64,000 nt of DNA from Diphasiastrum complanatum (Eukaryota; Streptophyta; Lycopodiopsida; Lycopodiales; Lycopodiaceae): contig CM055115.1 of assembly GCA_029204225.1 (NCBI GenBank), forward strand, positions 10,069,172-10,133,171, read 5' to 3'. Made by a program: the position numbers and the translations under genes. A model generated the notes under the pieces. The model was not told where the DNA came from, ran no database searches, and saw nothing but the letters and a program-made list of their open reading frames with translations. Shown here in pieces: positions 1 to 64,000 of this stretch. Numbering within the stretch: position 1 is the first letter of the stretch; every line of letters starts with the position of its first letter.

Positions 1-1510
1 TATCTCCTGTGTCGCAGAGGTCTCCTTGGTATGTCCTCGTCAGCCATGTCTTTCTTACAACATTCATAACAATGGAATAACAAACTATCCCCACTCAACT
101 TATAAGCTCTAACCCATCATCTTTACTTCTTAGAGAGAGTTTAGAATAAGGATGTCGAATTAGGTTACTATCATACTGATAACATGTTGGTCGATATACC
201 AACAAAGTCTTTGTCAAAGGGTAAACACATTACCTTAGTATGTTAATTTCTTCATTCAGGTTTTAGTGGTAAGCTTAATGGGGAGTATTGCACATTAATT
301 TTAGTCGTGACCTAAATTCATTTTTCGAGTATTCCTATACAATTTAAATTACTCACTCTCTAGAACACCCTACATAAATGATCTGTCATGTAAACCAATC
401 TCCAATTTTACAAGCAATTTTGTTTGGCTTCACATTAGCCTAAAAGGGATTTGTGATCAACTTTAGTTCTCCAAAGCCCATACTTAAATATACTTATCAC
501 CTTCTTTTTGACATGCCTAGTGGAATTCTTGTTTTAATTTTGTTTTAGCAAGGATGCGAGGTTCATTTATGGTATTCAAGACCATGTAACAAAAGAACTT
601 CATGAAATTTTTCAAATGATCTCCAAGGTGCATGGCCTTATCATTGTCTATGTTCTGGTAAGTATTTATAGGTTAGATGAAGTTCTAATTTTTGACTTAA
701 TTTATGTATTATGTTTTGTTAAGCTTTAACTAATGAAATTATTGACTTTTCATTTAGATTTGTGATTTGATTATACTCCAGTCTCCCAATTAGATTTAGC
801 CATTGGTAGGGAGGATGATCCAAATTGTTTTCTATATTGGATGAAGAATTGATCGATTTCCAATGATGTGTCTGAAGTCTACATGCTTGATGGTTGGCAA
901 AGACTATCTAAAATTGTGAATACTAAAAAGTGAATAGCTTTAATATTAATCATGATTATTGTGAATGCTAATCATTATTATAATAAATATTAATCATGAT
1001 TACTTTGTGAATATTGATCGTGTTTACTAAAAATATATGAGTACTTATCATTATTATTGTGAATAAGAGTTTGAATATTTGAGGATCATTGCCAACTTGG
1101 AGCTGCCTTTTTTAAATTTGTTCCTTTTTGACCAAAAATTTCAAAATGGCGAACATATTTAGTGGCCAACTATTAAACCCTTTGTAAGAAATTATCATCA
1201 AAAGAAGATCACCTATTATGTGCAATCTTATTGTACAATTGTAAAAAATGTTATTTACTTTTGTGGTAGTGGATGTGATAGTGTAACCTCTTGCAACTTA
1301 AAACGTTAAAAGAAAACAAATGAATCTCACCATAGCTGAACTTACCCATAACCACCTCTTTAGCAAAAAAGCTTACTAAATGCATTTGTTTGTATCTCGA
1401 AGATAAAATTGTAATAAAAGAGATCTCCTTTATCAACCAACGATTTAACAAGTATGGAAACGGCCTTGTGGTATGACACCACGAGGTTTTTGTTTTATTC
1501 GGAGAAGACA
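1..1510 (-). repeat. Dispersed repeat F, copy a (inverted, cut by window edge)
   Basis: This segment is close to the reverse complement of about 52,760-54,200, and partial copies lie at 24,498-25,075 and 42,115-43,260. At about 170-245 the plus strand reads as the end of a copia RNase H domain (DNMLVDIPTKSLSKGK), followed by a purine-rich tract at 277-284 and probably the LTR start. Further in, about 548-658 looks like an exon with acceptor TTTTAG and donor GTAAGT. The same exon reads better in the copy at 53.5 kb, where a block resembling TKELPWKFF...GAWPYHWSMF is open. So the repeat appears to be a retroelement end carrying a spliced gene-like segment. The gene is not recognised. Confidence 0.6.
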
Positions 1511-2562
1511 AATGAAGCCAACACCTAAATAGGAAATCTCATGTTCTTAGAATTCCGTTAACCTAATCATTTGTTTGATTATCTAGATGAGTACTCGTTT
1601 ACTTCCAGGGCGTAAATCCAATCATGGTGGATAAGACCTGCCAACAAACAAGTACCAGCTGGGATATTACAACCTAAGATAATAGGCCTTGTGTGTTAAT
1701 TATATGCCAGGTAAGAATACGCACATAGCCAGATAAAAAGTTAAACAACATTGCCAGTGAAATAGTTAAGAAAAGAATTGTCAATATGTAGAGAATGTAA
1801 CAAGCAGGCAGTAGTGTTTACTCTATACGCTAAAGTGATGTTATCTTGATTGATTTGGCTTTCTAGTACTTACAATGCTTACCTCATAATCTTAACATTG
1901 AATATTGTTATGGTACACTATCTACCTAAGGGCACGTTGAGGACAAAAAGAACAACAGTTGTATAGTTTAATTACACAAAAATAATATCACAAAGTTGAA
2001 GATCACCTTTGCATCGTCAACAATCGACTTGTGAATCACATCCAAGGCACAAAGCTTTTCCCCCCTACCGTTTTTTTGTATAGTAACACAGATTCTAGTT
2101 GGTTTGACAACCTAGTCTAGATTTGATTTCCTTCATGCTATGAAAGGTAGCAAGAAAACGATAAGTTTTGAGGTCATAATACGCAAATAGATGCTCATAA
2201 CAACGTAGGCATTCTCCAACCTCCATTGACATTGCTGGTACTTCGCCAAGGTTTTACGGATTCTAATTTTATTATAACTTAGATTGCAAAAGACGTCAAT
2301 CTATAAACAAATAAGAAATTAAGAGCACGACAAGATAGTAGCACACTCAACAGACCATGTCTATTCTTGTATTAGTTTTCTCTGGCTAAAAAATCCTTTA
2401 CTTGATGCAAGTTGCAACAGCAGATTTGCTATTTGTTTTTACGCTAATTCCATTGTCAAGTGTAATTCGAATCGAAAGCAAAGACAGACCATTAGCCTGC
2501 GGATTACACGTGTACAATTCACAAGGCATACTTACCTAATTAAGACTCTTGCACAAGCAAAA
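1511..2562. other. Unassigned AT-rich sequence
   Basis: No long open frame, no LTR or inverted-repeat ends and no RNA gene seen here. Confidence 0.5.
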
Positions 2563-2960
2563 TATGATATGTTTCTAGATAGAAAAAAAGAGATCTTTCC
2601 CAGTTGCATATGAATGCAACTAGGAAAGTGAAAACTAGGAAAAGTGCAATAGTTTCCTACTTTGACAATCTAGGAAAAGCAACATTTTAGATTCCAAGAC
2701 AGGAAATATTTTTCCTATATAAAAAACCCAAACCACAAAATCACACTTTCCTAATAGAAAACTTATGACATGTTTCTAGATAGGAAAAAACAGATCTTTC
2801 CTAGTGAAATCTAGAAAAGTGCACAGTTTCCAACTTTGACAATCTTGGAAAAGCAATGTCTAGATTCCTAGACAAGAACTTCTTTTTCCTACATAAGAAA
2901 TAAGAAACCAGAAAATCAAACTTCCATATATAGAAAATCAGACTTGTCCTATATAAAAAA
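2563..2960 (+). repeat. Two-copy tandem repeat, about 200 bp unit
   Basis: The phrase ATGTTTCTAGATAG.AAAAA followed by GATCTTTCC occurs near 2570 and again near 2770. Both are followed by GTTTCC.ACTTTGACAATCT.GGAAAAGCAA and by AGATTCC.AGACA. The copies have several substitutions and small gaps, so the duplication is not recent. No coding content seen. Confidence 0.6.
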
Positions 2961-3570
2961 CTTATTAGGAAATAATTACCATAAAATCAAACTTTCCTAT
3001 AAAAAAAACTTATAGAAAATATTTATCTATGTATAAAAAATATCAAAGATACAAAACAAATGTATATAATTAGATAACCAAGATTCAACCTCTATTGAAT
3101 GCTAAATCCAACTTGTACCTAAAAATAGCTACATGTTAAACTGAAACCAACACAACTATGTTCATTACAACCTTTCAAAAAGTATTCAATATAAATACAT
3201 GTATAGCAAAAATTATGCCCGATTGAATTAAAAATCTCTAAACAAAAGCCCTTTGTTAATGTCAACTCTCTATCGCACACTATCTCTGATAATGTCAAAT
3301 TCGTCTTGCAAAAAACTGTGTCTTCACGAAAAAAAATTCATAAAAACAAAAAACGTCTACTGACATACATGGACGTCTTTTAACATAGTTCCCATGTATG
3401 TGTTTCTACAATGCAACATGACCTTTTTTTTTAGTATATAATTCACATTACTTAATCTCACATCAGTTGACCTACAATTGCTCATATGGGTATATACAAA
3501 CTAGATTGCTTGACAACTTGATTGATAAATAGTAGCTACCAAGAGTTTCTATAAAGCTCATTTATCGTCT
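2961..3570. other. Unassigned AT-rich sequence
   Basis: Rich in TATAAAAAA-type runs. No open frame or repeat ends could be supported. Confidence 0.4.
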
Positions 3571-5270
3571 GGACATTAAAAAACTTCATCAAAACAGTCT
3601 CTTGATCTTGTTCACATATTCTGGCTCGCACACCTACAAAACAATCACATTGAAATTAATTGTTGAAATACAATATTGATTATGATTCTAGAAAAGAGCA
3701 ACTTGTTAAAGATTTTCATATTCATACCATTGGCTGATTACTTGAATTCTGAATTCTAGAGCCATAATCAAGCTCAGGAGGGCCATGTTTATCCAAAAAG
3801 AAATGACATAATTTCAAATCAAGTTGAAACACACATAAGAAACGTCTATTTGATGAATATATGTACTCTACAAGACTTTAATATGAATTCTTAAAAAAAT
3901 TGCAACATGACACATGTTTAATAACTTGACATTATAATAAATCACACGTCATGACTTTGATTAATGACAAATAAATTTTTGAAAGAAAGCATGCAAATTT
4001 TAATCTATAAACATGTAGAAGAAAAGAAATTTGAAGATGCACCTAGAACTTAAAAATACCTTGACCTTTTTGAAACCGTACAAATTTTTGACAACATCAA
4101 AATTTTGGTTTTTCACACTGAATCATGTTGTGATTCACCTACAAAATACACACTTAGAATAAAATTCAAACCATGAAGTAATATTTCAACCAAAGCCCAC
4201 TTACTATTCAAAGATTTTATACAAGCTCTACAAAATAAATTTGATGCACAATAATTTGAAAACAATACATTTCAATGATAATATCAAAATCATTCAACAA
4301 AAGTTCTTGTTACCTTGATTTTTTTTCACTTTATCTGATCTTTTGATAATCTCACGAAATATTTTTTCTCTCAGCATATAAGGTATATACATAACGTGTA
4401 CCAAAGGTGCTTCTTAGATAAAAGATGATTATGCATACCTTTCAAGCTCGCATACTTCTTTTAGAATGCACATCTTCATGAGTACACATTTGAGGTTTCA
4501 CTTTCTCTTTTTCCAATATAAAACAAAGTCAAAATTTTTATAACGATAATATATTAATCAAATTTATTTTTAAATTAAGTGTAATTTAAAATTGAACCTA
4601 GGTAGACAATTCAACGTGCGTGGGAAACAATCTCATCTTTGGAAGAGTCGTCATTCAATAGTTCCAAGAATGTCATATGGCTAGGAAATCTTTGCACATC
4701 ATCAATATTCATTTCCTGCATCAAAAAACATAAATGTAATAATATTAATATACCTAAAAAAGCTGACGTATTTGGCTCCATGCAGTCACTTACAGAAGTG
4801 ACATAATTAATCAAACACTTGTTCCCAAAAAAAAATCACAACATTTTGGACACTTTAAAATGGATTAACTTATTTGTAACTCATATCTACTTGTCTAAAG
4901 TATTCAATGGATTGCGGTGTATGGTTTTTCAAGATAAAACCCTTGGAATGTTCTCACACATGGTAAGACTAGATTTAACTTTGTTTGAAAGTAGTATTAT
5001 AAAGTGCAAAATATTTATACTTTCACTATGTAAACTGATTTTGTATATGTGAAATCAAATAAATCACATTTGATACACTTGCTTGGATCTAAGTTTTTTG
5101 TCTAATAACAAATGTAGTGATGCAAAACCAGAAAAAACTTACCTCGTCATGAGGGATCTTGTCGAGAGATTGTTTATATGCTTCTCCAAATAGCATCTTC
5201 GCTCTAGCTCAACTTCTAAATGCTGCACGATGTTCAAGTGAGAGCCATTCTCCTTCATTACTTACACATT
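3571..5270 (-). pseudogene. Unrecognised multi-exon gene remnant (minus strand)
   Basis: Several minus-strand blocks read as exons with proper splice sites. One is 5143-5258, starting MKENGSHLNIVQHLEVELE and ending at a GAG|GTAAGT donor. The next is 4611-4715, after a GATGCAG acceptor, reading EMNIDDVQRFPSHMTFLELL to a stop; the two join in phase 0. Possible further blocks are near 3745-3800 (HGPPELDYGSRIQNSSNQPM, donor ATG|GTATGA) and near 3595-3640 (acceptor TTTTGTAG, reading VCEPEYVNKIKRLF then stop). The 5143-5258 exon carries a one-base shift relative to its duplicate at 5666-5782, which keeps the longer frame (ELLFGEVYKQSLDKIPHDK). I do not recognise the family. The setting suggests a transposon-borne gene rather than a conserved host gene. 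Confidence 0.45.
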
Positions 5271-6085
5271 ACATACAACCATAAATTGAAAACATTACTT
5301 TCATGAAGTAAACCAATATTGCATATGTAGAATTATCAAATGCTTACTTACTTAGATACCCGTTCTAGCCTAAAAGGCCTGGAATGTACAATACATTCCA
5401 TTCTAGACGTTCCGGAACGTACTGGGTCAAAACACGTTTTTTGAATTAAAAAAACATGATACTTGCTGGCCGCAATCCATCTGATAGGAGGGTGCAACAA
5501 CAGAATCGTTGGGGTACAGCTTGGAGAGAGAGAGAAAGAGAGAGAGGGGCTGAAAATTTTGTGCCATTATCCAAGCATTGATTATAGCGAAGGGCTGAAA
5601 TTTTTCTATGTAACATTAATTGAATTTTATCATCTATTAAGCTTGTTGACAAACAAAAAACTTACCTTGTCATGAGGGATCTTGTCGAGAGATTGTTTAT
5701 ATACTTCTCCAAAAAGCAACTCTGGCTCTAGCTCAACTTCTAAATGCTGCACGATGTTCAAGTGAGAGCCATTCTCCTTCATTCCTTAAACATTACATAA
5801 ATTGGGAAACATTACTTTCATGAAGTAAACCAATATTGTATATGTAGAATTATCAAATGCTTACTTGCTTAGATACTCGTTCGAGTCCAAAAGGCTTGGA
5901 ATGTACAATTCATTCCATTCCAGACGTTCCGGAATGTGTTTTTTAAATTAACAAAAATGTGATACTTGCTGGCCACAATCCATTTGATAGGAGGGTGCAG
6001 CAGCAGAATCGTTGTGGTACAACATGGAGAGGGAGAGAAAGAGAGAGAGGGGCTGAAAATTTTTGCCATTATCCAAGCACTGACT
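5141..6085 (-). repeat. Tandem duplication of an exon-bearing unit (about 520 bp period)
   Basis: Copy 1 spans about 5141-5580 and copy 2 about 5663-6085. Both carry the minus-strand exon (donor GTAAGT, start MKENGSHL), then TTACTTTCATGAAGTAAACC, a block with inverted GGAATG/CATTCC words, and a GAGAGAGAAAGAGAGAGAGG tract before GGGCTGAAAATTTT. Copy 1 contains the perfect 14-bp palindrome ACGTTCCGGAACGT at 5407-5420; copy 2 has one arm changed. Similar words (GTACGTTCTGACCC) recur near 60,630-60,660. Confidence 0.75.
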
Positions 6086-6284
6086 AATGGCTACACATAA
6101 TTGGAGACCAAGAGAAACCATTGATGCAATCAATATTTGTAATGAAAAAAATGCAAAAGATCAATGGATACCAAGAATATATTGAGAATATCAATGGATC
6201 TTGCTGCATCCCTCTGCAAAAGGCTCATTCTGAAAAAGAAAAAGATCGGATAAGATATATAGAAGCTCTTGGAAAGGCAGGATA

Positions 6285-6612
6285 ATGGATTTTAAAGTAT
6301 CACCTGCCTGTCAATCTATCACAAAAGTTTTAGTTCAGCATGCTTATCTTCACAACGAGCTCAACATTCATGATCTGAATCCAAATCATAGAAGGAAATG
6401 CAATTGTAAGTTTTCAGATTCAATTTTTTTAGATCTAGCATTTTCTTTAAATTTTATTTTTCATGAGATGTTTTGTTGGTTTTGCAGATTTGTATCCGTC
6501 AAATTTCGTTGAATGGCAATCAGTTCAATCGATTGCAGGAATAATCAATGTCATACATTCAGATATCGGTATTTTACAATATAAAGGGTCGTTCTCCCAA
6601 AATCACTTTTAG
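6285..6612 (+). CDS. Two-exon small protein, 81 aa, unknown function
   Basis: Exon 1 is 6285-6405 (MDFKVSPACQSITKVLVQHA...) and ends in phase 1 at a GTAAGTTTTC donor. The intron is 82 bp (6406-6487) with acceptor TTGGTTTTGCAG. Exon 2, 6488-6612, continues in frame (YLYPSNFVEWQSVQSIAGII) to a TAG. The in-frame join across good plant splice sites is the main support. The start is the first ATG of the open block and an upstream exon is possible. No known domain seen. It may be part of the same transposon-like locus as the minus-strand exons at 3.5-5.8 kb, which point away from it. Confidence 0.45.
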
Positions 6613-6717
6613 AGTCACGAGTTTCTTTTTATGATCATACCTATTTTCTTGATAAAATAAAAATGGTTTAGTTGGTAAATTAGAGCCATATCCTCTACCA
6701 GATTTTTCAAGTGAGGA

Positions 6718-7134
6718 ATGGATTTTTCCGATGCAACAATTTCAGAAAGCCTTTTATCTAGGATATATATTGATATTCAGAGTATATTAAAATGTAGCAC
6801 TGGATCAAAGAATAATAGATTAAGTTGGTATCTACCTTTTACTATTTTTGTTGATTTGTTTTCCAAATGCAGTGTTGGGAGAACGAAAACAATGTTTATT
6901 TGTAAGGACTTGAGTGTTGATATATTGCCGGAGTTGTGGGATGATGGTTGGGATACAAAACAAAATCAGCAAGTTGAGTGCAAAGTATGTTACTCATCCA
7001 TGACATTTAGATATCACATCGAAAAACAAATGCTCACTTTGCTACTTTATTATAGAAGATGGATTAAATGCAAAAATGTTTGGAAGCCACTTGATCAAGA
7101 TTTTGGTATAAACCCTTATAGCAACTTCAGATAA
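6718..7134 (+). CDS. Hypothetical ORF, 138 aa, with CxxC...H segment
   Basis: Single open frame starting MDFSDATISESLLSRIYIDI. Around residues 73-101 it reads WDDGWDTKQNQQVECKVC followed about 10 residues later by a His, loosely like a BED-type zinc-finger start, but the second His is not convincing. It lies 105 bp after the spliced ORF on the same strand and could be a later exon of the same gene. Amino-acid composition is not low-complexity. Function unknown. Confidence 0.3.
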   Translation: MDFSDATISESLLSRIYIDIQSILKCSTGSKNNRLSWYLPFTIFVDLFSKCSVGRTKTMFICKDLSVDILPELWDDGWDTKQNQQVECKVCYSSMTFRYHIEKQMLTLLLYYRRWIKCKNVWKPLDQDFGINPYSNFR

Positions 7135-7246
7135 TAGTGAAAATAAATGACAACATTCTTGCAATGGTTGAGGTCGAGGAAGATTGGTGTCTCAATCACA
7201 TTCGATCAGAACTAGAACTGTTGCAATTTGATCCACCTCAGTACTA

Positions 7247-7660
7247 TCAATTTTGATTGAATGGTGTATAGGTATTATGCCATATAAAAATATTCTTTTT
7301 TTTTCTATTTCTAAGTGAATCAGTTTCATAAAATATATAACTAAAACAGTTTTTCTTGTGTAGGTAAGAGTAAGGCAGGAAGAGCATATAAAATACAAAG
7401 ACATTGGAACATCCATCGAAATTAAAGATCCATAGATTATGAACTATGGAATTTTGTATTATGTATTCCAATTTTTTGTATACATAATTTTTGAAAATAT
7501 ATGAACCATTTCTTCTACGAGGCTCTTTCATTTCTATGATCTCCATTTTCATGGTGCAAAACACAATGTAAATGCAATTGGATAATATGACTTTTCGATA
7601 ACAAGATTCATTGTCTCCTACAGGAAATGCACTATCTCCATTGGGGAGATCTTCAGTCAC
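7247..7660 (-). other. Coding-like tail exon in tandem unit, interrupted by element A
   Basis: The minus strand near 7587-7660 reads VTEDLPNGDSAF.VGDNESCYRK. The same block recurs in the duplicate unit at about 14,643-14,720, and a more diverged version lies near 15,240-15,300 (ARDHKACDRKFIS). Preservation of the reading frame in the copies suggests these are remnants of a coding exon. Element A is inserted immediately beside it at the TTGAA target. Confidence 0.35.
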
Positions 7661-7665
7661 TTGAA

Positions 7666-8402
7666 TGTGAAGAATTGAAAAAGATTATCTATGTTAGATA
7701 TAGGGGTCTTATGTTTTTTACACCAAGCATCTAGGTGTAGGACATTGATAGGAATAAATTTGGCATAGATAACAAATTATGCATTTCCACTTGTAATGCC
7801 ACTATTGAGCCAAAATAGAGTAAGAGGCTAAACACATGCCAATTAGAGTGTAGACAAGTGTAAAGCTTTTGTTTGATGAATTCCAAGAGGTCCAATAGGA
7901 TTTAGAGGTGGAACCTTGTGAGGTCCAATAGGATATTGAGGCGTGCTTGAATATAGTCCAATAGAACTAAGAGGTGCATGGATCAATGGTCCAATAGGAT
8001 CAAGAGGTGACAAAGTATGGTCCAATCATAGTTAAGCATAGTGGTAGCTCGTGGATCTACTAGTATCATTGTACTCCTCATTTTGGATCTAATTGATTTG
8101 GTGATTTCATGGTTTTTTTGAGTTATTGGATTTCTAGCTTTCTCTCTCTAATCGAGAGCTTATGATGCTTTTTCTCTCTCTACCCAAGGAGAGTAGCTTG
8201 TTTTTACTTAGATTATTTTTTGAATACTTTCCACACGTGTGAGTGAGAGTTGGAAGTGACTGAATGCATGTAGTAGTGCGATTTTGCCAGAGATTCAAAG
8301 ATAGATCTTGATTCTCAATCTAGTCTTGAGCTTAGTGCATCTACACACCTTAGGAGATCACAAGTACATGTAGTGGACAGTCTACACATGTGAAATTCAA
8401 CA
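7666..8402 (+). repeat. 5' LTR of element A
   Basis: 737 bp, TGTGAAGAATTG...AAATTCAACA. It carries the CACACGTGTG palindrome at 8232-8241 and CT-rich stretches (TTTCTCTCTCTACCC). The 3' LTR is its match. Confidence 0.92.
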
Positions 8403-8414
8403 TGGTATCAGAGC
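8403..8414 (+). other. Primer-binding site of element A
   Basis: TGGTATCAGAGC directly after the LTR, complementary to the 3' end of plant initiator tRNA-Met, the usual copia primer. Confidence 0.9.
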
Positions 8415-8623
8415 CTACCTAAGGTTACCATGCATTTTGATCCATCTAAGCGACAAAAATTTCATCAATCTTGAGCTAGAAGTTGTCAAGGCCCATTTTC
8501 CTAGCTATCTTGTTCAATCTTGGATCAAAAGTGATCAAAAGGACATTGATTGGGTCTGACCTGGTACTGTAAGGAATCAGGTGCTCAGACATGTGTGAGG
8601 AACATCCAATTTTAGTTTGGAAG

Positions 8624-9324
8624 TGTGAAGAATTGCCAAAAATTGGCAAATCTAGCTTGATCAAAAACCATGTAGAATAGTGTAAATTGTGTACACAAGT
8701 GGGTCCCACACATGTGAGGCCATGATGCCACATGGGAAACCCATCCTAATGTACGTTAGGTCAAGTCAAGAGAGTTGGTCATGTCTATTTGGTGGTCATC
8801 CCTACTTTATAGGACCTACACCTAAGTTTAAGGTGAAAATTTGACCAACTAGCTACCTACCAAGCATAACTCTAGGAAATAGACTAGGGTTTCATTTTAG
8901 GTCAAGGAGAGTGAGTTAACTTCCTTATTACATGCTGGAAATTCACCTAACTTCAAGAAGGAAGTCGAATTTGCTATGTATTCCCTTTCTCCATAGTGAG
9001 AAGATAGAAAATTTTTGGAGCTCATTGGCAATCTCAAGCTAGTTCACTATGTACATTGAGTTTTTGTGATCCAAATGAAACCAAATCAATTTCTACTTGT
9101 TTCTCAGGTTGAAGGCCGTACTATAGCCTGTAGTACACACGTGTGGGCTCGGATTTCAATGTTTATCAATGCTTTTGATTGTTAATGCTTGTTGTTTGTC
9201 AAATTGCCAATCTAGATCAACTTTTTTGTGTCTAGTTTTTTGATAGGTTGTTAAGCAAGCATCCAATCACTCTTGTGGATCTTCTGTAGATCCATTTATG
9301 GTCCTAAAGTATAGTACTTTCACA
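8624..9324 (+). repeat. Family B LTR (5' LTR of the truncated copy)
   Basis: 701 bp, TGTGAAGAATTGCC...GTACTTTCACA, the same length as both B2 LTRs. CACACGTGTG is at 9136-9145. It is followed by TGGTATCAGAGCC (primer site 9325-9336). Confidence 0.9.
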
Positions 9325-9336
9325 TGGTATCAGAGC

Positions 9337-10129
9337 CAAGTACAAGAGCATAAGCCATTGATCTAATGCAAATCCATTTTTAGCAAGTTTTGGTGCTAAA
9401 AACTAGTATTGAGAGGGCAAGCTAGAATCTTGATTTTGGTGAGGAGATTTGATCCCAAACTTGGTAGGGGTCCAAATCCGTACTTTCCACATGTGTGGGA
9501 ACCTATTAACCTGCATTTAATGCATGGTATTCATTTGATCCAAAAAAAATCAATTTGTGAGCTATTGGTGTAATTTTTGGTGGAGATCCTAGGATAATCT
9601 ACCAAGATCATTTGCCATTGATTAGATTTGAATTTGTTTCATGAAATCTAATTAATCTAGGCTGAGTTCAAGTCCTATTAAGGTTAAAAACAGGTCTTGA
9701 AAGTACACCAAGAAGGAAGAAAGAGATTAAGTCATTTTTTTGTCCAAAAATAGCCAAAATTGGCAAGATTTGATTGTAAGTAGATTTCACATCATCTTAT
9801 CTTCATTCCAACTTTGTGAGGGAGTGCTAGAACTGAGATTATAAGTCCATTTGTTGGATTAGAAATCTAATTTGAGTGAAAAACTACAAGAGAGAGACCT
9901 TAGTGAGTTTCTAGAGACAATCAAATCCATTTCTTGGCAAGATTTGTTTGAAAGTAGTTTTCACTTCATCTTATCTTCATTCTAGCTTTGTGAGGGAGTG
10001 ATAGAACTGTGATTATAAGTCCATTTGTTGGATTAGAAATCAAATTTGAGTGAAACACTGCAAGTGTGAGACCTTTGTGAGTTTCAAGTCAATCAAATCT
10101 ATTTCTTGTTTGTAGAAGTCACTAGTAAG
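9337..10129 (+). other. Untranslated leader of family B
   Basis: About 790 bp between primer site and gag start with no long frame. It contains a direct duplication: a phrase with CATCTTATCTTCATTC..GCTTTGTGAGGGAGTG recurs about 170 bp apart (near 9790 and 9960). The same leader is present in B2. Confidence 0.7.
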
Positions 10130-12068
10130 ATGGGATCTGTTGGAGCATACCTTCTAGAAGCTAGTGAGAGGTTGAATTCTACAAATTATGCTATTTGGAA
10201 GGTTAGAATGGAGTCACTCTTAGTGCTCCAAGACCTTTATGAGTTCTTGATTGAAATTGAAGATGAACCTCTAGGTGCACAAGAGTTAGCTAGATACAAG
10301 AAGAGATCTAGGCTTGCACTTCATTGTGTGAAGATGAATGTGAGCAATGATTTGTGAGAGAAGTATCAGCATGTACTAGTGCTAAAGAGGCTTGGGAGTC
10401 TTTAAAATCAATCTATGAGTCTAGCAACACTTCTAAAGTTCTTATGCTTAGAAATCAAATTTTGCAAAGCATGAGAAGAAGTGAGGAGAGTGCACATGAT
10501 TATGTACTCAGAATCAAGTCTCTAAATAGGGAGTTGGCTTCCATTGGAGAGAAGATTCATGATGGAGAGCTTGTACAAATTGTCCTTAATGGTCTAGGAG
10601 ATGACTTTGCAAATTTGGTCCAAAGTTTTGCCATCCAAGACACTTTGCCAACTATAGAAAAACTTCACAGTGTATTAGTGGCTGAAGAGTGTAGGATGCT
10701 CCATGCAAAATCTAGGATGAGTTCCTTGTCTTTGCAGGATGGTGATGAGAAAGCCAATTTCTCAGTCAAGGGCAAAAAGAAGACCAATGGAAAGAAGAAG
10801 CATCCAAAGGAGGCCAAAGAAGAGGATGATGCATCAAGCTCAAAGGACAAGTCAAAGCAAAAATGCTTCTTTTGTGGAAGGAAGGGGCATTATGCATCTG
10901 AATGCTACAAGAGGCTAAGAGCACAAGTGGAGGAGGACAAACAAGGAAACCTTGCAAAGGAGGAGGAGGAGGATGAAGTAGATGTATTCTTGATGGCATC
11001 TACATCCTCACCAACAAGCAATAGCAATTCAAGAGACAATTGGTGGATCGACAATGGGGCTAGCTCCCACATGTCTTGTGAAAAGGACTTTTTCTCAACC
11101 TTACACTCATTCAATGATGCTAAAAAGTTTGTCTTTACTGCAAATGATGAAGAGTGTAGGATAGATGGTGTTGGCACCATATCTTTGTGTCTAGAATCCT
11201 CAAATTGCATGGATCTAGAAAATGTCCTTTATGTACCATCAATCACCAAGAATATGCTTAGTGTTGGTCTACTCTTAGAAAGTGGTTTGGATGTCCACTT
11301 TAAGCATGGTGTTTGCTTCATCTTGAAGAATGATGGTTGCATTGCAAAGGGATTTAAACATGGAAGATTGTTTAAGTTGGAAGCTAGTGTTGCGTTTGAA
11401 AGAATGAGCTTGGCGAAGGAGGAGATCACTCAAGAGGAGATCTTGGCAAAGTGTGATCTTGCTTGCATTGAGGAGGAGCATCAAAAGGAGGAAGATCTTG
11501 AGGATCAGCTTCAAAGCGTGAGAGTTCCAAGGGAGTCCTCAATGACAATGGCCGAGTCATCAAATTGCATGCAAGTTGTCCATTCAAGTGTGCATCTTGC
11601 AAGGGTGGTGAGCATTGGAGAGTCTACTATCTTTGAATACTTTTTGGAAAGTATTAGTAGACATGAGGTGACTTGTTTCTTACCTTTAAGATCCATGGTG
11701 TTTATTACTTTGTATGACAAGACAATGAAATGGGATGCTTTGAAATCTACATTTGTTGTTGATAAAGCAATTTCATTGGATAACTATTTTAGTAATAGTT
11801 TGAATAGAGTCATAAAAGATAAAACATCATTTTCTTTGGAAATCTTTGTGTCCACATGCTTTGTTCATGATCATTCCAATGTAAGGACCAAAGATTATCC
11901 TATTTCAATGATAGGAATAATGGTAGTGTTTTGCTCTTCAAGTAGAGATTGTAGAATCTACTTGTTTTCAGCCAAAGAATTTGTCAATGGTGGAAATGTG
12001 ATCTTTCAAGAGTGGAAGATTTGTAAACTTGAAGAAGCACCTTTGGATCAACACCTTATTCAATTCAT
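10130..12068 (+). pseudogene. Family B gag-protease polyprotein, frameshifted
   Basis: Gag of the UBN2/copia type begins at the ATG at 10,130 (MGSVGAYLLEASERLNSTNY). A one-base loss at about 10,353 relative to B2 creates a TGA and shifts the frame. The downstream frame carries a CCHC zinc knuckle (CFFCGRKGHYASEC) and the protease region WWIDNGASSHMSC, where the usual catalytic DSGA reads DNGA, so the protease Asp triplet is altered here. After the post-protease segment (GRLFKLEA) the integrase zinc finger and DD35E core are absent. In their place is a frame of over 200 residues shared with B2 that ends in NGGNVIFQEWKI, like the region after the integrase core of normal copias. Confidence 0.85.
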
Positions 12069-13463
12069 TGGATCAAGTTCAATCATGATGGCACCATCAA
12101 CAAGCATAAAGCAAGATTATGTGCCAAAGGATTTGCTCAAATCCATGGTCTTGATTATGAGGAGAACTTTGCACCCGTTGCAAAGATGGTGACAATAAGA
12201 ATTCTTATTTCTCTTGCTTGTTTTTTCAAGTGGAAGGTGTTTCGATTAGATGTATCCAATGCTTTTCTAAATGGTTATCTTGAGGAGGAGATCTATATGG
12301 AACAACCTCAAGGATTCATCAAGGATGAGTCCAAAGTGTGCTTGCTCTTCAAAGGTCTTTATGGACTCAAGCAAGCACCAAGATCATGGTATTGAAGACT
12401 TAATTCTCTTCTTATCTCACTAGGATTTACTCTTACTGACTATGATCCTTCCATGTATCTAAAGTTTGTTGATAGAAATATTGTCATTCTTCTAATTTAT
12501 GTTGATGACATTATTCTTTGTGGAAGTTGTATCAGGCTAGTTGATGAAACCAAGCTAGCACTTGGATGTGAGTTTAAAATGCAAGATCTAGGAGAGATGC
12601 ATTACATCCTAGGCCTAGAAATTGATTTTTATGAAAATCATGTCTTTATATGCCAATCTAGATATGCTCACTCTATGTTGAAAAAATTCCATATGGAAAA
12701 TTCTAAGAGCATAGATACTCCAATGGAGAAAATTGTAAAAGATCATAATAAAGGTGATGAAAGATCCTTTGAGGACATCACACTTTTTAGGAGTCTTGTA
12801 GGCTCCTTGGTTTGGCTTACCATTACTAGGCCCGATCTAAGTTTTTGTGTGCACAAATTGAGTCAATTTATGCAAGATCCTAACATCCATCATTGGAAGA
12901 TGTCCAAGAGAATTTTAAGATATGTATCTTCATCTTGTGATTATGGTCTACTCTATAAAAGTGAAGATCTATCCATTATTGGCTACTCGGATTCGGACTT
13001 TGCAAGTGACAAGATGGATCGAAAGTCTATTAGTGCATACACTATCTTTCTTGGAGGCAATCTAATATCTTGGCTTTCCAAAAAGCAAGATACTATATCT
13101 CTCTCTTCATGTGAGGCCAAGTACAAAGCACTCACTACAACTACCAAAGAAGTGCTTTGGATCAAGAGGTTATTAATGGAGCTAAAGTGCATCAAGGAGG
13201 ATGATCTACCAATGATCAAGTGTGATAACATCTCGGCCCAAGCTCTTGCCAATAATCCCATATTTCATGCAAGAAGCAAGCACATAGAAGTGGCACATCA
13301 TTTTGCGAGAGAAAAGCTTATTGGAGGAGAAATCTGTTTGGAGCATGTCAACTCGTCCTCTTGTATTGCCGATCTACTCACCAAGCCTTTGAGCAAAAGT
13401 GCTTTCATCAAGCATAGATCTAATCTTGGAGTTATATCAAGATCAATGTTCAAATCTTCATAG
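12069..13463 (+). pseudogene. Element A reverse transcriptase-RNase H, one internal stop
   Basis: Frame-continuous copia RT and RNase H starting at the chimera junction (WIKFNHDGTINKHKARLCAK). RT motifs include LDVSNAFLNGYLEEEIYMEQ, GLYGLKQAPRSWY and the catalytic YVDDIIL. RNase H shows GYSDSDFASD, then CEAKYKAL where EAEY is usual, CDNISAQALA and ADLLTKPL. A single in-frame TGA at 12,393-12,395 follows SWY. The frame ends 15 bp before the 3' LTR. The RT lacks its upstream gag, protease and integrase. Confidence 0.9.
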
Positions 13464-13478
13464 ATAATTTTTTAGGAG

Positions 13479-14214
13479 TGTGAAGAATTGAAAAAGATTA
13501 TCTATGTTAGATATAGGGGTCTTATGTTTTTTACATCAAGCATCTAGGTGTAGGATGTTGATAGGAATAAATTTGGCATAGATGGCAAATTATGCATTTC
13601 CACTTGTAATGCCACTATTGAGCCAAAATAGAGTAAGAGGCTAAACACGTGCCAATTAGAGTGTAGACAAGTGTAAAGCTTTTGTTTGATGAATTCCAAG
13701 AGGTCCAATAGGATTTAGAGGTGGAACCTTGTGAGGTCCAATAGGAAATTGAGGTGTGCTTGAATACAGTCCAATAGAACTAAGAGGTGCATGGATCAAT
13801 GGTCCAATAGGATCAAGAGGTGACAAAGAATGGTCCAATCATAGTTAAGCATAGTGGTAGCTCGTGGATCTACTAGTATCACTGTACGCATCAGTTTGGA
13901 TCTAATTGATTTGGTGATTTCATGGATTTTGTGAATTATTGGATTTCTAGCTTTCTCTCTCTACCCGAGAGCTCATGATGCTTTTTCTCTCTCTACCCAA
14001 GGAGAGCAGTTCGTTTTGACTTAGATTATTTTTTGAATAATTTCCACACATGTGAGTGAGAGTTGAAAGTGATTGAATGCATGTAGTAGTGTGTTTTTGC
14101 CATAGATTCAAAGATAGATCTTGAATCTCAATCTAGTCTTGATCTTGGTGCATCTACACACTTAGGAGATCACAAGTACATGTAGTGGACAGTCCACATG
14201 TGTGAAATTCAACA
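13479..14214 (+). repeat. 3' LTR of element A
   Basis: 736 bp, preceded by the short purine tract TTTAGGAG. Its G-box-like palindrome is mutated to CACACATGTG. It is followed by the TTGAA target duplication. Confidence 0.9.
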
Positions 14215-15183
14215 TTGAACTCCAGTGATCACTACAATCGACGCTTGCCCTTGTTGATGTCTCATATATATCGGTTGTATTTTTGGTCTTAATTGCCTTG
14301 GTCTGTATTGTCCTTGTCTTGGCATATTTGCATATGTTCAGAATCTAAGTTTGTCGCATGTCTGGATTGGATGTGGCAAAGATTCTATCAGATCATCTTT
14401 TTGAGCTTATCCAAAAAAAAGACCACGGTAAAGACAAGGCAGACCAAGGCTATGAAAAACAAACATGTCGAAAAACCATAGAAATTGATGATGAATGAAT
14501 CAGAACCTGAATTAGTAATAGGATAAAAAACAAGAAAGAGCAACTATAGAAAAACTGTAAATGTATTTCTATTAAAAATTTGTGTACATGTGTCTCATCC
14601 ACATCAAATGAGATGAATATTTAATCAATATCAACTATCTATGATATGATTTTTCGATAACAAGATTCATTGTCTCCTGCAGAAAATGCACTATCTCCAT
14701 TGGGGAGATCTTCAGTCACTTGAACTCCAGTGATCACTACAATCGATGCTTGCCCTTGTTGAAGTCTCGTATATATTGCTTGTATTTTTGGTCTTCATTG
14801 TCTTGGTCTGTATTGTCCTTTTATTGGCATATTTGGATATGTTCAGATGATGATCTGATCAAAGCTTTGTTGCAACAAATCTAAGTGAACTAATGTTGCA
14901 TGTTTGGATTGGTTGTGACAAAGGTTCGATAAGATCATTATTCTGAACTTATCCAAAAAAGACCACGGTAAAGGCAAGACAGACCAAGGCTATGAAAAAC
15001 AAACATGTTGAAAAACAATAGAAATTGAAGATGAATGAATCATAACCTAAATTGATATGAGAAAAAAAAAACAAGTAAGAACAACCATAGAAAAACTATA
15101 AGTATATTTCTATTAAAATTTTCTATACATGTGTCTCATCCACATCAAGTGAGATGAATATTTAATCAGTATCAACTATCTAT
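14215..15183 (-). repeat. Tandem duplication (about 545 bp unit) interrupted by element A
   Basis: One unit runs from about 7587 to 7660 and continues at 14,215-14,642. The second unit is 14,643-15,183. Both read TTTTCGATAACAAGATTCAT, ...ACTCCAGTGATCACTACAAT..., ...AAAAAAGACCACGGTAAAG... and ...GATGAATATTTAATCA.TATC. Element A thus landed inside the first unit of a pre-existing tandem pair. The minus strand contains the coding-like GDSAF..GDNESCYRK block. Confidence 0.8.
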
Positions 15184-15390
15184 GATCTCTAAATCCATTT
15201 CTCCAGTTCGAAGTAGCTTGGGTGGAGAACACTCGGCCACTACAACTCGATATGAATTTTCGATCACAAGCTTTATGGTCTCTTGCTTGAAGTGCATTAT
15301 CTAAGATCAGCTAATAGGAATTTGTAATTAATCAAAGATCAACGAATAGGAATTTGCATATGAAAAAAACAAAAACATAATTAAAAGTAA

Positions 15391-16774
15391 TTAATTGAAT
15401 ATTAGCCCTTCCAGATTTGGAAGTACATCTTGTAATGCAAGCCAACTGAAAAAGTGTTTGGCATTGCATATGGTATACCAACCACAGCTGACAGAATCAA
15501 CCTGCTGGGAGGACGACAGATCCAAATTTGAGCATTATGAGATATCAGATCAATGCGCAGGATGTAAGAATAAAATCTACAACGGAAACAAGTGCACGTC
15601 GAACCGATATAAAAAAAAATTGATTGAATATCGGATCAACGCGCACTTTATGAAAGTTAACCAATCAATAATTACAAGGGCGCATCAAACCGATATTGAA
15701 AAATTTATGCCTCTGCATCAACCATTTTCAGCTTCAAATATGCTTTTGCATTTGGTACTGGAAAGAGTTCTAGTATTTTTTGTATATGGGTCCTAGAAAT
15801 TGTGTGTGTGTGTGTGTAATAGAGTTCATCTTTGAACAAACTGGATTATACACACCCTCATCATTGACATACAAGGACAACACATATAAGCTCCAATGAT
15901 CACTAAAATCATAAAACAGTAAATTTATGAGAATCAATGTGAAATCAAAATTCATATGAAAAATTCTAATAAAATAAAATCTAAAAAATAGACACTTACT
16001 TTGTTATGTATGGCAGCACGAGAATTGGAGTCCCCAGTCTGATGTATTGGAGCATATCATCGTGCAGACTTTTGAAATCAGGGAAATCAAATGCAGCCAT
16101 GAATTGAAGGAAAAATAATGCAACATCTATAAACAATGGGTTCTGGAAGACCTCCATCCAGTACTGAATTGCCTTGCCACCTACATTGTCCCCTACATTT
16201 GATTCCTACTTTCTAATTCACCAGTATCTAAACTAGAAAGGGGGCGACCAGCATTGGTCTTCGGCATCCTAAAACTGTATCGAGGACCTCAACCTTTAAG
16301 GTACGTATTTAACAATTGGTCATACTGTACATATTGAGGAGTATTTACAAAGGCAAGTGCGGGGGGTGACATAAGTATTACTGATAAACCAATTAAAGAA
16401 TTGTCATTCAAAATTGATTCTACCTTTACACTAAGAAAATTATCTAAATCGCTTCCAAGAACAGGACGAGGGGAACTCATATTTATGGGTTTAGGAGGAG
16501 GTGGAGATTTATTAGGAGAGGAAGATTTAGCAAGAGAAGTTAAAGATTGTCGTGATATACCAACAGGGTTAATATAGATTTTGTAGTGAAAAGTATCGTT
16601 CCAACTGAGGACAGCGTTAGAAAGTTATGTTTTTGGTGTAATTATGGCAGGTGGGTTTGAATGTTATTCTGGTTGTCGATAGACATTAAAAAGTAACCAG
16701 TATTACTTGGAATGGGTAATGTTAATGAATTCAGAACAACAATTTGGCCTCTATCGATTTGAAGGAAGCACGTT
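15391..16774 (-). pseudogene. Ulp1/C48-like cysteine protease exons (C-terminal part of a candidate fusion gene)
   Basis: Minus-strand exons join in frame. Exon 16,294-16,604 (WNDTFHYKIYINPVG..., Ser/Pro-rich, ending LLNTYLK) joins 16,000-16,192 (GDNVGGKAIQYWMEVFQNPL... to VLPYIT) across a 101-bp intron. That joins 15,902 downward (NDHWSLYVLSLYVND) across a 97-bp intron with donor GTAAGT and acceptor TTTTAG. A last exon, 15,391-15,504, reads QVDSVSCGWYTICNAKHFF to a stop. HWSLYV is the catalytic-His motif of Ulp1/SENP proteases, and Q-x5-C-G is the Gln and nucleophile Cys. The expected catalytic Asp position reads VYN, i.e. Asn. The residues between His and Cys are shorter than usual, so an exon may be lost among the repeats at 15,505-15,850. 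A further exon-like block lies at 16,774 downward (TCFLQIDRGQIVVLNSL) after a TTTGTAG acceptor, but its phase does not fit the next exon, which argues for decay. Confidence 0.72.
15541..15697. repeat. GATATCGG-motif cluster 1 (four copies)
   Basis: Copies at 15,541-15,560 (+), 15,593-15,610 (-), 15,627-15,646 (+) and 15,678-15,697 (-) fit GATATCGGwTCrAcryGC with few changes. They alternate in orientation at about 35-50 bp spacing and lie between the last two Ulp1-like exons. Such arrays resemble sub-terminal transposase-binding repeats. Confidence 0.6.
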
Positions 16775-16786
16775 CTACAAATGAAA

Positions 16787-17760
16787 TGTTATCAGAGCAG
16801 TACAGCAGACTACACTCTGGCTGACTAAGGTGTCAACATAGAATCGAGAATTGTTTGATGTATTCGCAACTACGGACACAATCAATTAATCGAGTTTGCA
16901 AACTATTCATTCCTAGACAATAGTCCTCAACAACTAAAGCCCAAATTAATGGTTAAAGAGCACGAATGGAGCACGTTAGAAACTTATGTCAATGCCGATA
17001 AGGAAAACAGATCAGAGACTCAATTCTTCAGACAGGGACTGTCATCTCATTTGTATACATACAAATTAATTCAATGATCGTGCTAGACTACACAAAGATA
17101 GTCATTATTCGAGTGTAGAAAAGAAAGTATTTGCGACAGATGATTCTAAGACAATTCTTTAGAGCATGCTTTATGGAAACACAACAAATGACTGTAATGC
17201 ACTAGAGCGTCTGTCTGATCAAAGAGTGATTCATGAAATGCATTAGAGATTGTTAGCAGACTCAAGATCACTCACACTCAATAGTGCGGTAAACAGAGAT
17301 AAGGGAGAATAACTCATAGAACTCTATTCCCTTCTTCAATCTCTTACATAAGCATAAACTCTTCTCTCCTGATGATCGAGATTGAAGTGTGAGATCAATA
17401 TATGTCTTACAGGGTGAACAAACACACCTCTTAAACAATAGGTGCATTGCTCCCTCATAAGGGTCTAGTTAAGAATTAAACTGAAAATACGTTCAACTAT
17501 ACCATAAGAGGTATACTTAACTGTGAGTTAAAGTTACTCTAGTTTAACATGTCTTTTCATAACTAGTCGTTTTGTATGGACGACCTAGTTAAGAGTTATC
17601 CAAGGCAATGTCTTTTCCTATTAAAGGTCTAGCCCTTAATTTATAAGACAAGTACCTAGGAGATATATTCTCGAAAAATGACTTAGGCCTCTTCATGATT
17701 TATGCTTAACCGACTCATATCTTCATTTTCGAGTATATCATATCATATTTATGTTGATAT
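16787..17760. other. Sequence separating the histone-like and Ulp1-like exons, possible retroelement remnant
   Basis: No coding block found. TGTTATCAGAGC at about 16,787 resembles a copia primer site with one change, suggesting an old LTR-element fragment inside an intron. No LTR pair could be delimited. Confidence 0.3.
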
Positions 17761-18393
17761 TCAATTTTTGACATTTGCGTGGCATCGCAAAGATGTAGTG
17801 GAAGGAGAAGAAGGAGACTTAGGAGGAGAATGCCTAGAAGAAAGAATAGTATTCAGAGGAGATGGCTTGGAAAAATCCCTCGCTTTAGATGGAGGGTCAA
17901 GAGACCTCCTCTTCTTTGAAACACTCCTGCTCTGTATACAAATAACAAGCCAGGTTGGTGGAGATTGCTTTCGTTTTCTCCTCTCTAAATCTTGTTCTAG
18001 AGGAGAGGAGGGAGCATGTCTAACGTATTCAGCAAACTTGTCATATGTGTCCCGAAGCCTGAACAAATTTTTGAAATCCTTGGACATGATGATCACCCTC
18101 TTGGCATGGACAGCTGCAACAATAGTATCTAAAAAAAATTTCACCTGGAAATCCTCATATGTTGTGTGCAGCGCCTCAATCACCATTACAGTTCATCTCA
18201 CATCTGCAGGTAGACTTCTTGTAACGTCTCTGATGGACCTCCATATGTGAGATTTTATAATCAGAAGATTATTTGTCTTATGAAGCTTCCGAATATCCTT
18301 GAGTCAAGGTGGGTCTCTTCTTCTGCCCCTTGGCCTAGGAGGTGGTGGTGGTGGACGAAGTGGTTGTTGTGGATTTCTCTGACCCTTTTTTAT
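17761..18393 (-). pseudogene. Divergent histone H3-like domain with basic N-tail and Ser/Pro-rich C-tail
   Basis: One minus-strand frame from about 18,393 to the stop at 17,761. It has a basic, Pro-rich N-tail (PPPPPPRPRGRRRDPP), then a region that aligns along the H3 fold: LKDIRKLHKTNNLLI with the alpha-N helix (REIRKYQKSTELLI), SIRDVT with LVREIA, ADVR with TDLR, EALHTTYEDF with AALQEAAEAY, and VHAKRVIIMSKDF with IHAKRVTIMPKDI, the most diagnostic match. The fold covers about 18,033-18,305. A tail follows that histones lack (KKRRSLDPPSKARDF..., SPPKSPSSPS). In-frame TGA codons at 18,304-18,306 and 18,193-18,195 break it. It is too divergent for canonical H3; CENH3 or a transposon-captured H3 are alternatives. 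It lies upstream of the Ulp1-like exons on the same strand, which share the Ser/Pro-rich style, so the two may be one gene. Confidence 0.75.
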
Positions 18394-18440
18394 ATCCAAT
18401 AATTATAATTTTGGAAAATTCCAAAGGCCAGATTTTTACT

Positions 18441-18514
18441 CGATAGTTAATCAACGCGCATATAAATCATTTGAAAACCAGAGTATGGGTTCTCACGTGC
18501 TCATTCGATATTGG
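18441..18514. repeat. GATATCGG-motif cluster 2 (two copies)
   Basis: 18,441-18,460 (+, GATAGTTAATCAACGCGCA) and 18,494-18,514 (-, read as CCAATATCGAATGAGCACG) are weaker matches. They lie just upstream of the histone-like frame. Confidence 0.45.
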
Positions 18515-18561
18515 ACGGAATATGAATGATCAGAGCTTGATTCGATAGATTCTACATAACT

Positions 18562-20016
18562 TTGGCCAGTATGAAGAGTCTTCTGAATCAAGCTTTGATC
18601 ATGCATATAGGGTCCAATAGTTTCAAATTTTTTGATAATATTTTGGTCCTGGAATGGCGATTCGATGGATTCATCAACAAATTCAATGCAAGACTTTGTG
18701 TCACTCTCAAATCAAATGTCCTACCTTTGAAGACACTTTTGCACATATTGCATAAATGTTAATTATAAGAATTCTCATTTCTCTTGCATGTTATCATAAT
18801 TGGAGGATGTTTCAACTTGATGTTTCTAATGCCTTCCTCGATGGTTACCTTGAGGAGAAGATTTATATGGAGCAACAATCTGGATTCGTGAAAGTTGTTA
18901 AAGAAACAAAAGTTTGTCTTTTGTTCAAAAGCCTCTATGGACTAAAACAAGCACCAAGGTCTTGGTATGCAAGGCTCAACTCCTTTCTCGTGTCACTCTT
19001 CATCTTAGTGAATACGACCCTTCATTGTACATTAAGTTTGTAAATAACTTTGTAGTCATTCTTCTCATCTATGTAGATGATATCATTCTTAGTCGAAATA
19101 ACAAGGAGCTACTTGAAGAAACAAAATGTGCACTTGGTAGTGAATTTAAGATGCAAGATCTAGGAGTTCTTCACTACATTTTAGGCCTAGAAACTGACTT
19201 TTGGTAAGGTCATGCTTTCATAAGTCAAAGTAGATATGCTCTTTCCATGCTTAAGAAATTTTAAATGGAAAATTGTAAAGGCATAGATACTCCAATGGAG
19301 CAAATTGTAAAAGTTCCTATAAAAGAGGATAAAAGATCCTTCGAGGAATTCACTCTTTATATGGGTCTTATTGGCTCTCTTGTTTGGTTGAGAGTCGCTA
19401 GGCCTGATCTAAGTTTTAGTGTGCACAAATTAAGCCAATACATGTAGGATGGAAATTGCCAAAGAGAACCTTGAGATGTGTATCTTCTACCTTAGACTAT
19501 GGATTGATCGATAAAGGAGACGATCTAACTTTGGTTGCATTTTCATACTCGTATTTTGCAAGAGACAGAGTGGATAGAAAATCCACAAGTGATTACACGG
19601 TTTTCATTGGAGGGAATCTAGTTTCTTGGCTATCAAAGAAGCAAGCAACTATATCCTTGCCATCTTGTGAAGTTGAGTACAAAGCTCTTACAATCAAAAC
19701 TAAGGAAGTTTTATGGATCAAGAGGCTACCTATGGAGCTAAAGTGTTATGGAGATGAAGACCTTCCAATTATCAATAATGATAACATTTCAGCTCAGGCT
19801 CTTGCAAACGATCTTGTATTTCATGCAAGGAGCAAACACATCGAGGTAGCTCATCACTTTGTAAGAGAGAAAGTAATTGGGAGAGAGACCTTATTGGAGC
19901 ATGTTGGATCTTCAAATTGTGTTGTAGATCTTCTCACCAAGCCATTGCTCAAGAATGCATTTGTCAAGATGAGATCTAATCTTGGCTTAATCTCAAAGTC
20001 TATGGTGAATAGGTAG
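18562..20016 (+). pseudogene. Copia element C: decayed reverse transcriptase-RNase H
   Basis: Begins with a degenerate RT start (DGFINKFNARLC, about 18,665) and continues through LDVSNAFLDGYLEEKIYMEQ, LYGLKQAPRSWYARLNS and YVDDIILSRNN. There are several frame changes and stops, for example at 19,207 and 19,446. RNase H is inactive: the usual SDSDFA reads SYSYFA, so catalytic Asp residues are lost. The tail AQALANDLVFHARSKHIEVA and VVDLLTKPL are intact in sequence. The gag, protease and integrase half is missing. It belongs to the same clade as elements A and B. Confidence 0.88.
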
Positions 20017-20034
20017 ATATATTTTATGGAGGAG

Positions 20035-20735
20035 TGTGAAAAATTGTAAAACATATCTTCCAGTGTCAACTTCGGGGGTTATGCTCACCTTATTTCTTGT
20101 AAATATTTTTTTGTACATTAAGGTATGTGAAGTGAGTAGATAACCTTCTAGAATAGGTTGAATTTGAGTCAAGTAGGTTCAATTTTGATGTCATGCAAAA
20201 TATTAGATGACATGAAATGTTAGTCAGAATGCATGCATGCAACATGCGAATCAGTTTACATAATCTACACATGTCTAGGTAGCTTAGGGAGTTGGCATGC
20301 AATCAGTGCATGCAACATGCAAATTAGTTTACATAATCTACACATGTTTAGGTAGCTTAGGGAGATGACATGCAATCCATGCAACATCCATGCATGCAGT
20401 TTTACATGTGGATCTATGATATATGAGATAATTGGAAGATGTGGACATTCCATGCAAATCCACTGTAGGAACTCAAGCCTCATTGATGTAGGAAAACTTT
20501 GGCTTGTTTTGCCATATTGTGAATATTGAGATTTTGGTGTTTTGGGCTCATTCTCTACCCGAGTTTTTTGGTTATCATTTTATCTCGCTACCCGAGAGAA
20601 GTCTATTTTTCCCATAACGAGCACTATCATAGTAAGGACTTAGTTTTTTGGTCTGTGGTATGCCATTGTGCTCTTGCCTTGGATGTTTCAACTAAACTGT
20701 TCTTTGATCATTCCCGTGCAATCACAACACCCATA
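20035..20735 (+). repeat. LTR of element C (right end approximate)
   Basis: Starts TGTGAAAAATTG straight after the purine tract TGGAGGAG that ends element C. It shares the TCTCTACCCGAG style with LTR A. The right end is uncertain; ATCACAACA near 20,730 is a guess. No partner LTR is visible upstream. Confidence 0.6.
20234..20379 (+). repeat. Two-unit 73-bp tandem repeat inside LTR C
   Basis: Units 20,234-20,306 and 20,307-20,379 share TGCATGCAACATGC.AAT.AG, TTTACATAATCTACACATGT and AGGTAGCTTAGGGAG. A third partial ATGCAACATCCATGCATGCAG follows. Confidence 0.8.
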
Positions 20736-20797
20736 AAGATCCTGTAGGGTGCTAAAAACTTCATAATAAGTTGATTGGGGGTACTTTGTTGTAAACG

Positions 20798-22214
20798 TAC
20801 TGGTTATCAACTGATATTTTGGTTTTACTTTGAATCTAGTAACATTAAAAGTTTTGGTAATATCGTACTGGTGACAATATAGTTGTCACAAACATTATTG
20901 ATACCAATTCAGAGTTAGAAGTGTATATGTTTTATTTTGGTAATTGTAGCCAAGAATATAGAGCACTAAGATTGAACATGACAAAGACCCTCAATAATTT
21001 TTTTACATTTCTTTGGTTTGATCGACGTACATACCTTTTAGTAATAGTCGGTCTCTTAGGTTTCATAATTGTTTGGATAATGTTATAGTTGCCCTATTAG
21101 ATCAGAATTGAATTAATAGTAATCAATAAAAAATATGAAAATACTGACATATTGAATATGTGTTGGAAGAAAGATAAGAAGAAAGGGAGAAGGGCTTCAA
21201 TGGCCATCTAGAATAGACTCTGGATGACTGATCTACACAATAATAGATAAAATCCAACTGTTGAGGAATGCTTCTCAATATGGTAGTTACGTAGTGGCGA
21301 TCACCATCAAAGAGAGTGATCAGCCAATTGACAAAAAGGATTCAAAATACTAAAAGTGTCTTTTCGTATAGGGAGTCGGAAGGCCAAATGATGAAGAGGC
21401 CATACTGTCGGGGCCGTTGTGGGGCTCTGGCCCCCAAACCCCCCAAAACCCCTGTTTCTTGGGGGGATCCACCCACCGAACACCCGAGGACCTCCTGCTA
21501 TGCAATCCAGCCATCTCCTTACCATCATGGTCTCACATTAGACCCCATACAAACAACCGTGCTCAATAACGACTTCTCCTCATAACAGGGGCCTTACAAA
21601 TTTGAGCTCACGGTGAACTACTGACAACTAAACTGAGAGGTAAATGTTTAGTTATGTCTAACAAGATTCAAGAAAATTGACTATAGAGAGATCATGCACT
21701 TTGTTAGGGATAACTTCATCTATGATTTATTTAGTTCTATAGTATATATAATTATCATTCTCCAAGAAAGAGAAGCAATGTTATTCATATGATTTGATGA
21801 TACAAAAGGCAAAATGATGGTTATGTGAAAAGGTACTGGTTATCAACTGATATTTTGGTTTTACTTTGACATCTAGTAACATCAAAGGTTTTGGTAATAT
21901 TGTACTAATATAGTTGTCACAGACATTATTGATACCAATATAGAGTTAGAAGTGTATATGTTTTACTTTGGTAATTGTAGCCAAGAATCTTAGAGCACTA
22001 AGACTGAACATGGCAAAGACCCTCAATAATTTTTACATTTCCTTGGTCTGATCCACGTAAATACCTTTTAGTTATAGTCGGTCTCTTAGGTTTGGTAATT
22101 GTTTGGACAATGTTATAGTTGCCCTATTAGATCAGAATTAGATTAATAGTAATCAATAACAAATATGAAAATACTAACATATTGAACATGTGTTGGAAGA
22201 AAGATAAGAAGAAA
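20798..22214 (+). repeat. Direct repeat pair T (20,798-21,185 and 21,831-22,214)
   Basis: Both copies run TACTGGTTATCAACTGATAT to GAAAGATAAGAAGAAAG with a modest number of substitutions and one short gap. The spacer of about 645 bp includes GACTATAGAGAGATCATGCA, which also occurs at 25,655-25,853 with the start of the repeat. The pair resembles LTRs, but there are no clear TG/CA ends, primer site or target duplication. Confidence 0.65.
21405..21500. other. GC-rich island in repeat spacer
   Basis: About 95 bp of GGGGCTCTGGCCCCC and CCCCAAAACCCC-type sequence, very unlike the AT-rich surroundings. It has no open frame worth calling. It is presumably part of the unclassified repeat T. Confidence 0.5.
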
Positions 22215-24098
22215 GTCTACATAGCAGATAGATCAAACTATTGATTACTTCTCATTAAACTCAAACATCAAATAACACACTCTCAGCTAGTTATAGTCCA
22301 AAGCGGTTTGAAGATGTAGCTTTAAAAATAAGATGGATGTTAACATGACATCAAATGACACACTCTCACCTAGTTATAGTGCATAGAGGTTTGTAGACAT
22401 TGGATGTTAACATGACCGGTCACTTGGTTGGATTTACATCATTACATAGCTATATCTTCAAAATAGTTTGGCCCCAATCAATAGACTTTGCCTTTACAAT
22501 GTCAATTTTATTACATCGCACAAAGTTAGCTCATTTAAACTTCTATATCATATACAAAAAATCTGAACTGCACATTAAATGTATAATTTATTACAAAGTA
22601 GGGCTCCACACACTTTGTAATTTACAATCCTTCTCTGATTTGCCATTAATTTAAGTCATTTACAATGAAATAGAATGGCATTTAGGATGAAATAGAAATT
22701 AATGTTTAATGATATAACTGGCCTATTCCCTTATCAATTTAGATTCATTAAAAGAATTCTTGTTCAATTTGAGATTCTGGAAAATCGCACCATCACTTAG
22801 ATGCCTATCCTAGAACAATTTGCATTCAAAATAAGATTAAAGATCAACCAAACAATTTTTGTAATGAATGTAAAAATTTGCAGGTTTGGGACTTCTATGT
22901 GGATTCCTTTGGGGATGCATAAAAACCCATGAAAACCATTAAAAATTAATATTGAGTCATCAAAAGTTTGTATTTCCTAAACCTTAACAACTCAAAACTA
23001 AACTTTGAAGATTAAGTCATAAACCTGGTAATCCTTAAAAGGTTTGCCACAAAAAATACCAAATCTATCCTATGTAGTGAGATTCCAAAAAATCAACAGA
23101 CATTTGCAAAAGGAAAAAAAAAACAAATAAACACGTAAACATAGATGAATATGCATGGAAAGAATCTAAACACCAAAAACATGACCTATGCTAGATGTCC
23201 ACAATCTGTGATGAGTTAACAAATGACTATCATACCACGTGAATTAACTCGTGCAGTGAATTTAGTAATAAATCACAAATAGAACTAGGTGCACCCCAAA
23301 ACCGCAAAAAAGAAATGTGGCTTGTTGCCTGTTGTGATGTTGTTGTTAAATTGTTTTTACTGTAACCTCCGTCCTATCCAAAAAAGAAGGAACGAATTTC
23401 TATGTTGGTCACGTGATAAGTCTTAGAAGCTTTCCCACACAAGCATATGGTCATAATGAAACTCTTCCCAATCATATGGTACTATTTAAATATGCTATGT
23501 GCCATTTTGGAATTTAATAAGTAGGGAAAAAAGATGCATAGGCCTTTTCATTTGTGTACTTGGCTCAAGAACCCTAACATCATTTTAAGGAACGAGTGTT
23601 TATTTAGGCCTTGTTGACATGTGATATTATTGTATTTGTTGACACTTTAAATAATAATTATCAAGGGCTTTCTAGATTTTAGATCCATGGCTCTAAGTGC
23701 AGTGGATTCGATGTAAAAGTTAAAACTTTCTTTCAATAGGCCAAGGCTATTATGAGCTTTACACATAATTCCCTCGAGCACGAGGATGCATGCAATTGTG
23801 ATTGATTTTGATTAAATCATAACAATAGTAAACATGCATAGTTTAATCACTATATTAGTGTATAGTAAACACTAAGAAATATAAATTATTTGATGTACTT
23901 TTCTCGCTAATGGCTAAAGTAGCAGGAACTAAGAATTAGTGCTTTCTAATTCGAATACTCCCGCTGGAACTAGATTTAGGGGGAATTACTCATTTTGAAT
24001 TTAGCACCGTCGCTTTTGGTTTGAAATTTTTCTCCTCCAGCTAATGTCGTCTCTAGTGTCTTTATGAAGCAAGTACACAAAGGTAAAGCACGCTCTCT
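22215..24098. other. Unassigned intergenic sequence
   Basis: Contains a short tandem pair near 22,256-22,410 (ACACACTCTCA.CTAGTTATAG with GGATGTTAACATGAC). Otherwise no gene, LTR or inverted repeat was supported. Confidence 0.4.
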
Positions 24099-24106
24099 GT
24101 GTCTGT

Positions 24107-24164
24107 GTCTCTCTCTCTCTCGCTTGCTCTGTGCCGCTCTCTCTCTCTATATATATATATATAT
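24107..24164 (+). repeat. CT microsatellites and a TA run upstream of the S1/SPH start
   Basis: CTCTCTCTCTCTC at about 24,110, CTCTCTCTCT at about 24,139, then about eight TA units ending at the ATG. A pyrimidine-rich leader of this kind is common in plant 5' UTRs. The TA run is too close to the ATG to act as a normal TATA box. Confidence 0.7.
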
Positions 24165-24497
24165 ATGGCGATCATTCACTTATTCTCTATGTTTGCCACC
24201 TTGTTTCTACTTCAGGTGTCTTGCGCTTCGTCTCTAGACGCTTCCTTTAGCGTAACAAACCTATGTGATGATTTCATAACTGCGAGTTGTTCAAATGGGA
24301 CTAAATCTTTGGGCGTCCATGTGGTGCACAGTGGTCTCAGTTGGTCGTATAATTTCACTGCAACTGAACAAACCGAATATATCTGTGATTTCACAAGAAG
24401 GGAGGGCATGACATTTCAGGCAGCCAACCTGCAGATATGGACTTGGAAATTGAACTTGGACATAATGCTAAACCTTCTTTCTCCGCTAGTTCTTTAG
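24165..24497 (+). pseudogene. Plant S1/SPH family secreted protein, truncated at 3' end
   Basis: The ATG at 24,165 gives a signal peptide (MAIIHLFSMFATLFLLQVSC), then SFSVTNLCDDFITASCSNG, LGVHVVHSGLSWSYNF and TEYICDF. This is the S1/SPH pattern: short beta strands, a D-LG-H-V core, an aromatic-rich strand and conserved cysteines. Family members are small secreted proteins; the founding ones act in poppy self-incompatibility and most have no known role. Family length is about 130-150 aa. Here similarity stops after about 90 residues and the frame runs on to LLSPLVL, where repeat F begins at about 24,498. So the 3' end, with the last cysteine strand, appears to have been replaced by the repeat. 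An upstream in-frame ATG at 24,111 would only add microsatellite-encoded residues. Confidence 0.72.
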
Positions 24498-25075
24498 ATT
24501 GCAATAATTTCATTAGTTAAAGCTTAACAAATACATAATACAATAAATTAAGTCAAAAATTTGAAGTTCATCTTACCAGAACTTAGACCAATGATAAGGT
24601 CATGCAACTTGGAGATCATTGAAAAATTTCCATGGAAGTTCTTTTGTTATATAGACTTAAATACCCATAAATGAACCTCGCATCCTTGCTAAAAAAAATA
24701 AAAAACAAGAATTCCACTAAACGCATGTCAAAAAGAGGTGATAAGTATCATTTAAGTATGGGCTTTGGAGAACTAAAGATGATCATAAATCCTATTAGGC
24801 TAATGTGAAGCCAAATAAAAATGCTTGTAAAATTGGAGATTGGTTTACATAACAGTTCATTTATGTAGGGTGTTCTAGAAAGTGAGTATTTAAATTGTAT
24901 AGGAGTATTGGAAAATGAATTTAGGTCAGGAGTAAAATTAATGTGCAATACTCACCCTTAAGCTTACCACTAAAAACCTGAATGAAGAAATAACATACTA
25001 ACTAAGGTAATGTGTTTACCCACCCTTTGGCAAAGACTTTGTTGGAATATTGGCCAACATGTTATCGGTATGATA
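24498..25075 (+). repeat. Dispersed repeat F, copy b
   Basis: TTTCATTAGTTAAAGCTTAAC through GTGCAATACTC and GGTAATGTGTTTACCC to CATGTTATCGGTATGATAGT matches 42,780-43,260 and 53,430-54,030, and the reverse complement of the window start. Confidence 0.75.
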
Positions 25076-25189
25076 GTAACCCATGCGTTAATGCAATGAA
25101 GGCATTTCTAGTAATGATGGGCCCACATAGTCTCTTCAGCTCTAGTGGACCCACTTTAGAATGTTAAACAATAAACCTATTTGGAGTGC

Positions 25190-25560
25190 ATTTCTACTCA
25201 AAAAAGGTAGTGTCCTTGACAGTCTATGTTGTACCACCAAAACATGCTTTTAGCCTGCAACGTATTCGGACTCGGTAATGGACAAGGAGATGAATTTTTG
25301 CTTTCGATTGTTCCATGAAATTGGTTCTGCAAGAAAGCATATGTAGCCAAAGGTTGATTTTCTAGTATCTGCTTCTCTAGCCCAATCTCAATCTAAATAG
25401 GCCTTAGAACTAGTGCATCCTTGGAATCTCTAACATAACACACTATCTAAGGTAACATACTAACTAGGGTAATGTGTTTACCCTTTGGCAAAGGCTTTGT
25501 TGGAATATCAGCCAACATGTTATCGGTATGATAGTAACATAATTTGACATCTTTCTAAAC
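25190..25560 (-). pseudogene. Copia RNase H fragment
   Basis: On the minus strand this matches the better preserved block at 43,343-43,525 (SDSDWVGKVDIRKSTFGYL). It is followed by another piece of repeat F (ACCCTTTGGCAAAGGCTTTG). It is heavily broken. Confidence 0.5.
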
Positions 25561-25654
25561 TCTCTCTCAAAAAATGAAATTTAACTTAAATGTGTTCAAC
25601 GAGTTCATGGTTTGAGAGGAAAAACAATGAATTATGATAAAATCTTAACTTCAA

Positions 25655-25853
25655 AAAAATTGACTATAGAGAGATCATGCACTTTGGTGGGGATAACTTC
25701 ATCTATGATTTATTTATTAATATATTATATATGATTATCATTCTCCAAGAGAGAGAAGCAGTGCTATTCATATGATTTAATGATACAAAAGGCAAAAGGA
25801 TGGTTATGTGAAAAGATACTAATTATCAACTGATATTTTGGTTGTGCATATTC
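25655..25853 (+). repeat. Repeat T partial copy
   Basis: GACTATAGAGAGATCATGCA to TTATCAACTGATATTTTGG matches 21,680-21,865. It joins abruptly to a copia fragment. Confidence 0.7.
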
Positions 25854-25960
25854 ATGACTCAAGATTGCATACTTCGTTCTCTGTTTGTAAGGATAATTTC
25901 TATAGATTTTGTTATCCATGATGGTACGTGTGTCTTGAACACTGGAGGGCCGGTCTACCA
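25854..25960 (-). pseudogene. Copia pre-integrase fragment
   Basis: The minus strand reads DNKIYRNYPYKQRTKYAIL then SHEYAQ. The same stretch is seen at about 49,290-49,360 (AILSHEYAL). Confidence 0.5.
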
Positions 25961-26039
25961 TATTACGACTATTCCATGTCCGTAACTGAATACGGCCGTA
26001 ACATTCTTCCTCCCTTAAATAGGTTATGTCCTAAAAATG

Positions 26040-26330
26040 GAAAAAAGAAAACATGAAATTATCCCTGAACCTTTCAAATCCTACCCATGAATCATTATTC
26101 TTAGTTTGATCTTTCCATCCGAATAAGTACTCTGAGATGCAACAATTTTTACATTGCTTGCCTCTACTCGTGAATATTAACTCAAATCCCAAGGATACAC
26201 TCAACTATAATTCCTCCAAAAGGGTTGATCTTATCCAAAAAAACTCATCAACTTCATGTATTCCCAATTACATGGAACACTGGGTGATTTTACTTTATTT
26301 CAGAAATTAAATTTAAAAGATAAAAAAATT
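26040..26330 (-). pseudogene. Ty3/gypsy chromodomain remnant
   Basis: The minus strand reads ISEYLFGWKDQTKNNDSW then GFERFRDNF, parallel to FEGLIRWKDHTEDDDSWE in the chromovirus fragment at 56,655. The upstream HPVFHV-like segment (FHVIGNT) matches the integrase C-terminal module. It is a small, decayed piece. Confidence 0.55.
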
Positions 26331-27860
26331 CCATTCCAATTTATATAAAAAAATAATGCTTTTTGGTACAAATATGCTTAGAATATCCAAATATTCTAGA
26401 ATTCCACAACTTAGTCATCTGAAATCGCTAGGAGATCCATCAAGTCTCGGACAATTATAACTCAATCCAAAGTACTGCAATTACTCTAATGAGTTGACAA
26501 CCCCATTCTTAGCATCACGTGCAAGATATCAGCAACTATCCATATCTTAATAGATTTATCTATCCCCTATTGTACGGCGAGCACTTATAGACTACAATTA
26601 GTGAGGTAAGCAAATTTTACTTAATGAAAATGCTTGTGAGATCCACACAATCTCAAGTATGTGCTGGAGTAAAGAAATTTAGAGTTCAACCAATAGATCT
26701 AAATCCTTGACTCACCCAATTGATCAAGAATTACTCAATATCTTAAAAATCCTTCCATTTTCTTATACTCTTCAAATGACCTTTAAGTATCAATTTATGA
26801 TTCGTCAATCATAAACATTTAGACTCTTTTGATTCATCAATCATAAATTATAGGATTCCAAAACCATACTTTATCATTGGAAGATACTAGAGTATATGTA
26901 TAGCAACATACAACTCAGAAAATATAAGAATCATTTTTAAATCTTTTCCACAAGGAAAAATACATATACCAATAGATATCCAATATCTATATCGAAAATG
27001 GTACAAACAAAATCCCGATGGTAAGGCCTCTTCATAATTTGGCCATCCAACTCCCTAAGTAAAAACACACTTCTTGGTGTTTTGCACCCGAAACAGTCGA
27101 CAAACTACACAGTCACAATGCTCTCAATCAGAGCTTGCATCTGATACCCATATTGCCTAAAAAAGTTTTAAAAAATTTCAAAAAAAAAATGATTATGCAC
27201 GATTCTGGGAAAATCTCAAAATGTGTCAAAAATGATTCTGCACGATTCTGAATTACGGTGCATCTATGATTCTAATACAACAACCCAAGAAAAAAACTTA
27301 GTTCATTCAAAACCCTAACTTTGGTCTAAAAAAAAAACAAAAGCATAGGTCAACTTGATTGCTCCCCACACAACCGCCATCAACAAGGAAACGGAGGCTG
27401 CCCAAAGTGAGAGAAATAGAGGTTCCTACATGCAGGTCAAGAGGCTGGATTGTGGGTTTCATTAGGGGAAATATGGGCTCAAAATGGGCCCTTTAAGAAA
27501 TTTCACTTTAGAGAGGCTACGTAGAGAGAGAATGCAAACCGGTTTCTTCTGGTCACCATTTTTTGAGTTTCCGGCCTTGCCCGATGTTTAACTAGTATGG
27601 TTAACTTCAGACAATAGCTAATTTAGCATGAGATGTAATAACCTCTTTTCATGCTCGTTCCAAAATTCGGGACTAGAGCTTTAAGACTGAAAATCTTGGT
27701 GTGCTCAATGCAAAAACTGAAGCGGGAGAGGCAAAACTTTTGAAATCACTGTATGCTTATAGTGAAATATGAGGTGGGATGATTTTTCAATGCGACATAG
27801 ACATTACAAAAGTAAGGAATGCTAGGTCTATTCATATTGATTTATTGTAGGTAGATTCGT
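26331..27860. other. Unassigned sequence upstream of the transposase-like gene
   Basis: No gene supported. GGGTATCAGATGC on the minus strand near 27,137-27,150 could be an old primer site. TTCAATGCGACA at about 27,788 is a 12-base match to a motif copy at 32,505 and may mark the left side of the DNA element. Confidence 0.35.
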
Positions 27861-27864
27861 TTAC

Positions 27865-28493
27865 ATGATTGTAGCTTTAACAATGGCAATGTTCCATTTG
27901 CATGTTGCTCTTCCAATGGAATGCACTCCAATTATTAAGAAAAATACGAAAGTTGTAGAGAATGTTGCAGCAATAGTTAGAGAATTGAGAATGAATAATC
28001 ATATGAATATAGATTTGTGGGTGGATGGATCAATTTATCCTAATGATCAAGCTACCAATTTGTGTCCAGATTTAAGTCAGTAACTCATCTTCTCAGATAT
28101 TGTGAAGGAAATAACGAATTACTTGGATATTGTCAAAGGTTGCGTGATATTGGAATGCATAGCATATCTTGTCCGAATCAACAATTACAGTTTGCTAATC
28201 CACAATTGCAACGTGTAAATCAACAACTGCTTCATTATGTGCAACACACTAGTACTAAAAACAATGCACTCAAGAATGCTATGTCGGAGTTGAATGCTAC
28301 TGTCACTACTCTTCGAGGATCAAACCAAGAGATGTTAAAATCCATGGAAAAGTTGCCATCCGAGAGTTTAAAGTCTACTATTGATCTAAAAGTTATCAAT
28401 AAGGCAATGATGAAGATGAAAAGAAAGAGTATACTGATGAAGAATATTGATGACCTATCTACACATAGCGGCAATCAGAAAAAAAGAATCTGA
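27865..28493 (+). pseudogene. N-terminal exons of transposase-like gene (Gln/Asn-rich, coiled-coil-like)
   Basis: Two overlapping frames, 27,865-28,083 and 28,062-28,493, apparently one broken coding region. The second reads CPNQQLQFANPQLQRVNQQL then a Leu/Met heptad-like stretch and a basic end (MKMKRKS, NQKKRI). It is followed by a plausible intron ending TGTTTGTTGCAG at about 28,620. It is assigned to the transposase gene only by position and strand. Confidence 0.35.
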
Positions 28494-28569
28494 GCATTCT
28501 AGTTTGTTGTCATCTAAACTGTTTATTTGATTTGTATATGTCATTTAAGTTTGATTTGCACTTGATAAT

Positions 28570-30890
28570 ATGGAGTATTTATTTATTAGACATAGTTTGA
28601 GTTTCATATGTTTGTTGCAGGTCATGTTTGGTGGCAAAGAACTATTTAATAGATCGTTCATGAATTGGATCATCTTTAAGTCATGTTTACCAAGAAAGTT
28701 AGCAAAGGAAATGATAAAAAATGCTCGGTTTGAAAAAATGACAAATGAAATTGTAGAGACTGTTTTGATTAAGGTTCAATTATACTTGGATGCGAATGTG
28801 ATACAAGGTGCATGTGATGTATCTGGAATTACCATAAATGCTTATTCTATTTTTTTTAGAATAGTTAAAGAAACTTTCTCCCAAGTGATGGTGAAGAAAA
28901 TTAATCTTCCACGTCCATATCGGGTAAGATTAGCTAGAAATTTTTACAATGACAGAATGTTCAAAGTAGTTGGCCAACCACTTCATATAACTGAATTATA
29001 CAAATCAGAATATGGTGAGCTCAATTACAATGATCGCAATAATATTTTCCTTGATATTGAAAATGTTTTAAAATACATTATTCGATTCTATAAACTAGAC
29101 GAACATCAAGTAAATGGAAAGATCATTATTGTAATAGAATTTGATGAATCTAAAATAATCAAGGGTTAGAAGTTGGAACGTGTGAGTGTCACTTTGATGA
29201 ATACAATTTCAGATATAGATGATTGAACGTTTAGAGTTCAATCAGAAAATCACATATGGTGGTTGGCGGCATTCCAGGATACCATAAAATACTGTCATGG
29301 ATAATTTCAAGAACAAATTATGGCAAGATTATAAAGAGACATTTGGAGAGTGAGAAATCTACAGTCGAAATCCATGAAAGTTTTTAAATTCAATGGCACC
29401 TTGCAGGGGATTTGAAAACATTAAAATGTATGTGTGATGTCTCTCATGGGGCAACATCAAAGCATCCATGTGTTTATTGCATGAAGGATTGCTACAATAT
29501 GAATTTGGGACAATCAACAAACACTGGCCCAACACGAGAAGTTGAAGATGCAAATATGAAAAGTGTTATGCCAATTCCATTAAAATATGTTCACATACGC
29601 ACATTGCATCTTCAATCGGAAAATCACATATCGTGGTTGGCGGCATTCCAGGTATACATTTCAATTTTTAATTAGAATATCTATATTAACAATTCATGCC
29701 TTGCCAGTTTTATTGACATGTCATGCATTACTTGTTTCTCTACAAGACTTGAAAGAGGACCATAAAATACTATCATGGATAATTTCAAGAACAAATTATG
29801 GCAAGATTATAATGAGACATTTGGAGGGTGAGAAATTTACAGTCGAAAACCATGGAAGTTTTTAAATTGAATGGCACCTTGCAGGGGATTTGAAAACATT
29901 AAAATGTGTGTATAATGTCTCTCATGGGGCAACATCAAAGCATCCATGTCTTTATTGCATGAAGGATTGCTACAATATGAATTTGGAACGATCAACAAAC
30001 ACTGGCCCAACACGAGAAGCTGAATATCCAAATATGAAAAGTGTTTAGCCAATTCCATTAAAATATGTTCACATATGCACATTGCATGCTGAGGTTTGTA
30101 TTATTGAAAAACTAATTTACCTACATATTCTACTAGCATGGAATCAAAAACCAGAGCCAGTGGCTAAAGCAGCAATTAGAAGGTCGAAATAGTTTTGTCA
30201 AATGCAGGACTACGTAAAGGGAATGTCACGATTGAAAAAAGTGACACACTCTCTAGGAAAAAAGAAAACGTTCCTAATAAGCCATCAATTGGAGGTGCTA
30301 AAGCAAGAAGATTCTTATCCAATCACACATGCAAAGAATCAAGTGTCAGATACGAAATATGGAAAGAAATTGTTCAAGCCACACGAACACTGGAAGGAAA
30401 TAATCGAGTGGAAAAGAGACAAGTGTGGACCAATTTCGACAAACTCATAGGTGTTATCAGGAAAGAAAACCTATCATCAAAAGATGTGAGGACTTTGCAA
30501 AATCATTGCACCACATTTGTAAAATATATACAATATTGTTGGGGAAAAGACAACATTACTCATTACATGGTACTAATCTATATTATCGTCTGGTCATTTT
30601 CTCATTCAGACTTATATTTTTTTCTACTGATGTAACTAATCAAAACTATTGTTTGTAGCACATCCTTCTTCATCATGCAACTTATTTTGCAAAGGAATAT
30701 GGGAGCTTAAGTATCTGGTCATCACAAGGCATGGAAAAATCTCATTGGCAAGCAAGGGGAGCATTTCATAGAGCAACAAATCATGGAGGACACAATTCAA
30801 GAAATAAATATTTAGTTCAACTGTTTTAGTGGTTTTACAGAAGAGCACAATTTAGATATCAAGCTATAAACTCGCCAAGTTACGATACTT
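28570..30890 (+). pseudogene. DDE-like transposase of unassigned family, decayed
   Basis: Domain order on the plus strand: 28,621-29,169 (FGGKELFNRSFMNWIIFKSC... to IIIVIEFDESKIIKG, with a candidate first Asp). Then at about 29,401-29,500 LAGDLKTLKCMCDVSHG and HPCVYCMKDCY, with candidate second Asp and a CxxC zinc motif. Then PLKYVHI.TLHAE. Then 30,195-30,569 (KARRFLSNHTCKESSVRYEI... to NITHYM), an 89-bp intron (30,570-30,658, GTACTA...TTTGTAG), and ILLHHATYFAKEYGSL, WSSQGMEKSHWQAR and HGGHNS with a candidate Glu. The D...GDLK-CxxC...QGxExSH layout is that of a DDE transposase, but I cannot place the family. Breaks: several stops near 29,169-29,400, an internal duplication, and TAG at about 30,826 where Gln is expected. 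It is convergent with the gene at 30,962-32,488. Confidence 0.6.
29238..30090 (+). repeat. Tandem duplication of the transposase GDLK-CxxC core
   Basis: Copy 1 is about 29,238-29,611 and copy 2 about 29,614-30,090, both starting AAAATCACATAT.GTGGTTG and ending GTTCACATA.GCACATTGCAT. Copy 2 has about 105 bp after GGCATTCCAG (GTATACATTT...CTACAAG...) that copy 1 lacks, and this piece looks intron-like. Confidence 0.85.
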
Positions 30891-30961
30891 CGAAAGGCAT
30901 TCAAATTCATTACAAAAGAGAGATCCTTGTAATATATCAAAAATCTATTATAGAAAACTAT

Positions 30962-32488
30962 TTAATTATCATCATCATCCTCTTCAAGATTCAGACGGAT
31001 GGTATTGTCATGAAGGAATAATCTCTTTTCATATGGATCCAAAAATTCTAAATTTTTCCTCTTGCTCATACCAATGTAACCCGAATAAAGAGCCATTGCA
31101 GATGATCTTTTTGTAGTCTCATTGGGAGTATAACCCAATATCTTAATAGCCAAATATCTCTTCACAAAAAATACTTTATATGTTCCTCTTGCGTACTTAT
31201 GGCCTCCTAAACAAACTGATAATGATTTGATGGCCATAATGACAGTGGTTGCATATGGATTATAAGATGAATGATATATACGAATCTCATTATTTTGAAA
31301 GTTTTTCAAATAATTAGATAGAGAAACATCTTTTCTCCTGGCTGATACATCTCGGACGCCTCCATGTCTTATACCAAAGGCATCTATTTCAATAGCATAC
31401 TGTAAACGAGAAAAGAAAAGAAATTTAGAATGATACATAACACTGCAAACCCAATAAGAAAACTAAACAATATCAATACCAATATAATATCTACTTACCA
31501 GATCATAATCATCGTAATCAACGACATTTGTTATGTTGATGTCATGTCCTCCAATGGCCTCTACATTTCCAAAAGGGTTATATCTAGCCCTAGGGGAATA
31601 TCTTTTTTGAAATTCCAAAAATTCCTCCTCTGTAGGCAAAGTTTTTTCATGGGCTTTGGATTTTTCAATCATGGCCTCCAAGGCCTTATTGCTAGATTTC
31701 CAATCGCCATCTTTATCATAATCTATCTCACTTTCAAGGTCATCATATGAGTGATCAACAATGTCATAAAATCCTGATAAATTTTGAGCAAAAATTGAGA
31801 GGATTTCATCCTCTCTCAAATTCAATATATCTTCTATATCATTAAGTAAAATATAAGATTCATTATTCAAAAAATATAAAGGAACATCGAGTAGAGTTAA
31901 TTGATTAACAAGAGATGCAGATGGAAGAGAATCAGAGAGGATTATAGAACGAGGGAGAGTTTTTTCTAAATCTAAAGCCATAGATGCTATAGCTTCAACC
32001 CCTATTACAGTATGTGCATCATTTACATCAGCTGGATCAGGTGTAGATGCTTCGATCAATGGAACAGTTGAAGATTCAACAGACTCATCATCTGGAATTT
32101 CAGCAGATATATAGAAGACCAAAGCCATTCCTTTGATTAGAAGGCGACATATTATTTTGTGGATATCAAAGTATATATTTCTTTTGAAATGGTCATGCAG
32201 GTTAGAGTACTTTCTATTGTGTTTATGCTTAGAGGATGTTTGGAAATGTACAAGGTCCTGAAAATGAACGAAACAAAAATTATTTATATCCAAAACAGGA
32301 GTACTAATAATCTAAGAAAAATTATCAAGATAAGAAATTAAATTATAATGATTCTCATTAACTAGCTTATCGATATCAAAGGGAGCAAAAAAAATACTAG
32401 CAAAATACTCGAATTTGTTAGATAGAATGTCACTGGCATTAAAAACATCCATAAATTTGTCATCTGAGGCCATGGAAGAACTAGCCAT
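30962..32488 (-). CDS. Three-exon gene, about 440 aa, apparently intact, unknown function
   Basis: Exon 1 is 32,363-32,488 (MASSSMASDDKFMDVFNASD...). The intron is 32,258-32,362 (GTTAAT...TTTTCAG, 105 bp). Exon 2 is 31,499-32,257 (DLVHFQTSSKHKHNR... to VVDYDDYDL). The intron is 31,400-31,498 (GTAAGT...TTTACAG, 99 bp). Exon 3 is 30,962-31,399 (YAIEIDAFGIRHGGVRDVSA... to LEEDDDDN, stop). All joins are phase 0 without stops; the second intron is very well supported, and the first donor (CTA|GTTAAT) is weaker. The middle is acidic (YDDLESEIDYDKDGDW) and the C-terminal half mixed alpha/beta-like, with KYARGTYKVFFVKRYLAIK. No signal peptide, no membrane segment, no family recognised. A TATA box lies about 270 bp upstream of the ATG. 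It is tail-to-tail with the decayed transposase and its leader holds four motif copies, so it is probably an accessory gene of the same DNA element. An intact frame beside a decayed transposase is notable. Confidence 0.68.
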
Positions 32489-32758
32489 ATTGAATCCGAT
32501 ATCGGTTCAATGCGACAAATAAATATCGGTAGAGGAATAAAACAAAGTGCACACGTTGATCCGATATGGTAAAGCTGAGAATGAAATTTTTTGAAAAGCA
32601 CTCGTCGGAAGTGGCTGATATCGATTCAACATGCCTGAATGAATATAGCATGCACAACAAAGGGATGGTGCGTGTCGATTCGATATCACGAGAATGAAAA
32701 AAAACAAAAAGGCTAGAGAGTTTAGAATACAGAATCGAAATATGGAAAGTGGTGCACA

Positions 32759-32766
32759 TATTTATA
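32759..32766 (-). promoter_or_regulatory. TATA box of the 440-aa gene
   Basis: The minus strand reads GGCTATAAATATGTGC, a textbook plant TATA box about 270 bp before the ATG at 32,488. It implies a leader of about 240 nt. Confidence 0.65.
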
Positions 32767-32837
32767 GCCAATTCTTGTTGATCACAACAATACATTTGTC
32801 AAATAACGAATTGAGATTTACAGCCTATATTTATCCA

Positions 32838-33197
32838 TTAGAGGAGTTTTGAACTCCAAAAAGACCCTTTAAGAATTCGTGCAAGATGTAGTTTATATTA
32901 TTAAAATATTATAACACTAATACTTTGACTTGCCATAACTTTTTAATCATAGCTCAAAAGTATGTCATGTAATATATCATTGAAAGCCTTTGTTGAGCGC
33001 TTTCCAATGCATTAAACTTCGCTAAATTTGGACTTACCACTAAAAAGTTATGCCATTTTTAGTGTGGAATCAAAATGTGGACTCAAAAAGTTACGTTACG
33101 TAGATTTCAAATTTGAGTGTTTTGATTAGTCCATGTGTAAGAAAAAATATAAAAGAATCTTCACAAAGGGTCTTTTTTGGATTTAGAACTCCTCTAA
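32838..33197. mobile_element. MITE-like element with palindromic 33-bp terminal inverted repeats
   Basis: The left end, 32,838-32,870, reads TTAGAGGAGTTTTGAACTCC then AAAAAGACCCTTT. The right end, 33,165-33,197, is its inverse with a few changes. The termini TTA...TAA are compatible with a TA target duplication. Each end is itself palindromic (GGAGTTTTGAACTCC). The element is 360 bp with no coding capacity. It sits about 70 bp upstream of the TATA box of the 440-aa gene. Confidence 0.75.
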
Positions 33198-33732
33198 TGC
33201 ACCAATCAGAGTGAGACAAATTTGTACCTATGCCGGAATACATTAACTAGTCTATCACTAGATTCAATGAATCATCATTAGCCCTAACACTAGAATCTGT
33301 ACCTGTGCCGGAATACATTAAATAGACAATCACTAGCCTCGTAGAATAATCATTAAAAAAACTATAAACAAATGATTAATGGATATCATTGAAAAACGTG
33401 CACGAGGAGAATTATTACAATCTCCCGCCCTATTTAAGCACCATAAAGATGAAAATTTTCCTTTTGAGATAATGTTCATTCAGAACATTTTCATAAGTCT
33501 TTAATTATGCATTCCAATATGAGTTTTCTGCATATGGGATATCGGATCAGCACGCCTGGCAAGCAATGTATTTGCTGCATTTGGACTGTGTGCGGCAGAT
33601 TTAGTGTCTTCTAGTTCCAAAGAGCTCTTCTTCTTCTAATGAGGGAAAGAAATCCAAGAATAAGAGAAGGATAAGAAACACACGGTTGTTTAAAATAATG
33701 ATGTAGTTACCACCAAATTTAGACAAGAAAAT
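33198..33732. other. Unassigned sequence left of element D
   Basis: Holds a short duplicated phrase TGTACCT.TGCCGGAATACATTAA (about 33,222 and 33,299) and one GATATCGG motif. No gene seen. Confidence 0.4.
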
Positions 33733-34387
33733 TGTGAAAAATACAGATCCTAAGTGGATCTAAACTCCAAGATCATTGGCTTGAATGCTTGCACTCCAAA
33801 CTACATAAGCTAGGAATTGGCAACACATTCTATGCTACCTAGAATGCAAAGAACTTGATCAAAAAGCATTTATCACAAATGGAAACTTCCATAAACATCA
33901 AGTGCGGCCCAAAATAGCATTATACAGTCCATAATACATCAGCCTACCACTTTTGGAAAGCACCTAAGATCATACACAATAGCTTGAAGACAATACACAC
34001 AACAATGCTCTCAATGGAGGAAGAAACAATGACAATGATCTATTGATCTCAATGAAGCATACAAAAGGTTTCTCCAACTTGTTCTCCACGACTTCCCTAC
34101 TATTTATGGATGAGGAAGATGACTCTCTCTCCTCTCTCTAGAAGGTACTTGACCCTAGATATTCCCTATATAGGAAAAATAGCTAAAAATGGCTTATATG
34201 ACCAAAATACATCAAAATGGTCTCATTTTGAAGGGTATGAAGTTTGACACTTCATCATACTGAAAAAATACAGTAAATAAAAACATTGTGGCCTGGTTCA
34301 CACGTGTGAAACTCCAGAACCAAAACTATTTACAATTTTAGCCAATTTAGGCCTCAAACTAGCTAGGAAATGTTGACAATTTTCACA
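33733..34387 (-). repeat. 3' LTR of element D
   Basis: On the minus strand it runs TGTGAAAATTGTC...TTTTTCACA. It carries the perfect 14-bp palindrome TTCACACGTGTGAA at 34,297-34,310 and a TATA-like CTATATAGGG further in. Confidence 0.93.
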
Positions 34388-37300
34388 CTCCCTCTTCAAC
34401 ATTGGATGCTAGTTTCAACATAGTCTTTGAGCACATTCCAAGATTAGATCTATGCATTAAATATAGGTCCTTTCCCAATGGTTTGGTGAAGATATCAGCC
34501 ACACACTCCTTTGAAGAGACATGTTGAAGCTCCACCTCTTTGGCAATGACTTGATCTCTCACAAAATGGTGAGCAATCTCAATGTGCTTGCTCCTTGCAT
34601 GAAAAACAGGATTGCTTGCCAAGCTTTGGGCTGAAAGGTTATCACAAAGTATGATTGGAGTCTTCTCTGGTTCCAGCAAGTGAAGATCCAATAACATCCT
34701 CTTGATCCAAAGAATCTCCTTGGTGCATGTTGTTAATGCCTTGTACTCGGCTTCGGTGGAAGATAGAGAGATAGTTGGTTGCTTCTTTGATAGCCATGAG
34801 ACCACTCCATCTCCAAGATAGATTGCAAAGGCACTTGTTGACTTCCTATCCATTTGATCACCTGCAAAATCTGAATCTGAAAATCCACAAAGGTTAGGTG
34901 TAGTACCTCCATACAAGATGCCAAAATCTCTAGATCCCGAGATGTATCTAAGTACTCTCTTTCCTAGCTTCCAATGAGCCTCACTAGGATCTTGCATAAA
35001 TTGACTTAGTTTACCAACCACAAAGCTTAGATCAGGTCTTGTGATGGTTAACCATATAAGAGATCCTATTAGCTTTCTATAGAGAGTAATGTCCTTGAAG
35101 GATCTTTCATTACTTCTTGTAGTTAGCTTTACATTTGATTCCATAGGAGTAGAAACAACTTTACAATCTTCCATATGAAACCTTTTTAGAATAGAGTTAA
35201 CATACTTTTCTTGACATATGAATGTAGATTTAGAAGTTCTAATAATCTCTATTCCTAAGATATAATGAAGTTTACCAAGATCTTGAATTTCAAACTCTCT
35301 TTTGAGTGCCATCTTGATTTCATCTATATCTAGATTGTTACCACCACTTAAGATAATGTCATCAACATAGATCAAAAGTAAAGTGATATCATTTTCATTC
35401 AATCTAAAGTAGAGAGAATGATCATACTCACTCATAACAAAGTTTTGAGAAAGTAAGAAGGAATTGAGCTTAGCATACCAACTCCTTGGTGCTTGCTTTA
35501 GCCCATACAAACTCTTTTGGAGATAGCACACATGATTAGGCTCATCATGTGAAACATAGCCCTCGGGTTGCTCCATGTAAATATCTTCTTCAAGATCACC
35601 ATTCAAGAAGGCATTAGTAACATCCATTTGCCACATATCCCAATCATAAAGAGTTGCAAGAGAGATTAGGATTCGAATAGTTACCATCTTTGCCACGGGT
35701 GCAAAGGTCTCATCATAGTCAATACCATATTCTTGAGCATACCCCTTTGCCACCAACCTTGCCTTGTACTTGTTGATTGATCCATCTTGATTTGTCTTGA
35801 TCTTGAAGATCCACTTACAACCAATTGCCTTCTTGTCCTTTGGAAGCTTTACCAACCTCCATGTGTTGCTTTTGATGAGTGCTTGATGCTCATGATCCAT
35901 GGCTTGGATCCATTCCTTCTTTTGAATTGCTTCACCTACACAAGTTGGTTCATCAAAAGAGGTAAGAAAAGCAAAGTTAGAGTTGTCCACCACTTGCTTT
36001 CCTTTTTCATCATAGGTTAGCCTTGATGGCTTAGCCCTTTGCCTTTGAGTCTTCCTTGAAGTTTGCTTTGGAGTGGCATCTCCATCTTCATCCAAGACAT
36101 CTTGCACATCATGATGATTAGTAGGCACATCAACATCAACATCAACAACATTGGAAACATTCTCTTCATGAAAGATGACATCCCTACTTATGACAACTTT
36201 CTTTGTAGAAGGAATGTACACTTTGTAAGCCTTGCTTACTTCACTATAGCCAACAAACACACCCTTCTTTGATGAAGGATCTTCTTTAGTTCTATCATCA
36301 AGTGTGATATTGACAAAACATGTACATCCAAAGATCCTACAATGCTTGACACTCGGCCTTCTACCATAAAGAACCTCATGAGGAGTTTTACCATCCAAGG
36401 AAGCACTTGTCCATCTATTACATAGATAGTTAGCACATGCTAAAGCTTCCCCCCAAAAAGACTTAGCAAGATTAGCATGTAGTCTCATTGCCTTGGCACA
36501 TTCACAAAGGGTTCTATTCTTCCTCTCGGCCACTCCATTTTGTTGTGGAGTCCTAGGACTAGACATCTCCCTCTTAATCCCATGTGCTATACAAAAGTCT
36601 TTGAACCTATTTGAGGTGTATTCCCCTCCATTATCAGATCTTAAGCATTTGATCTTTGTATTGAATTGGTTTTCCATTTCATTCTTGAACTTGACAAATG
36701 CAGCAAACACTTCATCCTTACTTTTAAGAAGATAGATCCAAGTATACCTACTAAAGTCATCAATGAAAGTTGCATACATCTTTGCCCCACCATTGCTAGT
36801 TGTACTAGAAGAATGAATATCAGAATGCACAAGTTGAAAAGCTTCTTTAGATCTAGAAGTAGATCTAGAATAAGCAAGTCTATGAGATTTGGACAAGGCA
36901 CAATGTTCACAAACACTATTGTTTGCAACAAGACTTTTAGGGAGACCAAGAACAAGCTCTTTCTTTGCCATTACCTCCAAAGATTTGAAGTTGGGATGGC
37001 CCAACCTCTTGTGCCAAACTTCTTGGTTTGTCAATTGCTCCCTAGCCATACATCCTTCATGATTAGAGATCACACATGCATCAAGCTTGAAAAGTTTACC
37101 ATGCCTCCTACCTTGAGCAATCAAGGATCCACATTTACTTATCAAACATGCATCTCCAATGAACTCCACATCAAGTCCTTTGTCAATCATTTGACTTACA
37201 CTAAGCAAATTCTTAGTGATTGAAGGAATGTACAAAACATTTTCAAGATTTGCTTTCCTATTTGTTGAAAGGGAAATAGGAATAGTGCCTATGCCTTTGA

Positions 37301-38336
37301 TGTCACATTGACCATCATTTGCAGTGTAGATGATGTTACCTTCTCCCTCATAAGACAATAAGGATGTAAAGTATTCCTTATGTCTTGTCATGTGAGATGA
37401 GGCTCCACTATCAATCCACCAAGGATCATTATCATCTATGTTGGCTAACAAACTTGAAGTCATAACAAGTGATTCACATGTGTTATGTTCTTCCTCATCT
37501 ATTGTAAGATTTCCTTGCCTCTCTCCTTGCTCTCTTTTCTTCTTATAACATTCATTTGCAAAATGACCTTTTATCCCACAATAAAAGCACTTGAACTTTG
37601 ACTTATTGTTCTTAGTAGAAGAGGAAGAGGAAGAGTGATCATCATGATCAAAGTTACCACCTTTGGACCATTTCCCTTTGCCTTTACCTTTGCCCTTGAA
37701 TTTGCCTTTTGTGAAGAAAGCCTCTTCACCTCCACCTTGCAAGGATGCACCATCAAGCTTTGATTGCAACCTATGTTCTTCAGCCAATAAGATTTCTTGC
37801 AAGTCAACCACACTTGGCAAGACTCTTTGAATGGCAAAACTTTGCACAAGGTTAGCATGTTCATTTAGCAAACCATTCAACATAACTTGGACTATTTCAC
37901 CATCTTTTATGTTCTCATCAATGCATGCTAAATCATCACTTAGGGACTTAACTCTCAAGATAAATGCATGAGCACTTTCACCCTCTCTTTGCCTACTAGA
38001 AAATATTTGTCTCCTTAGGGTCAATACCCTAGATGTGGACTTTGATTCAAAGAGCTTCTTTAAGGCATTCCATGCCTCACTTGCACTTTGACACTTTCCA
38101 ACTTCCTTGAGAAGTTCATTTGTAACATTCATTTTAATGATATGAAGAGCCCTTTTGGCCTTCTTATCAAACCTTTGTTGCTCTTGAAGTGTGAGAGGTC
38201 TCTCTTCAATTTCTGCAACTATGTCCATGAGTTCATTCAACTCAAGTAAGGACTCCATCCTCACTTTCCAAGTAGAGTAGTTTGATGAACTCAACCTTTC
38301 ACTAGACTCTAGCATGATCCCACCATTGGAAGCCAT
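34383..38336 (-). CDS. Copia gag-pol polyprotein, 1317 aa, intact
   Basis: All domains are in one frame. Gag of the UBN2 type is residues 1-240, with a Gly/Lys-rich stretch at 211-226. The CCHC zinc knuckle has C250, C253, H258 and C263. Protease is WWIDSGASSH with D309. The pre-integrase HHCC finger has H442, H447, C476 and C479. The integrase core has D506 (HSDIH), D568 (RSDNGGEY) and E604 (GVAERKN), with the canonical 35-residue spacing. Reverse transcriptase starts near 840 (KWIFKIK), with KARLVAKGYAQ and catalytic YVDD at 990-993. RNase H has D1154, E1195, D1232 and D1281. The order protease-integrase-RT-RNase H is Ty1/copia. The polyprotein would be cut by its own protease in cytoplasmic particles, and the DNA copy inserted in the nucleus. 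The start ATG at 38,336 begins MASNGGIMLESSERLS. No stop or frameshift is seen. Confidence 0.96.
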   Translation of the reverse strand: MASNGGIMLESSERLSSSNYSTWKVRMESLLELNELMDIVAEIEERPLTLQEQQRFDKKAKRALHIIKMNVTNELLKEVGKCQSASEAWNALKKLFESKSTSRVLTLRRQIFSSRQREGESAHAFILRVKSLSDDLACIDENIKDGEIVQVMLNGLLNEHANLVQSFAIQRVLPSVVDLQEILLAEEHRLQSKLDGASLQGGGEEAFFTKGKFKGKGKGKGKWSKGGNFDHDDHSSSSSSTKNNKSKFKCFYCGIKGHFANECYKKKREQGERQGNLTIDEEEHNTCESLVMTSSLLANIDDNDPWWIDSGASSHMTRHKEYFTSLLSYEGEGNIIYTANDGQCDIKGIGTIPISLSTNRKANLENVLYIPSITKNLLSVSQMIDKGLDVEFIGDACLISKCGSLIAQGRRHGKLFKLDACVISNHEGCMAREQLTNQEVWHKRLGHPNFKSLEVMAKKELVLGLPKSLVANNSVCEHCALSKSHRLAYSRSTSRSKEAFQLVHSDIHSSSTTSNGGAKMYATFIDDFSRYTWIYLLKSKDEVFAAFVKFKNEMENQFNTKIKCLRSDNGGEYTSNRFKDFCIAHGIKREMSSPRTPQQNGVAERKNRTLCECAKAMRLHANLAKSFWGEALACANYLCNRWTSASLDGKTPHEVLYGRRPSVKHCRIFGCTCFVNITLDDRTKEDPSSKKGVFVGYSEVSKAYKVYIPSTKKVVISRDVIFHEENVSNVVDVDVDVPTNHHDVQDVLDEDGDATPKQTSRKTQRQRAKPSRLTYDEKGKQVVDNSNFAFLTSFDEPTCVGEAIQKKEWIQAMDHEHQALIKSNTWRLVKLPKDKKAIGCKWIFKIKTNQDGSINKYKARLVAKGYAQEYGIDYDETFAPVAKMVTIRILISLATLYDWDMWQMDVTNAFLNGDLEEDIYMEQPEGYVSHDEPNHVCYLQKSLYGLKQAPRSWYAKLNSFLLSQNFVMSEYDHSLYFRLNENDITLLLIYVDDIILSGGNNLDIDEIKMALKREFEIQDLGKLHYILGIEIIRTSKSTFICQEKYVNSILKRFHMEDCKVVSTPMESNVKLTTRSNERSFKDITLYRKLIGSLIWLTITRPDLSFVVGKLSQFMQDPSEAHWKLGKRVLRYISGSRDFGILYGGTTPNLCGFSDSDFAGDQMDRKSTSAFAIYLGDGVVSWLSKKQPTISLSSTEAEYKALTTCTKEILWIKRMLLDLHLLEPEKTPIILCDNLSAQSLASNPVFHARSKHIEIAHHFVRDQVIAKEVELQHVSSKECVADIFTKPLGKDLYLMHRSNLGMCSKTMLKLASNVEEGV
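34388..34396 (-). other. Polypurine tract of element D
   Basis: AAGAGGGAG on the minus strand, directly before the 3' LTR. It is also coding: it specifies the last residues of the polyprotein, whose TGA lies four bases inside the LTR (34,383-34,385). Confidence 0.8.
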
Positions 38337-39496
38337 GATTCTAATGTTTCTTCAACTTTTAGGTTCTGTCCTAAAGCACTTAGCACTCACTTTTCTCTCA
38401 ACAAATGATAGATAAAGAGATCTATGAAGATTTAGGACCCTAAAACACTTCTATCTTGAACCTAGATGGTTTCCAAGCATAGAAAGGAAGATTGAAACAC
38501 ATGCAACACTTTGCACACACTAAGAATGGATTACAAAATCAAACCAACCTGAACACACTCTTGCTTAAGCTCTCAAACTTTCCAGCAAGTGACCAAATCA
38601 AGTTATGGTGTGGAGAGTTACTTGCATTCTTAGAAAATACCCAAAACTAGGATGCCAAGATTACCTAGTAATGAACAAACTTGATCAACATATGATCAAC
38701 ACACTAAGATATTGATTCAACCTGTAAAACCACATGTAAACCACACTTCTAAAAGTTTATAAACTCCAGCAAGTGATAAATACAAGATTTAGAGGTGAAT
38801 GAATGAGCACACTTAGTGAATCACAAGACTAGCTTCACTATCTTGTCAAATCTTGGTGTTTAGATGTAGATCTAAGATCACTTCACATGAGAATGTTCCT
38901 CAACCTGTTAAGAACCTGAAAACACACTTGCATAATGGTTAACACCTTCCAGCAAATGCTCCAATCAAATTACATAAGGAGAGTTACTTACATGCTCAAC
39001 AAAGTACACCAAAATTTATGCCAAAATTGATGACAATCTTTACAATATGCTCTTCACAATGGAGCTTACAATATGTTCACCCAAAAAAGGGGATCTTTCA
39101 TCCAAATGGGAGCTTTGCTCAGCCTTTAGGAGAATTACAACTCACTCAAAAGAGCATTTGTCATCCACTTAAGGAGAAGTTTCATCCACTTAAGGAGAGT
39201 GTTCATCCAAGAATGGAGATTGTCAACAATAGGATTGAAAAGAACATTGTTAGTATTGAATATGCACAAGCCTCACAATCACAAATGATTAGGTGTTATG
39301 ATCTGATCCAAAATAGTTTCTTTTCAGCCTCTGATCTTCAATAGACCTGAAATATGCTTTTGATCCACAAGTTCAACTCACAAAACAAAGGTTAGTAAGA
39401 TTTGATCAACAAAGCAATGCAAAATCATGCTAGAACTTGATCAAACATCCAAATATCACCAAAAATGGAATACTTACTGTAAATAGAAGCCAACCA
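38337..39496 (-). other. Long untranslated leader of element D
   Basis: About 1.16 kb between primer site and gag with no sense-strand coding frame. It contains short repeats such as CATCCACTTAAGGAGA on the plus strand (near 39,163-39,200). The plus-strand 108-aa frame here is fortuitous. Confidence 0.75.
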
Positions 39497-39508
39497 GCTC
39501 TGATACCA
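39497..39508 (-). other. Primer-binding site of element D
   Basis: The minus strand reads TGGTATCAGAGC next to the 5' LTR, matching initiator tRNA-Met. Confidence 0.9.
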
Positions 39509-40163
39509 TGTGAAAAATACAGATCCTAAGTGGATCTAAACTCCAAGATCATTGGCTTGAATGCTTGCACTCCAAACTACATAAGCTAGGAATTGGCAAC
39601 ACATTCTATGCTACCTAGAATGCAAAGAACTTGATCAAAAAGCATTTATCACAAATGGAAACTTCCATAAACATCAAGTGCGGCCCAAAATAGCATTATA
39701 CAGTCCATAATACATCAGCCTACCACTTTTGGAAAGCACCTAAGATCATACACAATAGCTTGAAGACAATACACACAACAATGCTCTCAATGGAGGAAGA
39801 AACAATGACAATGATCTATTGATCTCAATGAAGCATACAAAAGGTTTCTCCAACCTGTTCTCCACGACTTCCCTACTATTTATGGATGAGGAAGATGACT
39901 CTCTCTCCTCTCTCTAGAAGGTACTTGACCCTAGATATTCCCTATATAGGAAAAATAGCTAAAAATGGCTTATATGACCAAAATACATCAAAATGGTCTC
40001 ATTTTGAAGGGTATGAAGTTTGACACTTCATCATACTGAAAAAATACAGTAAATAAAAACATTGTGGCCTGGTTCACACGTGTGAAACTCCAGAACCAAA
40101 ACTATTTACAATTTTAGCCAATTTAGGCCTCAAACTAGCTAGGAAATGTTGACAATTTTCACA
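39509..40163 (-). repeat. 5' LTR of element D
   Basis: 655 bp, identical to the other LTR but for one base. TTCACACGTGTGAA is at 40,073-40,086. Confidence 0.93.
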
Positions 40164-42060
40164 GAAATTTACGTTGCAAATACGTTATCGTCAGGATCTA
40201 CCGGAAGATGATGTGCAATTTACGTAGTCAAATGGGACATCAATATTTCAATTGTGTGATGTGCCACTGCCAGTGTGTTGAAAATCTGGAGCGTGGACTA
40301 CCACCTCAAATCAATAGTCATTTTAATAATCCACATTTGATGCCAAATCAACAACCAAATCAAGCAAGGGTGTGTGGTCCAAATAATCAAGCACCAGTAC
40401 AAGTTGTGACGGTTGAGGAACCACCAATGATAGATGTTCAAGTTGTTACCTGTCACAAGGACAAAGGGAAGGCGGTGAGGCAATATATGTAGTTTGAAAA
40501 TGTGGGACCAAGGACAAAAATCTAATATGGATGTGGATTAGATGGCCAGGGTTATGTTGGAGGTGTTGAATCAATTGCAATAGTCTCATGGACCTAACTT
40601 CTATCAAGAAATAGTCAATATTGTAGCTGACTAAGTTGCAAATTTTGTGAGCCATTATAAATTTCATGTAATGGTTGGTTAATTAGAACTTAATTCATAT
40701 TGCATTGTACTTGTTGGTAGAGTCCATACGTGCTAAGTTGCCTAGAATTTACAACTAAAAGGGCCACCTTCAGCATCACTTAATGCCATTGTGCAATCTA
40801 CAAAAAAGGACATTGTTCCAAGATTGGAGATTGGCATTCAGGGTATTGATATTAGGGGCATCTAGATTGATGGCGGAGCAGGCATAAATATAATCTCTGA
40901 AGACATATATAGTAAATTAAAAAACATACCCTTACATAAGGTCCAATTAGACATTCATATGGCTAATCATATAAGGGATTCTCCAATAAGGAAAATCTTG
41001 AAAGTCCTAGTAAATATTAACGGGTTACATTTTTTGTTAATTTTGTTGTTCTAAGATTCCCAAAAGGGACAAATGTATACCCAGTTTTATTAGGAAGGCA
41101 TTCGCTAAGAGCCGCAAAAGTGGTGCATGACTGGGCAACGGGAGTTGTGACTATTTCAACCAAAGGAGAGAAATTTCAATCACATAAAACATCATGGAAG
41201 GATTGATTCGGTGCTGCGGCCAGTGGGCGTGAAACGGTTGAGGAATTACTGTTCCAACCAATGTCAGGGGAATTTGAGGGAGATTTATCTCGGACCAGTT
41301 TGTTTCCAGACTACATACCAGTTGGGGAAGCTCATCTATCTATGGTAATTGATTTATTTGCTACTGAATCGGTCTAACTGGGTTCAATTGAATCAGATTA
41401 GGAGAATGAGCATGCGTCAGTGGAGGATACGAGTAGAGAACAATGGCTGCAAAGTTTCTCTAAAACCATTGAAAATCTAGAATGTGGAAGGAGGATCCAA
41501 AACAGTTGCATCCCACTCAAATATCAAGAGAAAAGCTAATAAATATTAATCTGGGGATGGAAGATAGTCCCAAACATGTATCTATTGGAGCTAATAATGA
41601 TCCAGATTTCATTACGTGTGTGACAGAACTATTTAAAAAGTATAAGGCTATTTTTGCATTGTCTTATGATGAATTATGAGATGTTTCGAAAGAGATCTAT
41701 GAGCACGCAATTGACTTTATCATTGATGCACGACCAATTCGCGTCAACAACGATATTGAATGAATATGAAGCATGCATAACAAGTTAGGGCGGAGATTAA
41801 AAAACTGGTCATGGTGGGATTTATATATACTATCGACTATACACTTTGGTTAAGCCCTATAGTTATAGTCATCCAAGAAGAATGGCAACCTATTACCACA
41901 AACTTAATTCGTTTACTATAAGGATGATTTTCCATTTCCATTAACCGAAATGTTTTTGGATGAAGTCGCAGGGTGTTATGTACCACAACGGTAGGCCCTC
42001 CAATGACGGCCTCGAAAGGGCCATGATGTAGTCTGGCATTATCAACATGTTTGGGTGCCA
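40164..42060 (+). pseudogene. Ty3/gypsy element remnant (gag end, protease, RT start)
   Basis: The plus strand shows a gag tail rich in Gln/Asn/Pro (40,208-40,492), then the protease motif IDGGAGINIIS at about 40,868. A linker follows (41,482-41,679, PKHVSIGANNDPDF then YKAIFALSYDEL), then a broken RT start (IKKLVMVGFIYT, QEEWQPITTN, KDDFPFPLTEMF). Multiple stops and shifts. The protease-to-RT order without an intervening integrase is typical of Ty3/gypsy, and the SYDEL region is like plant Tat/Athila-type elements. Similarity ends near 42,060. Confidence 0.75.
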
Positions 42061-42114
42061 CGCATCACCATCCTAGATGGTCACATGTTGTCAGCGTGAC
42101 TGTGCTTGATAGGA

Positions 42115-43260
42115 CCCACTATGCTATGTCAATATTTGGCCACAAAAAATGTTCGTCATTTTGGAAATTTGGTCAAAAATAAACAAATTAAAAAAAGGCA
42201 GCTCAAGTTGGCAATGATCCTCAAATATTCACAACTCTTATTCACGATAATTAGGATCATAAGTACTCATAATATTTTGGTAGTCACGATCAATATTCAC
42301 AAGTATTCACAATCAATATTTATTATAATAATGATTAGTATTCACAATAATCTTGATTAATATTCAAGCGATTTGCTTTTTAGTATTCATGATTTTAGAT
42401 AATCTTTGCCAACCATCAAGCATGTAGACTTCAAAACACATCATTGGAAACTCAATCAATTCTTCATCCAATATAGAAAACAACTTGGATACATCCTCCA
42501 TAAGAAGACACTGTCATAAACAATACAAATAAATATTCAAGTAATTAGTTGTCATATTTCTAGATTCGAGCATGCAAGGGCACGATAGGGAGAATAACTA
42601 TGTGGAATCAAGCATACACCCACAGGAAAAAAATTGTTTGCTTTTTTTCATGCATGCATGCTACGTGCTTGTTTTCATTAATGCAAATTCACTTCCGTGT
42701 TGGATAATTGAGCCCTCCACCAATGGCTAAATCTAATTGTGATATTGGAATATAATCAAATTCAGAAATCTAAATTGAAGAGTCGGTAATTTCATTAGTT
42801 AATGCTTAACAAAAACATAATACAATAAATTAAGTCAAATATTTGAAATTAATCTAACCTATAAATACTTACCACAACATAGACCAATGATAAGGCCATG
42901 CACCGTGGAGATCATTGAAAAATTTCCATGGAAGTTCTTTTGTTACATAGACTTGAATACCCATAAATGAGCCTCTTATCCTTGCTAAAACAAAATTAAA
43001 AACATGAATTCCACTAAAGGCATGTCAAAAAGCGGTGATAAGTATCATTTAAGTATGGGCTTTGGAGAACTAAAGTTGATCACAAATCCTTTTAAGCTAA
43101 TGTCAAGCCAAAAAAAAATGCTTGTAAAATTGGAGATCAATTTATATAATAGTTTATTTCTGTAGGGTGTTTAAGAGAGTGAGTATTTGTATAGGAGTTC
43201 TTGAAAAAAGAATTTAGGTCATGAGTAACAAAATGAAATCTAACTTCAATGTGTTTAGCG
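42115..43260 (+). repeat. Dispersed repeat F, copy c
   Basis: GCAGCTCAAGTTGGCAATGA through AACCATCAAGCATGTAGAC and GTATGGGCTTTGGAGAACT matches 53,060-53,880. It has an extra insertion around 42,500-42,700 (with CATGCATGCATG). The splice-like block is again present on the minus strand. Confidence 0.75.
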
Positions 43261-43269
43261 AGTTAGTGG

Positions 43270-44408
43270 GTTGAGATTTCAAATCTTGGAGTTATCATTG
43301 AAGCCAAATAATGTCCTTTACTATACAGATGGATGCAACATATTAGGACTCAATAACGGACAAGGAAATGCATTCTTGCTTTTGATTGTTCCATAAAATT
43401 GGTCCTCCTACAAGAAAACACAAGTAGCCAAAGGTGGATTTTCTAATATCCACTTTTCCAACCCAATCTGAGTCTGAATAGGCATTTAAAACTGGTGCAT
43501 TCTTGGAATATCTATCATAACACAAAGCACAGTGCTTTGTGGCCTATATGTACATCAAATGCTCTTTGTAGAACTTCCCAATGTGGTAGTCATGGATTCG
43601 ACCTGCATTGCAACAATGTGTGCACTGTGTATGCAAGATTAGGTGATTTGTAGAACATGGCATACATGATGAACACAATTATTAACTGGTAGTCATGGAT
43701 TTGACATGTATTGCAACAATTTGCTCACTTTCTACTCAAGATCATGTCATCTACACATTTATTTCTGTTGTGCTTCAGTCTTCGTGGACATGTCATTCAA
43801 TAGCTTGAATCATGGATCCATAGGTGAGTCTATCAACTTGTAGTCTTACATGTGATACCTATGAAGTACATTGACCAGATATTTCTACTAGATTATGGCA
43901 ATCTATCTCTCATGAGTAGTGCATCAGGCTCGAATCAGTAGTTGATTCAAATTGTTGATGATTAATGAATAGACATCTGAACACTCAAAGCTGCTTCATA
44001 CTCGACTTGTAGCCATAGTTTGCTTTCAAATGATTCTTTGAGTCGACTACATAAGTGCTCCTATAAATCTGCAGATGACAACTCGTAGAGACTGCTTTTG
44101 CTCAATCTCTTGGATAGTTGAGCATTTGTGAGCATTGTTTGTGTTGCATCTACTAGTATTTGGTTATTACTTTTGGATACTTCATTTTACACATAGCTAA
44201 TGGTGAACTTATGATGCATGTTGCACAAAGATAGATAATTCGAAATTTTGTCATAGATGTATTCTCCCCCACAATTGGTGCATAGAATCTTGATCTTCTG
44301 AGCAGTTTGTGTTGCAACAAACCACTTGAATTCTTTGGTGCAGTTGAATGCCTCAAACTTGCTTTTCTGAAGATTGTTTTGGTATATCTGAAATTATTAT
44401 CTACAAAC
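43270..44408 (-). pseudogene. Old copia element, RNase H to integrase remnant (left of B2)
   Basis: The minus strand reads LNAYSDSDWVGKVDIRKST and FLVGGPILWNNQKQECISLS (RNase H, 43,343-43,525). Further right come degraded integrase/RT pieces up to 44,408, where B2 is inserted. The element continues after B2 at 48,986. Confidence 0.6.
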
Positions 44409-45109
44409 TGTGAAGAATTGCCAAAAATTGGCAAATCTAGCTTGATCAAAAACCATGTAGAATAGTGTAAATTGTGTACAGAAGTGGGTCCCACACATGT
44501 GAGGCCATGATGCTACATGGGAAACCCATCCTAATGTAGGTTAGGTCAAGTCAAGAGAGTTGGTCATGTCTATTTGGTGGTCATCCCTACTTTATAGAAC
44601 CTACACCTAAGTTTAAGGTGAAAATTTGACCAACTAGCTACCTACCAAGCATAACTCTAGGAAATAGACTAGGGTTTCATTTTAGGTCAAGGAGAGTGAG
44701 TTAACTTCCTTATTACATGCTGGAAATCCACCTAACTTCAAAAAGGAAGTCGAATTTGCTATGTATTCCCTCTCTCCATAGTTAGAAGATAGAAAATTTT
44801 TGGAGCTCATTGGCAATCTCAAGCTAGTTCAATATGTACATTGAGTTTTTGTGATCCAAATGAAACCAAATCAATTTCTACTTGTTTCTCAGGTTGAAGG
44901 CCGTACTAAAGCCTTTATTACACACGTGTGGGCTCGGATTTCAATGTTTATCAATGCTTTTGATTGTTAATGCTTGTTGTTTGTCAAATTGCCAATCTAG
45001 ATCAACTTTTTTGTGTCTAGTTTTTTGATAGATTGTTAAGCAAGCATCCAATCACTCTTGTGGATCTTTTGTAGATCCATTTATGGTCCTAAAGTACAGT
45101 ACTTTCACA
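44409..45109 (+). repeat. 5' LTR of B2
   Basis: 701 bp, TGTGAAGAATTGCC...ACTTTCACA, with CACACGTGTG at 44,921-44,930. It is followed by the iMet primer site. Confidence 0.92.
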
Positions 45110-45121
45110 TGGTATCAGAGC
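45110..45121 (+). other. Primer-binding site of B2
   Basis: TGGTATCAGAGC directly after the LTR, initiator tRNA-Met type. Confidence 0.9.
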
Positions 45122-45914
45122 CAAGTACAAGATCATAAGCCATTGATCTAATGCAAATCCATTTTTAGCAAGTTTTGGTGCTAAAAGCTAGTATTGAGAG
45201 GGCAAGCTAGAATCTTGATTTTGGTGAGGAGATTTGATCCCAAACTTGGTAGGGGTCCAAATCCGTACTGTCCACATGTGTGGGCACCTCTGAACCTGCA
45301 TTTAATGCATGGTATTCATTTGATCCAAAAAAATTCAATTTGTGAGCTATTGGTGTAATTTTTGGTGGAGATCCTAGGATAATCTACCAAGATCATTTGC
45401 CATTGATTAGATTTGAATTTGTTTCATGAAATCTAATTAATCTAGGCTGAGTTCAAGTCCTATTAAGGTTAAAAACAGGTCTTGAAAGTACACCAAGAAG
45501 GAAGAAAGAGATTAAGTCATTTTTTTGTCCAAAAATAGCCAAAATTGGCAAGATTTGATTGTAAGTAGATTTCACATCATCTTATCTTCATTCCAACTTT
45601 GTGAGGGAGTGCTAGAACTAAGATTATAAGTCCATTTGTTGGATTAGAAATCTAATTTGAGTGAAAAATTACAAGAGAGAGACCTTAGTGAGTTTCTAGA
45701 GACAATCAAATCCATTTCTTGGCAAGATTTGTTTGAAAGTAGTTTTCACTTCATCTTATCTTCATTCCAGCTTTGTGAGGGAGTGATAGAACTGTGATTA
45801 TAAGTCCATTTGTTGGATTAGAAATCAAATTTGAGTGAAACACTGCAAGTGTGAGACCTTTGTGAGTTTCAAGTCAATCAAATCTATTTCTTGTTTGTAG
45901 AAGTCACTAGTAAG

Positions 45915-47396
45915 ATGGGATATGCTGGAGCATACCTTCTAGAAGCTAGTGAGAGGTTGAATTCTACAAATTATGCTATTTGGAAGGTTAGAATGGAGTC
46001 ACTCTTGGTGCTCCAAGACCTTTATGAGTTCTTGATTGAAGATGAAGATGAACCTCTAGGTGCACAGGAGTTAGCTAGATACAAGAAGATATCTAGGCTT
46101 GCACTTCATTGTGTGAAGATGAATGTGAGCAATGATTTGTTGAGAGAAGTATCAGCTTGTACTAATGCTAAAGAGGCTTGGGAGTCTTTAAAATCAATCT
46201 ATGAGTCTAGCAACACTTCTAGAGTTCTTATGTTTAGAAATCAAATTTTGCAAAGCATGAGGAGAAGTGAGGAGAGTGCACAGGACTATGTACTCGGAAT
46301 CAAGTCTCTAAATAGGGAGTTGGCTTCCATTGGAGAGACGATTCATGATGAAGAGCTTGTACAAATTGTCCTTAATGGTCTAGGAGATGACTTTGCAAAT
46401 TTGGTCCAAAGTTTTGCCATCCAAGACACTTTGCGAACTATAGAAAAACTTCATAGTGTATTAGTGGCTGAAGAGTGTAGGATGCTCCATGCAAAATCTA
46501 GGACGAGTTCCTTGTCGTTGCAAGATGGTGATGAGAAAGCCAATTTCTCATTCAAGGGCAAAAAGAAGACCAATGGAAAGAAGAAGCATCCAAAGGAGGC
46601 CAAAGAAGAGGATGATGCATCAAGCTCAAAGGACAAATCAAAGCAAAAATGCCTCTTTTGTGGAAAGAAGGGGCATTATGCATTTGAAAGCTACAAGAGG
46701 CTAAGAGCACAAGTGGAGGAGGACAAACAAGGCAACCTTGCAAAGGAGGAGGAGGAGGATGAAGTAGATGTATTCTTGATGGCATCTACATCCTCACCAA
46801 CAAGCAATAGCAATTCAAGAGACAATTGGTGGATCGACAGTGGGGCTAGCTCCCACATGTCTTGTGAAAAGGAATTTTTCTCAACCTTACACTCATTCAA
46901 TGATGCTAAAAAGTTTGTCTTTACTGCAAATGATGAAGAGTGTAGGATAGATGGTGTTGGCACCATATCTTTGTGTCTAGAATCCTCAAAATGCATGGAT
47001 CTAGAAAATGTCCTTTATGTACCATCAATCACCAAGAATATGCTTAGTGTTGGTCTACTCTTAGAAAGTGGTTTGGATGTCCACTTTAAGCATGGTGTTT
47101 GCTTCATCTTGAAGAATGATGTTTGCATTGCAAAGGGATTTAAACATGGAAGATTGTTTAAGTTGGAAGCTAGTGTTGCTTTTGAAAGAATGAGCTTGGC
47201 GAAGGAGGAGATCACTCAAGAGGAGATCTTGGCAAAGTGTGATCTTGCTTGCATTGAGGAGGAGCATCAAAAGGAGGGAGATCTTGAGGATCAGCCTCAA
47301 AGCATGAGAGTTCCAAGGGAGTCCTTAATGACAATGGCCGATCATCAAATTGCATGCAAATTGTCCATTCAAGTGTGCATCTTGCAAGGGTGGTGA
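45915..47396 (+). pseudogene. B2 gag-protease frame (frameshifted near 47,340)
   Basis: Starts at the ATG at 45,915 (MGYAGAYLLEASERLNSTNY). UBN2-type gag, Lys-rich stretch, zinc knuckle CLFCGKKGHYAFES in which the last Cys reads Ser, and protease WWIDSGASSHMSC with the normal DSGA. The gag 5' part is open here, unlike the copy at 10,130. A one-base loss near 47,340 relative to that copy shifts the frame, which continues in 47,354-48,220. So the two family B copies are broken at different points. The post-protease part (ITKNMLSVGLLLESGLDVHF, GRLFKLEA) is normal copia. The integrase zinc finger that should follow is absent. Confidence 0.88.
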
Positions 47397-48220
47397 GCAT
47401 TGGAGATTCTACTATCTTTGAATACGTTTTGGAAAGTATTAGTAGACATGAGGTGACTTGTTTCTTACCTTTAAGATCCATGGTGTTTATTACTTTGTAT
47501 GACAAGACAATGAAATGGGATGCTTTGAAATCTACATTTGTTGTTGATAAAGCAATTTCATTGGATAACTATTTTTGTAATAGTTTGAATAGAGTCATAA
47601 AAGATGAAACATCATTTGCTTTGGAAATCTTTGTGTCCACATGCTTTGTGCATGATCATTCCAATGTAAGGACCAGAGATTATCCTATTTCAATGATAGG
47701 AATAATGGTAGTGTTTTGCTCTTCAAGTAGAGATTGTAGAATCTACTTGTTTTCAACCAAAGAATTTGTCAATGGTGGAAATGTGATCTTTCAAGAGTGG
47801 AAGATTTGTAAACTTGAAGAAGCACCTTTGGATCAACACATTATTCAATTCATTGATGTTTTGGAGTCAAGTCAAGTGGAGGATCAAGCTCAAGACCTGA
47901 GGACTCCAAGAAGAATCTTGAGTATCAAGATGGAGCCATCTAGGCTCAATCATATGGATCAAGCAAGACAAGTTGTCTTTGGCAACATTATTTATGCACT
48001 TAATATTTTCATTGATGTATCTTCAAGTCACAAAATGCCTTGGAATCCATGGCTTTTCATGATGTTTAGTTTTGAAGTGTGCTACATGTATATAGACACA
48101 TTTATCGAACATCTTGTAAGGGATCCTCTAAGAGGTGGTGAAAGATCCTTCATGGACATCATTCTCTATTGGAGTCTCAAAAGTTCCTTCTTTGTAGCTG
48201 GATTTTTTAGACACTTCTAA
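47354..48220 (+). pseudogene. B2 downstream frame, replaced integrase region plus RT scrap
   Basis: About 280 residues continuing the polyprotein in a shifted frame. The first 165 (HEVTCFLPLRSMVFITLYD..., VSTCFVHDHSNVRT) are shared with the truncated copy at 11.6-12.07 kb but show no integrase catalytic motif. NGGNVIFQEWKI recalls the segment after the copia integrase core, and RGGERSFMDIILYWSLKSSF recalls the RT C-terminal SFKDITLYRKLIGSL. Long open frames maintained in two copies suggest this rearranged region spread with the family. Confidence 0.7.
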
Positions 48221-48279
48221 AAGCTTTCATTGATCTATCAAGAGAGTTGTAAATAGATCAAGCTAAATTTGAGGAGGAG

Positions 48280-48980
48280 TGTGAAGAATTGCCAAAAATT
48301 GGCAAATCTAGCTTGATCAAAAACCATGTAGAATAGTGTAAATTGTGTACACAAGTGGGTCCCACACATGTGAGGCCATGATTCTACATGGGAAACCCAT
48401 CCTAATGTAGGTTAGGTCAAGTCAAGAGAGTTGGTCATGTCTATTTGGTGGTCATCCCTACTTTATAGGACCTACACCTAAGTTTAAGGTGAAAATTTGA
48501 CCAACTAGCTACCTACCAAGCATAACTCTAGGAAATAGACTAGGGTTTCATTTTAGGTCAAGGAGAGTGAGTTAACTTCCTTATTACATGCTGGAAATCC
48601 ACCTAACTTCAAGAAGGAAGTCGAATTTGCTATGTATTCCCTCTCTCCATAGTTAGAAGATAGAAAATTTTTGGAGCTCATTGGCTATCTCAAGCTAGTT
48701 CACTATGTACATTGAGTTTTTGTGATCCAAATGAAACCAAATCAATTTCTACTTGTTTCTCAGGTTGAAGGCCGTACTACAGCCTGTAGTACACACGTGT
48801 GGGCTTGGATTTCAATGTTTATCAATGCTTTTGATTGTTAATGCTTGTTGTTTGTCAAATTGCCAATCTAGATCAATTTTTTTGTGTCTAGTTTTTTGAT
48901 AGATTGTTAAGCAAGCATCCAATCACTCTTGTGGATCTTTTGTAGATCCATTTATGGTCCTAAAGTACAGTACTTTCACA
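48280..48980 (+). repeat. 3' LTR of B2
   Basis: 701 bp with CACACGTGTG at 48,792-48,801. It is followed by the target duplication CAAAC. Confidence 0.92.
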
Positions 48981-49430
48981 CAAACGTGATAAAATATAGT
49001 GCATAACCAAGAGAATGTATGCTCATAGGGCCACACAGATCATTGTGTATCGATTCAAGAATAGATTTAGCTCTATTGGCTTGTCCTTATGAATATATTG
49101 ATCTAGGTTGTTTCTCTAATAAGCACATGTAAGAGATGATTCAAGTGTCTATGGAAGTAGCATTTATACATATATCCTTGACAATACTTTTCCATCCTTT
49201 GTACAAGATAGATTTATGTTTAAACTTTTGTCCAAATCTTCTAATGCCATAATTGGGCATTGGGATTACTTACATTTGTAGAAAGTGCATATTCATGACT
49301 CAAGATTGCAAATTTCATTCTCTATTTGTAAGGAGAATTTCTATAGATTTTTTTATCCATCTCGTTTAGCAATGATGCTTGGTCAGTGGTTAGACAAGGT
49401 AGAACTCATTAAGAAGAAAACTTTCAAGCA
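48981..49430 (-). pseudogene. Old copia remnant, pre-integrase part (right of B2)
   Basis: Continuation of the element split by B2. The minus strand near 49,290-49,360 reads a pre-integrase segment (KFAILSHEYAL). The block is full of stops. Confidence 0.55.
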
Positions 49431-49582
49431 ATAATATTATCGTTTGTCATTTGGGTCGAGCTCAAGAAGCCCTTCAATAGCAAATGCATTGAAATTGTCA
49501 GTGTATTGATCAATTGTAAAGTAAAGATCATGGGTTAGAGCTTATAAGTTGAATGTGGGTACTTTCTTGTTCCATTGTTACA

Positions 49583-50357
49583 AATGTTGTAAGGAAGACA
49601 TGGCTAATGAGGACATACCGAGCTGGAGACCTCTATGACATACAAGACAGCCTAGTGATGTGACCTACGAATGTTGTAAGAAAGACATGGCTGATGAGGA
49701 TGTATAGAGGAGAACTCTGTGACATACAAGATAGCCTAGTGATGTGACCATTGAATAGGAGTTTGGCGACTTGGTGAATTTACAGGAATTTATTTGGAAA
49801 AGACAACAATGGATAAAAATTTGGAACACAGACTACCATATATTTGGCGTCACAATGGTGTTGTGAATTTTTGTTAGAACACTCATACTATATGGTCTAC
49901 TTTCTGTAGCAGTAGTTGGTGGAAGACGCATGACTAAATTGTAAAGCATAATAGTATGGTGTAGTTGTACATCATTTTGAATACCAAAATATGATGAAGG
50001 AAATGTGGTTGATAATCAATTGCATGTGTACATGGTTGTTGATTAAAGATACTGTACATAGTTAGGGATGTTTCTTCCAGAAGCAGAGAGCAATTTTACA
50101 AAGTATGATTTATTTGGCATCAACATAGTGCTGTGAATTTTTGTTGGAACACTCATAGTGTATGGTTTGCTTTTTGCAGCAAGCAGTTGGTGGATGACGC
50201 ATGACTAAATTGTAAAGCATCATATTATGCTCTAGTTGTACATCATTTTGAATACCACTATATGATGAATGAAATGTGGTTGATTATCAATTGTATGTGT
50301 ACATGGATGTTGAATCAAGATAATATAGATAGTTTGAAATGTTTTTTACAACAGGCA
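49583..50357 (+). repeat. Two nested tandem duplications (about 85 bp and about 269 bp units)
   Basis: AATGTTGTAAG.AAGACATGGCT ... CCTAGTGATGTGACC occurs twice between 49,583 and 49,752; a third copy is at 54,127 and an inverted one at the window start. A second unit (TTTGGC.TCA...GTGAATTTTTGTT, ...GACGCATGACTAAATTGTAA, ...GTACATCATTTTGAATACCA) occurs at about 49,838 and 50,107. No coding content. Confidence 0.75.
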
Positions 50358-50844
50358 AAGAGGAATTTTATGGGAAAGGGAAAGAAGAGAACAAAAAATT
50401 GAGTTACGAGGCCAACAATAATAGAATTTTGGACATCGTTCCCCTCCTGAGAACCTTATATAACCCATGTTGGAAGTACTTGACGTGTTTTGCATCTGTG
50501 AGTGGATCCTAAAGCCTCTTTTCTAAAACTTCGAACCTTTGAACACAAGCTAAAACATCTTCCTTCTTTTTTTGCTCTATTGCTTGCAATTTATCCAAAA
50601 TCTCCTCGTCCTCATGCTTCTTCTAATATTGCTTCAAGAGAGCTCTTCCTAATACTTCCCAAGTCTGGAATTTCTGAAACCCATATTGGGAATACCATTG
50701 ATGAGCATTTCCCTTTAATGTTGTTGGAAATAATTCCAACTTCCTAATATCCATTGTTTAACGGTTTGCTTGTGACGACTGCCAAAAATTGGTGAATGTG
50801 AATGTTGGGATCATCACGTTTCTTCCCTTTGAAACGCTAGAATA
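50358..50844 (-). other. Possible retroelement gag-region remnant
   Basis: The minus strand of 50,502-50,747 reads FPIWVSEIPDLGSIRKSSLE, which looks like coding sequence of a retroelement gag region, but the motif is too short to classify. Confidence 0.3.
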
Positions 50845-51300
50845 TTGATGTGATTCTACACCTACCTCTGGTAATTCTACCCACAAATGAAAATTGTTTC
50901 TATCCAGATTATGCATCCAACTAGAATCTGCTTTGGCAACGGAACCAAAAGGGTGTTAGGTAAATTGCTAACATACCAGAATTTCTTATTAGTAGATTGT
51001 CATAAAACAAATAACAGAACTATAACAGCTTAACCTGAGATATCAGATTTTGACTAATAACCATTCACAAAGTGCAATAAAACTAAATAACATAAGTGCA
51101 TTCCACATCTCTGTTATTACAATACAATACAACAAATTGGCAGAGTCTAACCATCACATAAACTAGAATTTCCATTACATCAAGGATCGTACAAAGGGAA
51201 AAGACACTACTCAAGTTACATTCCATTTTAATAGTGAAATATACATAATACTAGACAGTGAAGGCAATGACACAATTCTACACCAAAACTACTCGAAAGG
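50845..51300 (+). repeat. Repeat S, copy 1
   Basis: ATTCTACACCTACCTCTGGTA to GAAATATACATAAT.CTAGACAGTG corresponds in order to 63,535-64,000 in the same orientation. It is likely a retroelement end, but its limits are not visible. Confidence 0.75.
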
Positions 51301-52060
51301 TCTGAAGCAAGGCACTTCTACTTGCAGCCTACAGCCTGACATAAACTTGTATCACAACTCACAGAATGCTCGGCTCTAATCCTTTTGACGCTTGATCACA
51401 CTTTTGCTATCCATTGTAAAACCAAGAGTCCCCTTTGCGACTACAAGTTCCCTATTTATACAATCCTGAACTCCCCACAAGAGCCTTCCCAAAACTCCAC
51501 AAAAGACCGCCACTGTTTTGAATGCAGTTCTCTCGTGGTTGGTACAACTTCCATTGCTAAGACCGCATCAAGGTCGCAATCATCACACATGCGGTTGCTT
51601 TCGGTCCATTCAACTTCCATTCCTCTCTACCCGAATGTGATCTTTCCATTCTAAATCAACAACCCTCAAAATAACCTTTCTTGTGATTTTTGTCCTATCT
51701 ACACATTACTAAACACACCGCAGTCATCCCTATAGCAACTTATCCTAATCCATCTACCTAACAACATTAATACGACTAAAGGTCTAAGTTTTTAAAAAAT
51801 CTTATATATACAAAATACATTACAATGGCCCGCAGTTGGCTTATTTTGGCATCTCTAATAATTTTGTAGCAGCCACAGTTGTAGGCAAAGCTATCCCACC
51901 CAAAACACTTCCAAGTGGTGCCAATTCAAAATGTCATAATACACGTAACAACAATTGATCCTTATCATTCACAAATCTTGACACCAAATGTGGTGTTCGC
52001 CCTATCAACATGATGTGTTTCAAACATTCCCTAGTTAGCAATGTATAATTGTTGGAGTGT
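51301..52060. other. Unassigned sequence
   Basis: Probably the continuation of repeat S, since the second copy runs off the window. No gene supported. Confidence 0.35.
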
Positions 52061-52760
52061 TTATAGATATCGATGAAACCCTAGCTATATTATTCATTTA
52101 TAAGCAGTTAATAAGTGAGAGGGATTTGACACCTATGTGTGTAAGTCCAACCCGAGGATGACATAGTTATTTGATTAGTTAAAAGCTAATAACATGACCT
52201 GAGGCCTTTTTGTGGCAATTAAATGTCGTTAGGCCTAATAGTCAAGTTAGTAAATAAAAAGATGTCCCCCCAAATTCAAATTTAAAATAATTTGGGAGGT
52301 AGAAACTGGTCAATAGGATGTGAGGCCAAAGCCTAAAAATCCACTATATATAGTGGTACTTTGTGATTAATTTTACATGTTTAATGTCAAATTCAAATAG
52401 GTGGAACCTCTATTGATTTTTTGATTTGGATGTCCTTGCTCTTCTTCTCCTTGCTCCATCTATCATATTTTCTTACTATCTTTATGTTTATTGGATATGG
52501 TACTTGTGGGATTTGATTATAGTATTGATTGAGTGATTTTGCTCCATAGTCGCTCTTGTTGTGTTTTTCTATCCTCATCTTAGGAGTTTTTTAGACTATT
52601 CCTCTAGTGTTTCATGCAATATGAAACTAACATTCAAGGGATATTGTAAGTTTTCTTCAAAGCAGTAGATAAAGGTTTTGGATTGTGGATGCATGCAATT
52701 TTGAAAACCTGTGAAACCTTTCTTGGTTTGTGTTTGCTGACGATTGAAAGAGTTTAGAAC
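52061..52760 (+). other. Possible LTR-like segment
   Basis: TGTTGGAGTGTTTATAG at about 52,051, a TATA-like CTATATATAGTGG near 52,343 and CT-rich sequence after it resemble an LTR. No partner or primer site was found. Confidence 0.3.
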
Positions 52761-54200
52761 TATAAAATCTATAGTAACTCTTTCCCTTGTCTTTGGGTCA
52801 CTTATATGTGCTAAAGAGGTGGTTATTGGTAAGTTCAGTTATGGTGAGATTCGTTTGTTTCTTTTAACGTTTTAGGTTGCAAGAGGTTACACTATCACAT
52901 CCACTACCACAAAAGTAGTTGAAAGTTTTTACAATTGTAGAGTTAAGGTTGCACATAATAGGTGATCTTCTTTTGATGATAATTTCTTACAAAGGGTTTA
53001 CTAGCTGGCCACTAAATATGTTCGCCATCTTGAAATTTTGGTCAAAAAGGAACAAATTTCAAAAAGGCAGCTCAAGTTGGCAATGATCCTCAAATATTCA
53101 CAACTCTTATTCACAATAATAATGATAAGTACTCATAATATTTTAGTAAACACGATCAATATTCACAAGTAATCATGATTAATATTTATTATAATAACGA
53201 TTAGCATTCACAATAATCATGATTAATATTAAAGCTATTCACTTTTTAGTATTCACAATTTTAGATAGTCTTTGCCAACCATCAAGCATGTAGACGTCAA
53301 GACACATCATTGGAAACTCGATCAATTCTTCATCCAATATAGAAAACAATTTGGATACATCCTCCACCAATGGCTAAATCTAATTGGGAGACTGGAGTAT
53401 AATCAAATTCACAAATCTAAAATGAAAAGTCAATAATTTCATTAGTTAAAGCTTAACAAAAACATAATACAATAAATTAAGTCAAAAATTTGAACTTCAT
53501 CTAACCTATAAATACTTACCAGAACATAGACCAATGATAAGGCCATGCACCTTGGAGATCATTGAAAAATTTCCATGGAAGTTCTTTTGTTACATGGACT
53601 TGAATACCCATAAATGAACCTCGCATCCTTGCTAAAACAAAATTAAAAACAAGAATTCCACTTAAGGCATGTCAAAAAGAGGTGATAAGTATCATTTAAG
53701 TATGGGCTTTGGAGAACTAAAGTTGATCACAAATCCTTTTAGGCTAATGTGAAGCCAAATAAAATTGCTTGTAAAATTGGAGATTGGTTTACATGACAGA
53801 TCATTTATGTAGGGTGTTCTAGAGAGTGAGTATTTAAATTGTATAGGAGTACTCGAAAAATGAATTTAGGTCACGACTAAAATTAATGTGCAATACTCCC
53901 CCTTAAGCTTACCACTAAAAAACTGAATGAAGAATTAACATACTAACTAAGGTAATGTGTTTACCCTTTGACAAAGACTTTGTTGGAATATCGACCAACA
54001 TGTTATCGGTATGATAGTAACCTAATTCGACATCCTTATTCTAAACTCTCTCTAAGAAGTAAAGATGATGGGTTAGAGCTTATAAGTTGAGTGGGGATAG
54101 TTTGTTATTCCATTGTTACGAATGCTGTAAGGAAGACATGGCTGACGAGGACATACCAAGGAGACCTCTGCGACACAGGAGATAGCCTAATGACGCGGCC
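52761..54200 (+). repeat. Dispersed repeat F, copy d (longest)
   Basis: Inverse of the window start over about 1.4 kb. On the minus strand, about 53,530-53,640 reads MGIQVHVTKELPWKFFNDLQ then GAWPYHWSMFW between a TTTTAG acceptor and a GTAAGT donor, and a second block near 53,280-53,350 reads LDEELIEFPMMCLDVYMLDG. These look like exons of a plant gene that I do not recognise. The end carries the copia RNase H tail and the tandem word AAGACATGGCTGACGAGGAC. Confidence 0.7.
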
Positions 54201-54239
54201 ATTGAAGAGGAGTTTGGTGACCCGGTAAATTTAAAATAA

Positions 54240-55320
54240 GACCAGTAAGGAAAACCCTGTTGGATTATTCTCCTTCTTACTGATCAAATAATCTGTTATA
54301 ATCTTCATTCGTTGTTTATCCAATTCTGTAGATTTTCTCGTGTCTTTACACAGTCTGCAGTTTTACAAGTGTTTTTACACAGTCTACAAAATTACACAGA
54401 GTGTTACCACAATGTTGCATTTTTCGCCCGTCAGGAATTTGGAAGAAAAATGCAGTCTCTTTTTTGCATTTTTGCCTGTCAGGATTTGCCAGCAAATATG
54501 CAAAGTCACATTTTTTTCTTTCTCCAAAGTGTCTCAAATGTTAAGGAATTGACTTTGGCAATGTGTGGGGAAACCCTGAATCAGTTTTAAGGCACTGTTG
54601 GGTTTTTCACAAATTCCCAACACTATGGCTTTTTGCGATAGTGTCGCCTGTGGCTGTTTTAGTTCATTTATGCAAAAGTGAAAGTTTGGTTCATTTCTGC
54701 AGACAGACGCTTTACGACCCACCGCTTATCAACAATCAATGACAAGGAACCAGATGGATGCCAGCGGAGATCAGCCAACTGGCAATCACAATTTATGACC
54801 TAATTTCTTAGCATGAATAGTTGTTCATATTCATACACTTTTAAGATGATCAGAAGCTTTTGAATAGTTAGCTCTCTCTCTCTCAAGCCTGCGAGCTTGA
54901 ACACTCCTGAGCATTCTAGCTCAGTTCTTAGAGTTGTTTAAAGATTGCTATTGCGCCACTACTTATCAACATTGTGCTTAATTCAAACTTTCTTTTAGCC
55001 ATTCAAAAATTGCTCAGAGTACGCAGTTTCGATTCACAACTTAGTGTACTCATTTACTTCCGTTACATTTCCATATTGAGTCAATACTATCCTTTATTGC
55101 ATTCAGCTTCGTCTCAAAATGCAAAATCACTATAGTATTGATTATTTCAACGTTTGAGATTGATTTGACATAGTCATGCATTGTGAAAATGCAGTTGACG
55201 TAGTCATGCATTATATCACTATTGTTTTGTTTGCTCTTACTAGAGTTATCACTATGTTGCTGCAAGAAGATAATAGAAGAAGTCAAGACACTTCATCTAC
55301 TTCCTCCTCTCAGACTCTAT
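54240..55320 (+). other. Probable retroelement LTR/leader upstream of a copia fragment
   Basis: Non-coding. Holds GGCACTGTTGGGTTTTTCAC near 54,591, a CTCTCTCTCTC run near 54,870 and AACATTG words. Its position suggests the 5' end of the copia remnant that follows, but no LTR pair is seen. Confidence 0.35.
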
Positions 55321-55329
55321 TTGTCAACA

Positions 55330-56530
55330 AAGGCTCGGAGCGACATAAGTAGAAAGGCTCCAAGAAGGCTGCAATGAATCAGAAGTTGACTCTGGATCAA
55401 GAACAATCATCGAATCCACAGTATAAAAAAAAGATGTTTTACAAGTATTGCAAGCGCAATAACCATGAGATCAAGGATCGCCGAATTCTCTAAGCGAAGA
55501 ATGTAGCCAAGCAACCTGATCAACAAGCAAACACAGTCTCATCATCTCCCCAAGTTGAAGTGGACGAAGGCGCATTCATGGTCAAAGAACAAAGTGCAGT
55601 TTTGGATGATTCATGGTTTCTCGATTATGACACATGACCAATCAACGTGAGATCTTCAACTCCTACACGCCTTACAACACAAAAAACATTGTTCATCTTG
55701 GTGACAATACTCACACTATTGAAGGTGAAGGTATTGTAAGATTGTGATTCCATGATCAATTCAAATTACTATCAGAAGTCTTATTTGTTCCCAAACTCTC
55801 TACAAATCTGTTATCAGTAAGTAGAATTACAGATTTAGGTCATAAGGTAGAATTCAAATATGACTAATGTAGAATTATTGATAGGAGTGATAAGATCCTT
55901 GCACTCGGCAAGAGGCAAGGTTACTTATATAGATTGGCACACTGTTAATAGTCTAGTCAAGCCTTGAAAACCTCTGTTCTACTCAACAAAGCATTACTAT
56001 GACATCATCGCTTAGGACACATAAAACGTGCATCTATTTTGAACATGTCCGGACAATCCATGGTCCTTGATTTCGACTATCCTTATGGTGAGATCGATCT
56101 CCCTATCTGTCATAGCTGCATCTTTGGAAAGCAGGCTAGGATTCCTTTTAGATCAAACCATATGCATGCAGCAAAAGATCTGTTAGATGTTGCTCATACA
56201 GATATATGTGAACCTATGTAAACTCCTTCATTGCTAGATGCAAAGTACTTCATTAGCTTTATTGACGAATTCTCCAAAAGAACAGTTGTTTATTTTATTA
56301 AACAGAAATCAGAGTCTTTCATCAAATTCAGACAATTCAAAGAGCATGCTGAGAATCAAACTAGCAAACAAATCAAATCTTCGAGGTCAGATAACAGAGG
56401 AGAATACATCTCCAACGAATTCAAGGAGTACTGCCTGAACAACGACATTGAGCAACAATATATCACCTCCTATTTGCCTCAGTCAAATGGTCTTGCTGAG
56501 AGAAAGAATAGAACTTAGTCAAATTGACAA
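55330..56530 (+). pseudogene. Copia gag-protease-integrase remnant
   Basis: Zinc-knuckle-like KMFYKYCKRNNHEIKDR (last Cys lost), broken protease region (DSWFLDYD where LDSGA is expected), and pre-integrase (GHIKRASILNMSG, CHSCIFGKQARIPF). Integrase core pieces carry HTDI, RSDNRGEYISNEF and SNGLAERKNRT, so the D, D and E are all visible, with stops such as TAA at 56,219. Similarity ends near 56,530, before RT. It is of a different copia lineage from A-D. Confidence 0.8.
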
Positions 56531-56578
56531 AGTGCATGTTATCACATGCGACACGTTCAAAGTCCTTCTAGGCTAAAG

Positions 56579-56658
56579 TTGTTTCAACAACCACCTATAT
56601 GTTGGAGTTTCAACAACCACCTATATGCTGGTGTTTCAACAACCACCTATATCCTTAG
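56579..56658 (+). repeat. Three-unit minisatellite, about 27 bp
   Basis: TTTCAACAACCACCTATATG repeated three times, with GCTGGTG/TTGGAG linkers. Confidence 0.85.
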
Positions 56659-57178
56659 AAACTAAAATTTGAGAAATTATTCTTTATGCTATCAACTCTC
56701 TCCCATGAATCATCATCCTCAGTATGATCCTTCCACCGAATTAAGCCCTCGAAGATAGAACGATTTCTCAATTGTTTATCTCCGGTTCTTAGCACTTTCT
56801 CAGGTTCCAAAGGTACACTAAGCGAAAAATCTTCCAAATGGGATAAATCCTCATCCGATCCAAATGTATCACCATCATGTAAACTTAGCTTCAAATGACT
56901 TACATGAAACATTGGGTGTGCAGTTGATTTTCTTTGAAGATCGAGTTCATACGCCAAAGAACCAATTCTACATACAATCCTAAAAGGTCCACAATAACGG
57001 TTAGACAACTTATAATGCTTCCATGTACGTAACGTCTTAGAATCTTTTGGAATCCTAAGATATACTCAATCATCAACATTAAAATATCTTGGAGATCTCT
57101 TAAGATTGGTATAGTGTTTAGCTCTATCCTGGACACTTCAGATACTATTCTTAGCCACTTGCAACATCTCTTGCATAT
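56655..57178 (-). pseudogene. Ty3/gypsy chromovirus integrase C-terminus and chromodomain
   Basis: The minus strand reads LSNRYCGPFRIVCRIGSLAY (GPY/F module), AHPMFHVSHLK, then a chromodomain: EKVLRTGDKQLRNRSIFEGL with IRWKDHTEDDDSWE. Upstream, in other frames, are pieces of VYLRIPKDSKTLRTWKHYK-type sequence. The chromodomain identifies a chromovirus, which uses it to target heterochromatin marks. The rest of the element is missing: its left edge abuts the minisatellite and its right edge a family B LTR. Confidence 0.85.
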
Positions 57179-57736
57179 CAATCAAAACCATTGATCAACA
57201 TAGAAATCCGAGCCCACACATGTGTACTACAGGCTGTAGTACGGCCTTCAACCTAAGAAACCAGTAGAAATTTATTTGGTTTCATTTAGATCACAGAAAC
57301 TCAATGTACATAGTGAACTAGCTTGAGATTGCCAATGAGCTCCAAAAATTTTCTATCTTCTCACTATGGAGAGAGGGAATACATAGCAAATTTGACTTCC
57401 TTCTTGAAGTTAAGTGGATTTCCAGCATGTAATAAGGAAGTTAACTCACTCTCCTTGACCTAAAATGAAACCCTAGCCTAGATCCTAGAGTTATGCTTGG
57501 TAGGTAGCAAGTTGGTCAAATTTTTACCTTAAACTTAGGTGTAGGTCCTATAAAGTAGGGATGACCACCAAATAGACATGACCAAATCTTTTCACTTGAC
57601 CTAACCTACATTAGGAGTGGGTTGCCATGTGGCATCTTGGCAATACATGTGTGGAACCCAATTATACACAATATTTACATAGTTCTACATGGTTTTTGAT
57701 CAAGCTAGATTTGCCAAGTTTTGGCAATTCTTCACA
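57179..57736 (-). repeat. Truncated family B LTR (solo)
   Basis: Inverse of LTR B from its TGTGAAGAATTG-type start (at 57,736) to about residue 560 of 701; the remaining end is missing. It is more diverged than the other B LTRs. The palindrome is mutated to CACACATGTG. Confidence 0.8.
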
Positions 57737-58172
57737 TAAAATCCATAGTAGAATTTGTGTGAGGTGTTGTGGGATGGATAGAATCGATGTGAGGTGTCGT
57801 GGGATAGATAGAATCGATGTGAGGTGTCATTAGATAGATAGAATCGATGTGTGGTGACATCGTGGAATGAATAGAATCCATAGTAGAATTTGCGTGAGGT
57901 GTTGTGGGATGGATAGAATTCATGTGAGGTGTAATGGGATGAATAGAATCTATGTATGGTGATATCGTGGGATGAATAGATTCCATGGAAAGATCTATGT
58001 GAGGTGTGGTGGAGTGAGTAACATGCGAAATGGAAAGATGCATAACTTACACATCATGAGGTGTGTAGTGACTAGTAATATCATTATGATCATCAACAAG
58101 ATCTCCGTCTAATGCCAAAGATGATCCAAAATCGATATTTCTTATCTTGTTGATAAGATTGTCAATCGACGT
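57732..58172 (-). other. Frame with 10-aa repeats encoded by a 30-bp minisatellite
   Basis: The minus strand from 58,172 reads MSYKTSIDNLINKIRNIDFG... to HYTPHDV, a TAA, then in the same frame about 100 residues of repeats like PHIDSIHPTT. DNA units of 30 bp (GATAGAATCGATGTGAGGTG plus TCGTGGGATA) occupy about 57,741-58,035. The frame is open through all units, as expected if the repeat was once translated. The TAA may instead be close to a splice donor (GATGT|GTAAGT). Product unknown. Confidence 0.45.
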
Positions 58173-58760
58173 CTTATAAGACATTGACACCAATGTATTA
58201 TTCCACAAGAGTGAAACATTACACAAGCATTAGTTTTATTTTTATTTTTAAAATTATAAATATGTGTATGATAAGAACAATACTAAATAGTCAAAATGTA
58301 CCTCCAAATCCACATCGAGCTCCTCAATGTGCTTTCCAAACTTTCACATATGGTGCGCCAGTATTCATCTTTCTCGAATTTTCAATCTTTTGCATTGTTT
58401 GCACTCGCAATATATCTTTTCATTGTACCTCTGTTGATACTAATTTCATTTTACAATTACAAAAATGATTAGGTTAATGTTACAAGCTAATTTATATGTG
58501 TATAGATACAGTCCTAAATTTTAAACAAATAATTATATAGTACCTGCGATTTAGGTCGAGGCTAGGCACCAGAACTTGATAACGATTATGTTCCACTAAG
58601 TCTTTGCTCAAGCATTTGTGCTCTTTTCCATGATTTCATTTTGTAATAATATTGCATCTTCTTTAACTTTTTGCTATCTTGTGGAGGCGTCGTGCTTTAA
58701 ATAGTCGTAGAAAAAAAACAAAAAAGTTATATTCAACACACAATGCTGCAAATCTAAATG
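58173..58760 (-). pseudogene. Unrecognised exon remnants (minus strand)
   Basis: One block at about 58,302-58,458 starts after an ATTAG acceptor with YNEKIYCECKQCKRLKI and ends at a GAG|GTACAT donor. Another near 58,560-58,720 ends at CGCAG|GTACTA. CxCxxC near the start faintly recalls the zinc-binding start of CACTA transposase-associated domains. They may belong to the same gene as the minisatellite frame. Stops are present. Confidence 0.3.
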
Positions 58761-58927
58761 TTATTTCATCTGCAAATTTTTAACAAGAATGTTAATGATA
58801 TTGACAAAATACACTTGTCAAAATATACAATTAAAATTTATATGTACATACAAATTTAACAAGATCCACAAATATTTTTATCACTAAAACATTTAGATAC
58901 CTTACCAATGTCAAGTTGCTTGTTTCA

Positions 58928-59800
58928 TTAGGGCCCTTTTTGGATTCAAAAAGGGCCTCTTCACTAATTATAATTAGTGTAAATGACGACATGTGTACCA
59001 ATAAGAGAGTGACAATTGAGATGGAATGGTCCATATGACATGGCACATCCAATGGTGTAAATTTGATCTTCAAATGCTAACCCACCCACTAACCCACCTC
59101 TAACTCTACTTCCTCAATCCATAGTAATGATGATATGACAAGGCTAAGCTTAAAATTATAAAAGAAAATAATATCTACTTCTTCCAGCCCTTCAATAATC
59201 CTTTTTATTACTTTAGATTGAGTGAAAATGGAGCCCAATATTTCTTTGGGCCCCCATTTTGAAAAAAAAATAGGGGGAGGGGGATGAGAGGCCAACCCTC
59301 CTTGTACAATGTATATCCCTCCCCCGCTCCCCCTTGTACAATATGTAGAATACCCGCCCCCTCCTCTCTCCCCCTGTCGTACTACAAACCGCCGCCCTGT
59401 GGTGCTCCTTGTGCGAACACCCCACCCTCCGGGCTGCTGAGTTTAATCAGGGCGCAAGGCCCGGAGCTCCACACGACACCCCCTCCCCCCATTTTTTTTT
59501 TAAAATCGGGGCCCAAAGAAATATTGGGCCCCATTTTCTCTCAATCTAAAGTAATAAAAATGATTATTGAGGGGCTTGAAGAAGTAGATATTATTTCTTT
59601 TATAATTTAAATTTTACATTAAAATTAGTTGTCCTTGCTATATTATAGTAGGTCTATGTAAAGCCTATTAAAATACAAGCTAACCCATGACAAACCCAGG
59701 GTGAACTGCCACATAGGATGATTAATGAGTAAATTAATCCTAATTAACAAACATGTTTAGGCAAGGAAGAGGCCCTTTTTGAGTCCCAAAAGGGCCCTAA
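58928..59800. mobile_element. Non-autonomous DNA element with palindromic 34-bp terminal inverted repeats
   Basis: The left end, 58,928-58,961, reads TTAGGGCCCTTTTTGGATTC then AAAAAGGGCCTCTT. The right end, 59,767-59,800, is its inverse with two or three changes. TA at both outer edges fits a TA target duplication. It is 873 bp without a transposase. As in the element at 32,838, each end is itself nearly palindromic (GGCCCTTTTTG...CAAAAAGGGCC) and starts TTAG. Confidence 0.8.
59153..59609. repeat. Foldback unit: about 108-bp inverted arms around a GC-rich core
   Basis: 59,153-59,260 and 59,501-59,609 are inverted copies (TACTTTAGATTGAG and CTCAATCTAAAGTA; CCCAATATTTCTTTGGGCCC) with only a few differences. 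The 240-bp core is strongly C/G-rich (CCCTCCCCCGCTCCCCC, CCGGGCTGCTGAG), in contrast to its surroundings. The unit lies inside the larger element at 58,928-59,800, so it is a nested foldback element or a second insertion. Confidence 0.8.
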
Positions 59801-60690
59801 CTGGCATAAAGTGACAAAATTCGAGAAATTGTGTGCTGATGAATTAGATTAAAGTCGATTCTCATCGCTCCAGATAGTTCAAATCTAATGTCCAATACAA
59901 GATATTGGTCCTTATCACTTGACATAGAAGATCGAGTGATTGAACTTGGTCAATCTATGATTTGGAACAATCAATTTTGGCCCCTAATAGATTGAATCTA
60001 GTCCTTGGATAGGATGATTAGTCTGCTGCTTGGAAGGACAAGAGAGCAATAGTTTTATTTTAAGAAGAGATTACGGCAACATAGATGTAACATAGAAGCA
60101 TGACCACTTCAACAGATAGACATTGCAAATGCTCAATATTTTCTTGTCCCCCATCACCATGTCAAGAAAAATCCATTTTACGCTCTCAATGATCCTCTGA
60201 AATCAAATTCGACTATGATACAATCAATTAGTCATGGCGATCCTCTTAGCATTGTTGGTAGCACCTTTGCACAAGACCACAACCAAGGATTTCACAAACA
60301 AAGATGTTTGATCCATTCCTCAATGCTAGCAATCATCTAACAACATCTGCCGAGTTATTTCCTTTCTATCCACTCAACACAAAGTCTGAAAACACCCCAC
60401 CACATTCCCCTGCGCTCTTGTCAATTGCTCCCATCTCCATCCATCAACAATCCCTTCACGAAAAGGCTTTAACCGCACAACACACAACCATGTTCCTCGA
60501 AATCTATTAGCTCATTGGTACCATAGTTCATGGAAGTACTAGTATATCTAGTATCTCTCAATGTATTACAAAGAAGAAGAAGGAAGATTGCGCCCAATTT
60601 AACACATGTTTTTTTATTTTTAAAAAAACGTTCTGACCCAGTACGTTCTGACCCAAAGGGTCGGAACGGGTTTTTAAGAGACACATATAT
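59801..60690 (+). other. Possible copia integrase-RT linker remnant
   Basis: 60,140-60,510 reads in parts like the variable linker of copia pol (HHHVKKNPFYALNDP, SISHGDPLSIVGSTFAQDHN). Stops are frequent. Near 60,630-60,675 are inverted words GTTCTGACCC / GGGTCGGAAC. Confidence 0.3.
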
Positions 60691-61136
60691 AACAAACTAA
60701 TTAATACTTTCTAAACTAAATAATGTACACAACTTATATGTGACATCAAACCACATACTTACATTTGTCATTTTTTATAAATCACAAAATTATCTTAAAC
60801 ACATGGTCATTTTGTACCAACCATATCAAATCATCTACTTGTCTTATATCAAATTAAAATATAATTAATACTCATTTGTCCTTTTTAAAAATCATCAAAA
60901 TCTTCAAAGAAAACATGGTCCTCTTGTACCCAAAATATGTCATATCAATCACATGCTTTTCTCTTAAAAAATTCATGCCTAAAAATATGTCATATCACCC
61001 ACATGCTTTTTCCTCAAAAAATTTATAAAATAAGTCAAATCACTTTTTTAGTTCCATAATTTGTCTTTTTGACTAACCACTCACTATATGACACCTTCCA
61101 AGCCATAATCACGTATTTCTAGGGAAAAAATTTGCG
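60691..61136. other. Unassigned AT-rich sequence
   Basis: Repeated words (AATATGTCATATCA.CCACATGCTTTT occurs twice near 60,940-61,010). No gene seen. Confidence 0.4.
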
Positions 61137-61137
61137 T

Positions 61138-61182
61138 AGCACTGCCATGCATGGCAATAAAATACGTGGCAGAGCCACACGA
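61138..61182. repeat. Palindrome cluster left of the En/Spm-like gene
   Basis: TGCCATGCATGGCA at 61,143-61,156 is a perfect 14-bp palindrome containing the plant RY word CATGCATG. It is followed by ACGTGGCAGAGCCACAC. Related words cluster at 63,159-63,450. Confidence 0.6.
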
Positions 61183-61519
61183 CACTTGAAATCTGAAAAC
61201 TCTAAATAAATGCCCTCATTCAATATTTTTTCAAGCTTTCTTGTGGATTTCTTGAGGCTCTCACACTCAAGCTTTCAATCTCTTATTTTTCTCTCTCTCT
61301 CAATCTCTCACTCTCAATCTTTCATTTCTTTTCACTTTTCTCCACTCTTTTCTCAATCTCTTCTCTCTTCTCTCTCTCTCTATCTCTCTCTCTCTCACAC
61401 ACACACACATCTTTCACTCTCCAATTTCCAATCTCTCTTTATCTCTCACACACTCTTTCATACCTCCTTTTTATTTTTCACACATTTAAAAGTTTGCTTT
61501 TTTTTTTTACTCTCTCACA

Positions 61520-61621
<102 letters not shown>

Positions 61622-61688
61622 TTTTATTTTTCACATTTAATATCTTTCCAAGTTCTTTTCACAACTTCATATTTTTCTCTCAATAGTC

Positions 61689-63118
61689 ATGTCTTCTAAC
61701 GGTAGCAGAGCATCAAAGAGGAGGCCAAGATCTTTTTCCGGTGGAAGAGGACAAGCCTCGGGATTAGATTCCACTCGAGTGCGAGATTTTTATACTATGC
61801 TATCTCCGGAGGAAAGGCAAAGGATGAAAGCCCTTTGTCCTTTTGAAGGGGAATCCGATCAACAAGATTGTGGATTTGTTCTGACAGAGATGTCATTCGA
61901 AGAATCCATGAATATTTTCTATGACCTTGATGAGGACGGTTCCATCATCATGGACATTAGGGATAAGGTCGTCATCAATAGATTGCACGACCTTACTCTT
62001 AAATACTTTGGTCATGATTTGTTTAACTCTTGGGAGCAAAAAGACTAAGGGGACAAAGACAAGATACTTGATATATTGTACTATGAGTTTTCACAACCAA
62101 ATCGATTTAATGACAAATGGGCAAAGATGAGTATGTGTACCCATATTTGTCATAAGCGCCAATCATTAAGACGATTATGTAGTAAAGGCAAGAAGAGGCT
62201 GGGATGGGCATCTAAAAAAGATTGGAGAAAATTGTTTATAAATTTAAGCATCCTAATTATGAGCGCTTTAAACAACAAAGACAAGCAACAAAAGCAAGGC
62301 TTGATTTTTTAGGGATTGTTTCATCATCATGGACATTAGGGGTAAGGTCATCATCAATAGATTGCACGACCTTACTCTTAAATACTTTGGTCATGATTTG
62401 TTTAACCCTTGAGAGCAACAAGACCAAGGGGACAAAGACAATATACTTGATATATTGTATTGTGAGTTTCCACAACCAAATCGATTTAATGACAAATGGG
62501 CAAAGATGAGTATGTGTATGCATACTCGTCATAAGCGCCAATCATTAAGACGATTATGTAGTAAAGGCAAGAAGAGGCCGGGATGGGCATCTAAAAAAGA
62601 TTGGGGAAAAGTTGTTTATGAATCCAAGCATCCTAATCCCGAGCGCTTTAAACAACAAAGAGAGGCAACAAAGTCAAGGCTTAATCTTTTAGGCCAATCT
62701 CACCTTGGATCGGGAGGAAAGGCCAATATGCATGCTAATTCTGTAAGCAATTCTCTTTTAGCTAATTTCATTTCATATGTTTATTGTTTACCAATAATTT
62801 TTTGTTTTTTTCTAATCATCGATTTGTGTTGATGTAGGTTGAAGATTATGGGCATAAGTATACAAATGCCAAGTACAATATTGGATATCGCCAAGGCTAT
62901 ACTGCCTTGGTTGATCATCTTGCGGCACAAGGCGTACATCCAAGGGTAAATTTTTGTTACATAATTTGTATTTCTCTTATTTTTTATACACAATTTGTAT
63001 TTCATTTCAATTTTATGACAAGTGTTTGGCTAATAATTATTAATTTGTTTTGTGAATGTGTATGTAGTGGGCATCCGCTTCCTTTGTGGCAGAAAGTACG
63101 AGAGAAAACCAAGGATAA
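61689..63118 (+). pseudogene. En/Spm-like transposon gene with internal tandem duplication
   Basis: ATG at 61,689 (MSSNGSRASKRRPRSFSGGR), then LSPEERQRMKALCPFEGESD. The frame continues through a TAA at 62,046 (CAA in the duplicate) into DILYYEFSQPNRFNDKWAKM, WASKKDW. The second unit ends RFKQQREATKSRLNLLGQSH, LGSGGKANMHANS. An intron follows (62,743-62,837, GTAAGC...GATGTAG), then VEDYGHKYTNAKYNIGYRQG..., an intron (62,946-63,067, GTAAAT...TATGTAG), and WASASFVAESTRENQG to a stop at 63,118. The SRLNLL..SH.GSGGKA block resembles plant Ptta/En/Spm transposase-associated proteins (Transposase_24 type); I am moderately sure. Unit 1 has a nonsense codon and a one-base loss, and unit 2 a TGG-to-TGA change. 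Confidence 0.6.
61940..62705 (+). repeat. Tandem duplication, about 384-bp unit, inside the En/Spm-like gene
   Basis: Units 61,940-62,322 and 62,323-62,705 share TCATCATCATGGACATTAGG, CAACCAAATCGATTTAATGA and CATAAGCGCCAATCATTAAG with under about 10 percent differences. They carry different inactivating changes. Confidence 0.9.
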
Positions 63119-63158
63119 GAAGGGAATGAAGATGAAGGGGACAAAGGCGAAGATGAAA

Positions 63159-63450
63159 GCACTGCCATGCATGGTAGTGCCACATCCAAAAGAAAAATTT
63201 CCAGAAAACTTGCCATAGCGTGGCAAGTTTTTGCTTGCTGGAAAATTTTACCACGTGTACTATTTCCCCCCCCCCAAAAAAAAAAAAAAATCTATTCGGA
63301 AGAAGACCCGGTGACAGTAAACTTTGACGGCATGGTAGTGGCACGCATGGCAAAGCCACGCGTTCATTGCCACGAGATTTCCATGAACAATGCCACGCGA
63401 GGGCCATCGAGTCAAATTTGTCCCCGTCTTATATGCGTGGCAATGGGCCT
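63159..63450. repeat. TGCCA/TGGCA motif cluster right of the En/Spm-like gene
   Basis: GCACTGCCATGCATGGTAGTGC-type palindrome at 63,159-63,180, then TTGCCATAGCGTGGCAA, GGTAGTGGCACGCATGGCAA, GCCACGCG, TTGCCACGAG, ATGCCACGCG and CGTGGCAA. Together with the cluster at 61,138 they flank the gene, as sub-terminal repeats of CACTA-type elements do. Confidence 0.55.
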
Positions 63451-63534
63451 ATATTTGTAGTTGTGATCCTATCGATACAACATCCATTCCGCAAAGAATT
63501 GTGGATCTCCCCAGATCCGAAACACTAGCACATG

Positions 63535-64000
63535 AAGACATTGGTGACGATTCTACACCTATATCTGGTAATTCTGCCCAAACCTAAAAATTGTTTCTAT
63601 CCAGATTACACAACCAACTGAAATCCGATTTGGCAACAAAACCATGAAGGTCTTAGGTGAACTGTGGTAAATTGCTAACATACCAAAAGTTCCTATCAGT
63701 AGATTGTCATAGAACAAATAACAGATTAGCCTGACATATCAGAATCTGACTAATAACCATTCACAAAGTGCAATAAAATTGAATAACATGATTGCATTCC
63801 ACATCTCTGTTATTACAATACAATACAACAAATTGGCAAAGTATAACCATCACATATTGGCAGAGTTTATGTGATGGTATCAAGGGAAAATACATTAAGG
63901 ATCGTACCAAGGGAAAAGACATTACTCAAGTTACATTCCATCTTAACATTGAAATATACATAATTTAGACAGTGAAGGCAGTGACACAATTCTACACAAA
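63535..64000 (+). repeat. Repeat S, copy 2 (runs off window)
   Basis: ATTCTACACCTATATCTGGTA to GACACAATTCTACAC matches 50,845-51,300 in order with small gaps, in the same orientation and 12.7 kb apart. Confidence 0.75.

Follow-up and report, generated by a model that had tools for sequence, protein, structure and literature searches.

A probable decayed DNA transposon in Diphasiastrum complanatum with a predicted gene joining histone H3 to a Ulp1/SENP-like domain

The window, that is, the whole 64,000-nucleotide stretch of Diphasiastrum complanatum DNA that was analysed, very probably includes a degraded copy of a DNA transposon, ~10 kb long, that encodes a transposase-like protein and a fused H3-protease protein (Table 1). 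The predicted fused protein consists of an H3 tail, a Pro/Arg spacer, an H3 fold, a Ser/Pro/Lys linker, and a four-exon C-terminal Ulp1/SENP-like domain.

Table 1. Features of the element and its H3-protease gene in the window
Feature	Position	Strand	Remarks
Same-family element, upstream half, with transposase-like gene A and antisense frames B	27457..33594	+	
Upstream part of the H3-protease element, reference -894 to -615	18386..18665	-	
Pro/Arg-rich remnant between H3 tail and fold, ..PPPPPPRPRGRRRDPP then stop	18301..18385	-	
H3 histone fold from alpha-N through alpha-3, with a single in-frame TGA	18028..18300	-	PDB, Pfam
Ser/Pro/Lys-rich linker, first part	17790..18027	-	
Solo-LTR-like insert TG...CA, 1242 bp	16548..17789	.	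ATCTT at 17790-17794 and 16543-16547
Ser/Pro-rich linker, second part, stop at end	16283..16542	-	Continues the H3 frame when the insert is removed
Exon 1 end: N-terminal Ulp1-like part to ..LPYIT, frameshift near 16205	16000..16282	-	
Intron 1, GTAAGT...TTTTAG	15903..15999	-	In copies: donor GT 21/21, acceptor AG 19/21
Exon 2: HWSLYVLSLYVNDEG.. (His motif), CA microsatellite, ..ILELFPVPNAKAYLKLKMVDAE	15711..15902	-	End inferred from copies
Exon 3: QVDSVSCGWYTICNAKHFFSW.. (Gln and Cys motif)	15406..15504	-	Ends inferred from copies
Exon 4 remnant: ..MHFKQETIKLVIENSYRVVVAECSPPKLLRTGEMDLEIIDS and stop	15172..15300	-	Same exon in copies
Downstream element part, reference +1862 to +2328, adjoining a nested Copia-like element	14215..14645	-	
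3' element part on the far side of the nested Copia-like element, reference +2324 to +3900	6083..7665	-	

The original prediction had placed a histone H3 fold on the minus strand, and this was confirmed by searches of PDB sequences and Pfam profiles. With the single in-frame TGA entered as X, the translation matched H3 in PDB over 82 residues (E=1.3e-11) and the Pfam Histone profile with 36.7 bits against a cut-off of 26.4; the histone match is real, and the objection that there might be none therefore falls. The stop-free second half of the fold matched PDB at E=1.2e-4 together with the linker, and scored a sub-threshold 18.3 bits in Pfam. Searches of the H3 part against a protein database gave 24 and 73 candidates, none of which scored within the limit. 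A scan of the H3 piece against viral_contigs yielded no confirmed match, and Rfam gave no match. The window copy lacks the start codon and the H3 tail, and the tail is found in other copies. Its frame is disrupted by stops, a frameshift, and the solo-LTR-like insert, which bears out the proposal that this copy is decayed. An ATCTT duplication flanks the insert, which splits the Ser/Pro linker, and the empty site joins in frame.

Other copies of the family preserve more of the H3 part. The Pfam Histone profile reaches 55.7 bits in copy L011, copy L017 matches H3 in PDB at E=4.9e-18, and the better-preserved copies begin MARTKQTARGHSGG. In the tail, ARTKQTAR, K4 is present in 23/23 aligned copies; T3 (22/23), H10 (22/22), and G13 (23/23) are also kept. 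Position 9 is never K: each of the 22 copies in which it is present shows G, V, or I there. The K14-K27 stretch is absent, and the remainder of the tail is a Pro-rich sequence. In the core, loop 2 (HAKRVTIMPKD) and R83 are strongly conserved, and several residues differ, among them F84W, C110A, and the loss of R63 in the usual H3 numbering. Because K4 is kept in every aligned copy but K is never found at position 9, the family's H3 part, judged from its predicted protein, is H3-derived and not a canonical H3. It shares with canonical H3 the start of the tail, a near-equal length from the start to loop 2, and the loop 2 motif. In contrast to canonical H3, it has lost K9 and K14-K27, carries a Pro-rich spacer and F84W, and continues into a long C-terminal extension with the protease-like domain.

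The protease-like part contains HWSLYV in the exon that runs downward from 15902 and QVDSVSCG in the one that runs downward from 15504. Splicing of exon 1 to exon 2 keeps the frame and gives ..LPYITNDHWSLYV; the end of exon 1 was aligned in 21 sequences, and the splice dinucleotides are conserved in 16/22 to 21/21 copies, the exon 2 donor being GC in the window copy. The motif residues are well kept among copies (Cys 20/20, His 20/21, Gln 16/18), with the spacing of the C48 family. An Asn stands at +17 from His in 20/21 copies, by spacing the Asp position of Ulp1, and the pairwise alignment with SENP8 does not pair this Asn with the catalytic Asp. The SENP8 alignment scored 68 against a shuffle mean of 30, a score reached by 0/1000 shuffles. 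In a second control with random three-piece concatenations, the consensus score of 68 was reached by 0/5000 and the window copy's score of 58 by 1/5000. For yeast Ulp1, 44/1000 shuffles reached the score, and hhalign of the protease part with Ulp1/SENP returned a probability of 50. Neither Pfam nor NCBIfam gave a Peptidase_C48 match for the window copy or the family protease pieces, and PDB and NCBIfam searches with the protease part returned nothing credible. Of the Ulp1-type protease originally proposed, HWSLYV, Q-x5-CG, and the in-frame splice of exons 1 and 2 stood. By its His, Gln, and Cys motifs and their spacing, its SENP8 score, and its conservation among copies, the part resembles Ulp1/SENP; its protease activity is putative, and SUMO specificity would be guesswork. 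With SENP8/NEDP1 and Ulp1 (C48) it shares HWSL and Q-x5-CG, which the exon model places ~70 residues from each other, and it differs from them in having no Pfam match, an Asn at the Asp distance, and a fusion to H3.

The host genome (1.74 Gb) contains a large, dispersed family of H3-protease copies. The fusion was traced with a 404-aa query from the H3 tail to the protease exon. Because only part of the candidates was scored (103/14305 in this search, 150/5670 and 150/1164 in two other scans), the family counts are not a random sample; 98/108 matches listed span H3 and the protease start in one stretch. Exon 1 is free of stops in 4/98 of these spanning matches listed and carries a stop in 94/98. 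One of the four stop-free places is copy L009, with a single 427-codon frame from the tail to the splice donor, no ATG, and a stop in exon 3. Among the 26 non-window loci listed, exon 1 is never open from ATG to splice donor, and thus none of them has an intact gene. The proposed fusion was upheld by the presence of H3 and the protease start in one exon, and in the copies examined the two parts lie together, which answers the objection that related copies would keep them apart. As read from the genomic copies, the H3 part and the protease start share one exon, and a common transcript is predicted.

The tail and loop 1 lean toward canonical H3 over CENH3 as the putative source of the H3 part. 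Loop 1 aligns without gaps to canonical H3 and lacks the extra length of CENH3 loop 1; gaps of two residues arise against Arabidopsis CENH3 and of one against rice CENH3. In nine copies the pairwise core scores, calculated with Arabidopsis sequences, are close, with H3.1 ahead in seven, a tie in one, and CENH3 ahead in one. A comparison of genomic places took in 35 from the family and the first 30 from the 404-aa search; 0/35 of the former coincided with any of the 150 canonical H3 rows listed in a genome search. An argument for descent from canonical H3 based on the genome-search places was withdrawn, as these do not coincide with the family places compared. The idea of many CENH3-like copies with exons 65 percent like CENH3 was also rejected: the matches behind it include the host's canonical H3 genes, and those exons are 79-93 percent like canonical H3.

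The H3-protease gene sits in a ~10-kb element with imperfect inverted ends of ~35 bp that read CATTAGG. The same element has a transposase-like gene with 64 relatives, one of them a fern protein, and no Pfam name. On its inverted ends, transposase-like gene, and many copies, the element classifies as a putative DNA transposon (class II). The DNA transposon of the original prediction is borne out by the first two of these features, and the family copies support the idea that it captured an H3 variant along with a Ulp1-like protease. In the window, the plus-strand half stops at reference -896, adjacent to the beginning of the minus-strand half at -895. Upstream of the H3 gene, alignment depth averages 5-19 sequences; the antisense frames B have a weak coding signal (ratios 0.44-0.84) and no match in PHROGs. 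Five transposase pieces had no Pfam match above the cut-off, TNP2 included. Seven of nine transposase relatives had no Pfam match at E<=0.01, and the other two had a sub-threshold Zw10_N (P0014) and DUF7794 elsewhere in the protein (P0064). The transposase alignment gave no confirmed match in viral_contigs.

Two known groups of elements did not fit. CACTA/EnSpm elements are characterized by CACTA ends, a TNP2 transposase, and a 3-bp duplication. Here the ends are CATTAGG, there is no TNP2 match, and no target-site duplication was seen by eye at L017 or L018/L019, the sole two independent copies with both ends. Vandal/Mutator-like elements with KIU have a Mutator transposase and a DUF1985 VANC domain; no Mutator transposase profile reached its cut-off in the five transposase pieces, and the H3-protease pieces gave no DUF1985 match.

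Selection was measured as the ratio of nonsynonymous to synonymous variants per site, for variants common to at least four copies. The near-duplicates L005 and L019, the window copy (L001), and copies covering <80 percent of a part were omitted from the counts. The ratio was 0.38 for the H3 tail, 0.32 for the H3 fold (18 synonymous, 20 nonsynonymous), 0.27 for the end of exon 1 (14 and 14), 0.00 for exon 2 (5 and 0), and 0.02 for exon 3 (10 and 1). Singletons in the H3 fold, the end of exon 1, and exons 2-3 gave ratios of 0.51-1.60. These values are suggestive of purifying selection, which would act on the H3 fold as well and most strongly on the protease exons; the shared variants may partly be repeated mutations.

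An anti-silencing role of the H3-protease protein is plausible, somewhat short of probable. The H3 part may pair with H4 or bind H3 chaperones or readers, which would bring the protein to chromatin. Because K9 and the K14-K27 stretch are absent, the H3 part could not bear silencing marks, and K4 is retained. The attached protease might then strip SUMO or a similar tag from nearby silencing factors, and the element would stay active. Against this role stand the want of an intact gene among the 26 non-window loci listed, the missing C48 match, the Asn at the Asp distance, and the altered H3 core residues. Taken together, the identity of the element and this role make up the best overall explanation, which we regard as evenly poised between right and wrong. 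A bolder form, in which the element would encode its own nucleosomal histone and a SUMO-type protease and wrap its own DNA in unsilenceable nucleosomes, builds on a K4-keeping H3 that is not methylatable at K9 or K27; we consider it doubtful.

Anti-silencing cargo has precedents. According to PMC5735166, VANC proteins lift the silencing of their own elements, and according to PMC13317346, Ulp1-bearing VANC genes occur in plant transposons, the Ulp1-bearing elements being termed non-TIR. VANC/Kaonashi (KIU) elements, which are Vandal Mutator-like elements, resemble it in being plant DNA transposons with a Ulp1-type accessory gene. The present element differs from them in its partner, histone H3, in its inverted ends, as opposed to the non-TIR elements of PMC13317346, and in having no DUF1985, C48, or known transposase profile at the cut-off. 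TET/JBP-bearing fungal DNA transposons carry a chromatin-acting accessory gene with a proposed escape from silencing (PMC12730594). Their cargo is a DNA-modifying enzyme, whereas here it is a core histone with a protease-like domain. Transposon cargo described in PMC12730594 and PMC5735166 includes DNA-demethylating enzymes, histone methyltransferases, and VANC proteins. No description of a transposon carrying a core histone was found among the papers listed in the literature searches, which covered mostly papers outside subscription and in several cases listed part of the matching papers. The H3-protease element suggests that a transposon may handle the packaging of host DNA to avoid silencing. 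A K4-keeping, K9-less H3 that is apparently selected and tied to a protease-like domain would offer a handle on escape from H3K9 silencing, and histone replacement by a mobile element, if true, would add a new class to the known anti-silencing systems.

Several other roles can be set against anti-silencing. The H3-protease gene shares its element with the transposase-like gene, the loop 2 motif and R83 are strongly kept, and the likely third triad residue is Asn. These features would suit a targeting factor that serves transposition itself: its H3 fold would dock the transposase complex on nucleosomes and so guide where the element inserts, and its protease part would have a structural or processing role in place of an anti-silencing one, but the conserved Cys (20/20) and His (20/21) fit catalysis better than a mere scaffold, and this reading is unlikely. 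Decidedly unlikely is a decoy in which the free ARTKQTAR tail, outside nucleosomes, mimics the H3K4 target for readers, writers, or erasers. It would account for the near-complete retention of T3, K4, H10, and G13 in an otherwise Pro-rich tail, but a decoy has no need of the fold, which is constrained about as much as the tail (0.32 vs 0.38). The anti-silencing role also competes with a functionless passenger, that is, a host H3 gene and a protease piece that were captured and then carried along as the element multiplied. Most copies examined have stops or frameshifts (94/98 spanning matches listed carry a stop), and the linker frame is preserved in 12/24 copies vs 8 expected by chance, so that frame keeping alone is weak evidence. 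The shared variants, however, are poor in amino-acid changes, most of all in exons 2 and 3 (15 synonymous, 1 nonsynonymous), and a passenger is highly improbable. Two unrelated pseudogenes lying side by side by chance, a reading that could appeal to the stops, insert, and frameshift between the parts of the window copy, has practically no probability, being refuted by the 98/108 listed matches that cover both parts and by the order of H3 and protease-exon places, where a single order accounts for 34 pairs (0.02 expected) and every other order for 0.

The identity of the gene followed here is firm: it is a transposon gene in which a histone H3 part and a protease-like part are fused, and it bears signs of selection. 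The original observation holds, and its interest is greater than one would guess from the decayed copy in the window. In that copy, the H3-like block that the original prediction placed on the minus strand within 15391-18393 is present. With its in-frame TGA read as X, the stretch 18300-18028 matches residues 2-83 of histone H3 in the PDB (E=1.3e-11) and Pfam Histone (36.7 bits, cut-off 26.4), and its stop-free second half, taken together with the adjoining linker, still finds a PDB match at E=1.2e-4. Both Ulp1-like motifs claimed for this strand, HWSLYV and Q-VDSVSCG, were also found, and the first splice gives an in-frame join to ..LPYITNDHWSLYVLSLYV. The copy is decayed, as had been claimed. 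Apart from the TGA in the H3 part, the start codon and H3 tail are absent and a solo-LTR-like insert interrupts the gene; after removal of this insert and one ATCTT, the Ser/Pro-rich frame behind the H3 fold stays open across the junction and enters the linker's second part. A stop and a frameshift come next, ahead of the protease part, and the window copy is therefore dead.

Searching the same genome (1.745 Gb, 5176 contigs) with the H3 block, as had been proposed earlier, revealed many paralogues; most of those read have protease exons downstream. Of 5670 first-look candidates, 150 were scored and all matched, the window included, the weakest at E=3.5e-36. Copies were read as 20 stretches of 10 kb, eight upstream extensions, and eight short loci from the H3 search. 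The end of exon 1 was present in 24, exon 2 in 22, and exon 3 in 23 of the 26 non-window loci, some with stops or gaps. L002 and L003, short stretches that are close relatives of the window copy, have none of the three; for L002, the genome search puts the protease exon at a distance of 2.1 kb downstream, beyond the stretch read. Exons 2 and 3 are absent in locus L016, and exon 2 in L012. A query of 404 aa, from the tail to PYIT, gave 108 listed matches, of which 98 cover both parts in one stretch and the other ten are five adjacent pairs. Among the 98, 50 reach from residue 5 or earlier to residue 400 or later, and four are stop-free. For at least 34 of the best 150 H3 places, a member of the best 150 protease-exon places follows on that strand at a distance of 850-2128 bp (0.02 expected by chance), and no other order within 3 kb occurred among the matches listed (best 150 each). 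In the copy L009, a single frame of 427 codons without ATG takes in the H3 tail, the fold, and the linker and ends with ..SYITK at a splice donor; in none of the 26 loci read is exon 1 open from ATG to donor.

The majority of 23 sequences starts M-A-R-T-K-Q-T-A-R-G-H-S-G-G, with K4 and G13 kept in 23/23 and T3 in 22/23 copies. Lysine never occurs at position 9 in the aligned copies, where the residue is G, V, or I, and Pro-rich sequence takes the place of the remaining H3 tail with almost no change in length: residues 1-132 of the copy L017 align end to end with H3 chains, at their residues 1-133 or 3-135. Within the fold, strong conservation is seen in loop 2 (HAKRVTIMPKD) and at R83, while F84 is changed to W in 23/26 and C110 to A in 24/26 copies (H3 numbering). 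The fold is followed by roughly 170 residues of Ser/Pro/Lys-rich linker and then by the protease-like part. The latter takes up the last portion of exon 1, exon 2 (HWSL and a CA microsatellite), exon 3 (Q-x5-CG), and exon 4 as far as the stop. This exon model is predicted from frames and splice signs. Splice dinucleotides are kept in 21/21 (GT), 17/18, and 19/21 copies at donors 1 to 3, and in 19/21 (AG), 16/22, and 18/21 at acceptors 1 to 3.

The protease part matched no Pfam or NCBIfam profile and, by sequence, no PDB entry. Pairwise comparison of the spliced majority sequence with SENP8 gave a score of 68 (shuffles: mean 30, sd 4.8), and that of the window copy 58; 0/1000 shuffles reached either score. 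As a control, three pieces drawn at random from the window were joined 5000 times; 58 was reached once and 68 never. Scores were weaker against SENP1 (47; 9/1000 shuffles) and yeast Ulp1 (40; 44/1000), and hhalign against a three-sequence C48 profile gave a probability of 50 (P=1.6e-4). The motif Cys is kept in 20/20, His in 20/21, and Gln in 16/18 copies, while residue 17 after His, the distance at which the Ulp1 Asp sits, is Asn in 20/21. Taken together, the missing profile match, the shuffle-beating SENP8 score, the motif conservation, and the Asn at the Asp place lead us to name this part Ulp1/SENP-like, a probable assignment and not a proven membership.

To estimate selection, variants in at least four copies were counted as shared, and singletons were counted apart. 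Shared variants mostly predate the copies and so record losses and retention in the active source, a pattern that repeated mutation can mimic; singletons are mostly decay after insertion. Nonsynonymous to synonymous ratios per site (shared/singleton) were 0.38/0.76 in the tail, 0.32/0.62 in the H3 fold, 0.63/0.89 in the linker, 0.27/0.51 at the end of exon 1, 0.00/1.60 in exon 2 (shared: 5 synonymous, 0 nonsynonymous), and 0.02/0.67 in exon 3 (shared: 10 and 1), all indicative only, because counts are small and copies related. In 12/24 copies, H3 and the end of exon 1 are still in one frame, versus 8 expected by chance. A gene-agnostic scan of the whole element chose the plus-strand frame across most of exon 1 and exon 2 and then in exons 3 and 4; it had little power upstream, where the alignment is thin. 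It also flagged three minus-strand intervals (944-1094, 2219-2369, and 2894-3044).

The tail (ARTKQTAR..GG), the canonical-length loop 1, and the intronless H3 part lean toward an origin from canonical H3. W84 and a KDF motif resemble CENH3. Core scores of nine copies against Arabidopsis sequences are close, H3.1 being ahead in seven and CENH3 in one, with one tie. A canonical H3 core matched the genome 13 times at 97-99 percent (the host H3 genes), 11 times along only a portion of its length at 79-93 percent, and at least 126 times at 49-59 percent, where frames reach 440 aa. Since the matches listed for this core include none of 35 family places tested, the 126 represent further H3-like places that are closer to canonical H3 than the transposon subfamily is. 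The diversity of H3-like repeats in this genome may exceed that of the H3-protease family described here.

In plants, transposons are kept silent by H3K9 methylation, active chromatin bears H3K4 methylation, and SUMO has a part in silencing. The H3-protease protein may have an anti-silencing role: the H3 part would take it to chromatin, or into nucleosomes without K9, and the protease part would remove a tag from silencing factors. Such a role has precedent, because VANC proteins strip methylation off their own transposons (PMC5735166) and some VANC genes bear a Ulp1 domain, whose role is called unknown (PMC13317346). Besides anti-silencing, two explanations are live, namely that the protein serves targeting of insertion or that its tail acts as a free decoy. 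A transposon-encoded H3 or H3-Ulp1 fusion was not found among the literature matches listed, which is weak evidence, as most subscription journals lie outside the coverage.

In four of the copies read (L018 and L019 being one duplicated segment), the element has a common 5' end some 6.1-6.3 kb ahead of the fold, and a 3' end 3.6-4.5 kb after it is common or nearly common to seven. The two ends form an imperfect inverted repeat of roughly 35 bp, CATTAGG..CTCAAAATGGGCCCTTT; no target-site duplication was seen by eye in L017 or L018/L019. Upstream of the H3-protease gene lies a spliced gene with 64 relatives in the protein database (E<=0.001; 29-61 percent identity over the aligned part), one of them from the fern Adiantum nelumboides. 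Invariant blocks include KLDE and KTLKCM, and the conserved blocks look like those of a DDE-type transposase; Pfam gave no family at cut-off for this part of the protein. The relatives form a transposase-like family without its own Pfam entry, the other 63 coming from public genome and metagenome sources. The fern relative and the Copia-like elements suggest that the host is a plant. Antisense frames between the two genes show weak coding signs and no match in Pfam or PHROG. They begin MASSSM.., reach 351 aa, and in L014, L017, L018, and L024 occupy roughly -3.1 to -1.3 kb relative to the H3 fold.

Features of the window that belong to or adjoin the H3-protease element
Feature	Window coordinates	Strand	Remarks
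Upstream half of element	27457-33594	+	ends at element position -896
Downstream half of element	from 18665 downward	-	starts at element position -895
Solo-LTR-like insert	17789-16548		1242 bp between H3 and protease; begins TG, ends CA; ATCTT either side
Copia-like element	33733-39808	-	named by reading; limits tentative; 1322-aa open frame 34386-38351
Copia-like element	7663-13775	+	named by reading; LTR stretches 97 percent identical; nested in 3' part of H3 element

Since the opposite-strand halves meet at neighbouring element positions, they probably stem from a single element that underwent a cut and an inversion. Both breakpoints have Copia-like sequence close by. In the minus-strand Copia-like element, the LTR stretches at 33733 and 39509 are identical over 300 nt, and a longer extension falls to 84 percent. 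Direct repeats about 505-542 bp apart occupy 14215-15186, where the last exon of the H3 element gives way to its 3' part. Three direct copies at 8624, 44409, and 48280 (+) are 98-99 percent alike over 300 nt, and a 561-nt stretch on the minus strand, 57176-57736, is 92 percent complementary to each of them.
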